This document shows, piece by piece, positions 1 to 54,853 of a DNA stretch of 54,853 nt. The notes beneath the pieces were generated by a model. The model was not told where the DNA came from, did not search any database, and worked only from the letters and a program-made list of their open reading frames with translations. Numbering within the stretch: the first letter of the stretch is position 1; each line of letters starts with the position of its first letter. The translations under genes were made by a program, and so were the position numbers. The stretch comes from Candidatus Mnemosynella biddleae (GTDB lineage: Archaea > Halobacteriota > Archaeoglobi > Mnemosynellales > Mnemosynellaceae), in NCBI GenBank assembly GCA_002011165.2, contig MTMI02000006.1, forward strand, positions 1 to 54,853, read 5' to 3'.

Positions 1-44
1 TCTTCGATTGGCGGGAATGTTGGGGCAACTGTTCCGAATTGCAT
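1..44 (-). CDS. 5' end of a gene running off the left edge
   Basis: Only the first 14 codons are inside the window, beginning MQFGTVAPTF. A purine-rich GAGGTGA lies just upstream of the ATG at 44, and a TATA-like AT-rich block (TTTATATTTAAA on this strand, about 80-92) lies a further 35 bases upstream. This supports a real start. The opening residues resemble the first beta strand of luciferase-like (F420- or flavin-dependent) oxidoreductases, but 14 residues are far too few to name the family. The gene is codirectional with the hydrolase gene upstream. Confidence 0.35.
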   Translation of the reverse strand, partial: MQFGTVAPTFPPIE

Positions 45-110
45 ATATTCACCTCAAGATATGACCAATAATGTCAAGTATTTTTAAATATAAAAAATTA
101 AAGTAACAAT

Positions 111-902
111 TCATGGAAAGCTCTTACCTGCGATAGAAGGCTCATGTCCTGGCAAGATGTTTGCCCTTCTTGCAATCGAAAGTGCCTTATAGCTGCTATC
201 GTACCACTCACTCAAATCAACATGCAATCCGACAGGAGCAAATGGCAAAGGAATTGGCTGAATCTGAATCTTGTTTCCTGTTACATCTTCGATTTCAATT
301 GGTTCCTTTGGTGGATTTAGATTGAGATACGTATAGAAGTGATCCCCAGCAATTAGATATGTTCCCTTTTCAGTCTCAACAGCCACCCCCTGTAAACCCT
401 TTGTGTGACCCGGTAACAGTACCAGCTTTAATCCATCACCAATCTCAGCATCTCCATCTACCAAGCAAATGTCCATATTCTCAAGAGGCTGGAAGAGCTT
501 CTGGTCGTAAGTGAGTCTGTAGTGCGGTGGCGGGTTGAATGCGCTCTCCCACTCACGCTTCTGCACGTAAATTCTGGCGTTATGGAAGAGCCCGGCGTTG
601 GCTACATGGTCGAAATGCAGATGGGTGAGAATCAGAATATCGATCTCCTCAGGCTTTACATTCACTTGGTTGAGCGCATCCCTTAGGCCCTTCTCTCCAC
701 CTCCAGAGACTGGAAAGTTGTGTACCAAGCCATTAACCGGCTCTTCAATTCCTGCATCTATCAAAACCTTTTTCTCACCTTCTAGATACCAGACATAGAC
801 TGGCCCACCAATTAACCTCGTCATATCTCCAAGCATATGTACGACTCCCAGAGGAGCCGTTATTTCAGCTTGCTTTAGTGGCTTAATCACATACATTTTC
901 AC
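111..902 (-). CDS. Metallo-beta-lactamase-fold hydrolase (AHL-lactonase-like)
   Basis: A 263-residue protein of the metallo-beta-lactamase superfamily. The metal-binding signature HLHFDH is at residues 94-99. PGHTKG follows at about 165-170, a GDH at about 186-188, and a final LPGH near residue 250. This order of dinuclear-zinc ligands matches the lactonase/glyoxalase-II-like branch (N-acyl homoserine lactonase family). The physiological substrate cannot be read from sequence; a thioester or lactone is plausible given the neighbour. Its ATG overlaps the stop of the upstream acyl-CoA ligase by 4 bases (ATGA), so the two are almost certainly cotranscribed and translationally coupled. There is no signal peptide, so it is probably cytoplasmic. 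A second in-frame ATG two codons later is an equally possible start. Confidence 0.85.
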   Translation of the reverse strand: MKMYVIKPLKQAEITAPLGVVHMLGDMTRLIGGPVYVWYLEGEKKVLIDAGIEEPVNGLVHNFPVSGGGEKGLRDALNQVNVKPEEIDILILTHLHFDHVANAGLFHNARIYVQKREWESAFNPPPHYRLTYDQKLFQPLENMDICLVDGDAEIGDGLKLVLLPGHTKGLQGVAVETEKGTYLIAGDHFYTYLNLNPPKEPIEIEDVTGNKIQIQPIPLPFAPVGLHVDLSEWYDSSYKALSIARRANILPGHEPSIAGKSFP

Positions 903-2557
903 TCACCCCCTTTCCGCTTCTCCCTCTCTTGGAGAACTCTCCAGAGAATCTTACCCGCCCCGCTTTTTGGAAGCTCCTTAACGAACTCAATTATACGAGG
1001 ATACTTGTAGGCAGCCATCTGCTCTTTAGCCCAGGAAATTATTTCCTGCTCGGTAACTTTCCCCTCATACTCGGGTTTTAGTACAACAAACGCCTTTACC
1101 TCCTCAACAACCCTGCTATCCGGAACACCTATAACACAGACCTCTTTAATCGCTGGATGCTTGTACAAGACTGCTTCGACCTCTGCAGGCCAGACTTTGA
1201 ACCCAGCTCTGTTTATCATCCTCTTTATTCTGTCTACGATGAAAAAGTAGCCATCTTCGTCCATATAGCAAAGGTCACCGGTTCTGAAGTACCTTTCACC
1301 ATTGATTTCGATGAAAGCTTTCTCGGTTTCCTCTGGTTTGTTCCAGTATCCTTTAAATATTTCCGGTCCGCTCACAACGAGTTCGCCCTGCTCATTTGGA
1401 GGCAGAACTTTCCCAGTTTCAACATCGATTATAAGAGCATCAACACCGAAATCCGGTATACCTAAACACTGGAGCTTGGGATTATCAGGCGGGTTCATAT
1501 GTGTCTGGGATATAGTCTCGGTGAGTCCGTATCCTTCAATGTACTCAAGACCAGTCAACTGCAAAAGCTTTTCCGCAACTGCTTTTGGCATCGGAGCGCC
1601 GCCACCGCCCACAGCTATGAGCGAGCTCAAATCTCTCTTTGATATTTCCGGATCTGCAAGCAAATCAACAACCATTGTAGTTATATTTACCCAGTGCGTA
1701 CAGCGATACTTTTCGATTGCTTGTACAGCAGTGTTTCTATCCCATCTCGAGAGCAACACTATTGTTGCTCCAACGTAAATCGGGGCAAGCATTGAGTGGA
1801 TCATGCCCGTCACGTGGAAATACGGAAGCGTTGCAAGACAGGCAGCAGCGGGTGTAAGGTTCCACCAGTGAGCTGAGCTCAAGACGTTGGCAATTGCTGT
1901 GGAGTGAGTATGCATGCATCCTTTAGGCGTCCCAGTCGTACCGGCAGTATAGGGAATTAAGGCCAAATCCTCACAGCTAATAGCAACTTCAGGCGGATTT
2001 CTCTCTTTCAAAGCCTCTTCCCATGATGTGGCATCTCCAGTATCTATTTTACTCTTAGCAAATTCTGGAACAGGCAATTCCGGCTCATCAGGTATATAAT
2101 CCGAATGATGACCGCAAATTACCTCTTTACCAAGCTTTTCTGCAACTGGAGCAATTCTCTGATATAGCTCAGAAGTTGTAACAACTATTTTGCAGCCCGA
2201 ATCTGATAAAATGTACTCCAGTTCTCTTTCAACTAACATCGGGTTTACGGGAACAACAACCGCATTCCCTCTCAGTATACCAAAATAGGCAATCACGAAG
2301 TGTGGGGAATTCTGCATGTATATTGCCACTCTATCTCCCTTCTGGATACCTTTTGATGCAAGATATGTGGCAAATCTTTCTACGACATCCCAGAGCTCTG
2401 AATAGCTTATTTTCCTTCCGTAGTAAATTATGGCAGCCTTGTCAGGATATCTTCTTGCAGAGGTTTCAAGAAACTCGAATAGAGGCACCTTGGGGTAATC
2501 CAGCTCCTTAGTCAGCATTTTTGGCCAGAACTTCAGCCAAGGCCTCACAATTTTCAT
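899..2557 (-). CDS. AMP-forming acyl-CoA synthetase (fatty acid CoA ligase family)
   Basis: ANL-superfamily adenylating enzyme that would activate a carboxylic acid to its acyl-CoA via acyl-AMP, a common entry step of fatty-acid or aromatic-acid degradation in Archaeoglobales. Visible motifs in order are the P-loop YTAGTTGTPKG, the A5 motif YGLTETISQ, the A8 hinge YFRTGDL...DRIKRMINRAGFKV, and the C-terminal PKSGAGKIL with the catalytic lysine. The length of about 550 residues is normal. The reading frame is open to 2635, but a TATA-like TTTTAATAATATT (about 2595-2610) sits between that position and the ATGs at 2569 and 2557. I therefore prefer one of the two internal starts; M-K-I-V at 2557 is given here. 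The downstream hydrolase overlaps by 4 bases. Substrate is unknown. Confidence 0.88.
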   Translation of the reverse strand: MKIVRPWLKFWPKMLTKELDYPKVPLFEFLETSARRYPDKAAIIYYGRKISYSELWDVVERFATYLASKGIQKGDRVAIYMQNSPHFVIAYFGILRGNAVVVPVNPMLVERELEYILSDSGCKIVVTTSELYQRIAPVAEKLGKEVICGHHSDYIPDEPELPVPEFAKSKIDTGDATSWEEALKERNPPEVAISCEDLALIPYTAGTTGTPKGCMHTHSTAIANVLSSAHWWNLTPAAACLATLPYFHVTGMIHSMLAPIYVGATIVLLSRWDRNTAVQAIEKYRCTHWVNITTMVVDLLADPEISKRDLSSLIAVGGGGAPMPKAVAEKLLQLTGLEYIEGYGLTETISQTHMNPPDNPKLQCLGIPDFGVDALIIDVETGKVLPPNEQGELVVSGPEIFKGYWNKPEETEKAFIEINGERYFRTGDLCYMDEDGYFFIVDRIKRMINRAGFKVWPAEVEAVLYKHPAIKEVCVIGVPDSRVVEEVKAFVVLKPEYEGKVTEQEIISWAKEQMAAYKYPRIIEFVKELPKSGAGKILWRVLQEREKRKGGE

Positions 2558-2941
2558 AATATTAACCATGATTATTTCATATTTAACGATTTCGATGGCC
2601 GATAATATTATTAAAATGCGAAAGTTAACTGGCAAGAGGGTTTAGAATCTTAGTCAGATAAATAGCCATATGTGACTGAACTCTCCAATTTTTCCGTAAA
2701 ATTTAGTAGATGAAACATGATACCTAATCATCTCCAAGAAAAAACCTAATCGTCATTGGAAAAAATCTTTTGAAATATGTATTGATATCGAGCTAGAGAT
2801 ACTGAGTGATTGCATTCAAAAGTACAAAAACTCTCAGTTTATCTTTTTTCCAATAAAGGTGTCGTGCTAGTTTTTTGGGTTCTAAAAGGCGTCAAAAAAC
2901 AAAACCGAAAATTAGATAAACTTCAAAAGATTTTTCACATT

Positions 2942-3430
2942 ATGCGAAGGGGAGAACTTGATGAAGTTGATAAGAAGATTATTGAATATATTCTTAAAGG
3001 AAAAACTCAAAGCGAAATTGCAAAAATACTTGGTATAACTCTAAGAACTGTACAAAACAGAATGAAGGTTTTAGAAGATGAAAATTACTTGATCAAACTT
3101 AAAGAAGGATATTGGGTTGCTAATTATCAAAAATTAGGATTGAGTTTGCTTGATGTTACTTTTTTAGACTTAGCTATGGATTCTAAGGACAAAATCGATT
3201 TGTTGATTAACCATCTTAAAAAACTCGATTTTGTAGAGAACGTTTTTGAGATAGTGGGTTCACCCTACGACCTAGGTTTTATTGTTAGGTATAAGGACAT
3301 TGAAGAATATAGACAACAGAGGAGACTTTTTATGAAATGGCTCAGAAAAAATGAAATTAATATAAACCACATCCAGACATTTATAGCATCAAGGACCCAT
3401 AAAGACCATCGACGTACAATAATTGTTTAG
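2942..3430 (+). CDS. Lrp/AsnC-like winged-helix transcriptional regulator
   Basis: About 162 residues. The N-terminal helix-turn-helix (VDKKIIEYILKGKTQSEIAKILG ... TVQNRMKVLEDE, residues about 8-50) has the spacing of Lrp/AsnC or related archaeal winged-helix regulators. The C-terminal half alternates beta strands and helices, like a ligand-sensing or dimerisation domain, but it is not a textbook RAM domain. I chose the ATG at 2942 because the frame upstream of it, open to a TTG at 2810, is low-complexity and unlike the family. It is transcribed divergently from the acyl-CoA ligase operon with about 380 bases between them, so it may regulate that operon. That is inference from position only. 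Confidence 0.7.
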   Translation: MRRGELDEVDKKIIEYILKGKTQSEIAKILGITLRTVQNRMKVLEDENYLIKLKEGYWVANYQKLGLSLLDVTFLDLAMDSKDKIDLLINHLKKLDFVENVFEIVGSPYDLGFIVRYKDIEEYRQQRRLFMKWLRKNEININHIQTFIASRTHKDHRRTIIV

Positions 3431-3541
3431 AGATTATTTATTTTAATTTAAAAAATTTTTATGTAATATCTCATTTAAATACTAGGCATGGGTAATAGTA
3501 GACTAGAGCGCAACTCACTCTTTGCAGAAAAAGAGAAATAG

Positions 3542-3625
3542 TTTAGCTTTGACGCAATCCATCTTGCAAGCTGAAGAATTCTGACAAGCAGCAAGTGTCT
3601 TGATATGAATGAACTTGATGATTGA
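3542..3625 (+). pseudogene. Possible C-terminal scrap of a PIN-domain (VapC-like) toxin
   Basis: A short frame reads FSFDAIHLAS, then an in-frame TGA, then LTSSKCLDMNELDD and a stop. The phrase FDAIHLAS followed by LxTSxxxL is the usual ending of PIN-domain ribonucleases (D-A-x-H-L-A, then a strand and a final Asp). Only about 27 codons survive and there is an internal stop, so this would be a relic. The assignment rests on one short motif and is tentative. The rest of the gap 3431-3670 shows nothing I can identify. Confidence 0.3.
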
Positions 3626-3670
3626 ACAGAATACAGCCACTGATAAGTGAAACTAATTGGAGGTAAGGTA

Positions 3671-4063
3671 ATGAAAACCAGAAAAGCAGCAATTTATTAT
3701 TCCGTGTTCATCGGGATCGCAATGCTCGGGATGTGGATGAAGTTGCTTGTAAGTGGTCAGGTGCCTGAACTGGAAACCGAACTGCTTTCCACTTCATTCC
3801 ACATATTCGCAGAATTTCTGACGGCAACTCTTTTGATAACTGGAGGATTTGGTTTGCTTACAAATCGCAGCTGGGGATTTCAAGTATACCTGGTATCAAT
3901 GGGGATGCTGCTATATGCCGTACTGAATGCTTCTGGGTATTACGCTCAAAAGAATGAGTGGGTGATGGGTTACATGTTCATGGTTCTCGCTCTGCTCACA
4001 GCTTTTTTCATTATGAAAGAAGTTATGAAGGGTGCCGGACGGCAGCAAACAGAGAAAAAATAG
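3671..4063 (+). CDS. Small integral membrane protein, four predicted TM segments
   Basis: A 130-residue protein I do not recognise. It has four hydrophobic stretches: residues about 7-27, 45-65, 70-92 and 98-118. It opens with the basic MKTRKAA, which suggests a cytoplasmic N terminus. The start is decided by a strong Shine-Dalgarno sequence, GGAGGT (3659-3664), seven bases before the ATG at 3671; the GTG at 3647 has none. It stands alone between a PIN-toxin scrap and a HicB-like gene. No catalytic motif is visible. Confidence 0.65.
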   Translation: MKTRKAAIYYSVFIGIAMLGMWMKLLVSGQVPELETELLSTSFHIFAEFLTATLLITGGFGLLTNRSWGFQVYLVSMGMLLYAVLNASGYYAQKNEWVMGYMFMVLALLTAFFIMKEVMKGAGRQQTEKK

Positions 4064-4073
4064 GAAGTCGGGA

Positions 4074-4271
4074 ATGGACACGCCAGAAGAAGGAGATAAC
4101 AAACCAAATGAATACGACAAAATCCCAGAGTTATATTACCTCACCCATTGGAGACGGAGTTTGTTTGATGTGAAAAGCAAAGACGTGGTGACGGTTAATC
4201 ATGATTACTTACACGACTTCGCTGACTTCAATCTTCACCCCATCAACCTCCGGAATCTGAAGGCCCTTTGA
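4074..4271 (+). CDS. Small hypothetical ORF, doubtful
   Basis: A 65-codon frame beginning MDTPEEGDNKPNEYDK, only ten bases after the membrane-protein gene. The first 45 residues have a plausible soluble composition (acidic start, then LYYLTHWRRSLFDV). The last 20 codons run antisense into the HicB-like gene at 4209-4451, so the 3' end is probably not natural. It may be a small gene truncated by the HicB-side DNA, or no gene at all. Confidence 0.22.
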   Translation: MDTPEEGDNKPNEYDKIPELYYLTHWRRSLFDVKSKDVVTVNHDYLHDFADFNLHPINLRNLKAL

Positions 4272-4451
4272 GACTCTTACCAAAATCCACTCTTCCAGTA
4301 CCTCTTCCAGCTCTTTTTTACATTCTTCAAGGGTATCCGCATAGGCATAAACGCCCCTCAGCCCGGGAATTTCACCGTAGAACAATTTGCTCTCAGGTAA
4401 GAATTCGTACCTCGCCTTCTTCATAGCCGCTTCAACGTATTCTCTTATCAC
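4209..4451 (-). CDS. HicB-like antitoxin (UPF0150/COG1598 type)
   Basis: An 80-residue protein with the HicB N-terminal partial RNase-H fold pattern: a strand with FYGEIPGLRGVYAYADTLEECKKELEEVLEEWI, in which P-x-L-x-G and A-D-T-L-E-E-C mark the family. HicB proteins normally neutralise a HicA mRNA-binding toxin encoded next to them. No HicA-like small gene with the GSHH-type motif is visible on either side, so this is an orphan. Orphan archaeal members are common and may have no toxin partner. A second, broken HicB-like sequence lies 180 bases to the right in the same orientation. Confidence 0.75.
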   Translation of the reverse strand: MIREYVEAAMKKARYEFLPESKLFYGEIPGLRGVYAYADTLEECKKELEEVLEEWILVRVSKGLQIPEVDGVKIEVSEVV

Positions 4452-4633
4452 GCCGACCCCCCGTCAACAGTTAAAACCACCCCTATTTTAATTTTCCATT
4501 CCCACAAACCCGGAAAAGTTTTGCAAGGCGAAGCCTCAATCCTCTTCCAGCTCTTTTGTAACCTATCAAGCATTAATGCATTTATAGAGTACCTTCAGAT
4601 GCCCGATTCCAAGCATTATGGTGTTTTCAGAAC

Positions 4634-4831
4634 CTATTCTTCTCCCACCGACAGTTCGACCTCTCTGCAGCCATCAAACTTCAACGCTCTGTCCAGCCCT
4701 TCCTCTTCGAGGCAAATCTGAATTACCTCTTTAATGTTATCTAAGGCTTCCTCCATTGTTTCGCCATAGGTATGGCAGCCCTTAAAGAGGGGGCAGCTGA
4801 CCATGTAACAGCCATCCTCGTCAACTTCAAC
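4634..4831 (-). pseudogene. HicB-like antitoxin remnant lacking its start
   Basis: Reading leftward, a frame gives VEVDEDGCYMVSCPLFKGCHTYGETMEEALDNI, then a helix and a short C-terminal tail ending in VGEE and a TAG at 4634-4636. This is a near-complete HicB/UPF0150 domain (EVDEDGxYxVxxP-x-x-x-GCHTxGET). Immediately upstream the frame is closed by TAA and there is no start codon, so the first few residues are missing. Beyond the break a different frame reads YTVATTPGY, which could be the original N terminus shifted by a small indel. Equally, it could belong to the rearranged DNA carrying the + strand gene that begins at the same place. Confidence 0.6.
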
Positions 4832-4837
4832 TTATAA

Positions 4838-5365
4838 CCAGGAGTCGTAGCAACCGTATACGTTGATTTGGAAAACAAGACGGTTGTTGAGATCAAGTCG
4901 TATCCCAGAAAACCGCTTCCTCCTGAACCAATTTTTACACCGAAGCCCGGAGAATACCTCCGCTCCCGTGGAAAAGATAAGATCCACGATTGCAGGCTGG
5001 GCTACAGGGAGAGCAAAATACTCCTAATCAGCTCTCATCTCCAGTACGGCAAACTGATGGCAAACCAAACTACCGGCCAGCCCGTCTGCTCTGTGTCGGC
5101 TAGAGAAGGAGATCCCGTTGTCATAATTCGCGGGACTGTTAAAAATGAGTACGATAGGGACTATTACGTAGCCATTATGCTGATCTCTTCAATTCAAAGG
5201 GGGGAGAAGGCCGGTCAGATAGTCGACCCTCCCATATGCTGCTTTACAGCCACCTTCGTAAAAAGTAACAGCACTGGAAGCTTTGAGCTGCACGTGAAGT
5301 ACGACGGGAAAGACGTTGAGCGCTATGATCTCTTCACGTTTATATGCGATGTGATGCCACCGTGA
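4838..5365 (+). CDS. Hypothetical protein, probably 5'-truncated
   Basis: The frame is open from 4838 (PGVVATVYVDLENKTV...) and the first usable start is TTG at 4868, giving 165 residues. The sequence before the TTG reads like natural protein (VVATVYVDLENKTVVEIKS), and the frame is cut at 4835-4837 exactly where the HicB remnant on the other strand also ends. I infer that the true N terminus has been lost. The body is rich in beta-strand patterns and ends HVKYDGKDVERYDLFTFICDVMPP. No family is recognised. It is followed by two tiny ORFs and a membrane-anchored protein on the same strand, which may form one operon. Confidence 0.45.
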   Translation, partial: PGVVATVYVDLENKTVVEIKSYPRKPLPPEPIFTPKPGEYLRSRGKDKIHDCRLGYRESKILLISSHLQYGKLMANQTTGQPVCSVSAREGDPVVIIRGTVKNEYDRDYYVAIMLISSIQRGEKAGQIVDPPICCFTATFVKSNSTGSFELHVKYDGKDVERYDLFTFICDVMPP

Positions 5366-5393
5366 GTAGGTAAGTACGGGAGTAAGTAGTAAA

Positions 5394-5510
5394 ATGGTTA
5401 TCTTCCTCGCTGCTGTGCTCGTCTGCGGGTTGGTAATATATGGGTTGATGTTATACGTATTGAATAAGGGTGGTGATGGCTTATGCACAAAGGAATTTAT
5501 GAAGTTGTAG
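5394..5510 (+). CDS. Very small single-TM protein (38 aa)
   Basis: ATG at 5394 opens a 38-codon frame with one strongly hydrophobic segment (VIFLAAVLVCGLVIYGLMLYVL, residues 2-23) and a short tail NKGGDGLCTKEFMKL. It sits 28 bases after the 4838-5365 gene and overlaps the next tiny ORF by 28 bases. It could be a genuine small membrane protein of this operon. It could also be the surviving membrane anchor of a longer gene. No homologue is known to me. Confidence 0.35.
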   Translation: MVIFLAAVLVCGLVIYGLMLYVLNKGGDGLCTKEFMKL

Positions 5511-5596
5511 CTTATGCTGAGATCTCCTCAAACCATTCATCAGGTGAATGGATCAGGATATACTCAAATCCAGTAATAGTAGAGGTTGTAAGGTGA
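5483..5596 (+). CDS. Very small ORF (37 aa), possibly the C-terminal end of a larger protein
   Basis: ATG at 5483, stop at 5594-5596, immediately before the ATG of the next gene at 5598. The translation GIYEVVAYAEISSNHSSG then WIRIYSNPVIVEVVR looks like the last strands of an immunoglobulin-like or beta-sandwich domain rather than a complete protein. That suggests a remnant of a longer reading frame. It overlaps the preceding 38-aa ORF. Confidence 0.3.
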   Translation: MHKGIYEVVAYAEISSNHSSGEWIRIYSNPVIVEVVR

Positions 5597-5597
5597 G

Positions 5598-6560
5598 ATG
5601 ATGAGGGTTGTATTTACCGTCTCGATTTTGTTTGCAGTCCTTCTACTGCTAGGTTTATTGTTCTACACCCTTCACTCCACAAACAGGCAAGTGTACTTCG
5701 TCGGAGCGAAAGCGATAACGGGAGAAATAAATGGGAACGTATATACGCTTGCCCAAGCAGTGTACGATGACACTGGCCTGAGACTGATCGTAAAGGATAG
5801 AGACTTCAATTTTACTCAGGAATTGGTAGTAAATGACAGATTGAAAGACGCTCTTAATGCCAAATACTCCAAGATCAATTACCTGCTCTACCTGTGTAAA
5901 GATAACGTTTGCACGGGATATTCTGTAAGTGAGCAGGATTTCAATATGGCCGAACTTGGCAGCTTGGTAGAGGCAGAAACGTCGAACATCAAAGCAAAAA
6001 TTCTCAGAGTTGTTGAACTAAGTGTAAAGCCCTTCTATACCTATTCCATTGTAGAGATAAACGAATCTCGAGCGCTAAAAGTCTGGAGAAAAACAATGGA
6101 GGAGATTAAGCCGGATATTAAGCCTCCTTTTTCTGGAATGGTAATCTACCACGTTTACGCCACCGGTGGTGATTTTGTTGCCGGATGGTTTGTGATCGTC
6201 ACCTCACTAGGTCAGGATGCGGTAACGAATACAGTTGTGGGGTTTGACGAATCGCTGAGACTTAGAGAAGTATATGAGTTGAAGATGCCACGAAAATATA
6301 TTGACAGGTATGAAGCGGAGAGAGTCGTCGAGAGTGAGCTTGAGAAGGACGAGTATGCGAGTGAAGGTGGGGCGATCAAGCAGATCGGATGGTACTACAT
6401 CTACTCCTATCCAGCATTAGATTTCGGCGGAACAATTGTGGTTGAGAAGCATTCAGGCGTCGTCTTCTTTGCCACAACAGTTTGGGATGGAAAAGGGAAG
6501 TTAATAGTTCCGAGTAAGGATTCGCTTCGCATTGAAAGCAAGGCTGAAGATGCGGTGTAA
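5598..6560 (+). CDS. Membrane-anchored extracytoplasmic protein, function unknown
   Basis: A 320-residue protein. Residues about 3-25 (VVFTVSILFAVLLLLGLLFYTLH) are a hydrophobic signal-anchor without a cleavage-site motif, followed by a hydrophilic domain of about 295 residues. The middle (FVAGWFVIVTSLGQDAVTNTVVGFDESLRLREVYEL) and the end (YYIYSYPALDFGGTIVVEKHSGVVFFATT) alternate strands and turns like PepSY-type or lipoprotein-like domains. I cannot assign a family. ATG at 5598 and ATG at 5601 are both possible starts. It is the last intact gene before the MCM remnant. Confidence 0.6.
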   Translation: MMRVVFTVSILFAVLLLLGLLFYTLHSTNRQVYFVGAKAITGEINGNVYTLAQAVYDDTGLRLIVKDRDFNFTQELVVNDRLKDALNAKYSKINYLLYLCKDNVCTGYSVSEQDFNMAELGSLVEAETSNIKAKILRVVELSVKPFYTYSIVEINESRALKVWRKTMEEIKPDIKPPFSGMVIYHVYATGGDFVAGWFVIVTSLGQDAVTNTVVGFDESLRLREVYELKMPRKYIDRYEAERVVESELEKDEYASEGGAIKQIGWYYIYSYPALDFGGTIVVEKHSGVVFFATTVWDGKGKLIVPSKDSLRIESKAEDAV

Positions 6561-6725
6561 AACAGGGTTGCTTTTTCCATAGCAGCGATAGTTCTTGGCC
6601 TCCTAGCCCTTCCTAATATCTACATTTCGTACTCTCTAGTACTATTTCCCTTGCAACCAGAAACTCGACATATCTGGACCTCAACACCTTATCCTCCACA
6701 TCTCTACTGCTGAAGACTCCATAAG

Positions 6726-7004
6726 AGCCTTGAGCAGATCGCCATAGATCCCGAGACTGGGGAGCTGGACATTCATTATGCCCTAGGCACATCCAAGGCG
6801 TAGAGGGACAAGATTGCTGTTGTCAGGAAGATCGTTGAGGAGTTGGAAGGAGTAACACCGAGAGGAGCACCTGAAGACGAGATAATCAGAGCTGCTGAGG
6901 AGCAGGACATCTCCGCAGAGAAGACTAAGGCGATCCTTCTGAAGATGAAGGAGTGGGGAGACGTCTTCTGTCCGAAGCTAAGGTATTACAAGCTGGTGAG
7001 CTGA
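6726..7004 (+). pseudogene. mcm: C-terminal remnant of an MCM replicative helicase
   Basis: The frame reads SLEQIAIDPETGELDIHYALGTSKA, an in-frame TAG (6801-6803), RDKIAVVRKIVEELEG, a middle section, then ISAEKTKAILLKMKEWGDVF and KLRYYKLVS with stop at 7002-7004. The phrase DPETGELDI-x-YALGTSKAxRD followed by a winged-helix ending in a YYK motif is the typical C-terminal end of archaeal MCM. The ATPase core (Walker A/B, arginine finger) is absent. Just upstream, another frame gives TAEDSIR, which would continue the same protein if shifted. It therefore carries one nonsense mutation (probably CAG to TAG), one likely frameshift and a large N-terminal deletion. A second MCM on an integrated plasmid or virus is the likely origin, given the recombinase about 1.1 kb away. 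Confidence 0.75.
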
Positions 7005-7283
7005 TTTAAAAATCATATCTAGCTCATTCTGGAAATCTCGGGCGGTGGGTGGCATCCCCCTTACCTAACTAACATTTATACCACTTAATGTATCAATAAA
7101 CCCACAAGTTCAAATTAATTTTCGCAAATTCCATAAAGTTATAGAAAAGCAATCGAGTTTCAAAAAGACATCTTTTTGAACCATCAAACGCCTTTAGAGT
7201 ATATAAACTCCTCAACTTTTTCCAGTATAGGTTTTTGAAACACAATGCAGAAAGTATTTAACTAATTATGATTGAATTGATAT

Positions 7284-8249
7284 ATGAGGGCTAAATTCCT
7301 CATATTGTTGTTTATCAGCCTATTGGTTCTAGGCTGCGTTGAGGAGAGCAAACTCTCTATCCTGACTCCAACCCCAACACCTACGCCTACAATCACTCCA
7401 CAATCTTTTACAACACCTCACAAGAAGGCACAGCACACAACTCCGGATACGATCGTGACCATACCTGCTTTTACACCAACTCCTTCTTCAATCACGACAC
7501 CTATCCCAACTCCCTTAGAAACCTATCCCACGCCAACCCCACCGACTCCAATCCCGTTCAAGCTCGAATATGGGGTCAAATACAAAGTTAAGGTAGTTGA
7601 TGTCGTTGATGGAGACACCATCGATGTGATCATGCCCGACGGAAAAGAAGAGCGAGTCAGGATGCTTGGTGTGGATACACCTGAAACGGCAGCTTCGAAG
7701 AACAAGCCCTACGAGTATGGCGACATAACCGATTTAGACTGCCTCGCTTCCTGGGGCCTGAAGGCCAAGCAGTACACCGAATCCAAGCTGGAAGGCAAGT
7801 ACGTTTACATCGAGTTCGACCCTATAGCGGGAATGAGGGGCTACTATGGACGTTTGCTGGCCTATGTTTACTATGACAGCACTGACTTCACAGCAGAGCT
7901 CGTAAAGCAGGGATATGCGAGGGTTTACACCGAAGGAAACTTTGAGAAGGAATCAGAATATGTGACTTATCAGAGTACTGCCATGGAGAACAATGTAGGG
8001 CTTTGGACCTGCAGTGTTGAGGTTACTCCCACGCCAACTGGGCAACTGGGGCCTGAGCAAGTACAAGAGCGGGGACATCTCGGGCAAGAAGTCTCACATC
8101 GAAGCCGTTCTGAACTACCTGCTTTCTGGTGGTTCTTCATTCGGTTCAGCAAGCCCGTAGAACTCTTTAATTTTCCTCTTTATATCTCTGCCCACCATGT
8201 GGATGTAAATCCGGGGCATCTTGCTTCCTATCTCCCAGCCCATGTATAG
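7284..8249 (+). CDS. Secreted thermonuclease-like lipoprotein (SNase fold), C terminus frameshifted
   Basis: Residues 1-18 are a signal peptide ending in a lipobox-like LLVLGC. A Thr/Pro-rich linker (TPTPTPT repeats) extends to about residue 90. The staphylococcal-nuclease-like domain follows at about 100-250, with VVDGDTIDV, ERVRMLGVDTPE and YGRLLAYVYYD supplying the expected Asp, Arg/Glu and Arg active-site positions. It would cleave DNA or RNA outside the cell. After the second TPTPTG (about 8040) the given frame is unnatural. A one-base shift restores NWGLSKYKSGDISGKK and then SHIEAVLNYLLSGG, ending at TAG 8158-8160, so the original protein probably stopped there. A TATA-like GTATTTAAC lies about 22 bases before the ATG, which suggests a leaderless transcript. 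The 3' end overlaps the recombinase gene on the other strand. Confidence 0.75.
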   Translation: MRAKFLILLFISLLVLGCVEESKLSILTPTPTPTPTITPQSFTTPHKKAQHTTPDTIVTIPAFTPTPSSITTPIPTPLETYPTPTPPTPIPFKLEYGVKYKVKVVDVVDGDTIDVIMPDGKEERVRMLGVDTPETAASKNKPYEYGDITDLDCLASWGLKAKQYTESKLEGKYVYIEFDPIAGMRGYYGRLLAYVYYDSTDFTAELVKQGYARVYTEGNFEKESEYVTYQSTAMENNVGLWTCSVEVTPTPTGQLGPEQVQERGHLGQEVSHRSRSELPAFWWFFIRFSKPVELFNFPLYISAHHVDVNPGHLASYLPAHV

Positions 8250-9074
8250 ACACATCTCCACCTCGCTCCAGCCAGCTTTTGCCAGCTCTGTTGCCCTTGT
8301 GTGGCGGAAGATATGGGGATTCACCTTTTTCTTAACCCCAGCCCTCTGGGCCACCTTTCTCAGAAGTATCCTGATAGCATCGTAATCCATCTGGGAGCCG
8401 TAGTTTTCTCTGCCAAGGGTTACCCACAACCAGTTATCGGGCCGTGGGTCAGGATGAGCATTAATCCACTCGGAAAGATACATGGTTGAGAATGGCAGCA
8501 AAACAACTTTCTCCCCCGTTTTACCGAACAGCTTAACCCAGGCCCCATCCTCCGTAAACTCTACATCCCTCACCCTCATATTGCCAAGCTCTCCAGCTCT
8601 GCAACCTGACTCCCACAGAACAGCAATCAAAGCCCTGTCCCTCGGGTTCTTACATGCTTCCAGCAACCGCCTTATCTCATCTTCAGTCAAAAGCTCGTCC
8701 GGGAACTTTCTGGTTTTAATCTCACCAATTGTGAACCAGTCAACAAGCTCCTTTTTGCCCAGCCATTTGAAGAACTTCTTCAGCGTCTTCTTGTATTCTC
8801 TCTTTGTCCAGGGTGAAAGCCCCTCTTTTCTAACCCTTTCATCAACCCACTCCAGAATTGCCACTATGTCATCTCTGGTCCACTCTGTAAAGGGCTTATC
8901 TCGAACCTCAGACATTTTAACTAGCTGCTCAACAAGTTTTGCAACCCTAGGAACAGAAAGGTCATTCACAAAGCAATAACTCTTGAATTTCAGGATTAAC
9001 TGTTTGTTCTCCTCACAAATTTCATCTAAGCGATTTAATGACCTTTTCAACCTCTTATCAAAATCATGGAACAT
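8115..9074 (-). CDS. Tyrosine recombinase / integrase (XerC/D-like)
   Basis: A 319-residue phage-integrase-family protein. The N-terminal SAM-like core-binding domain spans residues about 30-130 (WTRDDIVAILEWVDERV ... REYKKTLKKFFKWLG). The catalytic domain follows, with all signature residues visible: Arg in WESGCRAGEL, the box HIFRHTRATELAKAG (H-x-x-R), and the nucleophilic Tyr in IYIHM near the C terminus. It should perform site-specific strand exchange. Its start lies 62 bases from the 3' end of tRNA-His and it reads away from the tRNA. This is the usual layout of an archaeal element integrated into a tRNA gene, where the element would extend leftward from 9136. The last 46 bases overlap the thermonuclease gene in the opposite orientation. 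Confidence 0.88.
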   Translation of the reverse strand: MFHDFDKRLKRSLNRLDEICEENKQLILKFKSYCFVNDLSVPRVAKLVEQLVKMSEVRDKPFTEWTRDDIVAILEWVDERVRKEGLSPWTKREYKKTLKKFFKWLGKKELVDWFTIGEIKTRKFPDELLTEDEIRRLLEACKNPRDRALIAVLWESGCRAGELGNMRVRDVEFTEDGAWVKLFGKTGEKVVLLPFSTMYLSEWINAHPDPRPDNWLWVTLGRENYGSQMDYDAIRILLRKVAQRAGVKKKVNPHIFRHTRATELAKAGWSEVEMCLYMGWEIGSKMPRIYIHMVGRDIKRKIKEFYGLAEPNEEPPESR

Positions 9075-9135
9075 GGTTCCAATTTCGGACTAAAAAGGTA
9101 ATAAACCTTGGGAGTGCCCCGAAACTAATTTTAGA

Positions 9136-9209
9136 GGGCCCGGACCGGGATTCGAACCCGGCTCCTGGGATCCACAGTCCCAGAGGATAACCACTACCCC
9201 ATCCGGGCC
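9136..9209 (-). tRNA. tRNA-His (GUG)
   Basis: Read on the - strand, the 7-bp acceptor stem GGCCCGG/CCGGGCC closes the cloverleaf. The D arm is GGGGTAGTGGTTATCC. The anticodon stem CTGGG/CCCAG frames a loop with anticodon GTG. The T arm holds the canonical GGTTCGAATCC. The discriminator is C73, as expected for tRNA-His. The genomic base at -1 is not G, so the extra G-1 would be added after transcription. No CCA is encoded. The gene appears intact, so any integration here regenerated it. It flanks the tyrosine recombinase gene. Confidence 0.95.
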
Positions 9210-9240
9210 ATGGCTGAGCGACTAGATGCACGTGTCTCAG

Positions 9241-9257
9241 TGGATATATATTTTTCT
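9241..9257 (-). promoter_or_regulatory. Archaeal promoter (BRE/TATA) of tRNA-His
   Basis: On the - strand GAGAAAAATATATATCC combines a purine-rich BRE-like GAAAA with a long TATA box. It is centred about 37 bases upstream of the tRNA 5' end, which fits initiation a few bases before the mature tRNA. Confidence 0.55.
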
Positions 9258-9499
9258 CGGTGAGGCTATTGCTTCTTATCTCTCCTAATACGACGATGCT
9301 TCTGTATAACATGCTGTTTCATGTTGTGTCAAATTCCACGATTTTCGATGAAACTGGGGGCTATAGAAAAAACGTTTTATCCGATTTTTACGAATATCAC
9401 AATTATGGGTAAATTATAAATGTAGTGATTCATTATAACGAGTTTTGGAGAGTGGTCGAGTTGTGGTGATAAGATGAAGTGTGTGAAAGAGGGACTAGG

Positions 9500-10210
9500 A
9501 TGGAGCAGCTCGTTGTAGTACCTCTAATGACCATCGTTCTGTCATTCTCATTACTCGCTTTCTTTAGCTCAAGGGAAGAAAAGGAACTGGAATTCATCAA
9601 TTATCAGTGGAAGGACATTACCCTCTGGATGCTTATCATGCTTTTCCTAATTGGAGTTATGTTTGCTGCCGTCACAATAAGCATGGTGGCAGGACTTAAA
9701 AGTATTAGAGTGACGACAGAGTATCTTTTGAATTTATTGATCTTCGTGGCTCTACTGATTATGTTTTATCGTCTGGTAATCAAGCTAAAATTGGGCTCGT
9801 TTACAATGATGCCTAACAAAGAAGTAGGGATGTATACTGCTTACATTCTTGTTTATTGGGTCTTTCTTTTCCACTTGGAGGAACTGGGCGCATCCTCATT
9901 GCTGGCATATAAATGGTTCTGGATTTTAACAGGTGGACTTATATTAGCGGCAGCCGCTGGGATTATTGTCACTTCCTATCTTCTTTATGTGTACCGAAAA
10001 GTAATGCTAGAAACCGGACTCGCCTTTCCAATTGATCTGATACCTCTCCACAGAGCTGTTCTTGTGTTTTTCATCCTCGTAAGTGGGACATCTCTGAGCG
10101 GTATTGCTGGTCTTATTTTTACGCATATCATGATGGACATAGCTGCAGCAATCATCATCCTAATAAACCTAGTTCACTACACAGTTCAAGTCAAAGCCTA
10201 TATTGAATAG
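9500..10210 (+). CDS. Multi-spanning membrane protein, unknown function
   Basis: About 236 residues with roughly six or seven hydrophobic segments, for example VVVPLMTIVLSFSLLAFF, WMLIMLFLIGVMFAAVTISMV, LLNLLIFVALLIMFYRLVI, YTAYILVYWVFLFHL, FWILTGGLILAAAAGIIV and HIMMDIAAAIIILINLV. The ATG at 9500 is preceded by AGAGGG at about 9488-9493, a reasonable ribosome-binding site. The GTG at 9479 has no such site. No enzyme or transporter motif is visible. It is a monocistronic gene between two tRNA genes. Confidence 0.6.
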   Translation: MEQLVVVPLMTIVLSFSLLAFFSSREEKELEFINYQWKDITLWMLIMLFLIGVMFAAVTISMVAGLKSIRVTTEYLLNLLIFVALLIMFYRLVIKLKLGSFTMMPNKEVGMYTAYILVYWVFLFHLEELGASSLLAYKWFWILTGGLILAAAAGIIVTSYLLYVYRKVMLETGLAFPIDLIPLHRAVLVFFILVSGTSLSGIAGLIFTHIMMDIAAAIIILINLVHYTVQVKAYIE

Positions 10211-10510
10211 ATGGATGATATGACCCTTGATTTGACCATTTTTTAAAGATGACTTTTTAATTATTAAATTTCCCAATTCAACGATTTTACCTACAGCGTT
10301 ATGTGCGTCCTTCAGATTTAAACTGCTAGTATTCTTTACTGAAATTTATTGGCCACTGATCAGTGAGAAACTCTTAAGATTTATCTTGCTAGTGAAGCGC
10401 GTCCAAGCTGGGAATTAGTGAATGGACATGTGCTCTGCAATTAAATTCTCAATTAGATTCTCACTCAGAGGCGCCAAAATTTTAAATCTTAGCGTTCAGA
10501 ATCACAACAG
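10211..10510. other. Intergenic, no gene; tRNA-Ser promoter at its right end
   Basis: AT-rich stretch with no convincing reading frame. A TATA-like AATTTTAAATC (about 10478-10488) preceded by GCGCCA lies about 25 bases before tRNA-Ser and is its likely promoter. Confidence 0.5.
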
Positions 10511-10592
10511 GCCGGGGTGGCAGAGAGGCACTGCGGCGGACTCGAGATCCGCTGCCCGAAAGGGCACCTGGGTTCAAGTCCCAGCCCCGGCG
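10511..10592 (+). tRNA. tRNA-Ser (CGA)
   Basis: A class II tRNA: acceptor stem GCCGGGG/CCCCGGC, an anticodon arm with loop CTCGAGA (anticodon CGA), a long variable arm GCCCGAAAGGGC, and a T arm with GGTTCAAGTCC. The discriminator is G73 and there is no encoded CCA. The extra arm and G73 are serine identity elements. No intron is evident. Confidence 0.95.
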
Positions 10593-10768
10593 TGTCTCCT
10601 TTTGGTTCAACGCCCTTTCTCATTGCTTGATATGTATTTCAAATCAATTTGAACACGAAACTTAGCCACGAGATATGGCTCCCGTCTAACCAACATTTCT
10701 AAAACATTTCCTAGGGGATGCCCAACACAACTTTAAACACTCTTCTTCGATTAAATACTTCCTTGTCA

Positions 10769-11362
10769 TTAAGTACCCAGGAGGTTTCTAACATTTCTGG
10801 AAGCTTTTTCCATCCATTGGATTAAATACGCCATTTTGCACTCCGTATCCAAGTTAAGGTTGTATGCCTTAAAATTACCATTGGGCAGCATCTTGGTGGC
10901 GAAATACGTTACCGGTAACTTTAGTTTCTCGACGACCCCACCACCAGGTCACTATAAGAAGATATTGTAGCATCGTCAATATCTTCTGCAAAACAATGCC
11001 ATAGTATAATAGAATCGAAGCCGAAGACGAGGTACCTCAAAGGTTGGCCAACTTCTCTGTAGGCTTTTCTGAGGTATTTGTCACTTTTCTCAGATGACCT
11101 TAAGTGCTTGAGTTCGATAGCAACAAGCAAGTACTCGTCAACGACTTTACTTATATCCTCAAAAACAAGTACAATGTCTGGGATTGCCATAAATTTCGGT
11201 GCAGCATCGTCGAGGTACTCTTTTAGAATGTCTTCGAATTCTTTCTTGGCTTGACGTTCTCCATAGACCTTTTAGGGATGAAATGGCTGTATCTGGATCA
11301 TTTTGAGAATTTCGAATTAGCTCAGTCAGCTTCTTAGCCAACTTACGCTCTTGCATCGTCAT
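10769..11362 (-). pseudogene. PD-(D/E)XK-type nuclease gene with two frameshifts
   Basis: Three frames join into one coherent protein of about 198 residues. From 11362 the first frame reads MTMQERKLAKKLTELI up to AISSLK. A shift near 11270 (in CCTAAAAGG on this strand) continues VYGERQAKKEFEDILKEYL, DDAAPKFMAIPDIVLVF, then EYLLVAIELKHLRS. A second shift near 10935 (in a GGTGGTGGGG run) continues KLPVTYFATKMLPNG and ends QWMEKASRNVRNLLGT with TAA at 10769-10771. The pattern PDIV...VAIELKH is a PD-(D/E)XK nuclease core. Its start overlaps the stop of the upstream phospholipase-D-like gene by 4 bases, so the two form an operon. Either the gene is dead or homopolymer errors were made in sequencing. 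The partner enzyme, if any, is unknown. Confidence 0.65.
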
Positions 11363-11937
11363 TCTCCCATTTCCGATGCTTGGGCCAGCTCAAACAGGAA
11401 ATAATAGAACACCCTCACAAGCTCTGGATTTGAGTATCTCAACATGTAATCTCCCTTCCCTTCGAGTTTTGAGAGGACATTTGTGGAGCCTAAGTAAGCG
11501 ACTCTTTCGCCTATTATCACTGCCTTCTCGTGCATGTTCTTTCTTGTGATAACATCAATTCCTGCATCCTCAAGCCTTTGAATGTTTTTTCTCTGCCAGT
11601 CCTCTTTAGATTTCTGATTGATCGTGGCGAAATACGAAGGGTCTAATGTTTGAACTACCACTTTTGCTCCATTCTTAATTGCCCCCTTCAGAATGGGTAA
11701 AAGGTCATCTAATTTTTCTTTGTGCGTGAACGGACTTAAAATTAGTACCTCTTCTCCTCTTTCGGTATTGATTAGGTCTTTCTTTAGCTTGGTGTCGAAC
11801 TCATCTGCATCGAGAGGCTCGGGCTTAAAGTCCTCAAAGAGCTTCTGAAGCAGCGGCCTCTCTTTAATAAACTTCAATAATGGTCCCTTATCTTTTCTTC
11901 TCTCTATAATCTCATCCAGCTTCTTTCTCAATCGCAT
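11359..11937 (-). CDS. Phospholipase-D-superfamily protein (single HKD-like motif, nuclease-type)
   Basis: A 192-residue protein. The C-terminal half carries MHEKAVIIGERVAYLGSTN, which fits the PLD consensus H-x-K-x(4)-(D/x)...G-S-x-N found in single-domain PLD nucleases and helicase-associated PLD domains. The usual Asp after the Lys is replaced in this spacing by Gly-Glu. Upstream, EEVLILSPFTHKEKLDDLLPILK is the typical preceding strand-helix region (S-P-F). Such proteins act as dimers on nucleic-acid backbones, so this is more likely a nuclease than a lipase. It is the first gene of a two-gene operon with the frameshifted PD-(D/E)XK gene. Confidence 0.7.
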   Translation of the reverse strand: MRLRKKLDEIIERRKDKGPLLKFIKERPLLQKLFEDFKPEPLDADEFDTKLKKDLINTERGEEVLILSPFTHKEKLDDLLPILKGAIKNGAKVVVQTLDPSYFATINQKSKEDWQRKNIQRLEDAGIDVITRKNMHEKAVIIGERVAYLGSTNVLSKLEGKGDYMLRYSNPELVRVFYYFLFELAQASEMGE

Positions 11938-12285
11938 GATTTAATATGGACTTCAAATTTTTTAAATCTTATTAAAGAATTCGAGAGTAATTATTCTATG
12001 GGGAGTTTACAAATTCACAAACAAAATACTAATCTTTATGACTTTTATCCTACATACCTTTACCCAATGTGCCTTGTGAAATTAGGTATCAGAACATTAC
12101 TGGTGTTGATATCTGCTTCATGAATAACTTCCCTTTAATATTGAGAGAACATAGCTTCAGATATTGATACCAAAAGCCGAGAAGCAGTTGAAGTCGGTAA
12201 TGAGATTGGTTTAGGAGCTTGTTAAAATAGCGGATAATCAGCCGGACAAGCAGAGAATTGCCTTGGAATGAAAATCATAAAATAA
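11938..12285. other. Intergenic, no recognisable gene
   Basis: AT-rich. The - strand side holds a TATA-like AAATTTTTTAAAT-type block (about 11951-11968) that may drive the PLD-like gene. The rest shows only short closed frames. Confidence 0.4.
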
Positions 12286-12525
12286 ATGAATAAAAGAATT
12301 AAGCTGGTAACTTCAAGGGATGGAGATATTTTACCTTCTATTAGGCCAGTCTTCTATGAAGAGCTCGATATCATGGGGTTTAACAGATATTTGGACTATC
12401 CTATGTGTAAGGAACCCCATTTGTGGAGTGTAGGCAGATACTATTTCCATGATGGAACCAAGGAGCTCGTCAAAGAAATCAGGGAGATGAAGCACGAAAG
12501 TTTGAGAGAGAAGGGCGAAGGGTGA
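12286..12525 (+). CDS. Small hypothetical protein, possibly a gene fragment
   Basis: 79 residues, MNKRIKLVTSRDGDIL and on to PSIRPVFYEELDIMGFNRYL, then a Trp/Tyr-rich WSVGRYYFHDGTKELV. The internal phrase RPVFYEELDxxGF...EPxLWSVGRYYFxxG looks like a conserved block. I have a weak recollection of similar blocks in archaeal PAPS-reductase-like proteins, but the P-loop of that family is absent, so this would be a piece only. No Shine-Dalgarno sequence is evident. The next, frameshifted gene starts 6 bases downstream. Confidence 0.4.
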   Translation: MNKRIKLVTSRDGDILPSIRPVFYEELDIMGFNRYLDYPMCKEPHLWSVGRYYFHDGTKELVKEIREMKHESLREKGEG

Positions 12526-12530
12526 GGCAG

Positions 12531-12742
12531 ATGAAGACTAAAGTTTTCATTGCGGCGCTACTGGTGATGTCAGTGAAAAAACCTCACCAGCAACCGTTTT
12601 GACAATGATTCTAGCCTCTCTGCCTGAAAGAAGCAAGAGTCAGGAAGTCCCGGACACATCCGATATCGAGAAAAGTCTGAACGAACTGGAAGAACTTCAA
12701 AATGAAATCGGCAGCATTGACCAGATTGACTTTGAAATTTAA
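12531..12742 (+). pseudogene. Small exported-protein gene with a frameshift
   Basis: ATG at 12531 opens MKTKVFIAALLVMSV, a clear start of a signal peptide, but the frame closes soon after. A one-base shift near 12570 continues SEKTSPATVLTMILASL, then an acidic tail with SDIEKSLNELEELQNEI, and ends at TAA 12740-12742. Together this gives about 70 residues with a secretory N terminus and a helical tail. A ribosome-binding GGTGAGG lies just before the ATG. Confidence 0.5.
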
Positions 12743-12886
12743 TCTTTTTATTTTAGCTTTAGGGTATTCACCGCGTTTTTACCTCTTGAGCTTTTTTATG
12801 ATGGGTGAAGAAGTGTGCCGCGCTCAAAAACCTCAGGCAATTACTTGCAAATTTCGTTTTCCTCGCTTCATTTTCGATGATGAGGA

Positions 12887-13228
12887 TTAAATTCTCTGCA
12901 TCCTTTCGTACTTTTTCAGCTTTTCTCTTTCTTTCTTAAGCCCAATTGTGATTAACACATCAAGTGCTATTACAGATGCGGTAAACCAGTTCATTCCTTC
13001 GACCAGATAGATATACAAACCAATAAGCGTAACGATTACGGCCATTGGAACAAATAAGACAGCAATCAGCATGAAAGATGCCTTCCTCTTTTTCGGGCTC
13101 GAATCCACGACTTTGAGCCTGTACTCTCCAAATTTGGTGGGGTACCAGAGCAGGAGGATGGTTAAAAGTAGGACAGGTAGCAACATTTCTGACTCACTAA
13201 GCTCCTTTAAGAAGCTTAAAGCTTCCAA
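12887..13228 (-). CDS. Small membrane protein, last gene of the ABC exporter operon
   Basis: 113 residues with three hydrophobic segments (LLPVLLLTILLLWYP, FMLIAVLFVPMAVIVTLIGLYIYL and WFTASVIALDVLITIGL) and a basic, coiled tail KKEREKLKKYERMQRI. It lies 75 bases downstream of the second permease, on the same strand. Family unknown. It may be an accessory subunit of the exporter. Confidence 0.6.
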   Translation of the reverse strand: MEALSFLKELSESEMLLPVLLLTILLLWYPTKFGEYRLKVVDSSPKKRKASFMLIAVLFVPMAVIVTLIGLYIYLVEGMNWFTASVIALDVLITIGLKKEREKLKKYERMQRI

Positions 13229-13303
13229 TCGATTAGCGATTAAACTCCCTTTTTCTCAGTTCTTATCTCGATTTCAAAAAAGGTTTAAAAAATGTGCATT
13301 AAG

Positions 13304-14008
13304 TCAGAGTACTCGCTTCTTGAAGAGCCACACAAGAACTCCAAGCCAAACCAAATGTATTGCCAGCCCAAGCCAGAAATCGCCGTAGTCGTTGAAGGGA
13401 ATCCCTGCAAAGACCTTATAGGTCCAGTAGGTCGGTAGAAAGGCCGTGAATTTGCTCCAGTCTGTTGAGAGGTTTCTCCAGAGGACGACGAGCTTAACCG
13501 CAACCGGGAGGATTAAAAGCCAACCCATAACCTTTGAGACGGTTAAGGCCTGCATCCTCGACTCCGAGAAGACGGTGACAATCAGCCCATATATCCAGAT
13601 CTCAAGAAGGAACAGCGTCATCAGGACAAGTAGAGCCTTCCGTGGCACTTCTATGGCCAAGATGTGGGGAGAGACCGCCGTGAGAGCCAGAGTTACCAGT
13701 GAGGCCCAAGTGAGTCGGTAAGCGAGAAAGGCTTCACTCGATATGGGGATTACTTGGAGCGCCTGTACCGTCTTCTCCTCCTTCTCGTCGGCCATCATAA
13801 ATCCCGGAACCATTCCGAATATCATGGGTATGAATACCAGCACGAAGACTCCCGCTATGGGATAGAGATCGCCAATGAAGTCCTTAAAGTAGCGAACTAT
13901 GAAAAGGAGCACCAGTGTAACCGCTACACTGTAGACCAGCATGGGATCCCTGCAGATCAACTTGAGGTCTGTCTTGTAAATCGCCAGAAATCTCCCCACT
14001 GCGTTCAT
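13304..14008 (-). CDS. ABC-2-type transporter permease
   Basis: 234 residues with about six TM segments. It begins MNAVGRFLAIYKTDLKLICRDPMLVY, the amphipathic N terminus typical of ABC-2 permeases (LK-x-x-x-RDP). The middle GMVPGFMMADEKEEKTVQALQVIPIS is the usual loop containing the D/E-K-E-x-x-T motif. It overlaps the other permease by 4 bases. Together with the ATPase it should form an exporter for a hydrophobic compound; drug or lipid export is common in this family, but the substrate is unknown. Confidence 0.85.
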   Translation of the reverse strand: MNAVGRFLAIYKTDLKLICRDPMLVYSVAVTLVLLFIVRYFKDFIGDLYPIAGVFVLVFIPMIFGMVPGFMMADEKEEKTVQALQVIPISSEAFLAYRLTWASLVTLALTAVSPHILAIEVPRKALLVLMTLFLLEIWIYGLIVTVFSESRMQALTVSKVMGWLLILPVAVKLVVLWRNLSTDWSKFTAFLPTYWTYKVFAGIPFNDYGDFWLGLAIHLVWLGVLVWLFKKRVL

Positions 14009-14709
14009 CTCAATCCCTCCACGGCATACCTGTAGAACCTCCTCTTTGCTAGGTGGTATGCCCCAAGGCCCCAGAGTGCCAGAGCAACACCTGAATATGA
14101 CAAGATTCTCAACGGAATTTCTTCAAAGGCCGCCTTAAAGAAGTAGAGTCCGGGGTAGCTCGGAATGATGTAGAGCACATTCCAGATTTTGCCCGGTAAG
14201 TATCCATGATAGTGGACGTAAGGGAGGAGCGAGAGTACAATGACGCAGAAGAGCGGAACGAAGTAGTCGTCAAGGTCGCGGTATTTTGAGGCTATCGCTA
14301 TCCCGAGGAGAGTGTAGAGCACGGAGACGAGAAAAGTCCCGATAAGTACGTAAGGTAGACCATTCAGCGAGCCGGTCCCGACGACCATTATAATAGACGC
14401 GGCAAGCAGCGAAATGACTGACATAAGTAATGCTTTGCCGAGGATGTAGCTCCTCCACTCCATTGGGACAACAGAGAGTGCCCCGATTGTCCCGTCCTTC
14501 TTTTCGGCGAATATCGAGGTTCCAACGAACATGAAGCCTACGAGCCCGGGTTCAAGGAAAATGAAAAGCGGTACTATCATTGGATAGTAGCTCTCGGGGA
14601 AGGCCTTTACCATAAGCCCGTAGGCCAATGCCACGAGCAGGTATATCGGGTAGGTGTGACCCCTAACGCCAACCTTGAGATCAACCCTTACGAGGTGCTC
14701 AACGCTCAT
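14005..14709 (-). CDS. ABC-2-type transporter permease
   Basis: 234 residues with about six TM segments. It has the conserved cytoplasmic loop IFAEKKDGTIGALSVVPME (E-K-x-x-G-T-x-x-x-L-x-V-x-P), characteristic of ABC-2 permeases. It overlaps the ATPase gene upstream and the second permease downstream by 4 bases each, so it is translationally coupled to both. Two half-size permeases plus one ATPase suggests a heteromeric membrane domain with two copies of the ATPase. Confidence 0.85.
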   Translation of the reverse strand: MSVEHLVRVDLKVGVRGHTYPIYLLVALAYGLMVKAFPESYYPMIVPLFIFLEPGLVGFMFVGTSIFAEKKDGTIGALSVVPMEWRSYILGKALLMSVISLLAASIIMVVGTGSLNGLPYVLIGTFLVSVLYTLLGIAIASKYRDLDDYFVPLFCVIVLSLLPYVHYHGYLPGKIWNVLYIIPSYPGLYFFKAAFEEIPLRILSYSGVALALWGLGAYHLAKRRFYRYAVEGLR

Positions 14710-15557
14710 ACGAGCCTCCTCCCCGTGACCCTCAGAAAGATGTCCTCCAGCGTCGGTTCTTCAGTGTTTATGCGCAGTATCTCGTGCTCTTTCAAGATTC
14801 TCAAAAACTCCTCGTTTTCTCCAAGGTTCTCAAGTGGGAACTCCGCGGTTTTGAGGTCGTCGTTTGCAACATACTCGACCTTCACAATGTGCTTGCCCAT
14901 CTTGACCTTCAACTCGCTCGGATTGTCCACAAGCCTTAAGGCACCCTCCACGATGAACGCCACCCTATCGCACAGCTCGTCGGCAACGTACATATTGTGC
15001 GTGGTGAGGAAGACCGTCGTCCCATTCTCGCGCATCTCCAGCAGGAGGTCTTTAATCTTTCTCGCGCTCGTGGGGTCGAGGCCTTCCAGCGGCTCGTCGA
15101 GGAAGAGGATTTCAGGGTCGGGCAGCAGAGCTCTCGCCAGGTCGAGCTTCTTCGTCATGCCCTTCGAGAACTCGGCAACGAGTCTGTCGGCTTCCGTTTC
15201 AAGACCCACCATCTTGAGGACTTCAAAGGGGTCAAGGTGCCTTTTGTAAAAGCTTGCGAAGAACTCAAGGTTCTCCAGAGCTGTCAACTTCGAGTAAAGC
15301 GCAGGAAACTCGAAGGAAACACCGATTTTCCCGTAATAGTCCTTGTCCCACCTGCGCAGGTCTTTCTTGAAAATCCTAACAGTTCCGTCGTAATCTTTGA
15401 TAATCTTCACGAGTATCTTAACGGTCGTCGTTTTTCCAGCACCGTTTGGCCCGAGGAATCCGTAGATTTCGCCCTTCTCTACGGAGAAACTCAAATTCTC
15501 AACGCCGCGCATCTCACCGTAGTACTTCCTAACATTCTCAACTTCGATGACGGGCAT
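14706..15557 (-). CDS. ABC transporter ATP-binding protein (exporter type)
   Basis: 283 residues. Walker A is GPNGAGKTTT at about 36-45, the Q-loop region falls in FEFPALYSKLTALENL, the signature is degenerate (FSKGMTKKLDLARAL), Walker B is ILFLDEPLEGLDP and the switch His is in LTTHN. The C-terminal extension of about 75 residues is typical of DrrA/CcmA-like exporters. It supplies ATP hydrolysis to the two permeases encoded just downstream. A TATA-like TTTTAAGTA lies about 35 bases before the ATG on this strand. Confidence 0.92.
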   Translation of the reverse strand: MPVIEVENVRKYYGEMRGVENLSFSVEKGEIYGFLGPNGAGKTTTVKILVKIIKDYDGTVRIFKKDLRRWDKDYYGKIGVSFEFPALYSKLTALENLEFFASFYKRHLDPFEVLKMVGLETEADRLVAEFSKGMTKKLDLARALLPDPEILFLDEPLEGLDPTSARKIKDLLLEMRENGTTVFLTTHNMYVADELCDRVAFIVEGALRLVDNPSELKVKMGKHIVKVEYVANDDLKTAEFPLENLGENEEFLRILKEHEILRINTEEPTLEDIFLRVTGRRLV

Positions 15558-15618
15558 GTTTTCACCAGAAAGGTGTGGAGGACAAAAGTACTTAAAATTG
15601 CTACCTCACATGTGCGGG

Positions 15619-16281
15619 TTAGATTAGAGTTTCATCAAGAATTCTCCTAAGCCCTTTCCTCAGATGTTCCTTCACTGTCGAGGGACTCAAACCGAGCATT
15701 TTCGCAAGCTCTCTCAGTGTGATCTTCCTCGGCTCATCGAAGTAACCGCTTTTGTAGGCAAAAATGAGAACTTCCGCCTGTCTCTTTGTCAGCTTAGATA
15801 GAGGACTTCTTTCTGGCACATACTCCTCTATGCTCAAAACCTCGGCTTGGTAAGTCTCTTTCATAGTCGCCACAACTTCTTCAACGAGTTTATTCTCACA
15901 GAAGACATAAATGAAGGCATCATCGAAGTTCATTGAACCTTTTTCGAACACCACCAGCCCCTTTTTCTGAAGCTCTATGAGACGGAGGCTCTTTTCATAG
16001 TCAGGGGCGTGGCTTATACTGGCCCTAGTGTAGAGGAGAAAGTGGTCATTTTTAGGAATGAGTTTGACATCGTGAATATAAGGAATCTTTTTGAGATTTT
16101 CAACTATTTCTTTGGGCTCAACCTCTTCCTTGAATTTGACTTCGACGAGTTTCACTATATCGTCTCCAAGGAGAAAAGATGTATCTCCATATGCCCACTC
16201 CACCGCGCTGATGAGCCACCTATATTCACTGAACTCTTCAAGATCAGTAGGAATGCGAAACTTTACTCTTTTCATACTCAT
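15619..16281 (-). CDS. HTH_10 (bacterio-opsin-activator-like) transcriptional regulator
   Basis: About 220 residues. The last 60 residues, LSKLTKRQAEVLIFAYKSGY then ITLRELAKMLGLSPSTVKEHLRKGLRR, are the HTH_10 domain found at the C terminus of archaeal Bat-like regulators. The N-terminal 150 residues form an alpha/beta sensor region with no recognised domain. I chose the M-S-M start at 16281. The frame is open to 16356, but the extra residues (NIFPLIWGRKGNN) look unlike the rest. It lies 61 bases upstream of the ABC exporter operon in the same orientation and probably controls it, as a local drug-responsive regulator would. That is inference. Confidence 0.8.
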   Translation of the reverse strand: MSMKRVKFRIPTDLEEFSEYRWLISAVEWAYGDTSFLLGDDIVKLVEVKFKEEVEPKEIVENLKKIPYIHDVKLIPKNDHFLLYTRASISHAPDYEKSLRLIELQKKGLVVFEKGSMNFDDAFIYVFCENKLVEEVVATMKETYQAEVLSIEEYVPERSPLSKLTKRQAEVLIFAYKSGYFDEPRKITLRELAKMLGLSPSTVKEHLRKGLRRILDETLI

Positions 16282-16488
16282 CAGTGACAGCTCAGTACTA
16301 AGGGAGTTATTACCTTTCCGGCCCCAGATTAAAGGGAAAATGTTAACTCCCAACACACTTGATAAACGCTCTCCACATCTTGGGCAGTCCCATGAAGCGG
16401 ATCACGTAGTAGCCGCAGTTAAACCCTATCTCCTGCATTCGAGGGCACTGCAGATGGTGCTTGGACCCCTAGGATCAAGTCCGTCGGT

Positions 16489-16643
16489 ATGAACGAACCC
16501 GAACAGATAAGGCTCACGCTGAAACTGGCTGACGAGAAAGTGAAATAGATTGAGGACATGCTCTGTACGACCTCTTCAAGTGGATGGAGCAAATCAAGGT
16601 AAAGCAAGTCCACAGCTTGGACGCATCATTTGCATTGCCGTAA
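16489..16643 (+). pseudogene. Small gene with a stop and a frameshift, unknown family
   Basis: ATG at 16489 gives MNEPEQIRLTLKLADEKVK, an in-frame TAG, IEDML, and then a one-base shift continues YDLFKWMEQIKVKQVHSLD and ends at TAA 16641-16643. The two halves read as a coherent amphipathic, probably coiled protein of about 50 residues. The sequence between it and the HTH_10 gene (16,282-16,488) holds no intact gene. Confidence 0.35.
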
Positions 16644-16675
16644 CATTAGCCATATCTATTCGTCTCAACAAGGTT

Positions 16676-16922
16676 TCAGAGCTCCATTAACTCTTCCAGT
16701 TCCTCAAGTTTTTTCTCCAGCTCTTCAATCTTTTTCCCTTACTTCTCAACGACCTCGCTGACGATCTCCTTTAAAGACCTCTTCAGCCTGTAAATCTTGA
16801 ATGGTTTCCCTTTCCCCTCATTCTTGACCTGCCTTTCATCGATCCATCCCATCTCCCGAAGCTTCAGCACACTTTCTTAAGTAGTTAAGCTTCGCGAGCC
16901 TCCTTCTTATGGAAAGTAGCAA
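16676..16922 (-). pseudogene. Winged-helix regulator remnant with coiled-coil tail
   Basis: Leftward from about 16922 the frame gives EPLLLSIRRRLAKLNYLRK. A shift then gives VLKLREMGWIDERQV, KNEGKGKPFKIYRLKRS, LKEIVSEVVEK, an in-frame TAA, and KKIEELEKKLEELEELMEL. The core is the end of an archaeal winged helix (W-I-x-x-x...GKGKPFKIYRL) followed by a coiled coil. One frameshift and one nonsense codon make it non-functional. It directly follows the PolB2 remnant in the same orientation and was probably part of that operon. Confidence 0.5.
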
Positions 16923-16926
16923 GGGC

Positions 16927-17218
16927 TCAACCTCCCCCTTTTAACCTATCCTTGTAATGGAAATATATTTTAATGAGCTCATCTTTGAGCGCCAAGAGCT
17001 CTTTGACCTTCTCAGCCCTCGCCAGCACATCAAACGTCTCCAGCTGCATCCGCCTGATGTATTCTGGTGTGTCGCTTCGCCTTGCTGCCACCCCTCTTAT
17101 CTTCATGCTTCCATCTCTCAACCTGCCGTAGTAACGATTATAGGCCCCTGTTTCGTCCTTCATCGGGAGAAAGACTATCCAGCTGAATTCTGCTGCCAGC
17201 CCAGCAGTCCAAGATCAT
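16927..17218 (-). pseudogene. Internally deleted B-family DNA polymerase (PolB2-like)
   Basis: The ATG at 17218 begins MILDCWAG, a plausible PolB N terminus, but that frame soon closes. From about codon 10 another frame reads LAAEFSWIVFLPMKDETGAY, continuing NRYYGRLRDGSMKIRGVAARR and DTPEYIRRMQLETFDVLAR, ending KDRLKGGG at 16927. NRYYG-x-L-x-DG-x-x-K-x-RG-x-x-x-RR-x-DTP is the palm/thumb junction of archaeal B-family polymerases, closest in style to the PolB2 group. The exonuclease domain and the catalytic DTD-containing palm are missing. An internal out-of-frame deletion of several hundred codons explains the structure. An ATG within the C-terminal part (17163) could still give a 78-residue peptide. 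Confidence 0.65.
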
Positions 17219-17235
17219 CGCTTTTACACCTCTTT

Positions 17236-17451
17236 TCAATCTCCCTTCATCATCTCAATCAGAACAGAGAAGACAACAGCCTCAAGAGGATCATCGAAGG
17301 CATAGAATACCTCGCTTGAATGCCTTTTCGCCATCTCAGCAAGCCTCTCTGCATAAACCTGATCTTCCCTCTTCAAGGCCTTCTTGACAGCAATCCACCT
17401 CTCAGCTATCCTCTTAACCTCCATTCTAACGCTGCTCATGCTCCTACCCAT
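17236..17451 (-). CDS. Small protein of the PolB2-type operon
   Basis: 71 residues from ATG 17451 (MGRSMSSVRMEVKRIAERW ...), with a second start at MSSV. It is helical and charged; the second half (SSEVFYAFDDPLEAVVFSVLIEMMKGD) has conserved-looking hydrophobic positions. It overlaps the end of the RecA-like gene by 8 bases and lies 17 bases upstream of the PolB2 remnant, so it sits in the middle of the operon. I recall small proteins of this type beside archaeal polB2 genes but cannot name a function. Confidence 0.5.
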   Translation of the reverse strand: MGRSMSSVRMEVKRIAERWIAVKKALKREDQVYAERLAEMAKRHSSEVFYAFDDPLEAVVFSVLIEMMKGD

Positions 17452-17968
17452 AAAAATCACCCAGAGTCATGTTCTTTCCATTGTGGATGAAGAGCTCGTT
17501 TCCGGAATCCTGGACAAGGAATCCTCCATTCACCTTCCTTGCTAGAACAAACTTGTCAGCGTTCCTGGCAAAGAAGTCCACAAAGCTATCCATCTTGGTG
17601 GAGTACAGGATGACGGTGGAGCCGTTTCTTGCAACCTCTCTCATGGCAAGGAAAATAGCCTCAATCAATCCATCTGAACCTTCGAACCCCACGTGCTCGA
17701 TGAATAGCATTTCGTGCTCGGCATCCTCTAGAATCTCAAGCAGCTGATAGGAGGTGAAGGCCCTTCTCACATCGAAATTAGCTCGCAGCCTGTTGAACTT
17801 TGGCAGAATGACAGAGTAGTCGCCGCAGACGTAGAGCAGGCTGCTGTTATATTCGAGATAATCCAGAATAATCCTGATGGCGAAGTCTGCCGGGGCTATA
17901 ACGGTCACTAAAGTTTCTGCTGGTATATCGATGACGTTGCCGTGCATCGGTTGAAAGGTTAATCGCAA
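17444..17968 (-). CDS. RecA-superfamily-like protein without a P-loop (PolB2-associated type)
   Basis: 174 residues. The strand order is compatible with a RecA/RadA core: LVTVIAPADFAIRIILDYLEY, SLLYVCGDYSVI, EMLFIEHVGFEG and STVILYSTKMDSF. The Walker A lysine motif is absent, so it should not hydrolyse ATP. Inactive RecA-like proteins are reported as operon partners of archaeal PolB2. The surviving neighbours here (small protein, PolB2 fragment, winged helix) match that layout. The family call is a structural-pattern inference. The gene itself appears intact although its polymerase partner is destroyed. Confidence 0.45.
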   Translation of the reverse strand: MRLTFQPMHGNVIDIPAETLVTVIAPADFAIRIILDYLEYNSSLLYVCGDYSVILPKFNRLRANFDVRRAFTSYQLLEILEDAEHEMLFIEHVGFEGSDGLIEAIFLAMREVARNGSTVILYSTKMDSFVDFFARNADKFVLARKVNGGFLVQDSGNELFIHNGKNMTLGDFYG

Positions 17969-18077
17969 ACTTCAAAGGGATTTTGAGTGGGGGTGAAAGT
18001 GAAAGTTAATTCTTACATCAAAAATTTATTTTGAGAAATATATCGTCTATTAAAATCTGCCAATCAAAACGATTAGC

Positions 18078-18911
18078 TTACCCACCTCTATTAATTTTTC
18101 TGAGTATAATCAGCAATATTCCAACCATGCTTATTAAGAGCCCTATTGGTGTTAGTTCTGGGATTAGAGTTGGAATGGGTGTTACACTGGGCTGCGCTCT
18201 TTCACCAGCTATTGCATAATAGCTGAAGTGCGATATATTAACTATCACATAATTTTCTTCAGTGTTTACAGTAGAATTTAGCTTCACCCATTGAGAACCG
18301 TTCCAAGTGTAAAAAGCCAAGGTGCTCTCGTTCAGGCCCAGAGGCATTTACTTCTTAATCCCTGTAGTATGTCTTTATGCTGGCAGATCTCATATTCACG
18401 TTCTTGGTATATATCTCCAAATACATACCAACATTATTTTCGAGATCGGCTACCGGGCTCTCTGAATGTCTTATTATGCTTATAACTGCATTTGTTGCTG
18501 GAGCAGTTGTGATCAAGGTGATGAAGGTGTTCAAATTGAATGCCGTTATGTATATTTCCTTGTTTGCTGGAGCAGTAAACAAAGCTGATGTTTTATTTTC
18601 AGCCGAAGCAGTAGAAATAGAGTAAGCTGGAGTTGTATTTTTCTCATAGATGCCGTCACCATCAGAATCTATCTGAAGGTTGACTGCTTCCATGTCCTTA
18701 GCAAGTTTGTTCCAATCAATAGTATACCGATGGGTTGTACTCGGTGACGTCGGAATGTCAAGGGCGGTAAAAGTCTGGCTTGTATCATTTTTAATAGAAA
18801 CTATTGTTAATCCATAGGTCCCATTAGCTGTGCCACTACTTCACAATGGTAGATATCACTTGAATTAAAGATTATAACTGTCTTAGATTTATTAGCATAT
18901 CCAGAGTGAGT
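18078..18911 (-). pseudogene. Secreted surface protein with C-terminal TM anchor, broken
   Basis: Frames join in order. SGYANKSKTVIIFNSSD is followed by a shift to GTANGTYGLTIVSIKND. That frame runs through HRYTIDWNKLAKDMEAVNL and QIDSDGDGIYEK. After YYRD comes an in-frame TAA, EVNASG and another one-base shift. The last frame has LNESTLAFYTWNGSQWVKL, a Ser/Pro/Thr stalk (QPSVTPIPTLIPELTP) and a TM helix IGLLISMVGILLIILRK. This is the usual C-terminal half of archaeal secreted proteins (Ca-binding-like DSDGDGIYE, WNGSQW box, membrane anchor). With at least two frameshifts and one stop, it is dead. The N-terminal part is missing. Confidence 0.6.
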
Positions 18912-19021
18912 TGATCAAAGGATATTTTCAGAAATGTAATTATGGTCAATTTTTTCAAATTATTCCTTAGGAAGAAGTCCCTGAGAGAACTTTGATTAGA
19001 TTTCTTCCGCCTCCTAATAGG

Positions 19022-19104
19022 TCCCGAATTTTTACTATTTTTCTGTCAAGCCCCGGAATTTTTACAAATCTCTCTCCACACCTTGAAAAGCCCCGAATTT
19101 TTAC
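19022..19104 (-). repeat. Three short direct repeats resembling an IS21-family end
   Basis: Three copies of a 14-17 base motif, GTAAAAATTCGGGGCTT on the - strand, lie at 19022-19035 (GTAAAAATTCGGGA), 19049-19065 (one extra C) and 19089-19104, spaced about 30-40 bases apart. Multiple terminal repeats with a TAAAAATTC core are typical of IS21-family ends. No istA/istB gene is present nearby, so this would be an orphan end left by excision or deletion. Confidence 0.4.
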
Positions 19105-19139
19105 CTGCACCACTTATTGCGATGGAAGTTATGGCAACG

Positions 19140-19450
19140 GCAAGCCCTGAAACGGTAACCTTGGTACAACATCTCCAAACCCAAAGTGGCTCCACATAAC
19201 CAACGTAAGAATGCTTGCCGTGACTAATCCAGCGACTGCAAACTGGTCCTCAACCTACTGAGGTTTCGCAGAGCATGTTATGAAGTACAGCCTGTAGATT
19301 GCGGTGCCAACGATCCACACGTAGAGCCACACCGGATCTGAGAGCTAAATTGCCTCCAGATTCGGAATCAAGCAGAATCATGTACGTTATGAAGGGGAAG
19401 TAGAAGTAGTGGGAAAATATCGTGTCCAGGAGAGACTTGAACCTTTACAG
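19140..19450 (-). pseudogene. Decayed paralogue of the PAP2-like gene at 20165-20752
   Basis: The stretch with AATCCAGCGACTGCAAA then GTCCTC and ACTGAGG closely matches AATCCAGCGACTGCGAA, GTCCTC and ACTGAGG at about 20,514-20,553. Further similarity in the TM-coding region follows (CAGCCTGTAGATTGCGGTGCC compared with GGATTTGTATATTGCGAATGC). Stops in every frame show that it is a relic. The original gene was on the - strand like its intact copy 1 kb away. Confidence 0.5.
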
Positions 19451-19655
19451 GAGGGATTCGGTTAGTCTGGCCTCGCGCATCATCCGACCCGCTCCCACTG
19501 CCTGATTCCAAAGACCGTTCAAGAGCCAGTATGTATTTTTACCGGTGAAGTGAGTGAAGTGGGAAGTCGTTTTGAGATGGGATTGAGGGACAGGATTGAA
19601 GGCTATTCTGTGGAAAATGTTTAGCTGATTGATTGAAGAAAAGAATAGTCACATG

Positions 19656-20180
19656 TCAGAATTCGGCCGCATCCAAGACATCCTTTCCCCTCCCCCAAAT
19701 GTTCTTTATCTTGTAATCCCTTCTCAGCCTCAGCGGAACGCAGCAGCACCTGCAGCAGTTGCATATGGCGTAGAAGTCACCCCTGCACTTCACGATGGTC
19801 TGTATCAGGCCTTTTTCGGCGCAGGCATCGATTATCTGCTTAGCCTCCTCTTTCGTTATCGCTCTATACTCATCCGGCCTTGTTGCCATGAAAGCCTCGC
19901 TGCCTACGCCTATCACGATGTCCGTTTCCAGCGGGTTGTGGCAGTTCCTGAAAACCTCCCTACACCTGCACCGCCCGACGGCGATGCTGGTTGAGGCATC
20001 GATGACCTTCTTTGCTTCGTCCCTCGTAAGCACCCAGGCGTTGTGATGCATCGCATACCACTCCATGAAGCGCCTGACGAGCCTGCCAAAGAGTGGAACT
20101 CTCGTAAGCCTGGCACCAAGCATGTAGAGCCTGAGAATGAGTCCTTGGTTCATGCTGTAGAATCTCAGTACGTGGTGCAC
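19656..20180 (-). CDS. Cys-rich probable iron-sulfur protein
   Basis: About 174 residues from a GTG at 20180 that follows a GGGAGGAG ribosome-binding site inside the end of the PAP2-like gene; an ATG at 20153 is the alternative. It has two cysteine clusters, GRCRCREVFRNCHN at about residues 69-82 and KCRGDFYAICNCCRCCCVP at about 131-149. An acidic linker EEAKQIIDACAEKGL between them resembles a ferredoxin-like or Fe-S-binding arrangement. It overlaps the upstream PAP2-like gene by 16 bases, so they are cotranscribed. Function unknown; a redox role is likely. Confidence 0.6.
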   Translation of the reverse strand: MHHVLRFYSMNQGLILRLYMLGARLTRVPLFGRLVRRFMEWYAMHHNAWVLTRDEAKKVIDASTSIAVGRCRCREVFRNCHNPLETDIVIGVGSEAFMATRPDEYRAITKEEAKQIIDACAEKGLIQTIVKCRGDFYAICNCCRCCCVPLRLRRDYKIKNIWGRGKDVLDAAEF

Positions 20181-20752
20181 CTCCTCCCACCTCTGAGGTA
20201 AAGAACCCCTGCTAAGGCTAAAAAGCCCAGGAAGAACCCTGCTATGCTCTGCTCCCACGTGTGGGCATGAACCAGAGGTCTGTTTACCACCATTAGCAGA
20301 GGGATGGGAAGCAAAGCAACGAATTTCCTGTTGAGGGATGTAAGATAGATTACTGGACCTGCAGTGTACGCAACATGGCCGCTTATGTTCCAGAAGGGGC
20401 TTATCAGGGTGTAGGGGATTGAGACGGCTATTGCTGCGATTATAGCTCCAATCATCTCCCTTCCATATCCCTTCATCCTCCAGATAAATGCTGTTATGGC
20501 TATTGCCATCGTCAATCCAGCGACTGCGAAGAAGTCCTCGACACACTGAGGAGCATTCGGTGCCAAGATAAAGTAGGATTTGTATATTGCGAATGCAGTA
20601 ACCCACGAGAACAGAACTGTGAGAATACGTACGCCCAGGCTTCCCCCAGCGTTCCTCCAGTCGTAGTAGAGCACTGGTAGCGAACAGAGAAGCAGGAAGT
20701 AGACGGGGTTGAAGGCGTCTTGATAGATGTACATGAACTCCATGAAGTCCAT
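20165..20752 (-). CDS. PAP2-superfamily-like membrane protein
   Basis: 195 residues with about six TM segments. ISGHVAYTAGPVIYLTSL and, about 20 residues later, VVNRPLVHAHTWEQSIAGF follow the PAP2 phosphatase pattern (SGH, then R-x(n)-H...). The first PAP2 motif (KxxxxxxRP) is not obvious, so the enzyme may be divergent or act on an unusual lipid phosphate. The ATG at 20752 is supported by AAGGAGGGATCAC directly upstream and a TATA-like CTATTTAAACC (about 20783-20795). It is the first gene of a two-gene operon with the Cys-rich protein. Confidence 0.7.
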   Translation of the reverse strand: MDFMEFMYIYQDAFNPVYFLLLCSLPVLYYDWRNAGGSLGVRILTVLFSWVTAFAIYKSYFILAPNAPQCVEDFFAVAGLTMAIAITAFIWRMKGYGREMIGAIIAAIAVSIPYTLISPFWNISGHVAYTAGPVIYLTSLNRKFVALLPIPLLMVVNRPLVHAHTWEQSIAGFFLGFLALAGVLYLRGGRRCTTY

Positions 20753-21080
20753 GTGATCCCTCCTTAGGAGCGAAGAGAATGGAGGGTTTAAATAGATTGA
20801 GTATCGTGGATTGGAACGAAGCTCTTGATTCTCAAGACTCTTTCAGAAATTGAGAGATAGGTTGTTGAGACCTGCACTTGAATTTGGTGAACTGCTTAAA
20901 AAATCAAGCCCAATAGATACTGAAGTTGACCAAAACTCTTTCTTCCTTTAAAATTCTCTACCATAATCTTCTATTTATGTTGAGAAAGAAATCATCGTCA
21001 TGTGTTCACCTGAAAAGAAATTTCTTAATCTTTTAATTCTGAAATTACCAGTAACCGATAACAAAAGTATAATTACATAA
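20753..21080. other. Intergenic, no gene beyond the PAP2 promoter
   Basis: Contains the TATA box of the PAP2-like gene near its left end. The remainder is AT-rich with no coding frame that I can support. Confidence 0.4.
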
Positions 21081-21141
21081 TTAAAGGAAAAAATTTATAT
21101 TTATTGTTTTAAAATATATAGTGTCCTTACCAAAGTAACTC

Positions 21142-21270
21142 TCAGCCAACCTCTGCAACACTTTTTTCTTTAAATCCCAAGGCCATAACAACGCCAACCA
21201 AAAGGACATTAAGAGCTGCGAACTTTGACACAGACTTCCTCGTATAGCGGTGCAACCCATCAAACCGAAT
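21142..21270 (-). pseudogene. Short 3' gene fragment, perhaps a transposase end
   Basis: A 42-codon frame reads IRFDGLHRYTRKSVSKFAAL then NVLLVGVVMALGFKEKS, ending in VAEVG and TGA. It is preceded at once by a stop, so only the C terminus is left. The pattern of basic residues followed by one hydrophobic helix resembles C-terminal ends of some archaeal IS transposases. The identification is weak. Confidence 0.25.
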
Positions 21271-21352
21271 GATTTAGCCAGTTTAATCGTCTCCAATTAA
21301 TGTTATACGTTTAAAAAAATTGTTATTGAATAAAAAATTAAGAATCTAAAAA

Positions 21353-21832
21353 TTATGATCCAAAACCGGTCGGGATTGCATGGGCAATCCAGTAATGCAC
21401 GCCTTCGGTTATATCAGTGCCGTGATCCATTATTACTTCAAACTGTCCCCAGATGCAGTAGCCGCCCTCTTCCCAGTACGGATTTGTTTCATCACACGGC
21501 GTCCCCACCCACTTGATCTTATAATGCCAGACTTCTCCTGAACCTCCCGGAACAGCACCGTTCCATTCGTTGATGAGCCATGCGTCAGGTGTCCATGAAG
21601 CTCCTTTGAATCTTGCATCATGCCAGGCTTTGGACCACTTCATTACAAGCATGTCGTTTGCATATGTCGGGTCCCCCCAGACAGTTCCGTTAATATTTCT
21701 GTCAACACCATCTGCTTTACCAACAAAGATTCTTGCCTTATAGTTGTAGCCGAATTCGTCAAATCCTGCCGCCATAGCTGTTCCAGCTACGAGCAAAAAC
21801 ACGGCCAACCCGATAAACAATCGATGTTTCAT
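21353..21832 (-). CDS. Exported protein, conserved but uncharacterised
   Basis: 159 residues from ATG 21832 (MKHRLFIGLAVFLLVAGTAMAAG), a classical cleavable signal peptide with an AMA-A site; the ATG five codons upstream is less suitable. The mature part begins GFDEFGYNYKARIFVGKADG and contains Trp-rich blocks (WSKAWHDARF, WLINEWNGAVPGGSGEVWHYKIKWVG, YCIWGQFEVIMDHG). I recall similar short exported proteins in bacteria and archaea starting with DEFGYNY, function unknown. It stands alone, with a TATA-like AAATTTTCTCTATATATT region around 21870-21890. Confidence 0.65.
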   Translation of the reverse strand: MKHRLFIGLAVFLLVAGTAMAAGFDEFGYNYKARIFVGKADGVDRNINGTVWGDPTYANDMLVMKWSKAWHDARFKGASWTPDAWLINEWNGAVPGGSGEVWHYKIKWVGTPCDETNPYWEEGGYCIWGQFEVIMDHGTDITEGVHYWIAHAIPTGFGS

Positions 21833-21936
21833 ACTGGCCACCGGCATTCAATAATCTTGAATCTTATTTAAAATTTTCTCTATATATTATATTATAATGC
21901 TTGTTATTGTGATATATCGATAACTCTGTTGGATTC

Positions 21937-22099
21937 ATTGAGACTTTTCAAGAAGTTTTCAAGAGATTAGAGACCATAGTTCTATTCGAAATTGCAAGTA
22001 AGATAGTAGGAAAAATCCGAGCTGACAGAAGAGGACGCGTTAAAAATTGCTAAGGAGATAAAGAAGAGACTCCGAGAAGAGCATGAAAGTAATCATTTG
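21937..22099 (+). pseudogene. VapB-like antitoxin remnant
   Basis: A frame from about 21937 reads ETFQEVFKRLETIVLFEIASK, IVGK. One extra A in the following AAAAA run shifts it to SELTEEDALKIAKEIKKRLRE then EHES. The phrase SELTEEDALxIxxEIKxxLxERxE is typical of small archaeal antitoxins paired with PIN toxins. No toxin gene follows; the cas6 3' end comes next. There is no ATG at the expected place, so the start may also be lost. Confidence 0.45.
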
Positions 22100-22155
22100 A
22101 CACGAATCTCATTATATCCCCTCTCGCAAAAGGTTCTTACGTTCTTTTCAAAATT

Positions 22156-23022
22156 CTACATTTCTACAATTCTGAAAAATCCCATACCAAAGCTTGCTTT
22201 GGCTCCAGCCCCAATCAGCTCACCTATTGAGAGAAGCTTGAATGCATTTTTATCCGCTTTGACTTTATACGTTGCGAAGCCCGTGCAGCCGTAGAATTCC
22301 CTTACACCGCTTCTCTTTGATCTGTGCGTAAGCTTGTGATTTTTCCACTCCGATTCCATTATTTCATCCTTACATGTATAATCAGGAACGATGCCTTCGC
22401 CGTACTCGTTTACGTATAGGATGAGCCTCCTGCGAATCATGTGAATGAGGTAGTTCAGACTTATGGGTATTTTTGCTTCGATCGGTGTCAGAAACTCGAT
22501 TCTGATAGCATCAGACTTCCTTCCTTCAACACCTCCGAGGTCTATTGTCTTGATGGAGTTTATCCTTATGCTTTCGCCATCGTAGATCTCCTTCCCGGAG
22601 AAGAGGTCAGTTATGCTCTCGATCTCGTATCTGCTGTTGGTGTTGAGTCCTACTTTACCGAGGAATTTGAGGCCGTAGATTATGTGGGGGAGGTATTTTA
22701 TGTAATCTCCAAATACATTTATCTCCAGCTCGAGCTTCCCACTTCCCGAAACACTCTTTCCAAAGAAGGGTGGGATGAAGACAAGTGGTCTAACTGGCTG
22801 GCTCTTTCCTCTCTTCTGCTTATCTCTTACGTAGAGGGCGAAGTACAGGCAGTCTTCACTGCTGGAACAGCTCTCGCATCGAGGTTTTAGGTAGCCACAC
22901 ACCGCTTTTAGCAAAACGCTCCCGAATCCCCCTCTGAACTTGTTGCCGAGCCAGTAGGGTAAGCGATAGCGGAGGAAGCTAAGGGTAGCGCTGAGTTTTG
23001 TGAGTTTTAAGCTGAATGTCAT
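22156..23022 (-). CDS. cas6: CRISPR pre-crRNA endoribonuclease Cas6
   Basis: 288 residues. The N-terminal ferredoxin-like half has the family block LPYWLGNKFRGGFGSVLLKAV and a Cys cluster (C-x(7)-C-x2-C-x5-C) followed by YFALY. The C terminus carries the glycine-rich loop IGAGAKASFGMGFFRI, the hallmark of Cas6/RAMP proteins. It should cut the repeat transcript 8 bases upstream of the spacer, leaving the AUUGAAAG handle. It is the only Cas6 in the window, so it probably supplies both effector complexes. It is transcribed away from csa3 and the type I-A operon, on the same strand as csa3. Confidence 0.9.
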   Translation of the reverse strand: MTFSLKLTKLSATLSFLRYRLPYWLGNKFRGGFGSVLLKAVCGYLKPRCESCSSSEDCLYFALYVRDKQKRGKSQPVRPLVFIPPFFGKSVSGSGKLELEINVFGDYIKYLPHIIYGLKFLGKVGLNTNSRYEIESITDLFSGKEIYDGESIRINSIKTIDLGGVEGRKSDAIRIEFLTPIEAKIPISLNYLIHMIRRRLILYVNEYGEGIVPDYTCKDEIMESEWKNHKLTHRSKRSGVREFYGCTGFATYKVKADKNAFKLLSIGELIGAGAKASFGMGFFRIVEM

Positions 23023-23161
23023 GCAATCATGCTCTTCTCTTTTTTAAATTATGCATTTCGGTTTATTAGGTGTGGATCAAAACATCCAAGTCTGATATCT
23101 TTAATTCTCATCTGGCACTTTTCGGGGTGAAAGGCTAAGTGAGGAGCTAAAAACTTAACCC

Positions 23162-23797
23162 CTACATGAGGAGTTTTGCAAGGTCTGTGGCTTTAACCAG
23201 CAGCGGCTTTCTTTTTCTGACTTCAACGAGCCCTATGTTTTCCAGAGCGGAAATGTGCCTTCTCACAGTACTCTCATCTTTATTAATCCTTTTAGCAATG
23301 GATTTAATGTCAGCAGCTCCTTCACTTATGCTTTTCAGAATACTCAGCTTGTCTTCTCCGGGCTGGAATTTCACCAAGTTCAGCAGAGCTGGAGAGAACT
23401 CCACAACTTGCGAGAAATCTTCAGTTTCGATTTCAATTTTAAGATTCCTGAAGGATCTAAACATGCATGCCAGAAGAACTATGACGATTAACGCCCTCAT
23501 GCCACCGCTGAGGTTTACGATTATTCTAGAATCTTCAATTTCTTCAATTTTCCCTAAAACCTTCTTGATTGAACCTTCAACGTCCATAACGTTTAGCTGA
23601 ATTAATTCAACATCTACGGAATCTCCATAGGAGGTATGAAGCAGCTTTTTTATCCACTCATAGGCTTTTACCACCCTATCTACGATTTCAGCTGTAAAAA
23701 GGATTATCCTATCTCCTTCTTTTATTCCATGCCTTAAAATTGCCCTGTAACAGAACTTTTCGTCAAAGCCAAGAGTAGCGATGAGTGCAGTTGCTAT
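23162..23797 (-). CDS. csa3: Csa3, CARF-winged-helix regulator of the type I-A locus
   Basis: About 211 residues. The N-terminal CARF-type Rossmann domain starts ATALIATLGFDEKFCYRAI and has the ligand loop VNLSGGMRALIVIV. The C-terminal winged helix is DIKSIAKRINKDESTVRRHIS followed by LENIGLVEVRKR. Csa3 binds cyclic tetra-adenylate in Sulfolobus and controls adaptation and array genes there. The N-terminal part is complete only if translation begins at ATA (23797), because no ATG, GTG or TTG occurs in frame before GTG at 23674. The out-of-frame ATG at 23801 lies 4 bases upstream. The gene diverges from the interference operon across a perfect inverted repeat. Confidence 0.85.
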   Translation of the reverse strand: MATALIATLGFDEKFCYRAILRHGIKEGDRIILFTAEIVDRVVKAYEWIKKLLHTSYGDSVDVELIQLNVMDVEGSIKKVLGKIEEIEDSRIIVNLSGGMRALIVIVLLACMFRSFRNLKIEIETEDFSQVVEFSPALLNLVKFQPGEDKLSILKSISEGAADIKSIAKRINKDESTVRRHISALENIGLVEVRKRKPLLVKATDLAKLLM

Positions 23798-23819
23798 GCA
23801 TTATATGTTTTATAATGCA
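23797..23819. promoter_or_regulatory. Perfect 9-bp inverted repeat between csa3 and csa5, probable operator
   Basis: TGCATTATA (23797-23805), spacer TGTTT, TATAATGCA (23811-23819). The arms match perfectly and both contain TATA-like sequence, so a bound regulator would block or organise promoters in both directions. It touches the 5' end of csa3 and lies about 58 bases before csa5. Csa3 itself is the obvious candidate ligand; this is inference. Confidence 0.6.
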
Positions 23820-23876
23820 AATATTTATGTCTTTTGTTGATATTTTGATGACAGAAAGATTTTTATTGTAGGGAGA

Positions 23877-24227
23877 ATGTTGTTTAGTATGAACCCCTCT
23901 GAACTTCCAAAGGTTTTAGCAGTTCTGGTTGCGGAAGAGGGAAACTACATGTATGTAGATAAGATCGGCTACGTGCCCTCCAGAGATTTAGCAGTATTCT
24001 ATCTGAAGGAGGCATTGAGAGATTTCCACTCTCTGATGAGGAAAGAGAGGTTTGAGAACGTAGAAGCCAGAAAGATGGCAGATCGGATCGATTATGATAG
24101 GGTGGAAAGGGAGATTGAGGAGATAGCTAGGGTGTCGGATAGAAAAGAATTGAGGGAGAAATCATCGCTAATTGCTGCAAAAGCCCTTGCCATTTCAGCA
24201 AGGTTGGGAGGTGGGCAGAATGAATGA
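23877..24227 (+). CDS. csa5: Csa5, small subunit of the type I-A Cascade (Cas11a)
   Basis: 116 residues, all helical. The N-terminal block LPKVLAVLVAEEGNYMYVDKIGYVPS is typical of Csa5, with a long charged helix region after it. It is the first gene of the interference operon. A TATA-like AAATATTTATG (23819-23829) lies about 50 bases upstream. Two starts are possible: ATG 23877, with GGGAG directly before it, and ATG 23889. It overlaps cas7 by 8 bases. Its role is to stabilise the crRNA-DNA filament in the complex. Confidence 0.85.
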   Translation: MLFSMNPSELPKVLAVLVAEEGNYMYVDKIGYVPSRDLAVFYLKEALRDFHSLMRKERFENVEARKMADRIDYDRVEREIEEIARVSDRKELREKSSLIAAKALAISARLGGGQNE

Positions 24228-25308
24228 TGTTTTCATGTCGATAAGAGGTAGAGTTCTGGTAAATGTTGAGGCACTAAACATGACTGAGAGTGTTGGGAAT
24301 TATGTAAAACACAGAAGGGTGCCTGTTATAATGCCTGAAGGGGGTTATACAACCTATTTCGTTCCTGCTATAAGCGGTGAGAGCATAGCTCATGGCTTTC
24401 AGGAGGTTCTGGCTGAAGAAGCCAAGAAGAAAAATCTACCAGTCTGCAAGCTCTGTGAGAGGGGAATATTTCTGAAGAGCACAAATTCAAACGTTATGTT
24501 CTCAGCATTCCCAGATAGCAGGTCACCAACATTGTTGAGGATTAATATTGAATACTGGAATAAATTAGTTGAAATAAAAAAGAAAAAAGATAAAGACAGA
24601 TCAAATGAAGAAAAAGAACTGCTGCAAAGGTTCGAGAACAACGAGCTACCACATTCTTTAGAAAAAACTGTTGTTCAAAATTGTGTTGTGGAGGATGTTG
24701 GGGGTTTTTTGTATGCCGAAAATAATTTTGAAGGATTTAATATCGGTGGTGTAAAAAGAACATCAAATTTCTTTACAGGATACATGGTTCCGGTTAAAGA
24801 GGCTCTTGAAGGAGTTGTTATCGAGCCACAGCTCCACTCAAGATATGCTCTGGGAACGCCATTTGTTGAAGGGGGACAGGGTCAGATGATATACTACGTG
24901 GAGCTGTCCTCAGCCGTTTACACCTTCAGCTTTGATTTGGACACGAGATACATAGGCAAGACTACGTTCAGTTATGAAAAAGCTGGAAACGATGTTGTTG
25001 AGAACAGGGCAGAGAGAGTGGATGCAGCACTTGATGCGGTTAAAAAGTTTCTGATCGAATTTGCCTTCGGAGCAAAGAAGACGAGATTCCTGCCAGTTCT
25101 TGACTGGGAATCGCTGATTATAGCAGTATCTGACGATGTGTGGACAGTTCCAAGCCCGTACACAAAGAATTACATCGAAAATACCAATAGAAAGAAAGAG
25201 AAGGTTGATTACAACACCGAGCTCTTCCTCTATCCTGAAAACGGAAGCTTTGAAGAAGTGGTTGTTGATGCTGTGGATAAAGCTAAGGAAAGAGTTGGAG
25301 GAGCATGA
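24220..25308 (+). CDS. cas7: Cas7 (Csa2), backbone subunit of the type I-A Cascade
   Basis: 362 residues from ATG 24220, preceded by GGGAGGTGGG. The start sequence MNDVFMSIRGRVLVNVEALNMTE followed by GNYVKHRRVP and FVPAISGESIAHGFQ is the Cas7/DevR-like RRM core. The central insertion with two CxxC-like Cys (LPVCKLCERGIF) and a charged segment (KKKKDKDRSNEEKELL) is the variable lobe. Multiple copies coat the crRNA spacer. It overlaps both csa5 and cas5, indicating tight translational coupling. Confidence 0.92.
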   Translation: MNDVFMSIRGRVLVNVEALNMTESVGNYVKHRRVPVIMPEGGYTTYFVPAISGESIAHGFQEVLAEEAKKKNLPVCKLCERGIFLKSTNSNVMFSAFPDSRSPTLLRINIEYWNKLVEIKKKKDKDRSNEEKELLQRFENNELPHSLEKTVVQNCVVEDVGGFLYAENNFEGFNIGGVKRTSNFFTGYMVPVKEALEGVVIEPQLHSRYALGTPFVEGGQGQMIYYVELSSAVYTFSFDLDTRYIGKTTFSYEKAGNDVVENRAERVDAALDAVKKFLIEFAFGAKKTRFLPVLDWESLIIAVSDDVWTVPSPYTKNYIENTNRKKEKVDYNTELFLYPENGSFEEVVVDAVDKAKERVGGA

Positions 25309-26135
25309 TAGGCTACATAGTGGATGTTGAATTCGTCTGGGGGTTTCAGGCAAGAATCGCAGGGCTGTCAAAAACCTCCCCCTCCTTCTACTACCCTCCA
25401 CCAACCACTTTTCTGGGAGCCATGGCTGAGGTTATAGCGAAGGAGCATGAAATTGGTGAGAAGAGAGGAAAGGAAATTGTCCCAGCTTTGAGCGAGAAAT
25501 TGCTTGCTATAGGGTGGAGAGCATTAAACTGCATTCCTGTAAAGTATTCCGACATAAACAGGATTCTTGCCGTGAAGATAACATCTGGAATTTTATACCC
25601 AAATCCAAAGGATCTTGGAAAGTCCTTCGATTCTCCGGCGAGAGGTAAGACTGTTCTGTCAACCCTTGACAGTGATGCACCCAAGATCAGGTGGTTCTTG
25701 GTATTCAGGGATGATCGCTTTGAGTTTGATGATAATGAGACAAGACTCGATGAAAGGCTGTTCTGGAAGATGCACAGACTCGGCTCAAAGGAGAGCAGAG
25801 TTTCTGTTGTTGATGTGGCTCGTGTTAAGCCTGAAACTTTGCAGGGGAAAGTTATAACGAGCTATAGCTTTCCGGTTGAGGATGGTGTGAATCCTGCAAT
25901 GGTTAAGGAGGGCAGATGGGAGTTTGAGGTATACATAAATCCCTTTGAGGTTGGAAGGTATGATGAAAAGGAAAATCCCGTAATAAATTATATCTCTGGA
26001 AAAAGAGCTTTTCTGTTCAGAATACCGGTCCTCAAAGACGTCTTAGCCACTCCAGAATACATTGTAGAGGTTGGAGGGAATTTTGCTGCCTACAAAGCCG
26101 ATAATGAGGTGGTGATCGGCAGATGGTCAGAATAA
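25305..26135 (+). CDS. cas5: Cas5, type I-A
   Basis: 276 residues with the Cas5 N-terminal RRM: VDVEFVWGFQARIAGLSKTSPS then YYPPPTTFLGAMAEVIAKE, the conserved PxPTTxxGA. The C-terminal half is the variable domain (FLFRIPVLKDVLATPEYIVEVGG). Cas5 caps the 5' handle of the crRNA. The ATG overlaps the cas7 stop by 4 bases (ATGA), and the 3' end overlaps cas8a by 13 bases. Confidence 0.92.
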   Translation: MIGYIVDVEFVWGFQARIAGLSKTSPSFYYPPPTTFLGAMAEVIAKEHEIGEKRGKEIVPALSEKLLAIGWRALNCIPVKYSDINRILAVKITSGILYPNPKDLGKSFDSPARGKTVLSTLDSDAPKIRWFLVFRDDRFEFDDNETRLDERLFWKMHRLGSKESRVSVVDVARVKPETLQGKVITSYSFPVEDGVNPAMVKEGRWEFEVYINPFEVGRYDEKENPVINYISGKRAFLFRIPVLKDVLATPEYIVEVGGNFAAYKADNEVVIGRWSE

Positions 26136-27307
26136 AACTCGATCTCCCTCCCGACTCGACATTTCTTAGCGAGGTAATTTATGAAGGATTGATGTTTCTT
26201 ATCCTGAAAACCAGCTGTGAATTCAATCCAAAAGAGATTAATGCCAGATCGGATTGTCTGAACAGAGCTTACAGCAGTCTTGACGATGAGAGACTTGGAA
26301 ACATTCGAATTGTGATGTCTGGAAATGACAATATAAATGCAAAAATATTCGAGAAACTTGGTTTGAGTAATGTTAAAAGCAGAAAAACGTATTATGATCT
26401 GATAAATCTCCTCAAAGAACATAGCAGTAGCATAAAATCGAAAGAAGAGGTTAATGTTGAACTTAAAGCCTTTAAAAAAGACGTTCTTATGGATTTGAAT
26501 AACAAGAACGAGGGAATAGCAGCACCTCAGCTGTTCAAGGTTGACAGATACACCGGCATATCTTCTCTCGATACAGATTATACCTCCCAGCAGCTTACAT
26601 TCTACTTCTCGAAGGAGATTGCGCTGATTTCTCTGCTCGGCATATACTCATCCTTCATAATATCTGCAAGACAGCAGCAACAGGCCTATTACTACTTCCT
26701 TTTCTTCTCTCCAGACGAGATAATGAATTTGATGAACAGCGATAGAATACTTCTGGATAAGTTCTTTCGTGTAAAGGATAAAGTTGCAGAGGAGCTCAGA
26801 AATGTACTCGGCAGATCAACCCTCAACGAACTGCTGCTTATAGAGATTGCCCTCAACGTGGAGCTTCAAAGGCTGATGGAAAATGAAAATCTCGAAAAGG
26901 TGTCTCTGCTACTCTTCAAAATAGCTCCCGAGGGGCAGACATACAAAATCTACGAACAGATTCCCTTGACAATCTACAGAAATCCTGCCTTCTATAGAAT
27001 TGCTGAAAAATACTCTCACAACGCTATCTCATTCTGCGAACAGCTTGGAAGGGCAGTTTCATCGGATGTGATCTTGAGAACACTTTCGAGCCTCAATACA
27101 AAAAATAAGCACAGCGAGGCAGACAACATTCTGAAGGCAATTCAGATGCTGTACAGGTTTGTGGTTCTTGGCGATCCTCAAGGATGGTTTGGATTTCTGA
27201 GAGAGCTGCATAATTCCCATGCAAAGCTTGTCAACAGTTCTGATGGCAGAGAAAGGAGGAGGGCAGAGAACTATCTGAGGTTGGTTAAATCAATATCGTA
27301 TGCATGA
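26123..27307 (+). CDS. cas8a: Cas8a, large subunit of the type I-A Cascade
   Basis: 394 residues, mostly helical, with no enzymatic motif. Position between cas5 and cas3 and the pattern of the second half (LTIYRNPAFYRIAEKYSHN ... LGRAVSSDVILRTLSSLN ... QMLYRFVVLGDPQGWFGFLREL) fit the Cas8a/Csa4 family, slightly longer than the usual 350 residues. It should recognise the PAM and recruit the Cas3 proteins. The ATG lies within the end of cas5. Confidence 0.8.
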   Translation: MVRIKLDLPPDSTFLSEVIYEGLMFLILKTSCEFNPKEINARSDCLNRAYSSLDDERLGNIRIVMSGNDNINAKIFEKLGLSNVKSRKTYYDLINLLKEHSSSIKSKEEVNVELKAFKKDVLMDLNNKNEGIAAPQLFKVDRYTGISSLDTDYTSQQLTFYFSKEIALISLLGIYSSFIISARQQQQAYYYFLFFSPDEIMNLMNSDRILLDKFFRVKDKVAEELRNVLGRSTLNELLLIEIALNVELQRLMENENLEKVSLLLFKIAPEGQTYKIYEQIPLTIYRNPAFYRIAEKYSHNAISFCEQLGRAVSSDVILRTLSSLNTKNKHSEADNILKAIQMLYRFVVLGDPQGWFGFLRELHNSHAKLVNSSDGRERRRAENYLRLVKSISYA

Positions 27308-27364
27308 TTTGATTCTCAAAAATATGCACCGAAATTGAAAAAGTAAAAGGTTGGGGTGCATTAA

Positions 27365-29125
27365 ATGGATAGCTATGATTCGAGCTCATTCAAAAACTGC
27401 TTCAATGAAGTTATTAAGGCATGGTTTGAAGGGAAAGACAGGAGACCTTTTATCAACTATGCCATAAATAAAATAGAAAAGAACTGGGATAACGATAACG
27501 TTTTCATCATAGAAGCCCCTACAGGATATGGAAAATCAACGATTTCTGCAACCATTGCAATGTATTCATTCAGGGAGGAATTAAAGTCAATAGTGACATT
27601 TCCGCTGAGAACCCTTCTTGAGGATCAGTTCATCAAATTCAAAGAGCTTTTTGGAGATGAGCTTGGGAAGAGATACATGCACAACCCTGAGTCGAGATAT
27701 CTCATCAAGCCGGTGACCCTGACAACAGTTGACACTCTCGCTCTGACTCTTTTCGGCATCCCACCAGAGGACCTGGATAAGGTTGTAAAATACTGGAGTG
27801 GCACATCTTCTGGTTCACTCGGTCACTATCTCTTCTCTTGGGCTTCAATAGCGCTGTCCAATATCATTTTTGATGAGGTTCACCTTATAGCCGATTCTAC
27901 CAAATCCCTGAACTTCCTTTTTGCCCTGATGTGGGCAGCAATGGACAACGATCAGAAACTCGTGCTGATGTCTGCAACAATACCGAAAACGCTGGAAGAA
28001 AAGCTGCAGGAATTTCTTGAAGATTGGGGGTGGTGCAATTACGAATTTATAAAATTCAGTTTTGAGCATGACAAAGAATTTTTTGCGAATAGAAGAAATA
28101 AAAGGTACACCATATATCTGGAGGCTCTGAATGAAGAGAACAAGTTCAGGATTATTGAAAAGTGGATTGATGAGGAATCCAAGAGGTACTCCAAGATAAT
28201 AGTGGTTTTCAACACCATAAGAGACGCTGTTCAGTTCTATGAGCTGATAAAAAACAAATTCATGGAGTTTGATAAACTCCTCCTGCACTCGAGATTTAAT
28301 GAAGCGGACAGAGATCGGAAAGCTGAAAAATTGAGAAGGCTGAAACGGGCTGAGAAATTCATAATTGTAGCAACTCAGGTTATTGAGGCTGGTGTTGACA
28401 TCTCTTCCAACCTCTTTATCACTGAACTTGCCCCTGCAAACTCCCTGATCCAGAGACTGGGGAGATTTTTGCGTTACGATGGCGAGAATGAAGGTGCTGT
28501 ATATATCTGGTATGAAACCGATAATTCTGGAGATTTGCTGAGCTACAATGGAAGGTACAAAGTCTACGACTGGGATCTCACCAAGAGGACGCTTGATAAA
28601 CTCATGGAGATGGGGGAGTTTAATGTTCATCTTGTCGAAGGTTATAAGGCATTACTCGATGTTTACACAGCAGATGATTTTCAGATTGAAGAAAAGGGCT
28701 TGGATGACCTTAAAAGAATCTTGATGAATTTCGAATACGCCCCATTAAAGGCTGTAGAAACATTCTTCAAACTTGAAGGGAGCTTTGTCAGAGATGGGCT
28801 GATGATTCCCGCCATATCTCTTGACCTGCTCGATGAGTGTAGGAAGGAAAATGGAGAGTTCAGCCTTAGCGATCTCCTCAAGCTAACAGTTCCGGTATCA
28901 TTCGAGGTCGTAAAAAGAGCAAATCCTGAGAAAGTCGTTTTGCTAAGGAAAGACTATGAGAGCGGAGACGAGATTCCCGAAATCGTGGACTTCGAAAGCC
29001 TATCAAATTGCACCCTGAGATACCCTCGCTCATTTTTGAGGTGCATGATCAAAAATTCAATTGTTGCTGTTGTTGTGGATGGCGATTACGACCGTGAGAG
29101 AGGATTATCCATCAAAAGGGATTAA
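27365..29125 (+). CDS. cas3: Cas3' superfamily-2 helicase
   Basis: 586 residues. Helicase motifs in order are EAPTGYGKST (I), TFPLRTLLEDQF (Ia), TTVDTL, DEVHL (II), MSATIP (III), VVFNTIRDAVQFYE (IV), ATQVIEAGVDISSNLFI (V) and LIQRLGRFLR (VI). All catalytic positions are present. There is no HD domain at the N terminus; the nuclease is encoded separately by the next gene, as is usual for type I-A. A 57-base gap separates it from cas8a. Confidence 0.92.
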   Translation: MDSYDSSSFKNCFNEVIKAWFEGKDRRPFINYAINKIEKNWDNDNVFIIEAPTGYGKSTISATIAMYSFREELKSIVTFPLRTLLEDQFIKFKELFGDELGKRYMHNPESRYLIKPVTLTTVDTLALTLFGIPPEDLDKVVKYWSGTSSGSLGHYLFSWASIALSNIIFDEVHLIADSTKSLNFLFALMWAAMDNDQKLVLMSATIPKTLEEKLQEFLEDWGWCNYEFIKFSFEHDKEFFANRRNKRYTIYLEALNEENKFRIIEKWIDEESKRYSKIIVVFNTIRDAVQFYELIKNKFMEFDKLLLHSRFNEADRDRKAEKLRRLKRAEKFIIVATQVIEAGVDISSNLFITELAPANSLIQRLGRFLRYDGENEGAVYIWYETDNSGDLLSYNGRYKVYDWDLTKRTLDKLMEMGEFNVHLVEGYKALLDVYTADDFQIEEKGLDDLKRILMNFEYAPLKAVETFFKLEGSFVRDGLMIPAISLDLLDECRKENGEFSLSDLLKLTVPVSFEVVKRANPEKVVLLRKDYESGDEIPEIVDFESLSNCTLRYPRSFLRCMIKNSIVAVVVDGDYDRERGLSIKRD

Positions 29126-29126
29126 A

Positions 29127-29882
29127 ATGGAAGTTCTCAGCTACTATCAGGAAGAAACTGGTGATAAGGAGCTGCTGGTGAACCACATAGCAACAGCTCT
29201 CGAAGTTATGGAGAGTGTGGAAGATTCCAAGCTTTTCAGACTCGCAGAAAAAATTTACCATGGGCTGGATTTCAAGCAGGCAGTAAGACTGGCGATAGTC
29301 TTTCATGACGCCGGAAAAATTTTCTATCAGAGCAAGCGTGGTGAAAAAGGCAAGAGGTACATGTCTTTTAAAGGACATGAGTATTTCTCTACCTACATTT
29401 TTAACACCTTTGTAAGCAAGCTCTTTGAAATTGATCTCGAAAATTACGAGAGATACGGAGTGATTAGAGACGTCTGCAGTTTTGCAATTTTCTTCCATCA
29501 TCATGCAATGAATGTGAGGCTCAGAAAGCCGGAAATGGAAGAAAGCAGTGTTAGATTTGGGATGAGTTTGCTCGAAACTTTTGAAAATGATGCGAGGCAA
29601 TTTCTGGATCAAAAGGAAGTTGAAGCTCTGAAAAGAGCTGTGAATGAGATCAAAAGCCGAGGAGTTGAAAATTTGATGAGGAGTCTGGAAGTAAACGTGA
29701 ATAGCAGAGTAAACAGTCTTTGGAGGGAAATAATGCAACGAGGAGATTTAAAAAAGCTATCTTACCTGACTTTACTGGTTCTCACAACTGCTGACTATCT
29801 CTCAGCTCAGAAAAATAGAAGATCTGGAAAGTCAACATTCAGCAGAATTCTGGGTGAGTTTCAGCGATTTTACCTTATATAG
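29127..29882 (+). CDS. cas3'': Cas3'' HD nuclease
   Basis: 251 residues from ATG 29127, one base after the cas3' stop. HD-domain metal ligands are visible: LLVNHIATALEV, IVFHDAGKIFYQ (the HD pair), FKGHEYFSTYIF and FAIFFHHHAMN. It should degrade the displaced target strand in the I-A complex together with Cas3'. It is the last gene of the operon. Only 11 bases separate it from the converging CARF-HEPN gene. Confidence 0.9.
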   Translation: MEVLSYYQEETGDKELLVNHIATALEVMESVEDSKLFRLAEKIYHGLDFKQAVRLAIVFHDAGKIFYQSKRGEKGKRYMSFKGHEYFSTYIFNTFVSKLFEIDLENYERYGVIRDVCSFAIFFHHHAMNVRLRKPEMEESSVRFGMSLLETFENDARQFLDQKEVEALKRAVNEIKSRGVENLMRSLEVNVNSRVNSLWREIMQRGDLKKLSYLTLLVLTTADYLSAQKNRRSGKSTFSRILGEFQRFYLI

Positions 29883-29893
29883 GAATTAAGAAA

Positions 29894-31138
29894 TCAAAAT
29901 ATTTTCAAGTTGCTAAGCTCTGGAAAGTCTTCGGATCCAATTATGGCCTTCAAAACTTTGAACGACTTACTAACGACTTGTTCCGCATTCTCTCTGCTAA
30001 TGTCAGAATATCCATGTTCTAGTTTAGAGTTATTTCTAAGCTGAGATATAAACTGTAAATCATCACGTATTTTGCCCATTAATCTATGTGACTCAAGAAA
30101 ATCAAGGACACTCAATCCATTCCAGAGTGTTAACTGTTTTGGAGCATCTTCTTCATCTTTGTACCCCATCAAATCCAGAAGTTCTTGGTAATCCATTATC
30201 TTGGCCCACTCGACTTTCCACGGATTTATTCCATTCTCTAAAAGTTTTACCTGTGTGGCAATCTCGATAGCTCTGTAAGCTCTTAAAACAGCTTCGGTGT
30301 AATTGTGCGTTTTTAACCGTCTTTCGGCATTAACAAGAGCGTCTAGCGAGAGCACATGGCACCCTTCAACATCGACAATGACCTTCTCATTCTGACACTT
30401 TCTCATTTTTTTAAGAGCATTAACAACGATATTACTGATATTTCTGAGCTTCACAACATTTTCAGGAACTTGACCAAAGGCGATATTTTCAAGACTTTCA
30501 GCAGCTTTACCAATTTCGTTGAGTATCCTGACAGCTTTTTCGTATTCAAATAAATCCCACAGCCAGAAAGCTTCGGCAGCTTTTTTAAGAAATCCAAAGG
30601 TTCTGTTTGGTAGCATCTCAGAAAGTTTCTTTGCAAGATAAAACTGATATTGCTCCATATAAGATATGACTTTTCTTGCCAATTCATCTGAAGCAGTTTT
30701 GTATGACTTTTTTGTTTCCATTCTGGTGACTCTTCCGAGTTCGTTCCTAATTTTACCACCAACATATTCGAAAATAAGTTTTGAAGAAATCATTTCCGTT
30801 AAAAACACATGAAAAGCTGCAGCAGACATTGGCTTTGTTCCACCGGTGAAGTTTACTATTATTTCATCAAATTCATGGGTGTCTTTCACCAGTTCTCTAA
30901 GTACTGACACGCAGGAATCTATATCCTCTGGATCGCTTATTTCTATTGGTATTGCAAACTTACCAATTTCCTTAGCCCTCAATTTTGCATTATATGCAAC
31001 ATTAAATGGATTTGGATCCTGATCCGGACTTAGTGGTCGACCGTACACCAAATAAATTACTTCTACATCGTTCCTTGTTATAGATTCGATGATTGGGTCT
31101 AGAGTTGTCCCGACTGTTATGATTAATGCTTTTTTCAT
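29894..31138 (-). CDS. CARF-HEPN protein (TIGR02710/Csm6-like ancillary RNase candidate)
   Basis: 414 residues. Residues 1-170 form a CARF domain: KKALIITVGTTLDPII at the N terminus and the ligand loop NFTGGTKPMSAAAFHVF at 96-112. The C-terminal 200 residues are helical and contain LRNNSKLEHGY near residues 367-377, giving R368-x6-H375, the HEPN ribonuclease signature. This layout fits the TIGR02710 family of type III accessory proteins. If so, cyclic oligoadenylate made by Cmr2 would activate it to degrade RNA. It is the last gene of the cmr operon, 12 bases after the CARF-winged-helix gene. Confidence 0.8.
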   Translation of the reverse strand: MKKALIITVGTTLDPIIESITRNDVEVIYLVYGRPLSPDQDPNPFNVAYNAKLRAKEIGKFAIPIEISDPEDIDSCVSVLRELVKDTHEFDEIIVNFTGGTKPMSAAAFHVFLTEMISSKLIFEYVGGKIRNELGRVTRMETKKSYKTASDELARKVISYMEQYQFYLAKKLSEMLPNRTFGFLKKAAEAFWLWDLFEYEKAVRILNEIGKAAESLENIAFGQVPENVVKLRNISNIVVNALKKMRKCQNEKVIVDVEGCHVLSLDALVNAERRLKTHNYTEAVLRAYRAIEIATQVKLLENGINPWKVEWAKIMDYQELLDLMGYKDEEDAPKQLTLWNGLSVLDFLESHRLMGKIRDDLQFISQLRNNSKLEHGYSDISRENAEQVVSKSFKVLKAIIGSEDFPELSNLKIF

Positions 31139-31150
31139 TCTATAACCTCC

Positions 31151-31900
31151 TTAGGGTCGCACTAATACAGAAACTAAAGCCCTCCCATACTCAGAAACAA
31201 CATAGCGACGCCCAATTTTCTCAAGAATCCCATGTCTGTAAAGCAATTCTCTCTCTTCCGCTGATAGCACATCGAGGTTTGAAGAATGAACAGCGGTTAC
31301 GAGCTTAGCAAGATGTTCACCAGGATACGGTAAAGTCGGAATCCTTATAATCTCATACTCGGATTTAGCAGGGAAAAGAAGGCTGTTAAAGTACCTTTCT
31401 TTCTCCTTGTAAATCTTGATCTTTTCTTCATCGTCCTTAGCTTCGTAAATCCTTCTGATGTCCTCTCTCAGACTTTCAAGCAACTGATTTACTATAGCTA
31501 CGTCTTTAGTGACTACATGGAAAACTCCGTCAACTCCCATAAGCTGCCCCAAGAGAGACAGAGTTATACACGTATTTTTTCTTCCGCCAGCAATGTTTAA
31601 GAGAATTCTATCGCATTTGTGAACTTCTCTTTCCTTCTTTATAATTCTGGCAGCGATGGCCATGAATTGTAGATTTTGCTCTGTCGTGTAAATGTCGTCA
31701 AATGGTAGTTTAATCTCGTGGATTCTGATTCTTGGATACTTGAACTTTAGTCCTATTCTTACGAGCTCGTATCCTCTTTTCACTTCCTCGTTGTCTGTTG
31801 TTAAAACAACGACATCGCTGATTGGCTCAGCTATTCCTTCAATGAATGCTGTTATTACTGGTGGGCTTAAGCCGAGTGGGGCTATTACAGATGTTTTCAT
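31151..31900 (-). CDS. CARF protein with C-terminal winged helix
   Basis: 249 residues. The CARF fold has SVIAPLGLSPPVITAFIEGI at the start and LNIAGGRKNTCITLSLLG at about 102-119 (AGGRK loop). The last 40 residues, VLSAEERELLYRHGILEK then RRYVVSEYGRALVSVL, read as a small winged helix. It resembles the Csx14/NE0113-type CARF group. A cOA-responsive transcription factor or a ring nuclease are both possible. The ATG overlaps the stop of the upstream small CARF gene by 4 bases. Confidence 0.72.
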   Translation of the reverse strand: MKTSVIAPLGLSPPVITAFIEGIAEPISDVVVLTTDNEEVKRGYELVRIGLKFKYPRIRIHEIKLPFDDIYTTEQNLQFMAIAARIIKKEREVHKCDRILLNIAGGRKNTCITLSLLGQLMGVDGVFHVVTKDVAIVNQLLESLREDIRRIYEAKDDEEKIKIYKEKERYFNSLLFPAKSEYEIIRIPTLPYPGEHLAKLVTAVHSSNLDVLSAEERELLYRHGILEKIGRRYVVSEYGRALVSVLVRP

Positions 31901-32475
31901 TTTAATTCTTCAATAGGTATACGAATCAGCCGCAAGGTTAAATCTCTTGGATGGCACATACCAACTATAAAATCTACAATCTGCTTGGGTGGATCCTCTC
32001 TCCCTTCTGCAATGTTTTTAAGATTGAAAATTCTCTGTATAGCAGCAAACTCATTACTTATACCTTTCTTTTCCTCAGCGATTACATGGTAAATCTCTTT
32101 TATTCCATTCTTCTTTGCTACAATCATCATATCGAGGGGCATTGTTTTTCTACCGCCAGCAACGCTTACAATAACATTCTTCCCTTCTTCGATCTTCTTG
32201 GTAATTACGTTCTCTACAATTCGTCTGAATTCTTCACAGTCTTTTTCATCTTTTATATCTGTAAAAGGTAGCTCGCACTTCTCAATCCTTTTCTCTCCCT
32301 TATATGGTCCGTACTTAAAATCGATGAGAAGAGCGTAGTAAGAAGGAAGTACGTCCTTCGTTGGAAAGACTACAACCTCATGAATAGGTATACCCCTCTC
32401 TTCCAAGAGGTCTATAATCTCAGTTATAACCGCTGGTGTCCATCCTATGGAAGATATCAGCACATTCCTTGACAT
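31897..32475 (-). CDS. Stand-alone CARF protein, possible ring nuclease
   Basis: 192 residues from ATG 32475. MSRNVLISSIGWTPAVITEII opens the Rossmann-like domain and VIVSVAGGRKTMPLDMMIVA at about 101-120 is the CARF ligand loop. There is no effector domain. Small CARF-only proteins of this size in type III loci include the ring nucleases that degrade cyclic oligoadenylates and switch the response off. That role is proposed here from size and context only. The frame extends upstream to 32529, but this would overlap cmr6. Confidence 0.68.
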   Translation of the reverse strand: MSRNVLISSIGWTPAVITEIIDLLEERGIPIHEVVVFPTKDVLPSYYALLIDFKYGPYKGEKRIEKCELPFTDIKDEKDCEEFRRIVENVITKKIEEGKNVIVSVAGGRKTMPLDMMIVAKKNGIKEIYHVIAEEKKGISNEFAAIQRIFNLKNIAEGREDPPKQIVDFIVGMCHPRDLTLRLIRIPIEELK

Positions 32476-32488
32476 ATTCCACACCCCA

Positions 32489-33286
32489 TCACTCAAAATA
32501 CCCATATCCAGCGGAAGTTTTTGCACCAATGCCGATCTTCTTAGTGGCCTCTTTTAGTAATTTCATAGCTCTCTCTGCAAGGTTGCTATCTTTAGATGCA
32601 ACAACAAACTTGAATTTTATTCCTTCAACAGCTAAGAAAAACACTGGATTTGGATTCATCCAGTCTCCTGGAGGTGTTTCGCCACTTTCATCTTGATAAT
32701 AGTCTCTGTAGTGGACATTCATGACGTCAAGGACAATAAAGTCTTTATTTTGCCCGATGATTGGTAAAGCGTCGAAAAATACGACCTTTCCTTTTTTATT
32801 TTGACTACCAAATATTTCAATAACCTCATCCCTGAGTAATTTTTTATGTTTCTCAGCATAATGGTGAACTATCCCTTTTATAGCACTTCCGGGAATAATG
32901 GGCACGGAATAATTTCGATGTAAGGTTATAGAGGTTTCATATACACTTTCATTACCAAGTCCCACAACAAGACGCCACTCTATTCTTCCCTCATAGGGTT
33001 TCGGAAAATAGTAACCTTGTGTTCTAAGAGATTCGTAGAGAAAGTTAATTCTTTGAAGATAATTCTCATAATCTTGTAGACTTATCATGTTAGAAGATAT
33101 AGCTAATTTCTTATTTCTTAGTAATTTTATTTGACCTCTTAAATCAAATTTATTTTTATTCTCATCAAAGAAGCAGTATTTATCTAACCAAAGTTTAATA
33201 TTATTTAGAAATCTATTTTCTATTATATCATTTATAAATTGCTCTGGATTTGGAAAATCCTTTTTTGGAAGATAGTATCTCGCCAT
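32489..33286 (-). CDS. cmr6: Cmr6, RAMP subunit of the type III-B effector
   Basis: 265 residues. The RAMP core is in the second half: HRNYSVPIIPGSAIKGIVHHY, then WMNPNPVFFLAVEGIKFKF and the glycine-rich ending IGIGAKTSAGYGYF. The N-terminal region includes YEGRIEWRLVVGLGNESVYET. Start chosen at ATG 33286 because GGAGGAG lies 5 bases before it; a GTG two codons upstream overlaps the cmr5 stop. Cmr6 and Cmr1 form the head of the Cmr complex at the crRNA 3' end. Confidence 0.92.
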   Translation of the reverse strand: MARYYLPKKDFPNPEQFINDIIENRFLNNIKLWLDKYCFFDENKNKFDLRGQIKLLRNKKLAISSNMISLQDYENYLQRINFLYESLRTQGYYFPKPYEGRIEWRLVVGLGNESVYETSITLHRNYSVPIIPGSAIKGIVHHYAEKHKKLLRDEVIEIFGSQNKKGKVVFFDALPIIGQNKDFIVLDVMNVHYRDYYQDESGETPPGDWMNPNPVFFLAVEGIKFKFVVASKDSNLAERAMKLLKEATKKIGIGAKTSAGYGYFE

Positions 33287-33288
33287 AC

Positions 33289-33648
33289 TCACTCCTCCAA
33301 TTCGGCTTCAGCAAATCTTTTCATCCAGTTTAGTAGGGATATAACTTCTTTTGTTTCTTTAAACACTTCCAAAGATGAAGTAGTATCTGATCTTATCCAA
33401 CTAAGTATGTCCTCCTCTTCTGGATGTCTTTCCTTGAACCATCTGTTTACGTGCTCATACAGTTTAGTGTACGCTTCTACCTTTTTTGCTCTCCAAAAAG
33501 CTAGAACATTTCCTAATCCGTTTGAAAGAATGAGTGCTGGAGCTCTTCTTACATATGCCCGATAGTCTTTTTGATAGTTCTGACCTTTAACCTCATTTAT
33601 AAAATCCCACGCCTTTTTTGCCCGTGTCTGCTCTAAACTTCTCAACAT
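33289..33648 (-). CDS. cmr5: Cmr5, small subunit of the type III-B effector
   Basis: 119 residues, all helical. LEQTRAKKAWDFINEVKGQNY and APALILSNGLGNVLAFWRAKK are the Cmr5 family blocks. It lines the belly of the complex next to the crRNA-target duplex. It begins one base after the cmr4 stop. Confidence 0.9.
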   Translation of the reverse strand: MLRSLEQTRAKKAWDFINEVKGQNYQKDYRAYVRRAPALILSNGLGNVLAFWRAKKVEAYTKLYEHVNRWFKERHPEEEDILSWIRSDTTSSLEVFKETKEVISLLNWMKRFAEAELEE

Positions 33649-33649
33649 T

Positions 33650-34513
33650 CTAAATCACCTCTACTTTAATCCTTGCAAATCCCTTTCCGACAGTTTCATC
33701 TCCTCCAATATGCAAAATTTTGTTGTCATATTGGCATAATTTTTTAATAGTTTCCTCTAAAGTTAAATCTTTTAGTCTCCCTGGAATTAGAATCAAGCTG
33801 TACATGATTGTATCAGTCGGAATATACTCTTCAGACCATGGTCCCTCCTCTACAACCCCTTCCTCTCCGATTCTTATTCTGGTGGCAATTTCTGTTGTCA
33901 TTACAACTAAATCTCTAAATAAGTCATCTGTTAGGATGACGAGATCTCGCTCTAGTTTTTCCCTAACTTGTTGGTACTCATTTGTATTTGGTAAAGCTTC
34001 GACAAACGATTGTGTTATTTCATTTAATTCGGTAGATGTTTCTACATTAAGCTTAAGATCCTCCAAGTATATACTATCATTTATTATCAGATTTGAGTCG
34101 GACTTTACTATAGCTTTGTCTTCATTTGAGGGGGCAGGAGTATTCCATGTGAGACTTTTGCCGATTAGATTCATATCTCTCTTAAATCTACTGAGAATAA
34201 ATGGACAAGTAACCCAACCGAACAAGCCTTTAAGACTCCTTACAGGAAAAGCTAGCACTCTAGCATCTGTTACTGAAACTCCTCCAACTCTATCCGGTTC
34301 TCCAAAGAGGATGTTCTCCTCTGTCTTACTAATACCTATAACCCGAGCATGGCTTCTTAGTACTCCCTTTAATGAGGATCCCTGTATCATCGGAAATTCT
34401 GTATGTCTTTCTCTCTGTATTGGTAAGTCAACTGCTTCACTAATTGCCGTCCCACTTCCCGGATGTAAGGGTGTTTCAGCGTAGATGTACATTACCAAAG
34501 CTTTCTCAAACAT
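33650..34513 (-). CDS. cmr4: Cmr4, target-RNA-cleaving backbone subunit
   Basis: 287 residues from ATG 34513, which is preceded by GGGGAGGTGGT. The N terminus has LHPGSGTAISEAVDLPIQRERH followed by FPMIQGSSLKGVLRSHA, the Cmr4 signature. Asp29 in VDLPIQRE aligns with the catalytic Asp26 of Pyrococcus furiosus Cmr4, so target cleavage should be intact. LHIGGDETVGKGFARIKV is the C-terminal RAMP glycine loop. It is two bases from cmr3. Confidence 0.93.
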   Translation of the reverse strand: MFEKALVMYIYAETPLHPGSGTAISEAVDLPIQRERHTEFPMIQGSSLKGVLRSHARVIGISKTEENILFGEPDRVGGVSVTDARVLAFPVRSLKGLFGWVTCPFILSRFKRDMNLIGKSLTWNTPAPSNEDKAIVKSDSNLIINDSIYLEDLKLNVETSTELNEITQSFVEALPNTNEYQQVREKLERDLVILTDDLFRDLVVMTTEIATRIRIGEEGVVEEGPWSEEYIPTDTIMYSLILIPGRLKDLTLEETIKKLCQYDNKILHIGGDETVGKGFARIKVEVI

Positions 34514-34515
34514 TT

Positions 34516-35703
34516 TTACCACCTCCCCAAAAATCCACATCTTAAATCTGTATCACTATCTAAGATTTTTATAGGAATAGACAAATCCTCTTTAATCTCT
34601 CCTTTAAACTTGTAGTAGTATACTGCCCCAGCATTAACCCATCTCCTTAAAGGCTTCTCTTTATTCATAGCGAAGTCATATCCTCCGATGTAGACGGGCT
34701 TTCCCGGAAGTGCTGCCACTAGCTCCAAGTCTATTCCAAGAATCTTCTCAAGTTTATCTTTAGGCGGTATGCAACCACTAAAGTAAGAAGGTGTTGCAAG
34801 ATAAAGTTTAAACTTTTCATCTTCATTTATTCCTTTAATCAATTCAGTCCAGTCAATTCTCTTGTCCTCAATCATCTGGGAGATAGCCCCCCTTCCTTCA
34901 CCTCCCAATTTGATAAGCCCCTCCAGTGATGAAATACTGTCAGGAGCTTCATACCAAACTATAAAGCCCCAATCCTCTATAAGTCTAAGAAATTCAGCTG
35001 TATAAAGAGCTCCTTCTACTGTTTTCTTCTTATCTTTCTCCAATTCAATTCCGGGTCTAATCTCCTTAAAGTAGGGCTTATTTAGTTCTTTATTTTTATA
35101 TTTTATTCTTGTGGGTTTCGGACAGCCTCCATTTAAATAATTTATCAAATCGTTAAAGTCCATCAAACCCTCAACGTTTTTCACTTGAGAACAACCTGTT
35201 ATACTCACACAAACTTTTTTATCCATCCATTTAAACTGAAGGTTCTCTTTGGGCTGTAATTTTACAGTATTACCTTTTTCTCTATCCTCTCTGACTACAT
35301 CATTAGGAATTGGGAAGTATTCTATAAATTCGCCTTTCTTAGCAAAGAAGATGCCTAAAACATTTAATTTTGAGGAAAATTCCAGTGGAGAATAGCCAAT
35401 AACTTCCAACAATTCTTTCAAATCCTTATCTTTCTCCATCAGCTGCTTTACAAATCCTACTAATTCTTCTTTGGTTTTCTTAAAATCTTCTGGAGTTTCA
35501 TTTCTTTTTTTACTCCTTTGGAAATCTCTTGGTGAATAACCTTTTCTTTTGCAGAATTCACTAAATATCTTGGACTTAATTGCACCTTCAAAGGTTAGGG
35601 GTGAAATAACACCAGTTTTTGCTACATGCACCTCTCTTGCAGTAAAAGGTCTCTCAGTTCTGAACATAAGCACATCGATGGGCTCTATAAATAACCTCTT
35701 CAT
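34516..35703 (-). CDS. cmr3: Cmr3, Cas5-like subunit of the type III-B effector
   Basis: 395 residues. The N terminus FIEPIDVLMFRTERPFTAREV is the Cmr3 motif (P-x-D-x-x-x-F-R-x-x-x-P-F). Later come EFLRLIEDWGFIVWYEAPD and PVYIGGYDFAMNKEKPLRRW. It binds the 5' handle beside Cmr2. The ATG overlaps the cmr2 stop by 4 bases. Confidence 0.92.
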   Translation of the reverse strand: MKRLFIEPIDVLMFRTERPFTAREVHVAKTGVISPLTFEGAIKSKIFSEFCKRKGYSPRDFQRSKKRNETPEDFKKTKEELVGFVKQLMEKDKDLKELLEVIGYSPLEFSSKLNVLGIFFAKKGEFIEYFPIPNDVVREDREKGNTVKLQPKENLQFKWMDKKVCVSITGCSQVKNVEGLMDFNDLINYLNGGCPKPTRIKYKNKELNKPYFKEIRPGIELEKDKKKTVEGALYTAEFLRLIEDWGFIVWYEAPDSISSLEGLIKLGGEGRGAISQMIEDKRIDWTELIKGINEDEKFKLYLATPSYFSGCIPPKDKLEKILGIDLELVAALPGKPVYIGGYDFAMNKEKPLRRWVNAGAVYYYKFKGEIKEDLSIPIKILDSDTDLRCGFLGRW

Positions 35704-38234
35704 TCCTCTTCACCCCTATAAGCGTCGTATAGTATTTTCAGCACTTTTCCGATGTCTTCGATAGGCAAGTTATTTTCTTTGTACTTTTCAATTAGGCAAA
35801 GGATTTTTCCGCAAATATCATTTATTTCTTCATTAGTTGCTTTTTCAGTCTTTCTTCTCTTTAGAAGTCTCTTTGTTTCAGCTTTAAGCATATCTCCATC
35901 TAAAATTTCAAGTATTCCTAGGAAATCATAAATAAAGCGATGGGAAATTTTATCTGTTCGTATTGCTTCAACAATTGGTGTGAAGTCACCAACAAAATTC
36001 CACTTTCCACCCGCTGAAAAAAGTTCCCCAGAACGTTTTATAAAAGTCATATAGAATGCATTCCTTCCATACTCATTCTTTGCCCTTTTTTCAGCCTCTC
36101 TTACCTTTTCTATACCATCGTAAAGTGGATACTTGTAGTGAGCAAAAACTATACCAGCGCTCATGCTTGCGTATTTTCCAAGCCCCATAACCTTTCTTTT
36201 CTCGCCGTTAACTTCGATTTCATAGAAGTCCTTTTTGAAGAATTCTTGTAATTCTTTCGCAGCGTTTAGGACTTTATCTGTAGGAAAGAGGGCTAAAACA
36301 TCGTCTCCGCCAGAGTACACTAAAAATCCATAATTTTCCTCGACAATCTCTGGAACCTTATAGATTGAGAAATTCTTCATAGCTCTACTTATTGCTATAT
36401 GAACAGAAGGAGAAAGAATCCTTTTCATATTTGACAGATCTTCTCCTTTTTCCCATTCCATTATCTTGGTTTTGAAAATTGGATGGAAGAAATCTCCAAA
36501 ATTTGGCAAAGTTTCTCCAAATATCGTTTTTCCAATTCTATCTCCATCCATCATTAAAATTGCATAATACTTGTTTGGTCTACCAAAAGCTTTCCACCAA
36601 TTCTCCAATTTATTTTCTATTTCTTCTCTCTTTTCAACTAATTCTAATTGCCTTATGGTTGTTTTCTTCTTTTCATCTGATTTCCACTCATGTTCGTAAA
36701 TTAGCTCGATATCAACATCTTTTAGAAGTTTGAAATCTTCGTCATCCTCTACATTCCTTATGAAATCTCTTCCTGCGATTTCGACAACCGATTTAAATTC
36801 TGGAGATTTAGCTTTAAATTCTTTAAATTCTTCTTTAAATACTTCTGTATAAATTCTTTTAGTCAAACATACAGCACAGAGCCTTTCTCCTTCTTTAAGC
36901 ACATTTTTCCATATCTTATCCTTAATTTCTATATCGTTCCAAGTATCATCCTCCCAGTACTGGTAGATGTCTCCATCCACTCTCCCAACAATAGCATTCC
37001 TCAATCCGCACATTAAGCACTTTTTCCCTGTTATTGGCTCCTCCTCCCAAGCGTCCCATAATCTCGAACTTTGCGTCAGAATAACTCCTAACAATGCATA
37101 AGTTGGAAAATAAAAATGACCGTAGTTAGTTCTTTCTAATTTTTCCACAAAACTGAGCCATCTATCCTGCTTTTCTTTAACATCGCTGGATAGACCATTT
37201 TTCACTTTCTCATAGCTGTCAAGGTTGAAGAATTCTGTATGTGCGACTACAACAGACAAAGATTTCTCAATTTGGGAATTCCATAATTCTTCATTAGGTT
37301 TAATTTTTATTTTATTTAGATACTCTTTTACTTTTTTGGAGATTTCTTTCCACTTCTTCTTTATCGCATTTTTGCATCTTTCCTTGTATTCTTCAGCTCT
37401 ACTAAGCGGTATAAAACAAAGAAAGGTGTTCGGTAAATTCGCTATTTTTATTTTATTCTTGTCAGGAATGATATTTTCTATGCTTAACTCGCTCTTTATG
37501 TAGCAATCAAGTAAAGGGTTCCCTCTTAGCTGAGGGTATATGACCACATCAGGGCCGAGTTCACCAATTACTTCTTTAATTCCTTCAAAAAGTAGCAGTG
37601 AAAAAATATGGCTTGATGCCCACAAATCGGATAGTTTTCTTGAATGAGATATGAACTCTTGAACTGCCGGGATTTTGAGTGAAAATAATCCTAAATCACC
37701 CAAGCATGAGCTTATTGCAGCAGTAACATCCAAATGATCCCATATACTGTGGTCTGGTATTCTTGTGTCAGCTGGTAGGATGTATCCAAGAGGATACTTT
37801 TCTGGCAAGAGTCTCCAAAGTGAGAAATAAGTTTTCTTCCAGTTATTTTTATCAAGAAATTCTTTTACAATTTTTGGATTGAAACCATATTCATCCAACG
37901 CCTTTTCGTAGCCATATGTGGTTATGAAGTCTCTTATTTTCTCAAGATTTTCCGAGTAACCTGATAATGTATGCTTAAATACCGGCTTAGATGCTCCTTT
38001 AAAGCATATGTGATTATTGCATCCTCCTTTATCCATTCTATAGTTGCTGGGGATATCCAATCTTTGCATAGCTGATGCTATATGGTCAGCTGGATCAAGA
38101 CGTTTATCATATTTAAGGCTTAGTTCTTCCAAAATTTTGTCTCTTTTCTCTTCATGTGATTTATGGAATAATATCAATGCCTTATCTGGAGGATCGTGGA
38201 AGAAAGCTTTGATTTTGTCTTGCCATAAGTTCAT
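35700..38234 (-). CDS. cmr2: Cmr2/Cas10, large subunit with cyclase motif
   Basis: 844 residues from ATG 38234, which shares ATGA with the cmr1 stop and follows GGGAGGTGG; GTG at 38246 is an alternative. Visible parts are an N-terminal HD-like segment (KIKAFFHDPPDKALILFHK ... DPADHIASAMQ), a zinc-binding pair (KCLMCG ... LCAVCLTKR) in the middle, palm domain 1 with ILMMDGDRIGKTIFG, and palm domain 2 with the cyclase motif LVYSGGDDVLALFP (GGDD near residue 643). An intact GGDD predicts synthesis of cyclic oligoadenylates on target RNA binding, which fits the CARF genes at the end of the operon. Confidence 0.95.
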   Translation of the reverse strand: MNLWQDKIKAFFHDPPDKALILFHKSHEEKRDKILEELSLKYDKRLDPADHIASAMQRLDIPSNYRMDKGGCNNHICFKGASKPVFKHTLSGYSENLEKIRDFITTYGYEKALDEYGFNPKIVKEFLDKNNWKKTYFSLWRLLPEKYPLGYILPADTRIPDHSIWDHLDVTAAISSCLGDLGLFSLKIPAVQEFISHSRKLSDLWASSHIFSLLLFEGIKEVIGELGPDVVIYPQLRGNPLLDCYIKSELSIENIIPDKNKIKIANLPNTFLCFIPLSRAEEYKERCKNAIKKKWKEISKKVKEYLNKIKIKPNEELWNSQIEKSLSVVVAHTEFFNLDSYEKVKNGLSSDVKEKQDRWLSFVEKLERTNYGHFYFPTYALLGVILTQSSRLWDAWEEEPITGKKCLMCGLRNAIVGRVDGDIYQYWEDDTWNDIEIKDKIWKNVLKEGERLCAVCLTKRIYTEVFKEEFKEFKAKSPEFKSVVEIAGRDFIRNVEDDEDFKLLKDVDIELIYEHEWKSDEKKKTTIRQLELVEKREEIENKLENWWKAFGRPNKYYAILMMDGDRIGKTIFGETLPNFGDFFHPIFKTKIMEWEKGEDLSNMKRILSPSVHIAISRAMKNFSIYKVPEIVEENYGFLVYSGGDDVLALFPTDKVLNAAKELQEFFKKDFYEIEVNGEKRKVMGLGKYASMSAGIVFAHYKYPLYDGIEKVREAEKRAKNEYGRNAFYMTFIKRSGELFSAGGKWNFVGDFTPIVEAIRTDKISHRFIYDFLGILEILDGDMLKAETKRLLKRRKTEKATNEEINDICGKILCLIEKYKENNLPIEDIGKVLKILYDAYRGEEE

Positions 38235-39433
38235 AGTTTTATCCACCTCCCAGGTAAGCTGTCTAAAAAGCTTGTAAGATAATTATATAAAGGGAGATTT
38301 GTTTCTGTTCTTATAGCTCGATCCCTCAAATCGGAAATTAGTAACTTACTATTATCTGGGAGGAATTTAGACAAGAATATTTGTAATCCAATCGCATATT
38401 CGTTCTCGTCCAACTTCCAAATTTTAATTTGTAATGGAGACGCCCTTCTCTCGTATACCACTTCTTTATCTCCAATTCTTTTCACACCTCGCACTATAGC
38501 TTTTTTCCCTATTGACTGAAATTGAAACTGATGGGGTAAGCCAAAAATCGAACCTAAAGGTACTGAAGTAGGGCTGCCTGTATAAATACTCTTTACAGCA
38601 TCATAATCCTTTGTAACCCAATATGAAAATACACCTTTTTTAGTTTTGCGTGTATGCTTTGCAGATGGATTTCTCCTATCTTCTCTATATTTTCGTACCT
38701 CTTCTCCAATATCGTTAATTGCATCGAATGGGGAGGAATATACTCTATCTAAAATTTTCATTTTCCAAAAATTTCGGGCAATAACAGGAAATTCTGGCAT
38801 CGGCGAACCAGTCAAAACCGAAACAGAACCATCCCAACCAAAAATATTCAACACTCTTTTAATATTAACTTCAAGGTATTCTCTTAGCTCTTCTATATTT
38901 CTCGGATTCTTAAATTCTATACCGCCCACTTTAATATCTTTACAAACTCTTAAACTTCCAAAGCCCTTTCTATTTTTGCTTCCAACATTTCCCAGATTTA
39001 GTAGCAGCCATGTAGCAGCTATCACTTTTTCCTTTTCCTCTTCAGAGATCGTAGGCCTAAAGCGAATCTCCACTTTAAATCTGCCTTCTAATATACCCTT
39101 TCTATCGGATAGACCATAACCAAAATATCTTATGCCTTTTCCTTTAAAATTTGGGAGAGATATTTTTAGAGTTCCAAGAAGAGGAAATGTTCTAATAACT
39201 ACTTTACTTTGCTTATCCGTAGTTCCCCAAATTTTATTTTCTTCTACTTTTATCTCTTTTGTATCCTCCATTCCTGAGGAAAGTTTAGCTCCTCCTAAAC
39301 CAGCTCTAAACCACCACCTCAGTAGCCCTCTCAAACTTGGTGCTCGTAGACCCTCATTTTCTATGTTTCTCTGATCTGCGCCAGCAATAAAGAGGGGCGT
39401 TACAGTTTCTACCTCAAGCGTTACATTACTCAT
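38231..39433 (-). CDS. cmr1: Cmr1, RAMP subunit of the type III-B effector
   Basis: 400 residues. ETVTPLFIAGADQRNIENEGL then RAPSLRGLLRWWFRAGLGG at the N terminus is the Cmr1 signature. LGNVGSKNRKGFGSLRV is the first RAMP glycine-rich loop, and a second RAMP half follows. It is the first gene of the cmr operon. GAGGAG lies about 15 bases before the ATG and a TATA-like ATATATAG (about 39561-39568) about 130 bases upstream. Confidence 0.92.
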   Translation of the reverse strand: MSNVTLEVETVTPLFIAGADQRNIENEGLRAPSLRGLLRWWFRAGLGGAKLSSGMEDTKEIKVEENKIWGTTDKQSKVVIRTFPLLGTLKISLPNFKGKGIRYFGYGLSDRKGILEGRFKVEIRFRPTISEEEKEKVIAATWLLLNLGNVGSKNRKGFGSLRVCKDIKVGGIEFKNPRNIEELREYLEVNIKRVLNIFGWDGSVSVLTGSPMPEFPVIARNFWKMKILDRVYSSPFDAINDIGEEVRKYREDRRNPSAKHTRKTKKGVFSYWVTKDYDAVKSIYTGSPTSVPLGSIFGLPHQFQFQSIGKKAIVRGVKRIGDKEVVYERRASPLQIKIWKLDENEYAIGLQIFLSKFLPDNSKLLISDLRDRAIRTETNLPLYNYLTSFLDSLPGRWIKL

Positions 39434-40088
39434 GTCTTCCCAACTCCTCGATATCGTGGAGCTTTATCTAATAATTTATTACAATCACAATTTGACTTCA
39501 CCTGAAATGCCCCATACTATGCTGCGCCCCACACCAATGTACACAATTTTTTGCCAATTGTAACTATATATTGTTTTTGCTCATAAATGCAAAAAATTAT
39601 AGAAGAAATAAATTATTAGTTATCAATGCTTCAAACCTTGAGGCGCTTTTGAAAATGGAGATGGAAAGAGAAGCCTTTTCCTGTCCCTATTGTGGAAGCT
39701 ATGTTTAGATTTCTCCCATGTTGAAAGGTGAAGATTAGAATGGAAGCGATGAAAAAGATAGATTACTATCCAAGAATCATCTCAGCTTCAACCTTCAAGA
39801 GCTTCATTTAATTTTGAAGAAATTGAAAGAGAGAATGCCGTTGAGATCGGAAAGGTTTATTGCGTGATGAAAGGTATATTGCCCACATAGCAAAATATGG
39901 CATGAATGTAAAAGGAGACTAAAAAAGCTATTAGGAACAGAAAGGTGATTGTAAAGAAAACAGGAAAAAGACGTCCCTTGGTTGGATTTGCTGGAGGTAT
40001 AGTATCACAAATCCTCCGCATTAACAGCAACTCATACTCCATTCAGCAAGCAAAACCTTTTATACAACTGACACCTAAAGTAGATAAT
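39434..40088. other. Intergenic, 655 bases with gene scraps
   Basis: The left part carries the probable cmr promoter. Around 39,636-39,707 a short frame reads ALLKMEMEREAFSCPYCGSYV and a stop, a zinc-ribbon-like scrap. Around 39,800-39,900 FEEIERENAVEIGKVYCVMKG is another short relic. Nothing intact is visible. The MNT gene starts at the right end, preceded by a TATA-like CCTTTTATACAA (about 40056-40067). Confidence 0.4.
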
Positions 40089-40685
40089 ATGACATCAAAA
40101 TTAGATAGGTTGTTTGGATCAAGAACGAGGGTACTGCTGCTCTCAAAACTCATGCTCAACCCTGACAGCCAGTTTCACATCCGGGAGCTGTCAAAAATTC
40201 TGAACATACCCTACGGAATGGTTCATAGAGAGATCAAGAATCTAGTATCTCTGGGCATTCTGAGAGAGGAAAAGAGGGGAAAGATTACGCTCATTTCGGT
40301 TAACAAAAATCTTCCGTACTTCAACGAGCTGAAGAGTCTGATTGTCAAAACTACTGGAATAGCAGATATCGTTAGAGAGGCCCTTTCGGGTATGGAAGGT
40401 ATAAGGTACGCTTTGATATTCGGTTCCTTCGCCAGGGGAGATGAGACTGAAAGCAGTGATGTTGACCTGCTGATAGTTGGAGATGCAGATGAAGAGAAAA
40501 TATTGAGAAGGATAAGCCAGGCAGAAAAACAGATAGGCAGGGAAATAAACTACATTTTATGGAGTGAGGAGGAGTTCGCAAGGAAGATCAAGAACAGACA
40601 CCATCTACTGATGGATATTGTGAACAACCCGGTGATAATGCTGATAGGTGAAGAAAATGAGTTTAGAAGAGCTGTTGAGGGATAA
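40089..40685 (+). CDS. Nucleotidyltransferase (MNT) antitoxin with N-terminal HTH
   Basis: 198 residues from ATG 40089. Residues 1-80 form a winged helix (GSRTRVLLLSKLMLNPDS, FHIRELSKILNIPYGMVHRE). Residues about 100-198 are a minimal nucleotidyltransferase with LIFGSFARGDETESSDVDLL (GS-x(n)-D-x-D), so the catalytic residues are present. In MntA-HepT systems the transferase adds AMP to the HEPN toxin. The added DNA-binding domain suggests that it also autoregulates. The start of the HEPN gene lies inside its 3' end. Confidence 0.85.
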   Translation: MTSKLDRLFGSRTRVLLLSKLMLNPDSQFHIRELSKILNIPYGMVHREIKNLVSLGILREEKRGKITLISVNKNLPYFNELKSLIVKTTGIADIVREALSGMEGIRYALIFGSFARGDETESSDVDLLIVGDADEEKILRRISQAEKQIGREINYILWSEEEFARKIKNRHHLLMDIVNNPVIMLIGEENEFRRAVEG

Positions 40686-41082
40686 CGTCATCAGAAAGAT
40701 AAAGCCAGATCGTAATCTTGCCTTGAAATCGCTTGAGCATGCGAAAGAGGATATAGAGACGGCAAAAATTCTGATCGAGAATGAGAGGTATGACTGGACC
40801 CTTGCAATAGCTTACAATGCGATGCTTCAAGCAGGCAGAGCCTTGATGTTCAGCAGAGGTTACAGGCCTTCCAGCAGGGAAGGACATCTGGCAGTCATCA
40901 AATTTCTACATGTAGTCCTTGGTGAAGGAGCTGGCGAGAAGCTGGTAATTGCCCTGAATGGAACCAGAAAGAAGAGACACAGGGTTGTTTATGAGGATAT
41001 GGATGTTGTGTCCGAAAGTGAGGCCGAACAGGTAATTGCATGGGCTGAGGAACTTGTTGAGATGGTAGAAAGGATGATTTGA
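40657..41082 (+). CDS. HEPN-domain toxin partner
   Basis: 141 residues from ATG 40657, preceded by AGGTGAAG. It is a helical HEPN protein of the PF05168 type: ALKSLEHAKEDIETAKILIE, YDWTLAIAYNAMLQAGRALMF, then TRKKRHRVVYED, which corresponds to the R-x-x-R-N/H...Y active-site region. It overlaps the MNT gene by 29 bases and is cotranscribed with it. HEPN toxins are RNases held inactive by the MNT partner. Its placement inside a CRISPR locus suggests a dormancy or suicide role alongside immunity (inference). Confidence 0.82.
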   Translation: MSLEELLRDNVIRKIKPDRNLALKSLEHAKEDIETAKILIENERYDWTLAIAYNAMLQAGRALMFSRGYRPSSREGHLAVIKFLHVVLGEGAGEKLVIALNGTRKKRHRVVYEDMDVVSESEAEQVIAWAEELVEMVERMI

Positions 41083-41282
41083 AGGCTTGTTTTTATAACT
41101 TCTGCTTGGAATGTCGAGGATTTCTGAAATCAGAAAGTCGGAAAATTAATTGGTAAACTAATAAACACCTATAATGAGGCATTGAGGATGGGTAGGAGGG
41201 CTAAAAATCTCTATAAGGCTAAAAAATGAGAAATTTAAAGCCAGCAGCAAAGTTTGTATATTGCTAAAAATAGGGTGTATTT

Positions 41283-41567
41283 ATGCTCTACCTCGTAGTG
41301 TACGACATAACCGACGACAGCAACCGCAACCGCTTGGCAAAGTTGCTGGAGAGATATGGACTTGCCAGAGTGCAGTACTCAGCATTCAGAGGAGAACTTA
41401 ATCCCAATGACAGGGAGGCTTTATCGAAGCAGGTCAGGAGGTTTGTCAGGGATGAGCACGATTGTATATTCATAATCCCCCTTTGCAAGAGGTGCGTTGA
41501 GACTGCTGTTGTGATAAGCAATACTGGAGTGGAGCTGGTTAAGGAGAGTACTGTGGAGTTTGCCTGA
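41283..41567 (+). CDS. cas2: Cas2, adaptation protein
   Basis: 94 residues: MLYLVVYDITDDSNRNRLAK (Asp8 of the ferredoxin-like fold), LLERYGLARVQYSAFRGEL, and a C terminus ending in ESTVEFA. Typical length. Cas2 dimers bridge two Cas1 dimers in the integrase. It is on the + strand, tail to tail with cas4 (28 bases apart), whereas cas1, cas4 and csa1 are on the - strand. A TATA-like GAAATTTAAAG lies about 50 bases upstream. Confidence 0.93.
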   Translation: MLYLVVYDITDDSNRNRLAKLLERYGLARVQYSAFRGELNPNDREALSKQVRRFVRDEHDCIFIIPLCKRCVETAVVISNTGVELVKESTVEFA

Positions 41568-41595
41568 GTTCAGTAGTGATGCGTAAAATTGCTAA

Positions 41596-42135
41596 TCAAA
41601 CGCAAAGCTTGGACATTTCACAATAGCTGCACTTTTTTGATTTGCTTGCCCTAGGAAACTTCTCCTCCTTGAGCACCTCCTCAACCTTCCGAATTATCTT
41701 CACGAGGGCTTTTTTATCCTCCGGCGTGATCTCTACCTCAATCCACTCTTTCGTCTCTGCAAGGTATATGTAGCCCTTCCTGACTTTGCAGTGGAAGTTC
41801 TCTTCCACAAGAAGGGAATAAGCTGCCAGCTGCATTTTCCATCCGTAAAATACTCTTTTGAACCTTGAGAACTTGATGTCAATCGGTATGTACTGGTCTC
41901 TTCTCCTGATTATGGCATCAACATAACCTTTTATTCCGTATCTCTGGCTTTCAAGGTAAACATTCTCCATGACTTCTCCCTCGAGCTTCCTCCTCTTCAA
42001 GGACTTTTCAACGCTCTCGTGAATTTCCTTTCCCACATCCATCTTTGGCTTTGAGATTCTCAGGCCCATTACCTTGATGAAGTAGAGTTTTCTGGGGCAG
42101 TACAGGTACTGAACCAGATCGCTGACGTCAATCAT
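41596..42135 (-). CDS. cas4: Cas4, PD-(D/E)XK nuclease with Fe-S cluster
   Basis: 179 residues from ATG 42135. The first cluster Cys is in LVQYLYCPRKLYFIK; the remaining three are at the C terminus in KKCSYCEMSKLCV. Nuclease residues are GKEIHESVE, GYVDAIIRR (Asp) and YIPIDIKFSRFKR (D-x-K), followed by QLAAYSLL. Cas4 trims prespacers and checks the PAM. The frame stays open into cas1, but the ATG 10 bases after the cas1 stop, preceded by GGTGG, is the natural start. Confidence 0.92.
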   Translation of the reverse strand: MIDVSDLVQYLYCPRKLYFIKVMGLRISKPKMDVGKEIHESVEKSLKRRKLEGEVMENVYLESQRYGIKGYVDAIIRRRDQYIPIDIKFSRFKRVFYGWKMQLAAYSLLVEENFHCKVRKGYIYLAETKEWIEVEITPEDKKALVKIIRKVEEVLKEEKFPRASKSKKCSYCEMSKLCV

Positions 42136-42145
42136 CCACGCCACC

Positions 42146-43183
42146 CTACCATCCCTGCCAGAAACCCGAGTACTTTCCCTCACCCCTCAGAAATGAGGCG
42201 ATTCTCCTGGCTTGATGCAGTATGATGGTGGAATAGGCCATGTTTCTCCCCATGTACTGGGTCCTCATTTCGAACCTCTTCAGAACCTCCTCCAGCAAAA
42301 CTCTTCTGGCTGAATCGCTAAGCATGCAGACGAAGTTCTTCATTTCGCATTCATCAGGCTTTACTTGCCTGTAGGACACCAGTTTTATAACTGCTCTGTC
42401 AACGATCTGCTGCCTGAACTCTTCCATTAAATCGAGAGCCACAGAAGTCCTGCCTGACCGATCGGCGTGCAGAAATCCAGCGTAAGGGTCTAAGCCTGCC
42501 AGCTCTACTGCCCGAATACATTCAGAGTGTAGGATAGCGTAACCGTAATTGAGCATGGCGTTGATTATGTCCTGAGCGTATCTGGTCTGTCCCACCTCAA
42601 GCCCTCTTCTCTGCTTAAAGCCATATTCTGGAGGGAAAATGAGAGATAAAGCATTCCAGTATTCCTGACTTGCAATCCCTTCGATTCCCATGATTTCCTC
42701 TCTCACATCCTCTATTTTACCCCCCGAAACACCTGCAAGCTTTTCGATGGAGATCTTCACAGCTTCCCTCGCTTTCATGAGCATTTCAGCCAGCTCTGGG
42801 TTGCTGTCCTTTCTCGCTTTGGCGAGGTTTGACAGCACCGAAACCTGATTTCGCAGCTTTGCCTTAGCAAACTCTTTTGCCAGCACAACGCTCCTTTCAT
42901 CGTTATAGGCCAAGTACTGCTCCCTCCTCGTTTTCGCTGTCCCTACAAAGGGGTGCATCAGCCTGCCAACCACATCGCCACCTCTATCGATGAAGACCAC
43001 ATCAACGGCATTTTTTAGCATAATCTTTATGGCTTCGCTGCTTATGGATGCCTTACCCGTTATTATAATCTGCTTAAGCTCATCAGGCTTCACTCTCCTC
43101 ACAACCTTGCCCTTCTCCTTCACAACAATCAGCTGGTTTTCTTTCCCTATGAACTTCCCAAATCCGTCTACAACCAGTCTCAT
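42146..43183 (-). CDS. cas1: Cas1, CRISPR integrase
   Basis: 345 residues. The N-terminal beta domain begins RLVVDGFGKFIGKENQLIVV. The catalytic helical domain has EYWNALSLIFPPEYGF (catalytic Glu), then CIRAVELAGLDPYAGFLHAD (His) and ALDLMEEFRQQIVD (Glu/Asp), so all metal ligands are present. ATG 43183 overlaps the csa1 stop by 4 bases (ATGA). Confidence 0.95.
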   Translation of the reverse strand: MRLVVDGFGKFIGKENQLIVVKEKGKVVRRVKPDELKQIIITGKASISSEAIKIMLKNAVDVVFIDRGGDVVGRLMHPFVGTAKTRREQYLAYNDERSVVLAKEFAKAKLRNQVSVLSNLAKARKDSNPELAEMLMKAREAVKISIEKLAGVSGGKIEDVREEIMGIEGIASQEYWNALSLIFPPEYGFKQRRGLEVGQTRYAQDIINAMLNYGYAILHSECIRAVELAGLDPYAGFLHADRSGRTSVALDLMEEFRQQIVDRAVIKLVSYRQVKPDECEMKNFVCMLSDSARRVLLEEVLKRFEMRTQYMGRNMAYSTIILHQARRIASFLRGEGKYSGFWQGW

Positions 43184-44019
43184 AGGCACTCATTCCTGAA
43201 CATGCATTTCGGGGGGCAGCTTTCAGGCTTTCCGGGATCCGTCTGATTGTAGACTATCTCAGCCTTCCTGTCTCTCTCCTCAACCCACCAGCTCCTGAGA
43301 TTGGCATCTATAAAGTGAATGTCCTTGGAAACGGACATTCTGTTGTCCCGGAATGAAATGGAAACGGTACATCCGATGTCCACCGGAATCTCGTACAGGC
43401 TCTCTATCACCAGCGCATAGCCTGTGGTGTGGAGCCTGGCGTTGGTTGGCATGGCAGTTACCTTCACGTCGAAGACTATGTTGCGAAGGTAATCGTAGCA
43501 GTCAACCGATATGATGCCCGAACAGCCAAGAAGACTGCCATCCATCCTGTGCTCAACCAAGAAGGGGATCGATGTGGAGATGACGTCTTCTTCGCTGGCA
43601 TAAGGCTGTTCAGCCCTTGCCTTCAGGTAAGCTGACCTGCATGCAGCCATTGTATAATCCCACACAGCTTTGACAGCGCTCTGAATGGCATCATCTGGCT
43701 CAATTCTGGCCTGAAAGTTCAGCCTTCTGGCCTGCCTTACGGCTTTAGCTATGGCGTCATGAACAGCCTTACCCAACCTTATGCTGAGGTCTTCCTCACC
43801 CCTCTTTCCTTCCACCATGGTCATATAGACATCTCTGCCCGTCTTACAGTAATCATTGCAAATCAGGTACATGGGTAATTTGAGATCATAATAAGGCTTT
43901 AAAGGTGGAGAATGCCAGTTCCATCCTCTCAGCTCCTCAGGAACCGGATTCACCCTTATTTTGGGTCTCAAATTCAGAACTATAAATTTATGTTCAACTT
44001 CGTTAAGAAAGTATACCAT
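43180..44019 (-). CDS. csa1: Csa1, Cas4-like adaptation protein of type I-A
   Basis: 279 residues. LICNDYCKTGRDVYMTMVEGK and LSIRLGKAVHDAIAKAV at residues about 50-95, DVKVTAMPTNARLHTTGYAL as the nuclease core, and CPPKCMFRNECL at the very end reproduce the Cys clusters of the Cas4-like Csa1 family. It is the first gene of the csa1-cas1-cas4 operon. A TATA-like AAATAAATATATTTT lies 20-35 bases before the ATG, so the transcript is short-leadered. It diverges from the CRISPR leader. Confidence 0.9.
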   Translation of the reverse strand: MVYFLNEVEHKFIVLNLRPKIRVNPVPEELRGWNWHSPPLKPYYDLKLPMYLICNDYCKTGRDVYMTMVEGKRGEEDLSIRLGKAVHDAIAKAVRQARRLNFQARIEPDDAIQSAVKAVWDYTMAACRSAYLKARAEQPYASEEDVISTSIPFLVEHRMDGSLLGCSGIISVDCYDYLRNIVFDVKVTAMPTNARLHTTGYALVIESLYEIPVDIGCTVSISFRDNRMSVSKDIHFIDANLRSWWVEERDRKAEIVYNQTDPGKPESCPPKCMFRNECL

Positions 44020-44235
44020 AATAACATTTTCTAGAAAATATATTTATTTTTTGCTGATACCAGATACCAACTCTTTTTACCAATCAAAGCATCATCCGAT
44101 TCCTTTTTTCTGAACATTTATTATATTTGTTACCTTAAAAATGAAGTTGGATTACAAGGGCGCGGGGATGTGATTGCCTGAATTCAGTGAAGTTGAGCCA
44201 TTAAATCGAAAGAATAAGTATGATGACGTTTGTAC

Positions 44236-44268
44236 AAAGATGGAAAAGGGTGGGATGTCGCCATCTTT
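44236..44268. repeat. Leader hairpin, 8-bp perfect arms
   Basis: AAAGATGG (44236-44243) and CCATCTTT (44261-44268) separated by 17 bases. It may be a protein-binding site or a hairpin in the leader. Confidence 0.45.
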
Positions 44269-44271
44269 CAC

Positions 44272-44291
44272 AGGTATTTATTTAAATACCT
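44272..44291. repeat. Leader palindrome, 9-bp arms around TT
   Basis: AGGTATTTA, TT, TAAATACCT is perfectly symmetric, typical of a dimeric regulator site. It lies about 86 bases before the first repeat and about 50 bases before the putative array TATA box. Confidence 0.5.
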
Positions 44292-44377
44292 AGGTGCATT
44301 TTGAGGGATTCGGTTCGGGGTCTGGTGAGGAGGGCGAAATGCATTTATATTCAGGAAATTGAGGGTGTTTTGATGGG

Positions 44378-47300
44378 GAAACAGAGAAGAACTCCTAAAA
44401 ATGGAGATTGAAAGTCAACACCTCCTTTCAGCCATCAGGCAAACATAAACACGAAACAGAGAAGAACTCCTAAAAATGGAGATTGAAAGATCTTATCGCA
44501 GTCAATCTCTATAGCATTAAAAACTTCGAAACAGAGAAGAACTCCTAAAAATGGAGATTGAAAGTAAAGCTCGTCCTTCTCAGGGTTGAGAAGAAATACT
44601 CCTCCGAAACAGAGAAGAACTCCTAAAAATGGAGATTGAAAGCTGACTTTCTTGCGCTTAGTTGGGGGTGTCACCAATATTGGGGAAACAGAGAAGAACT
44701 CCTAAAAATGGAGATTGAAAGCACACAATTCGTGTGGCTACCAATGCGAAGATTGCCAGAAACAGAGAAGAACTCCTAAAAATGGAGATTGAAAGTTCAC
44801 GAGTCTCTCTGGTTTGATCCAGAACACTATTCTCTCGAAACAGAGAAGAACTCCTAAAAATGGAGATTGAAAGGATTCTATGTCTGTGGGAATGGCTTCG
44901 ATTATAAGGTTGAAACAGAGAAGAACTCCTAAAAATGGAGATTGAAAGTGATGATGAGCCTACATGGCGATTCTGGAAGCTTCCAGTACGAAACAGAGAA
45001 GAACTCCTAAAAATGGAGATTGAAAGTTAGTTATTCTTACATAAAGGTTATGTCTTCTTACAATGAAACAGAGAAGAACTCCTAAAAATGGAGATTGAAA
45101 GATGTAATGTTCCTCATATAGTGGTTCCATGGTATATAGCGAAACAGAGAAGAACTCCTAAAAATGGAGATTGAAAGGTTTCTCCCTCTGGCTCTTGACA
45201 TAAAGATAGATTTGCGAAACAGAGAAGAACTCCTAAAAATGGAGATTGAAAGGTGAATTTGCAGTTATCGTTGTTCCTGCCTTTGCGTTGAGAAACAGAG
45301 AAGAACTCCTAAAAATGGAGATTGAAAGCTGTAAGCACTGTTATCGCCACTACGACGGCTTTCGCGAAACAGAGAAGAACTCCTAAAAATGGAGATTGAA
45401 AGTCATCCTCAGTTTCGACCTCGAACCACCATCTCCACCGAAACAGAGAAGAACTCCTAAAAATGGAGATTGAAAGACACTTCTATAACGTCCACCATAT
45501 CCGCCACCTACTCTTTGAAACAGAGAAGAACTCCTAAAAATGGAGATTGAAAGATCTTTTCTTCTCTTTTCAGAAATTCTGCTTTGTTCTCTGAAACAGA
45601 GAAGAACTCCTAAAAATGGAGATTGAAAGTCAAATTGGGAAGAGAGGAAGAGTTGCTTTATTTCCTGAGAAACAGAGAAGAACTCCTAAAAATGGAGATT
45701 GAAAGTTGCCGCCCCGGCCCCCCATGGGCGTTTTAGGCGTCGGTGAAGAAACAGAGAAGAACTCCTAAAAATGGAGATTGAAAGCAACTGCCGAGCTGAC
45801 CTCGTCGAGCCTCGTGATGCATGAAACAGAGAAGAACTCCTAAAAATGGAGATTGAAAGTAAATAGGCTTTAGTTTGTGCCAGTGTTTGGTTGTTTGAGA
45901 AACAGAGAAGAACTCCTAAAAATGGAGATTGAAAGCGATCAGGTGCTTCACATTAGCCAAGATTGTTTTCCGAAACAGAGAAGAACTCCTAAAAATGGAG
46001 ATTGAAAGTCAACCATTCTACCACCTCCTTTTTAGTGAATTTTTCGAAACAGAGAAGAACTCCTAAAAATGGAGATTGAAAGTGAAATTGCTGAACGCTG
46101 GATTTGCTCAGTCCAAAAGAAACAGAGAAGAACTCCTAAAAATGGAGATTGAAAGTTTTCTTTCTCCCCTTCAGCGTCTGCGATAGCACTTCTCGAAACA
46201 GAGAAGAACTCCTAAAAATGGAGATTGAAAGGTTCTCCTCTTTTTCAGCTCCCGGCATATCAACTTCGATTTGAAACAGAGAAGAACTCCTAAAAATGGA
46301 GATTGAAAGTTTTTTGCACTGTCGCAGTGTTTGCACTGATAGTTTTCAGAAACAGAGAAGAACTCCTAAAAATGGAGATTGAAAGCCAACCCCTATGTTC
46401 AGAGTATAGCTTTTCTCAAAATGAAACAGAGAAGAACTCCTAAAAATGGAGATTGAAAGAACATTATTCTGAAGGAATCACCAATAGAATTGAGAGCCGA
46501 AACAGAGAAGAACTCCTAAAAATGGAGATTGAAAGATGACCTCCTCATCCCCATCTATCTTTACCGCATATCCATCCGAAACAGAGAAGAACTCCTAAAA
46601 ATGGAGATTGAAAGTGCAGTTTCCCAATTATTATCACAGGCTCCCCAGCGAGAGTGAAACAGAGAAGAACTCCTAAAAATGGAGATTGAAAGATTGTCAA
46701 GTCGTAAGCACACTCTTCAGCTTTCTCTTCCGAAACAGAGAAGAACTCCTAAAAATGGAGATTGAAAGGAAACGTAGTCGCCTGACTCTATCGCTTCTTT
46801 GATGAGGGAAACAGAGAAGAACTCCTAAAAATGGAGATTGAAAGAGTCGGATCCAGCCCAGCTTCCTTAGCCCACCTCACCAAGGAAACAGAGAAGAACT
46901 CCTAAAAATGGAGATTGAAAGAAACACACTGTACACTCTGGCTTATTGACATTTGGAGAAACAGAGAAGAACTCCTAAAAATGGAGATTGAAAGGCAATC
47001 CCTGCAAATATTGGCATCAACATAAATGCTGCTCCGAAACAGAGAAGAACTCCTAAAAATGGAGATTGAAAGTAAACGTACTTTCCATAGACCTTCGTTG
47101 AAATGCCGAAACAGAGAAGAACTCCTAAAAATGGAGATTGAAAGATAACCTCCCAGTATCCGCTTGTGGCGTTGTAAACGATATGAAACAGAGAAGAACT
47201 CCTAAAAATGGAGATTGAAAGTAAACTGGTGTTATTTTTCCCTGTTCAACTAATGTTATGAAACAGAGAAGAACTCCTAAAAATGGAGATTGAAAGAATA

Positions 47301-50300
47301 ACCGAAGAGACATTTGAAGTTGCACTAAAAGAAACAGAGAAGAACTCCTAAAAATGGAGATTGAAAGATCAAAATCGATCTCAAGCCCTAACTCCTCGCA
47401 TCTCAGAAACAGAGAAGAACTCCTAAAAATGGAGATTGAAAGAGACATGAGGTTGTGGCAGCTCATCGAGAGACTTTACGGGAAACAGAGAAGAACTCCT
47501 AAAAATGGAGATTGAAAGCCAGTCCAGTCACATCAAGTGTGCCAGTCGAGCTTCCTGAAACAGAGAAGAACTCCTAAAAATGGAGATTGAAAGATAGCAA
47601 CGGCGGTTGTGAACCTCACGAACGCCATCAACGAAACAGAGAAGAACTCCTAAAAATGGAGATTGAAAGCACCATCCATCTCAAGCTCGACTCTGACGCC
47701 ATCTTTGAAACAGAGAAGAACTCCTAAAAATGGAGATTGAAAGTTATCAATCCCCAGAGCCTCAGCAATCTCATCGTAATCGGAAACAGAGAAGAACTCC
47801 TAAAAATGGAGATTGAAAGGCAACATGAAGGTCTTCGTGCCTGCCGGTGCTTGGTCTTGAAACAGAGAAGAACTCCTAAAAATGGAGATTGAAAGAATAT
47901 AATACAGTCTTCTGTTCAGATACACTCCAAACGAGAAACAGAGAAGAACTCCTAAAAATGGAGATTGAAAGATCATCCTCTGCCACTCTTTCCAGTCGTA
48001 CCAGGGTATGGAAACAGAGAAGAACTCCTAAAAATGGAGATTGAAAGTGGATAACAGATTGGAGGATGTTCAACAGGAAGTTTATTCGAAACAGAGAAGA
48101 ACTCCTAAAAATGGAGATTGAAAGGCTTCGATCTTAATTGTTTCAGCGATTGCCATTCTCAAGAAACAGAGAAGAACTCCTAAAAATGGAGATTGAAAGT
48201 CTTTCAATTTCTCGATCTGTTTTAAAATCGCTTTATGAAACAGAGAAGAACTCCTAAAAATGGAGATTGAAAGATTATTTTATGACCATTGTTCCTTAAC
48301 CACTCTGCGTCGAAACAGAGAAGAACTCCTAAAAATGGAGATTGAAAGGACAATTCGGGCAATGTTTTACTTCCCGTTCTTTCAGAAACAGAGAAGAACT
48401 CCTAAAAATGGAGATTGAAAGTGTCAATCCAGCAAACCCAGTCAGTCCAGACCAAATCCCGAGAAACAGAGAAGAACTCCTAAAAATGGAGATTGAAAGT
48501 AGACTACCTCACCACCGACCAAAATCTTACTTTTTCCGTTCCGAAACAGAGAAGAACTCCTAAAAATGGAGATTGAAAGAAAAACTAGATGCTATTGCTG
48601 CTTGCGTCTTCAGAGTGCGAAACAGAGAAGAACTCCTAAAAATGGAGATTGAAAGTCATCGTATCACCTTTGATGTTTTAACTACATAGGCCCTCGAAAC
48701 AGAGAAGAACTCCTAAAAATGGAGATTGAAAGAGTACGCATCCTTGGCGAGGGTCTGCCTCACCACGACTTGGAAACAGAGAAGAACTCCTAAAAATGGA
48801 GATTGAAAGAGGTCTGGTACTCGTACGACAAGTGGGCCATCTTCAGAGAAACAGAGAAGAACTCCTAAAAATGGAGATTGAAAGGGAATGTTGAGCAAAG
48901 TAACTATAGCATTGTCAAATTCCGAAACAGAGAAGAACTCCTAAAAATGGAGATTGAAAGAGTACGCATCCTTGGCGAGGGTCTGCCTCACCACGACTTG
49001 GAAACAGAGAAGAACTCCTAAAAATGGAGATTGAAAGAGGTCTGGTACTCGTACGACAAGTGGGCCATCTTCAGAGAAACAGAGAAGAACTCCTAAAAAT
49101 GGAGATTGAAAGGAGACGGTCTCTATTTCCTCGATGAAGGCAAGCTGATTGGAAACAGAGAAGAACTCCTAAAAATGGAGATTGAAAGCCATCCTCACCT
49201 ACGATTCTAATTTCATGGGGAGTTAAAGAAACAGAGAAGAACTCCTAAAAATGGAGATTGAAAGACCCCCGAAGCTTCCACAGCCCTGAGGAGGGCCGGG
49301 AGGTCCTCGGGAAACAGAGAAGAACTCCTAAAAATGGAGATTGAAAGGGGAAATTGAACATTTACTTCACCTCCCAGCCACCTCGAAACAGAGAAGAACT
49401 CCTAAAAATGGAGATTGAAAGATTACTCTTACACAGTCAATAACCAGCTTACCCTTGTCCGAAACAGAGAAGAACTCCTAAAAATGGAGATTGAAAGACT
49501 TCCTTTATGTATGGCTTTGGCACAACCATACAAACGAAACAGAGAAGAACTCCTAAAAATGGAGATTGAAAGGCTTTGACTTCACTTTGAGGATTCCTCT
49601 ACCCTTCGTTGTGAAACAGAGAAGAACTCCTAAAAATGGAGATTGAAAGACCTTAAGTACCTTTACTTTCAGCTTGTAACTTGCTCCGAAACAGAGAAGA
49701 ACTCCTAAAAATGGAGATTGAAAGCAAACCTCTTCCTCTTCAGCCTCGCCAAGCGCTTCAAGGAAACAGAGAAGAACTCCTAAAAATGGAGATTGAAAGT
49801 TAACATGCTGGAAGCTGTGAAAATATGGAAAGGACGCGAAACAGAGAAGAACTCCTAAAAATGGAGATTGAAAGTGCATGTGGGACGGGATTTCTTTTTC
49901 GCCAGACTATGAGAAACAGAGAAGAACTCCTAAAAATGGAGATTGAAAGACGATAATTTCTAAATGAGCCTGAAATTTTTAGGTTACCCTGAAACAGAGA
50001 AGAACTCCTAAAAATGGAGATTGAAAGCCTTCCTTAATTATTTGCTTCACCTCATCCTTAGTAACGGGAAACAGAGAAGAACTCCTAAAAATGGAGATTG
50101 AAAGTACTGTATTGCCGTTTAATTCATCAGCATATTTTAGTGAAACAGAGAAGAACTCCTAAAAATGGAGATTGAAAGATGGTAGTGGGCGAGGCGCATT
50201 CTTAGCCACCAACCTTCCACCGAAACAGAGAAGAACTCCTAAAAATGGAGATTGAAAGTTGGCAGCTATATTCGCAACTATGGCAATCACTGTTGCGAAA

Positions 50301-53300
50301 CAGAGAAGAACTCCTAAAAATGGAGATTGAAAGGTCGTGTTGGCTATGACTGTGTAGCTGTGAGTCGCTGCGAAACAGAGAAGAACTCCTAAAAATGGAG
50401 ATTGAAAGGTTATAGGTGGTCTTGGGGTTACGAATGGAGAGTATTGAAACAGAGAAGAACTCCTAAAAATGGAGATTGAAAGATGCCCAGCTCATGACCT
50501 TCGTTTATGAGAGACTGAACGAAACAGAGAAGAACTCCTAAAAATGGAGATTGAAAGAATGAAAAGTTCGTATATAATATTGCTGTATTGTTACGAAACA
50601 GAGAAGAACTCCTAAAAATGGAGATTGAAAGATTATTTTCTCTTTTTTCGCTTTTTCCCTCATTTTTTCTCGAAACAGAGAAGAACTCCTAAAAATGGAG
50701 ATTGAAAGTTCTCTGACCGTGTCCCTCACCATAGATAAAAGATTCAGGGAAACAGAGAAGAACTCCTAAAAATGGAGATTGAAAGTCGAGTAGCGTCGGA
50801 GGAAAGAGGGTATGGTCTTCCAGGTCGAAACAGAGAAGAACTCCTAAAAATGGAGATTGAAAGTAGGATTACTGTCAAGTCTTCCCTTTTTCTTTCTTCA
50901 AAGAAACAGAGAAGAACTCCTAAAAATGGAGATTGAAAGATGCTCTTTAAATCAACGCTATCTGGCTTTCTGATAAGAAACAGAGAAGAACTCCTAAAAA
51001 TGGAGATTGAAAGATCATCTCTTCCATCCTTTTTCACCCCCTTTTGTTTTTCTGAAACAGAGAAGAACTCCTAAAAATGGAGATTGAAAGGAGTCATTGA
51101 ACCGCCACACCCACCACATCTGCCGGTGGGAAACAGAGAAGAACTCCTAAAAATGGAGATTGAAAGTCGATCTTCTTCACAGCCTTGTAGTTGAGTCTGC
51201 CATACGAAACAGAGAAGAACTCCTAAAAATGGAGATTGAAAGTCTCTGACAACTTGTCTGAAAAAAGCGTCAATTTTTGGGAAACAGAGAAGAACTCCTA
51301 AAAATGGAGATTGAAAGCTTCACTCCTTTCCACATCACCTTCAGAGCTTTGCGGGTCTGAAACAGAGAAGAACTCCTAAAAATGGAGATTGAAAGTCGGA
51401 GTATTGAAAAGACTCGCAAATACCATTTTAATATAGAAACAGAGAAGAACTCCTAAAAATGGAGATTGAAAGACCAAATTCATTTTCTATTCCTCCATAA
51501 CGGCTTTTCAAGAAACAGAGAAGAACTCCTAAAAATGGAGATTGAAAGACATTATCTGCTTTGCCACGCTACTTCTCACCTCCTTTGAAACAGAGAAGAA
51601 CTCCTAAAAATGGAGATTGAAAGTTTATCAATCTTTCAATCACTTCATGGTATGGTTGTCGATGAAACAGAGAAGAACTCCTAAAAATGGAGATTGAAAG
51701 GTTTCCATAAAAACTGATAAATACATTTACTTTTTTCCGAAACAGAGAAGAACTCCTAAAAATGGAGATTGAAAGTATTCGTCTCGGCTAACCAAGCTTT
51801 TCAAATCATTCGAAACAGAGAAGAACTCCTAAAAATGGAGATTGAAAGTAAGGGTTCAGGGGTATGTGGGGCAGCGGGAGCTGGGAAATGAAACAGAGAA
51901 GAACTCCTAAAAATGGAGATTGAAAGAAAAATTCTTCAGCAACGTCCTTCGCCTCTCTCTTCAACGAAACAGAGAAGAACTCCTAAAAATGGAGATTGAA
52001 AGTCTAACTACGAATCGCCCATTAAACTTTTCACCATTTAAGAAACAGAGAAGAACTCCTAAAAATGGAGATTGAAAGTTTACGGTAAAGTCTTTGCCTA
52101 GAATCTCCGAAACGTATGAAACAGAGAAGAACTCCTAAAAATGGAGATTGAAAGTTTTGAGTGTGCCGAGAAGGCCGGTATCTTGGATCTGTGAAACAGA
52201 GAAGAACTCCTAAAAATGGAGATTGAAAGAATACTCAACTTCCATCGCTATACTATTGCTTTGGGTTGTGAAACAGAGAAGAACTCCTAAAAATGGAGAT
52301 TGAAAGACAGGTCCAGGGCTCGCGCTCCTCCGGCACCCAAGAAAGGAAACAGAGAAGAACTCCTAAAAATGGAGATTGAAAGTACAGCCTAGTACCCTTT
52401 ACGTTCCTCTTCCATGTACACTGAAACAGAGAAGAACTCCTAAAAATGGAGATTGAAAGTCTTGCTCTTCATGGGATTGGACATCTTGAGCAATGGCTTG
52501 GAAACAGAGAAGAACTCCTAAAAATGGAGATTGAAAGACCTACTCTACCATACCCGGTTTGTACAATACGACACTGAAACAGAGAAGAACTCCTAAAAAT
52601 GGAGATTGAAAGACTCCCTTCCAAACAACTGCCACTGCGTTGTGCTCAGAAACAGAGAAGAACTCCTAAAAATGGAGATTGAAAGGGATCTTTGTTACAA
52701 CTATCTATAAAATCACAATCAAAAGAAACAGAGAAGAACTCCTAAAAATGGAGATTGAAAGTTTACCTCCGTTCCCGTTAAGTCGTGCATCTGCTTGAAG
52801 AAACAGAGAAGAACTCCTAAAAATGGAGATTGAAAGCTTTCATCGCTAAATCACTCATCCTGTTATGCCTGAAGAAACAGAGAAGAACTCCTAAAAATGG
52901 AGATTGAAAGATATGATATAAAATCTATATCCTTACTGCTAAATGATAAGAAACAGAGAAGAACTCCTAAAAATGGAGATTGAAAGTGATTATATTGTCC
53001 CTCATCTGTTGCTCTCGTTCAGTCACATGAAACAGAGAAGAACTCCTAAAAATGGAGATTGAAAGCTCTTTAAACAAGTCCTGCGTTTCCCTATGTCCTA
53101 CCCTAGAAACAGAGAAGAACTCCTAAAAATGGAGATTGAAAGCAAACTGGTGGAGAACTGCGAGTCTGCTATGACTACATGCGAAACAGAGAAGAACTCC
53201 TAAAAATGGAGATTGAAAGATGTATTTTTCTAAATCTTCCATATAACACCATCAACGAAACAGAGAAGAACTCCTAAAAATGGAGATTGAAAGAAATATT

Positions 53301-54580
53301 TTACAGCATCCTCAATAAGACCCACATCTTCGAAACAGAGAAGAACTCCTAAAAATGGAGATTGAAAGATCTCTATTTTCATCCTTTCACCCCGTCATTA
53401 ACTACCAGGAAACAGAGAAGAACTCCTAAAAATGGAGATTGAAAGCGGCTTTTCTGCCGGAAGGCTTCCAGCCTCCTTATTGCCGAAACAGAGAAGAACT
53501 CCTAAAAATGGAGATTGAAAGGATTGAAGAGCTTGCTGAGCTTCAGAAAGCAGTCTCAAAAGAAACAGAGAAGAACTCCTAAAAATGGAGATTGAAAGCT
53601 GAAGGCGTGGAGAACGAGTCTAACGCCTCTGTCTAGAAACAGAGAAGAACTCCTAAAAATGGAGATTGAAAGTGATCTCCCCGATTTTCCTATATTCCTT
53701 TTTAATGAATGAAACAGAGAAGAACTCCTAAAAATGGAGATTGAAAGTTTTATGCTCAATTCCTCTTGTGCAAGCTTTACAACCTTGAAACAGAGAAGAA
53801 CTCCTAAAAATGGAGATTGAAAGTCAGCCTTATAGGGTCGAAGTTCTGCTTCGCAAGGAAGGTGAAACAGAGAAGAACTCCTAAAAATGGAGATTGAAAG
53901 TGGTGGTCTGGGACACTGGATGCAGAGCTGGCGAGGCCCGAAACAGAGAAGAACTCCTAAAAATGGAGATTGAAAGTTCAAAAACGACGCCTTCGGTGTT
54001 GCAATTGGTTGGATGGAGAAACAGAGAAGAACTCCTAAAAATGGAGATTGAAAGTTATTGTAGCGATAGTCGCCAATGCTCATTATGTAATCCGAAACAG
54101 AGAAGAACTCCTAAAAATGGAGATTGAAAGTTCTGTATTCCAGAGCTTTTCTGCAAAGAGCTGGCAGGAAACAGAGAAGAACTCCTAAAAATGGAGATTG
54201 AAAGACATAGACACTCAATGTAGTATGCCATTACTCTATCAGAAACAGAGAAGAACTCCTAAAAATGGAGATTGAAAGCAGTTCTTCGTCTGGTGTTAAT
54301 GCTTTGGGCTTAACCCTGAAACAGAGAAGAACTCCTAAAAATGGAGATTGAAAGCCTTCTACCCATCATCTGATACAAGCTAACTTGTTTCGAAACAGAG
54401 AAGAACTCCTAAAAATGGAGATTGAAAGTGTACGGGGTAAGGACTTCAAGAAGTGCGTAAAACTCCGAAACAGAGAAGAACTCCTAAAAATGGAGATTGA
54501 AAGAATATATACGCCATTGTTGTTCCATCACCACCATAAACTGGAAACAGAGAAGAACTCCTAAAAATGGAGATTGAAAG
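44378..54580 (+). CRISPR. CRISPR array, 135 repeats and 134 spacers (counted by eye)
   Basis: The repeat is 37 bases, beginning GAAACAGAGAAG, with a centre CTCCTAAAAATGGAG (weak 4-bp stem CTCC/GGAG), and ending ATTGAAAG. The last 8 bases match the crRNA 5' handle of archaeal I-A and III-B systems, so transcription is left to right from the leader at 44020-44377. Every copy I compared, including the last (54544-54580), appears identical. The mean unit is about 76 bases, so spacers average 39 bases. Spacer pairs at 48733-48847 and 48961-49075 are duplicated. Cas6 (22156-23022) is the probable processing enzyme, and both the I-A and III-B complexes can be expected to use the crRNAs. Confidence 0.98.
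48733..49075 (+). repeat. Segmental duplication inside the array (spacers A-B-C-A-B)
   Basis: Spacer A (48733-48772) recurs at 48961-49000 and spacer B (48810-48847) at 49038-49075, each without a change that I can see. A unique spacer C (48885-48923) lies between the copies. This is what recombination between identical repeats would give. Confidence 0.95.
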
Positions 54581-54853
54581 TCTACTACACCTCAAATTTT
54601 TATTTTACCCTTTTATGGGATTACCAAATCTATTACAAATGGGTTCAAGTAATACCTTAGGGAAGCTTATTTCAGATACAAATGGTATATTGACAGGGGA
54701 TAGATGCTATCTAATGATTCGGAACACATGTTGTTCTGGAAGTTTTCAATAAAACAGAATGAACGAAAAATTAACGAAGAAAAAGATAGTCAAAGAAGGT
54801 TGGTTTAACTCTTTTCATCAATGAGAATCCCACAACTCCTCAATTAACTTCAA
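54581..54853. other. Trailer side of the array, no gene
   Basis: After the final repeat the sequence is AT-rich and non-repetitive with no convincing reading frame up to the window edge. The array ends with a full-length repeat rather than a degenerate one. Confidence 0.5.

Follow-up and report, generated by a model that had tools for sequence, protein, structure and literature searches.

Three CARF genes at the end of an archaeal type III-B operon: a candidate cA4 alarm circuit with a CARF-HEPN RNase and two putative ring nucleases

A type III-B (cmr) operon in a 1.5-Mb archaeal genome was found to end in three tandem CARF genes, and we read the operon, with a probability of roughly 0.58, as encoding a complete cyclic-tetra-adenylate (cA4) alarm circuit, in which P0001 would be the RNase and both P0003 and P0002 would be ring nucleases. 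The window, that is the whole stretch of DNA analysed, is one entire contig of 54,853 bases; relatives in the same class include Archaeoglobales/Archaeoglobaceae.

The cmr operon and its CARF-HEPN protein

The operon was shown to run on the minus strand in the order cmr1-cmr2-cmr3-cmr4-cmr5-cmr6 (39433 to 32489), followed by P0003, P0002 and P0001:

38231..39433, minus strand: cmr1 (TIGR01894, 1e-13)
35700..38246, minus strand: cmr2/cas10, with HD at residue 17 and GGDD at residue 646
34516..35703, minus strand: cmr3 (PF09700, 4e-48)
33650..34540, minus strand: cmr4 (TIGR02580, 8e-74)
33289..33648, minus strand: cmr5 (PF09701, 3e-31)
32489..33292, minus strand: cmr6 (TIGR01898, 3e-56)
31897..32475, minus strand: P0003, 192 aa, stand-alone CARF that contains a helical insert; candidate ring nuclease resembling Crn1/Csx14
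31151..31900, minus strand: P0002, 249 aa, Csx14 of the CARF5 clade; a helical insert is present, and a small wHTH-like domain (PF24744) forms the C-terminus
29894..31138, minus strand: P0001, 414 aa, predicted CARF-(6H/HTH)-HEPN ribonuclease of the TIGR02710 / Csx1-Csm6 type
23162..23791, minus strand: csa3, CARF3 and full wHTH (TIGR01884, 5.6e-55), adjoining the I-A operon

Each gene of the complete cmr1-6 set that an earlier note on this DNA had described was confirmed by profile, and so were the three tandem CARF genes behind it: all lie on the minus strand, spaced by at most 13 nt (13 nt between cmr6 and P0003, a 4-nt ATGA overlap between P0003 and P0002, 12 nt between P0002 and P0001), their ORFs are intact, and all three proteins matched CARF families far beyond chance. 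P0003 starts with the ATG at 32475, the same coordinate as in that note, and the ligand loops FTGGTKPM, AGGRKN and AGGRKT read as quoted there. The GGDD motif, likewise said to be kept, was found in a single copy in Cmr2, and together with cmr1-6 it predicts a type III-B system with an active cyclase. A search for a second cyclase across the genome gave none, the only Cas10 palm match being Cmr2. Scanning 29700-39960 for sigma-70 promoters and for terminators gave about the shuffled expectation, the sigma-70 model being uninformative for an archaeon, and an Rfam scan detected two tRNAs only, none near the CARF genes.

The csa3 gene, which the earlier note had named as a further CARF gene linking the pathway to the I-A operon, proved to be real. 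Its 5′ end reaches about 23791–23800, and where its CARF domain begins (23791–23803, minus strand) no ATG, GTG or TTG is present. The first codons of the frame are TGC ATA GCA, which may point to an ATA start or to a frameshift close by. Saccharolobus Csa3a binds cA4 and does not cleave it (PMC8699464). Since Cmr2 is the single Cas10 of the genome, it would be the only source of any Cas10-made cyclic oligoadenylate that Csa3 senses, and a putative Csa3 link from the cmr operon to the I-A operon is plausible.

P0001 showed similarity to TIGR02710 (E = 1.8e-30; 106.2 bits compared to a cut-off of 83.9), to PADLOC CARF-HEPN (1.8e-46) and to the Csm6 HEPN domain PF09670 (1.1e-15). Assignment to the Csx1 family PF22230 was rejected, as that family had no match anywhere in the genome. 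Motif I of P0001 is GTT (residues 10–12) and motif II is TGGTK (K102), and the R-x4-6-H pattern of HEPN domains is present as R368-x6-H375. In an alignment of P0001 with six relatives (24–26% identity to P0001), G10, T98, G100, K102, R368, N369, H375 and G376 were invariant in all seven sequences. The profile matches and the invariant R368 and H375 support the earlier proposal of an effector RNase well, and P0001 is very probably an RNase. With TtCsm6 and other TIGR02710 / Csx1-Csm6 CARF-HEPN RNases it has the CARF motifs, the Csm6 HEPN domain and R-x6-H in common. TtCsm6 is a cA4-activated RNase that degrades cA4 as well and contains the motifs GTS and T, G, K (PMC10897365); P0001 differs by GTT in motif I, and its TGGTK is near the second motif. 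The natural reading of this sequence is a self-limiting CARF-HEPN RNase.

Besides these genes, the window was found to contain a pair of the MNT-HEPN toxin-antitoxin type (39945–41082, plus strand; PADLOC PDC-M05A/B), consisting of a nucleotidyltransferase (246 aa) with an extra N-terminal HTH-like part and a HEPN protein (144 aa), between the cmr operon and cas2/cas4-cas1-csa1. The 37-nt repeat GAAACAGAGAAGAACTCCTAAAAATGGAGATTGAAAG occurs at least 135 times in a CRISPR array that extends over 44378–54853, reaching about the contig end. Two 49-nt direct repeats (19215–19263 and 20503–20551) showed 76% identity, and the ORFs around them (19656–20606 and 20165–20752) showed no family match.

Crn1-like features of P0003 and P0002

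P0003 matched PF09623 (2.9e-18), Csx14 TIGR03642 (1.1e-17) and Crn1 NF040581 (2.1e-13), with scores below the curated cut-off of TIGR03642 (64.5 bits compared to 90.35) and the equivalog cut-off of NF040581 (50.4 bits compared to 125). Sso2081 was the best match in a PDB sequence search (1.3e-7), followed by Sis0455 and Cad1. The AlphaFold model (AF2; pLDDT 92.4, pTM 0.89) showed a CARF fold with a helical insert ahead of the last strand, and Foldseek ranks 1–8 were all Sso2081/Sis0455 (E 3.5e-10 to 5.7e-8; target-normalised TM at most 0.77). Motif II is GRK (G108-R109-K110), and the adenine-binding Asp is D73. Compared to Sso2081, residues Asp75, Gly104, Arg105, Lys106 and Glu17 are kept, Ser11 is changed to Thr and Thr10 to Trp, and Tyr133 is not kept. 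Motif I is GWT and not GTS, its third residue still carrying a hydroxyl. The Crn1-like fold, the helical insert and the ligand residues support the off-switch role proposed earlier, and P0003 is probably a ring nuclease, a reading for which the GWT motif is a real caution. Two Archaeoglobi orthologues with a complete N-terminus (44–46% identity) keep GTS; both adjoin a gene of CARF-HEPN type that lies on the other strand.

P0002 scored above the curated cut-offs of both Csx14 TIGR03642 (1.8e-37; 128.4 bits compared to 90.35) and PF24744, a CARF-associated HTH (3.6e-13), and matched PADLOC CARF5 (1.5e-100), whereas a match to PF09651 was weak and below cut-off (E = 0.022). Full-length homologues in its phylum showed 42–86% identity. 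The best PDB sequence match was again Sso2081 (8e-10). The AlphaFold model (pLDDT 94.4) showed a CARF fold with the helical insert, and Foldseek ranks 1–11 were Sso2081/Sis0455 (best E 2.8e-10; target-normalised TM at most 0.82), with Csa3 only at rank 42 (query-normalised TM 0.37). Gly9, Ser11, Asp75, Gly104, Arg105 and Lys106 are kept, Glu17 is changed to Ala, and motif I is GLS, not GTS.

Thus, P0003 and P0002 have the fold, the helical insert and Asp75/Gly-Arg-Lys in common with the Crn1 proteins Sso2081 and Sis0455 (PDB 7ygh, 7ygl, 7z55). They differ by 19–25% identity in fold alignments, GWT or GLS instead of GTS, the absence of Tyr133 and NF040581 scores below the curated cut-off, and P0002 adds a C-terminal domain. 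Asp75, Gly104, Arg105 and Lys106 were kept in every aligned family member; Tyr133 and Arg172 of Sso2081 were not conserved across the aligned family. The CARF domain of Cad1 (CARF-adenosine deaminase, CARF5) is matched by P0003 in sequence and fold, but neither window protein contains the deaminase domain.

The earlier note had divided the roles differently, with P0001 as RNase, P0003 as off-switch and P0002 as transcriptional output, here taken as a cA4-controlled transcription factor acting on the operon or the CRISPR leader. The winged helix on which this was built stood in part: the PF24744 match and a wing-like hairpin in the model speak for it, but the modelled tail of 55 residues (helices 194–206 and 214–222, the hairpin and helix 237–247) has only two helices before the wing and is missing the three-helix core that a winged HTH normally has. 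The tail has a net charge of +1 (−5 to +4 in the Csx14 family) compared to +6 for the wHTH of the window Csa3, the recognition-like helix before the wing has a net charge of 0 to −3 in 17 of 18 Csx14-family tails, and no full winged HTH with a basic recognition surface was found in P0002. Across the relatives of P0002, the active site was retained in all and the tail was poorly conserved.

A role in transcription is favoured by older literature, in which CARF families without a C-terminal effector, e.g., Csa3 and NE0113, were predicted to be regulators (PMC4012209). On the other hand, ring-nuclease activity has been described for a characterised CARF-wHTH protein, Sso1393 (PMC8699464); like P0002, Sso1393/Sis0811 (APE2256-type ring nuclease with wHTH) combines CARF and wHTH, and it cleaves cA4, but belongs to another CARF family (PF09651). 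TaqCad1, with a CARF of the CARF5 clade like that of P0002, degrades cA4 and restrains co-expressed Csx1 (PMC12669630), a survey of ring nucleases assigned Csx14 to the Crn1 family (PMC12409355), and the partner gene of Csx14 encodes a CARF effector where profiled (see next section). Among the papers searched, none was found to study a Csx14-HTH protein experimentally. The short tail of near-zero charge without a full HTH leaves the transcriptional output proposed earlier weakly supported and makes a second ring nuclease more likely. Together with the Crn1-like fold, the active site and these precedents, it puts a ring nuclease, to which we give somewhat better than even odds for P0002, ahead of a transcription factor, which we consider unlikely.

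CARFs that have lost GTS have been proposed to lack ring-nuclease activity (PMC10018336). Because the motif is lost in both proteins, P0002 and P0003 might bind cA4 and not cut it, serving as inactive sponges or as sensors by which the threshold of P0001 is raised, while P0001 would reset itself through its own CARF like TtCsm6; the GTT and TGGTK of P0001, near the motifs of that self-limiting enzyme, agree with this. However, T10A has no noticeable effect in Sso2081, where S11A severely reduces cleavage and single D75, R105 and K106 mutations greatly diminish it (PMC10018336). The hydroxyl at position 11 and K106, R105 and D75 are all kept in P0002 and P0003, and the nearest P0003 orthologues keep GTS. 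Two inactive proteins are therefore rather improbable, more so than a transcription factor.

Gene neighbourhoods of Csx14

Among 21 sampled Csx14-HTH loci of the phylum, the window included, 13 showed Csx14-HTH leading directly into a gene of 380–438 aa, in ten cases with a 4-nt ATGA-type overlap. All eight partner genes that were profiled were CARF effectors, belonging to TIGR02710 (one), Csx1 TIGR01897/PF09455 (two) or TIGR02221/DxTHG (five); in one of the last group (G119) the effector gene precedes Csx14 instead of following it. Thus, Csx14 holds its place while the effector family changes, and archaeal genomes repeatedly pair it with a large gene downstream, which in the profiled cases encodes a CARF effector. 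P0002 belongs to this family (TIGR03642 with PF24744, CARF5 clade) and differs from most of its Csx14 relatives in standing after a Crn1-like stand-alone CARF.

Some loci showed broken genes: the Csx14-HTH gene of G119 (L038/L138, 5803–6533) is split over two frames (186 aa and a remnant), and the CARF effector gene after Csx14 in G240 (L129, 212–1501) appears broken into three frames. A Lokiarchaeota contig (JAHPZE010000010.1, 9986–20471) was found to contain a RAMP-type cluster and, after it, several CARF-like genes: one for a 338-aa relative of P0003, one Csx14-like, one CARF-HEPN and two further possible CARF genes; an MNT-HEPN-like pair is also present in this cluster.

The nearest relative, Archaeoglobales B5_G16 (L064/L121/L032), contains a type III operon with a gene set unlike that of the window, ending in a PF09651/APE2256 CARF (Sso1393-type), Csx14 and a TIGR02710 CARF-HEPN gene. 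Csx14 of the two genomes showed 82% DNA identity, in a block (31182–31912) that matches the gene almost exactly, whereas the effectors are 28% identical and the first gene belongs to another family. As a reference, Cas6 showed 65% identity on protein level and the S11 ribosomal region 65% on DNA level. This comparison suggests a transfer of Csx14 on its own from operon to operon, and a triad whose first position is taken by varying ring-nuclease-type CARFs. In the tree, stand-alone P0003-type and HTH-type proteins were split at 99/100, the branches being long and the deeper tree unsure. P0002 and P0003 were rejected as recent tandem duplicates on the basis of this split, their 25% identity and the separate relatives of each.

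That chance alone brought unrelated CARF genes together at one integration point, without their forming a functional circuit, is very improbable: ancillary CARF genes do shuffle freely among type III loci (PMC12669027), and P0002 is common to a different type III operon as a gene-precise block, but the genes overlap tightly inside one operon with all ORFs intact, and the B5_G16 triad is analogous, with a different ring-nuclease-type CARF first and a TIGR02710 CARF-HEPN last.

The proposed circuit and its meaning

In the cA4 circuit that we favour, binding of target RNA would cause Cmr2/Cas10 to make cA4, as its GGDD suggests, and cA4 would bind the CARF domain of P0001, whose HEPN domain, judged by its family and invariant residues, would then cleave RNA. 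P0003, predicted from fold and active site to be a stand-alone Crn1-like CARF dimer, would cut cA4 and reset the alarm. P0002, with its Crn1-like active site and wHTH-like tail, most likely cleaves cA4 as well and would be co-made with the RNase that it restrains; control of transcription would at best be a secondary role. As a messenger, cA6 was disfavoured, since no cA6- or cA3-activated effectors have been found in archaea (PMC11229360). Counting against the circuit are the loss of GTS in P0003 and P0002, the missing conservation of Tyr133 and Arg172 across the family, the annotation of PF24744 as HTH and the Ala in place of Glu17 in P0002. A second ring nuclease occurs in only about 4% of ring-nuclease loci (PMC12409355); a pair in one operon would thus be unusual, though not without precedent. 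Tentatively, two diverged Crn1-type ring nucleases might split the shut-off of cA4, e.g., a fast, free P0003 and a slow P0002 with the RNase, the Csx14-effector pair being a "weapon plus safety catch" swapped among type III subtypes; we hold this to be possible, with the odds against it.

The Saccharolobus I-A(1) cluster (csx1, crn1 sso1393, sso1397) also contains several CARF genes, with effector and off-switch, class 1 neighbours and, as in the window, Csa3 located elsewhere (PMC8699464). It differs in its CARF families and is not described as a single tight operon after cmr1-6. Published work already covers type III loci with multiple CARF genes, the presence of ring nucleases next to effectors, and cross-talk through Csa3 (PMC11229360, PMC12409355, PMC8699464), and the present arrangement is built from known parts and is not a new system. 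What is new is the Csx14-effector pair across effector families, the apparently swapped triad and the evidence, from sequence comparisons and models, that argues against a transcription role of Csx14.

Csx14-HTH proteins are found repeatedly in the type III loci of archaea, and related CARFs have been interpreted in two ways, as transcription factors or as ring nucleases. The ring-nuclease reading of Csx14 is favoured by its conserved overlap with an adjacent CARF effector gene, by its Crn1-like active site and by its weak HTH, and the three small proteins of this one operon make it testable. If P0002 and P0003 both cut cA4, the operon would be a natural case for asking why two off-switches are kept for one alarm.

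Follow-up and report, generated by a model that had tools for sequence, protein, structure and literature searches.

A CRISPR spacer in an archaeon of the Archaeoglobi very probably derived from the Arg box of a tyrosine-integrase gene

Results

Spacer 126 in the CRISPR array of Candidatus Mnemosynella biddleae very probably preserves, as immune memory, 39 bp of a tyrosine-integrase gene that cover the Arg I box and come from a mobile element carrying a divergent relative of the tRNA-His-adjacent integrases of Archaeoglobi. This conclusion draws on the context of the array, the coding match, the specificity of the motif and a genome of another family in which a different spacer lies on this site. 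We analyzed a stretch of 54,853 nucleotides (hereafter, the window), the right end of which is a CRISPR array (44378-54580, + strand) in which the 37-nt repeat GAAACAGAGAAGAACTCCTAAAAATGGAGATTGAAAG occurs 135 times without a mismatch and separates 134 spacers of 34-46 nt. The 3′ end of the repeat is ATTGAAAG, the usual 5′ handle of a crRNA, so the + strand was taken as the transcribed one, with the leader on the left and adjoining csa1-cas1-cas4; the presumed leader side, oriented by the same handle, is the interval between csa1 and the first repeat (44020-44377, + strand). As a separate feature of this array of identical repeats, spacers 58-59 recur exactly as spacers 61-62 (48733-49075), which represents a block duplication.

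Spacer 126 (53901-53939, + strand; TGGTGGTCTGGGACACTGGATGCAGAGCTGGCGAGGCCC) is flanked on both sides by perfect copies of the repeat, and its length of 39 nt is the commonest in the array. Because it lies near the trailer end, it is presumably old. When read in the array direction (frame 3 of the + strand, codons from 53903), it encodes VVWDTGCRAGEA, which fits the Arg box, with the catalytic Arg I, of tyrosine integrases (PF00589); the coordinates and the translation given in the first-pass annotation were exact. The peptide shares the W-D/E-S/T-G-C-R-A/V-G-E Arg box with the tRNA-His integrases of Archaeoglobi, but it has VVW where the closest of these have VLW, and it ends in GEA, an ending absent among the integrases aligned here, which mostly have GEL, GEF or GEI.

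This assignment rests on 12 residues at the protein level. An alternative is that the spacer came from an unrelated GC-rich gene or from non-coding DNA and that its likeness to an Arg box is accidental. A position-specific matrix was built from the aligned integrases of related genomes, and all frames of all spacers were scored with it. The spacer 126 peptide aligned precisely with the Arg-box columns, where its score of 25.0 bits was the best in the array, the other 133 spacers reaching at most 19.8 bits. None of 23,840 dinucleotide shuffles (top score, 20.7 bits) and none of 613,380 peptides translated in six frames from archaeal DNA outside integrases (top score, 24.8 bits) reached this value. 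Genuine Arg boxes (n = 14, most of them also present in the matrix) scored above spacer 126, at 28.9-38.7 bits, suggesting that the source integrase is divergent. Searching 59 Archaeoglobi genomes with an Arg-box pattern of degenerate codons gave eight matches, namely six integrase genes, spacer 126 and one spacer of another genome (G013), whereas the reversed pattern gave none in the same genomes. At the DNA level, the best match of spacer 126 among the integrases compared was an in-frame identity of 27/39 to the tRNA-His integrase of genome G022, but values of this size also arise by chance in 372 kb of loci and would not be convincing by themselves. This background-level identity, the small number of residues, the many other motifs that could have caught a reader's eye and the one control peptide within 0.2 bits of the spacer all leave some room for coincidence. 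We nevertheless consider an accidental resemblance very unlikely, because neither control set contained a score as high and because the pattern was confined to integrases and two spacers, the other of which is up to 86% identical to integrase genes.

The source of the spacer was also sought at the DNA level. BLASTN against phages and plasmids, which the first-pass annotation had proposed as a check, returned partial chance matches only; no protospacer was found in IMG/VR (exact matches), among INPHARED phages or PLSDB plasmids, nor, with up to 3 mismatches, in 198 related genomes or 394 genomes of the phylum. No integrase was matched in IMG/VR by the exact spacer, by the 19-nt core of the spacer or by patterns of degenerate codons. 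Two single matches were rejected: that in L047 runs antisense to what is plausibly a phage structural gene, and that in L092, which reads VVWECGRRVPEA, falls within an ORF unrelated to integrases. Relatives of the resident integrase described below were not found in viral contigs, and a comparison of all 134 spacers with the 372 kb of integrase-bearing loci gave no convincing protospacer (26 weak matches, compared with 20 in a reversed control). These results suggest that the element is unsequenced or lies outside the collections scanned.

Spacer 126 is not the only spacer of its kind in Archaeoglobi. The G013 spacer (pattern match at G013:C14:60085-60111, within L073, G013:C14:50001-67218), which belongs to a genome of a different family, has the sequence AGCTCACCAACTCTACAACCAGATTCCCACAAAACAG and lies between GTTGAAATCAGACCAAAGTGGGATTGAAAG repeats, as the third of 86 when counted from the end preceding the handle orientation. 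It is identical at 29-32 of its 37 positions to tRNA-His-type integrases, each with CCA as the 5′ flank, and its core had no exact match in IMG/VR. Both spacers cover the same Arg-box stretch from the same homologous start base (CDS index 466 in L015), in opposite orientations relative to the repeat. They have only 24/37 bases in common, indicating that they are not copies of one spacer. When 746 distinct spacers, drawn from the window plus eight further genomes (five genera), were scored, only three exceeded 20 bits: spacer 126 (25.0), the G013 spacer (36.7) and a G019 spacer (26.1). The last reads SPDSYLWVTLGR and corresponds to a different segment of that integrase family, with 27/39 identities in register and TTT as the flank in relatives. 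In the window itself, spacer 102 (52079-52117) encodes in antisense YVSEILGKDFTV, which resembles the family's N-terminal segment (KVAEWLGKDFDN, KMSEVRDKPFTE). It scored 19.8 bits, a level at which about 0.1 spacers are expected by chance among the 746, and it is therefore only a possible second anti-integrase spacer. In an array of G022, the spacer ACCTCACCAACAGCCTTAACGGTCTTAGCAAGTGGAT occurs six times in succession (L086, G022:C1:473001-478000).

The genes close to the array comprise those for adaptation (csa1, cas4 and cas1; 41596-44019, - strand) and those for interference of two types. The type I-A block (24172-29882, + strand) encodes Cas7/Csa2 (24172-25308), Cas5 (25305-26135), the Cas3 helicase (27365-29125) and two unassigned genes (26123-27307 and 29061-29882). 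It is adjoined by a region (29894-39433) that holds CARF/HEPN genes and the type III-B cmr operon (cmr1-6 and cas10), in which cmr6, cmr5, cmr4, cmr3, cas10 and cmr1 occupy 32489-39433 on the - strand. Between the cmr operon and cas4 lies a gene pair (39945-41082), consisting of a match to PADLOC PDC-M05A and a protein with a Pfam HEPN domain, that looks like an additional module, of defence or toxin-antitoxin type.

Type III-B interference requires RNA complementary to the crRNA, whereas DNA cleavage by type I-A is independent of gene orientation and needs a PAM. The crRNA of spacer 126 is sense-oriented with respect to the integrase mRNA and would not pair with it, so that type III-B is not expected to act there, and this orientation points to DNA targeting by type I-A. 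Alternatively, a spacer of the same origin might serve type III-B, if the target integrase region were also transcribed in antisense and the crRNA paired with that RNA. The complete cmr operon and the CARF/HEPN (Csx1) genes beside the array speak for such a role, but an antisense transcript would be required, and we regard this role as very unlikely.

The window also contains a resident tyrosine integrase gene (8115-9074, - strand; 319 aa; Pfam Phage_integrase PF00589, E 1.7e-23), located directly downstream of a tRNA-His gene (9136-9208, - strand) that is the presumed attachment site. As the first-pass annotation had noted, it has an Arg box at the same place, VLWESGCRAGEL at the aligned columns, and its estimate by eye that roughly two thirds of the bases agree was borne out by the alignment, in which 25/39 positions (64%) of the homologous stretch (8585-8623, - strand) are identical, including the 11-mer TGCAGAGCTGG. 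The protein is 84% identical to its G022 relative and is without the C-terminal zinc-ribbon-like region (KCPRC...CPGCG) of the latter; no clear remnant of this region was found past the stop codon, and an SNase ORF (7284-8249) overlaps the end of the gene. The resident integrase may represent the truncated relic of an element. In G022 and L046, as in the window, integrases of this family adjoin tRNA-His, suggesting integrative elements that use tRNA-His; to look for an attR, all 14-mers of the tRNA-His gene were searched in the window and L049/L050, and none occurred a second time.

The 14 mismatches out of 39 between spacer 126 and the resident gene include 5 within the first 8 positions, and the flank at the PAM position is TTG. 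In Sulfolobus, type I-A uses CCN for adaptation, and CCN, CTN and TCN worked in interference while TTN was inactive (PMC4390879). Given its TTG flank and the 5 early mismatches, the host integrase is not expected to come under self-attack. That spacer 126 restrains the integrase of the resident element, or is an autoimmune accident, is extremely unlikely: the 25/39 identity in register with the gene would favour it, but these mismatches, the flank, the absence of any other copy with up to 3 mismatches in the host genome and a crRNA in the sense of the integrase mRNA all argue against it. The profile statistics, the specificity of the motif in the 59 genomes, the mismatches to the host gene and the TTG flank instead support the earlier proposal that the spacer is aimed at a related element and not at the host copy.

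Discussion

With spacer 126 taken as a memory of an integrase-bearing element, what is known of CRISPR systems suggests how it would have arisen and acted. Csa1, Cas4 and Cas1 would have taken 39 bp from the incoming DNA beside a PAM; the crRNA, made of the ATTGAAAG handle and spacer 126, would be loaded into the type I-A complex and direct cleavage of the element's DNA by Cas3; and the host copy of the integrase gene would escape through its seed mismatches and TTG flank.

The occurrence of two different spacers on one site raises the idea that CRISPR systems of Archaeoglobi converge repeatedly on the catalytic Arg box of tRNA-His-type integrases, with hosts from different families each retaining, independently, spacers against these 37-39 bp, a stretch in which catalysis restrains escape mutations. 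We consider this unlikely and did not adopt it, since the Arg box belongs to the best-conserved segments and spacers there are the easiest to detect. That spacers of two families fall on one site is the one result here that is mildly unexpected, and this detection bias may explain it. If the recurrence holds in more arrays, it becomes testable whether spacers on catalytic codons stay longer, as the element mutates there with difficulty.

Protein-level profile scoring with controls can thus assign a target gene to a spacer that has no DNA match in the collections scanned. In this case, the spacer predicts an unseen integrase-bearing element that infects the Archaeoglobi group, and it provides a 39-bp tag for metagenome searches.

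Archaeal spacers that match integrative plasmids and viruses are well known in Sulfolobales (PMC4390879), and spacers against the pT26-2 plasmid family are known in Thermococcales and Methanococcales (PMC6972569). As in those cases, a chromosomal spacer, here in a type I-A array, records a mobile element of related hosts; unlike them, spacer 126 was assigned by protein-level similarity, no protospacer having been found in the collections scanned, and its host belongs to the Archaeoglobi. Spacer 126 is therefore ordinary archaeal CRISPR immunity, of which such entries are expected.
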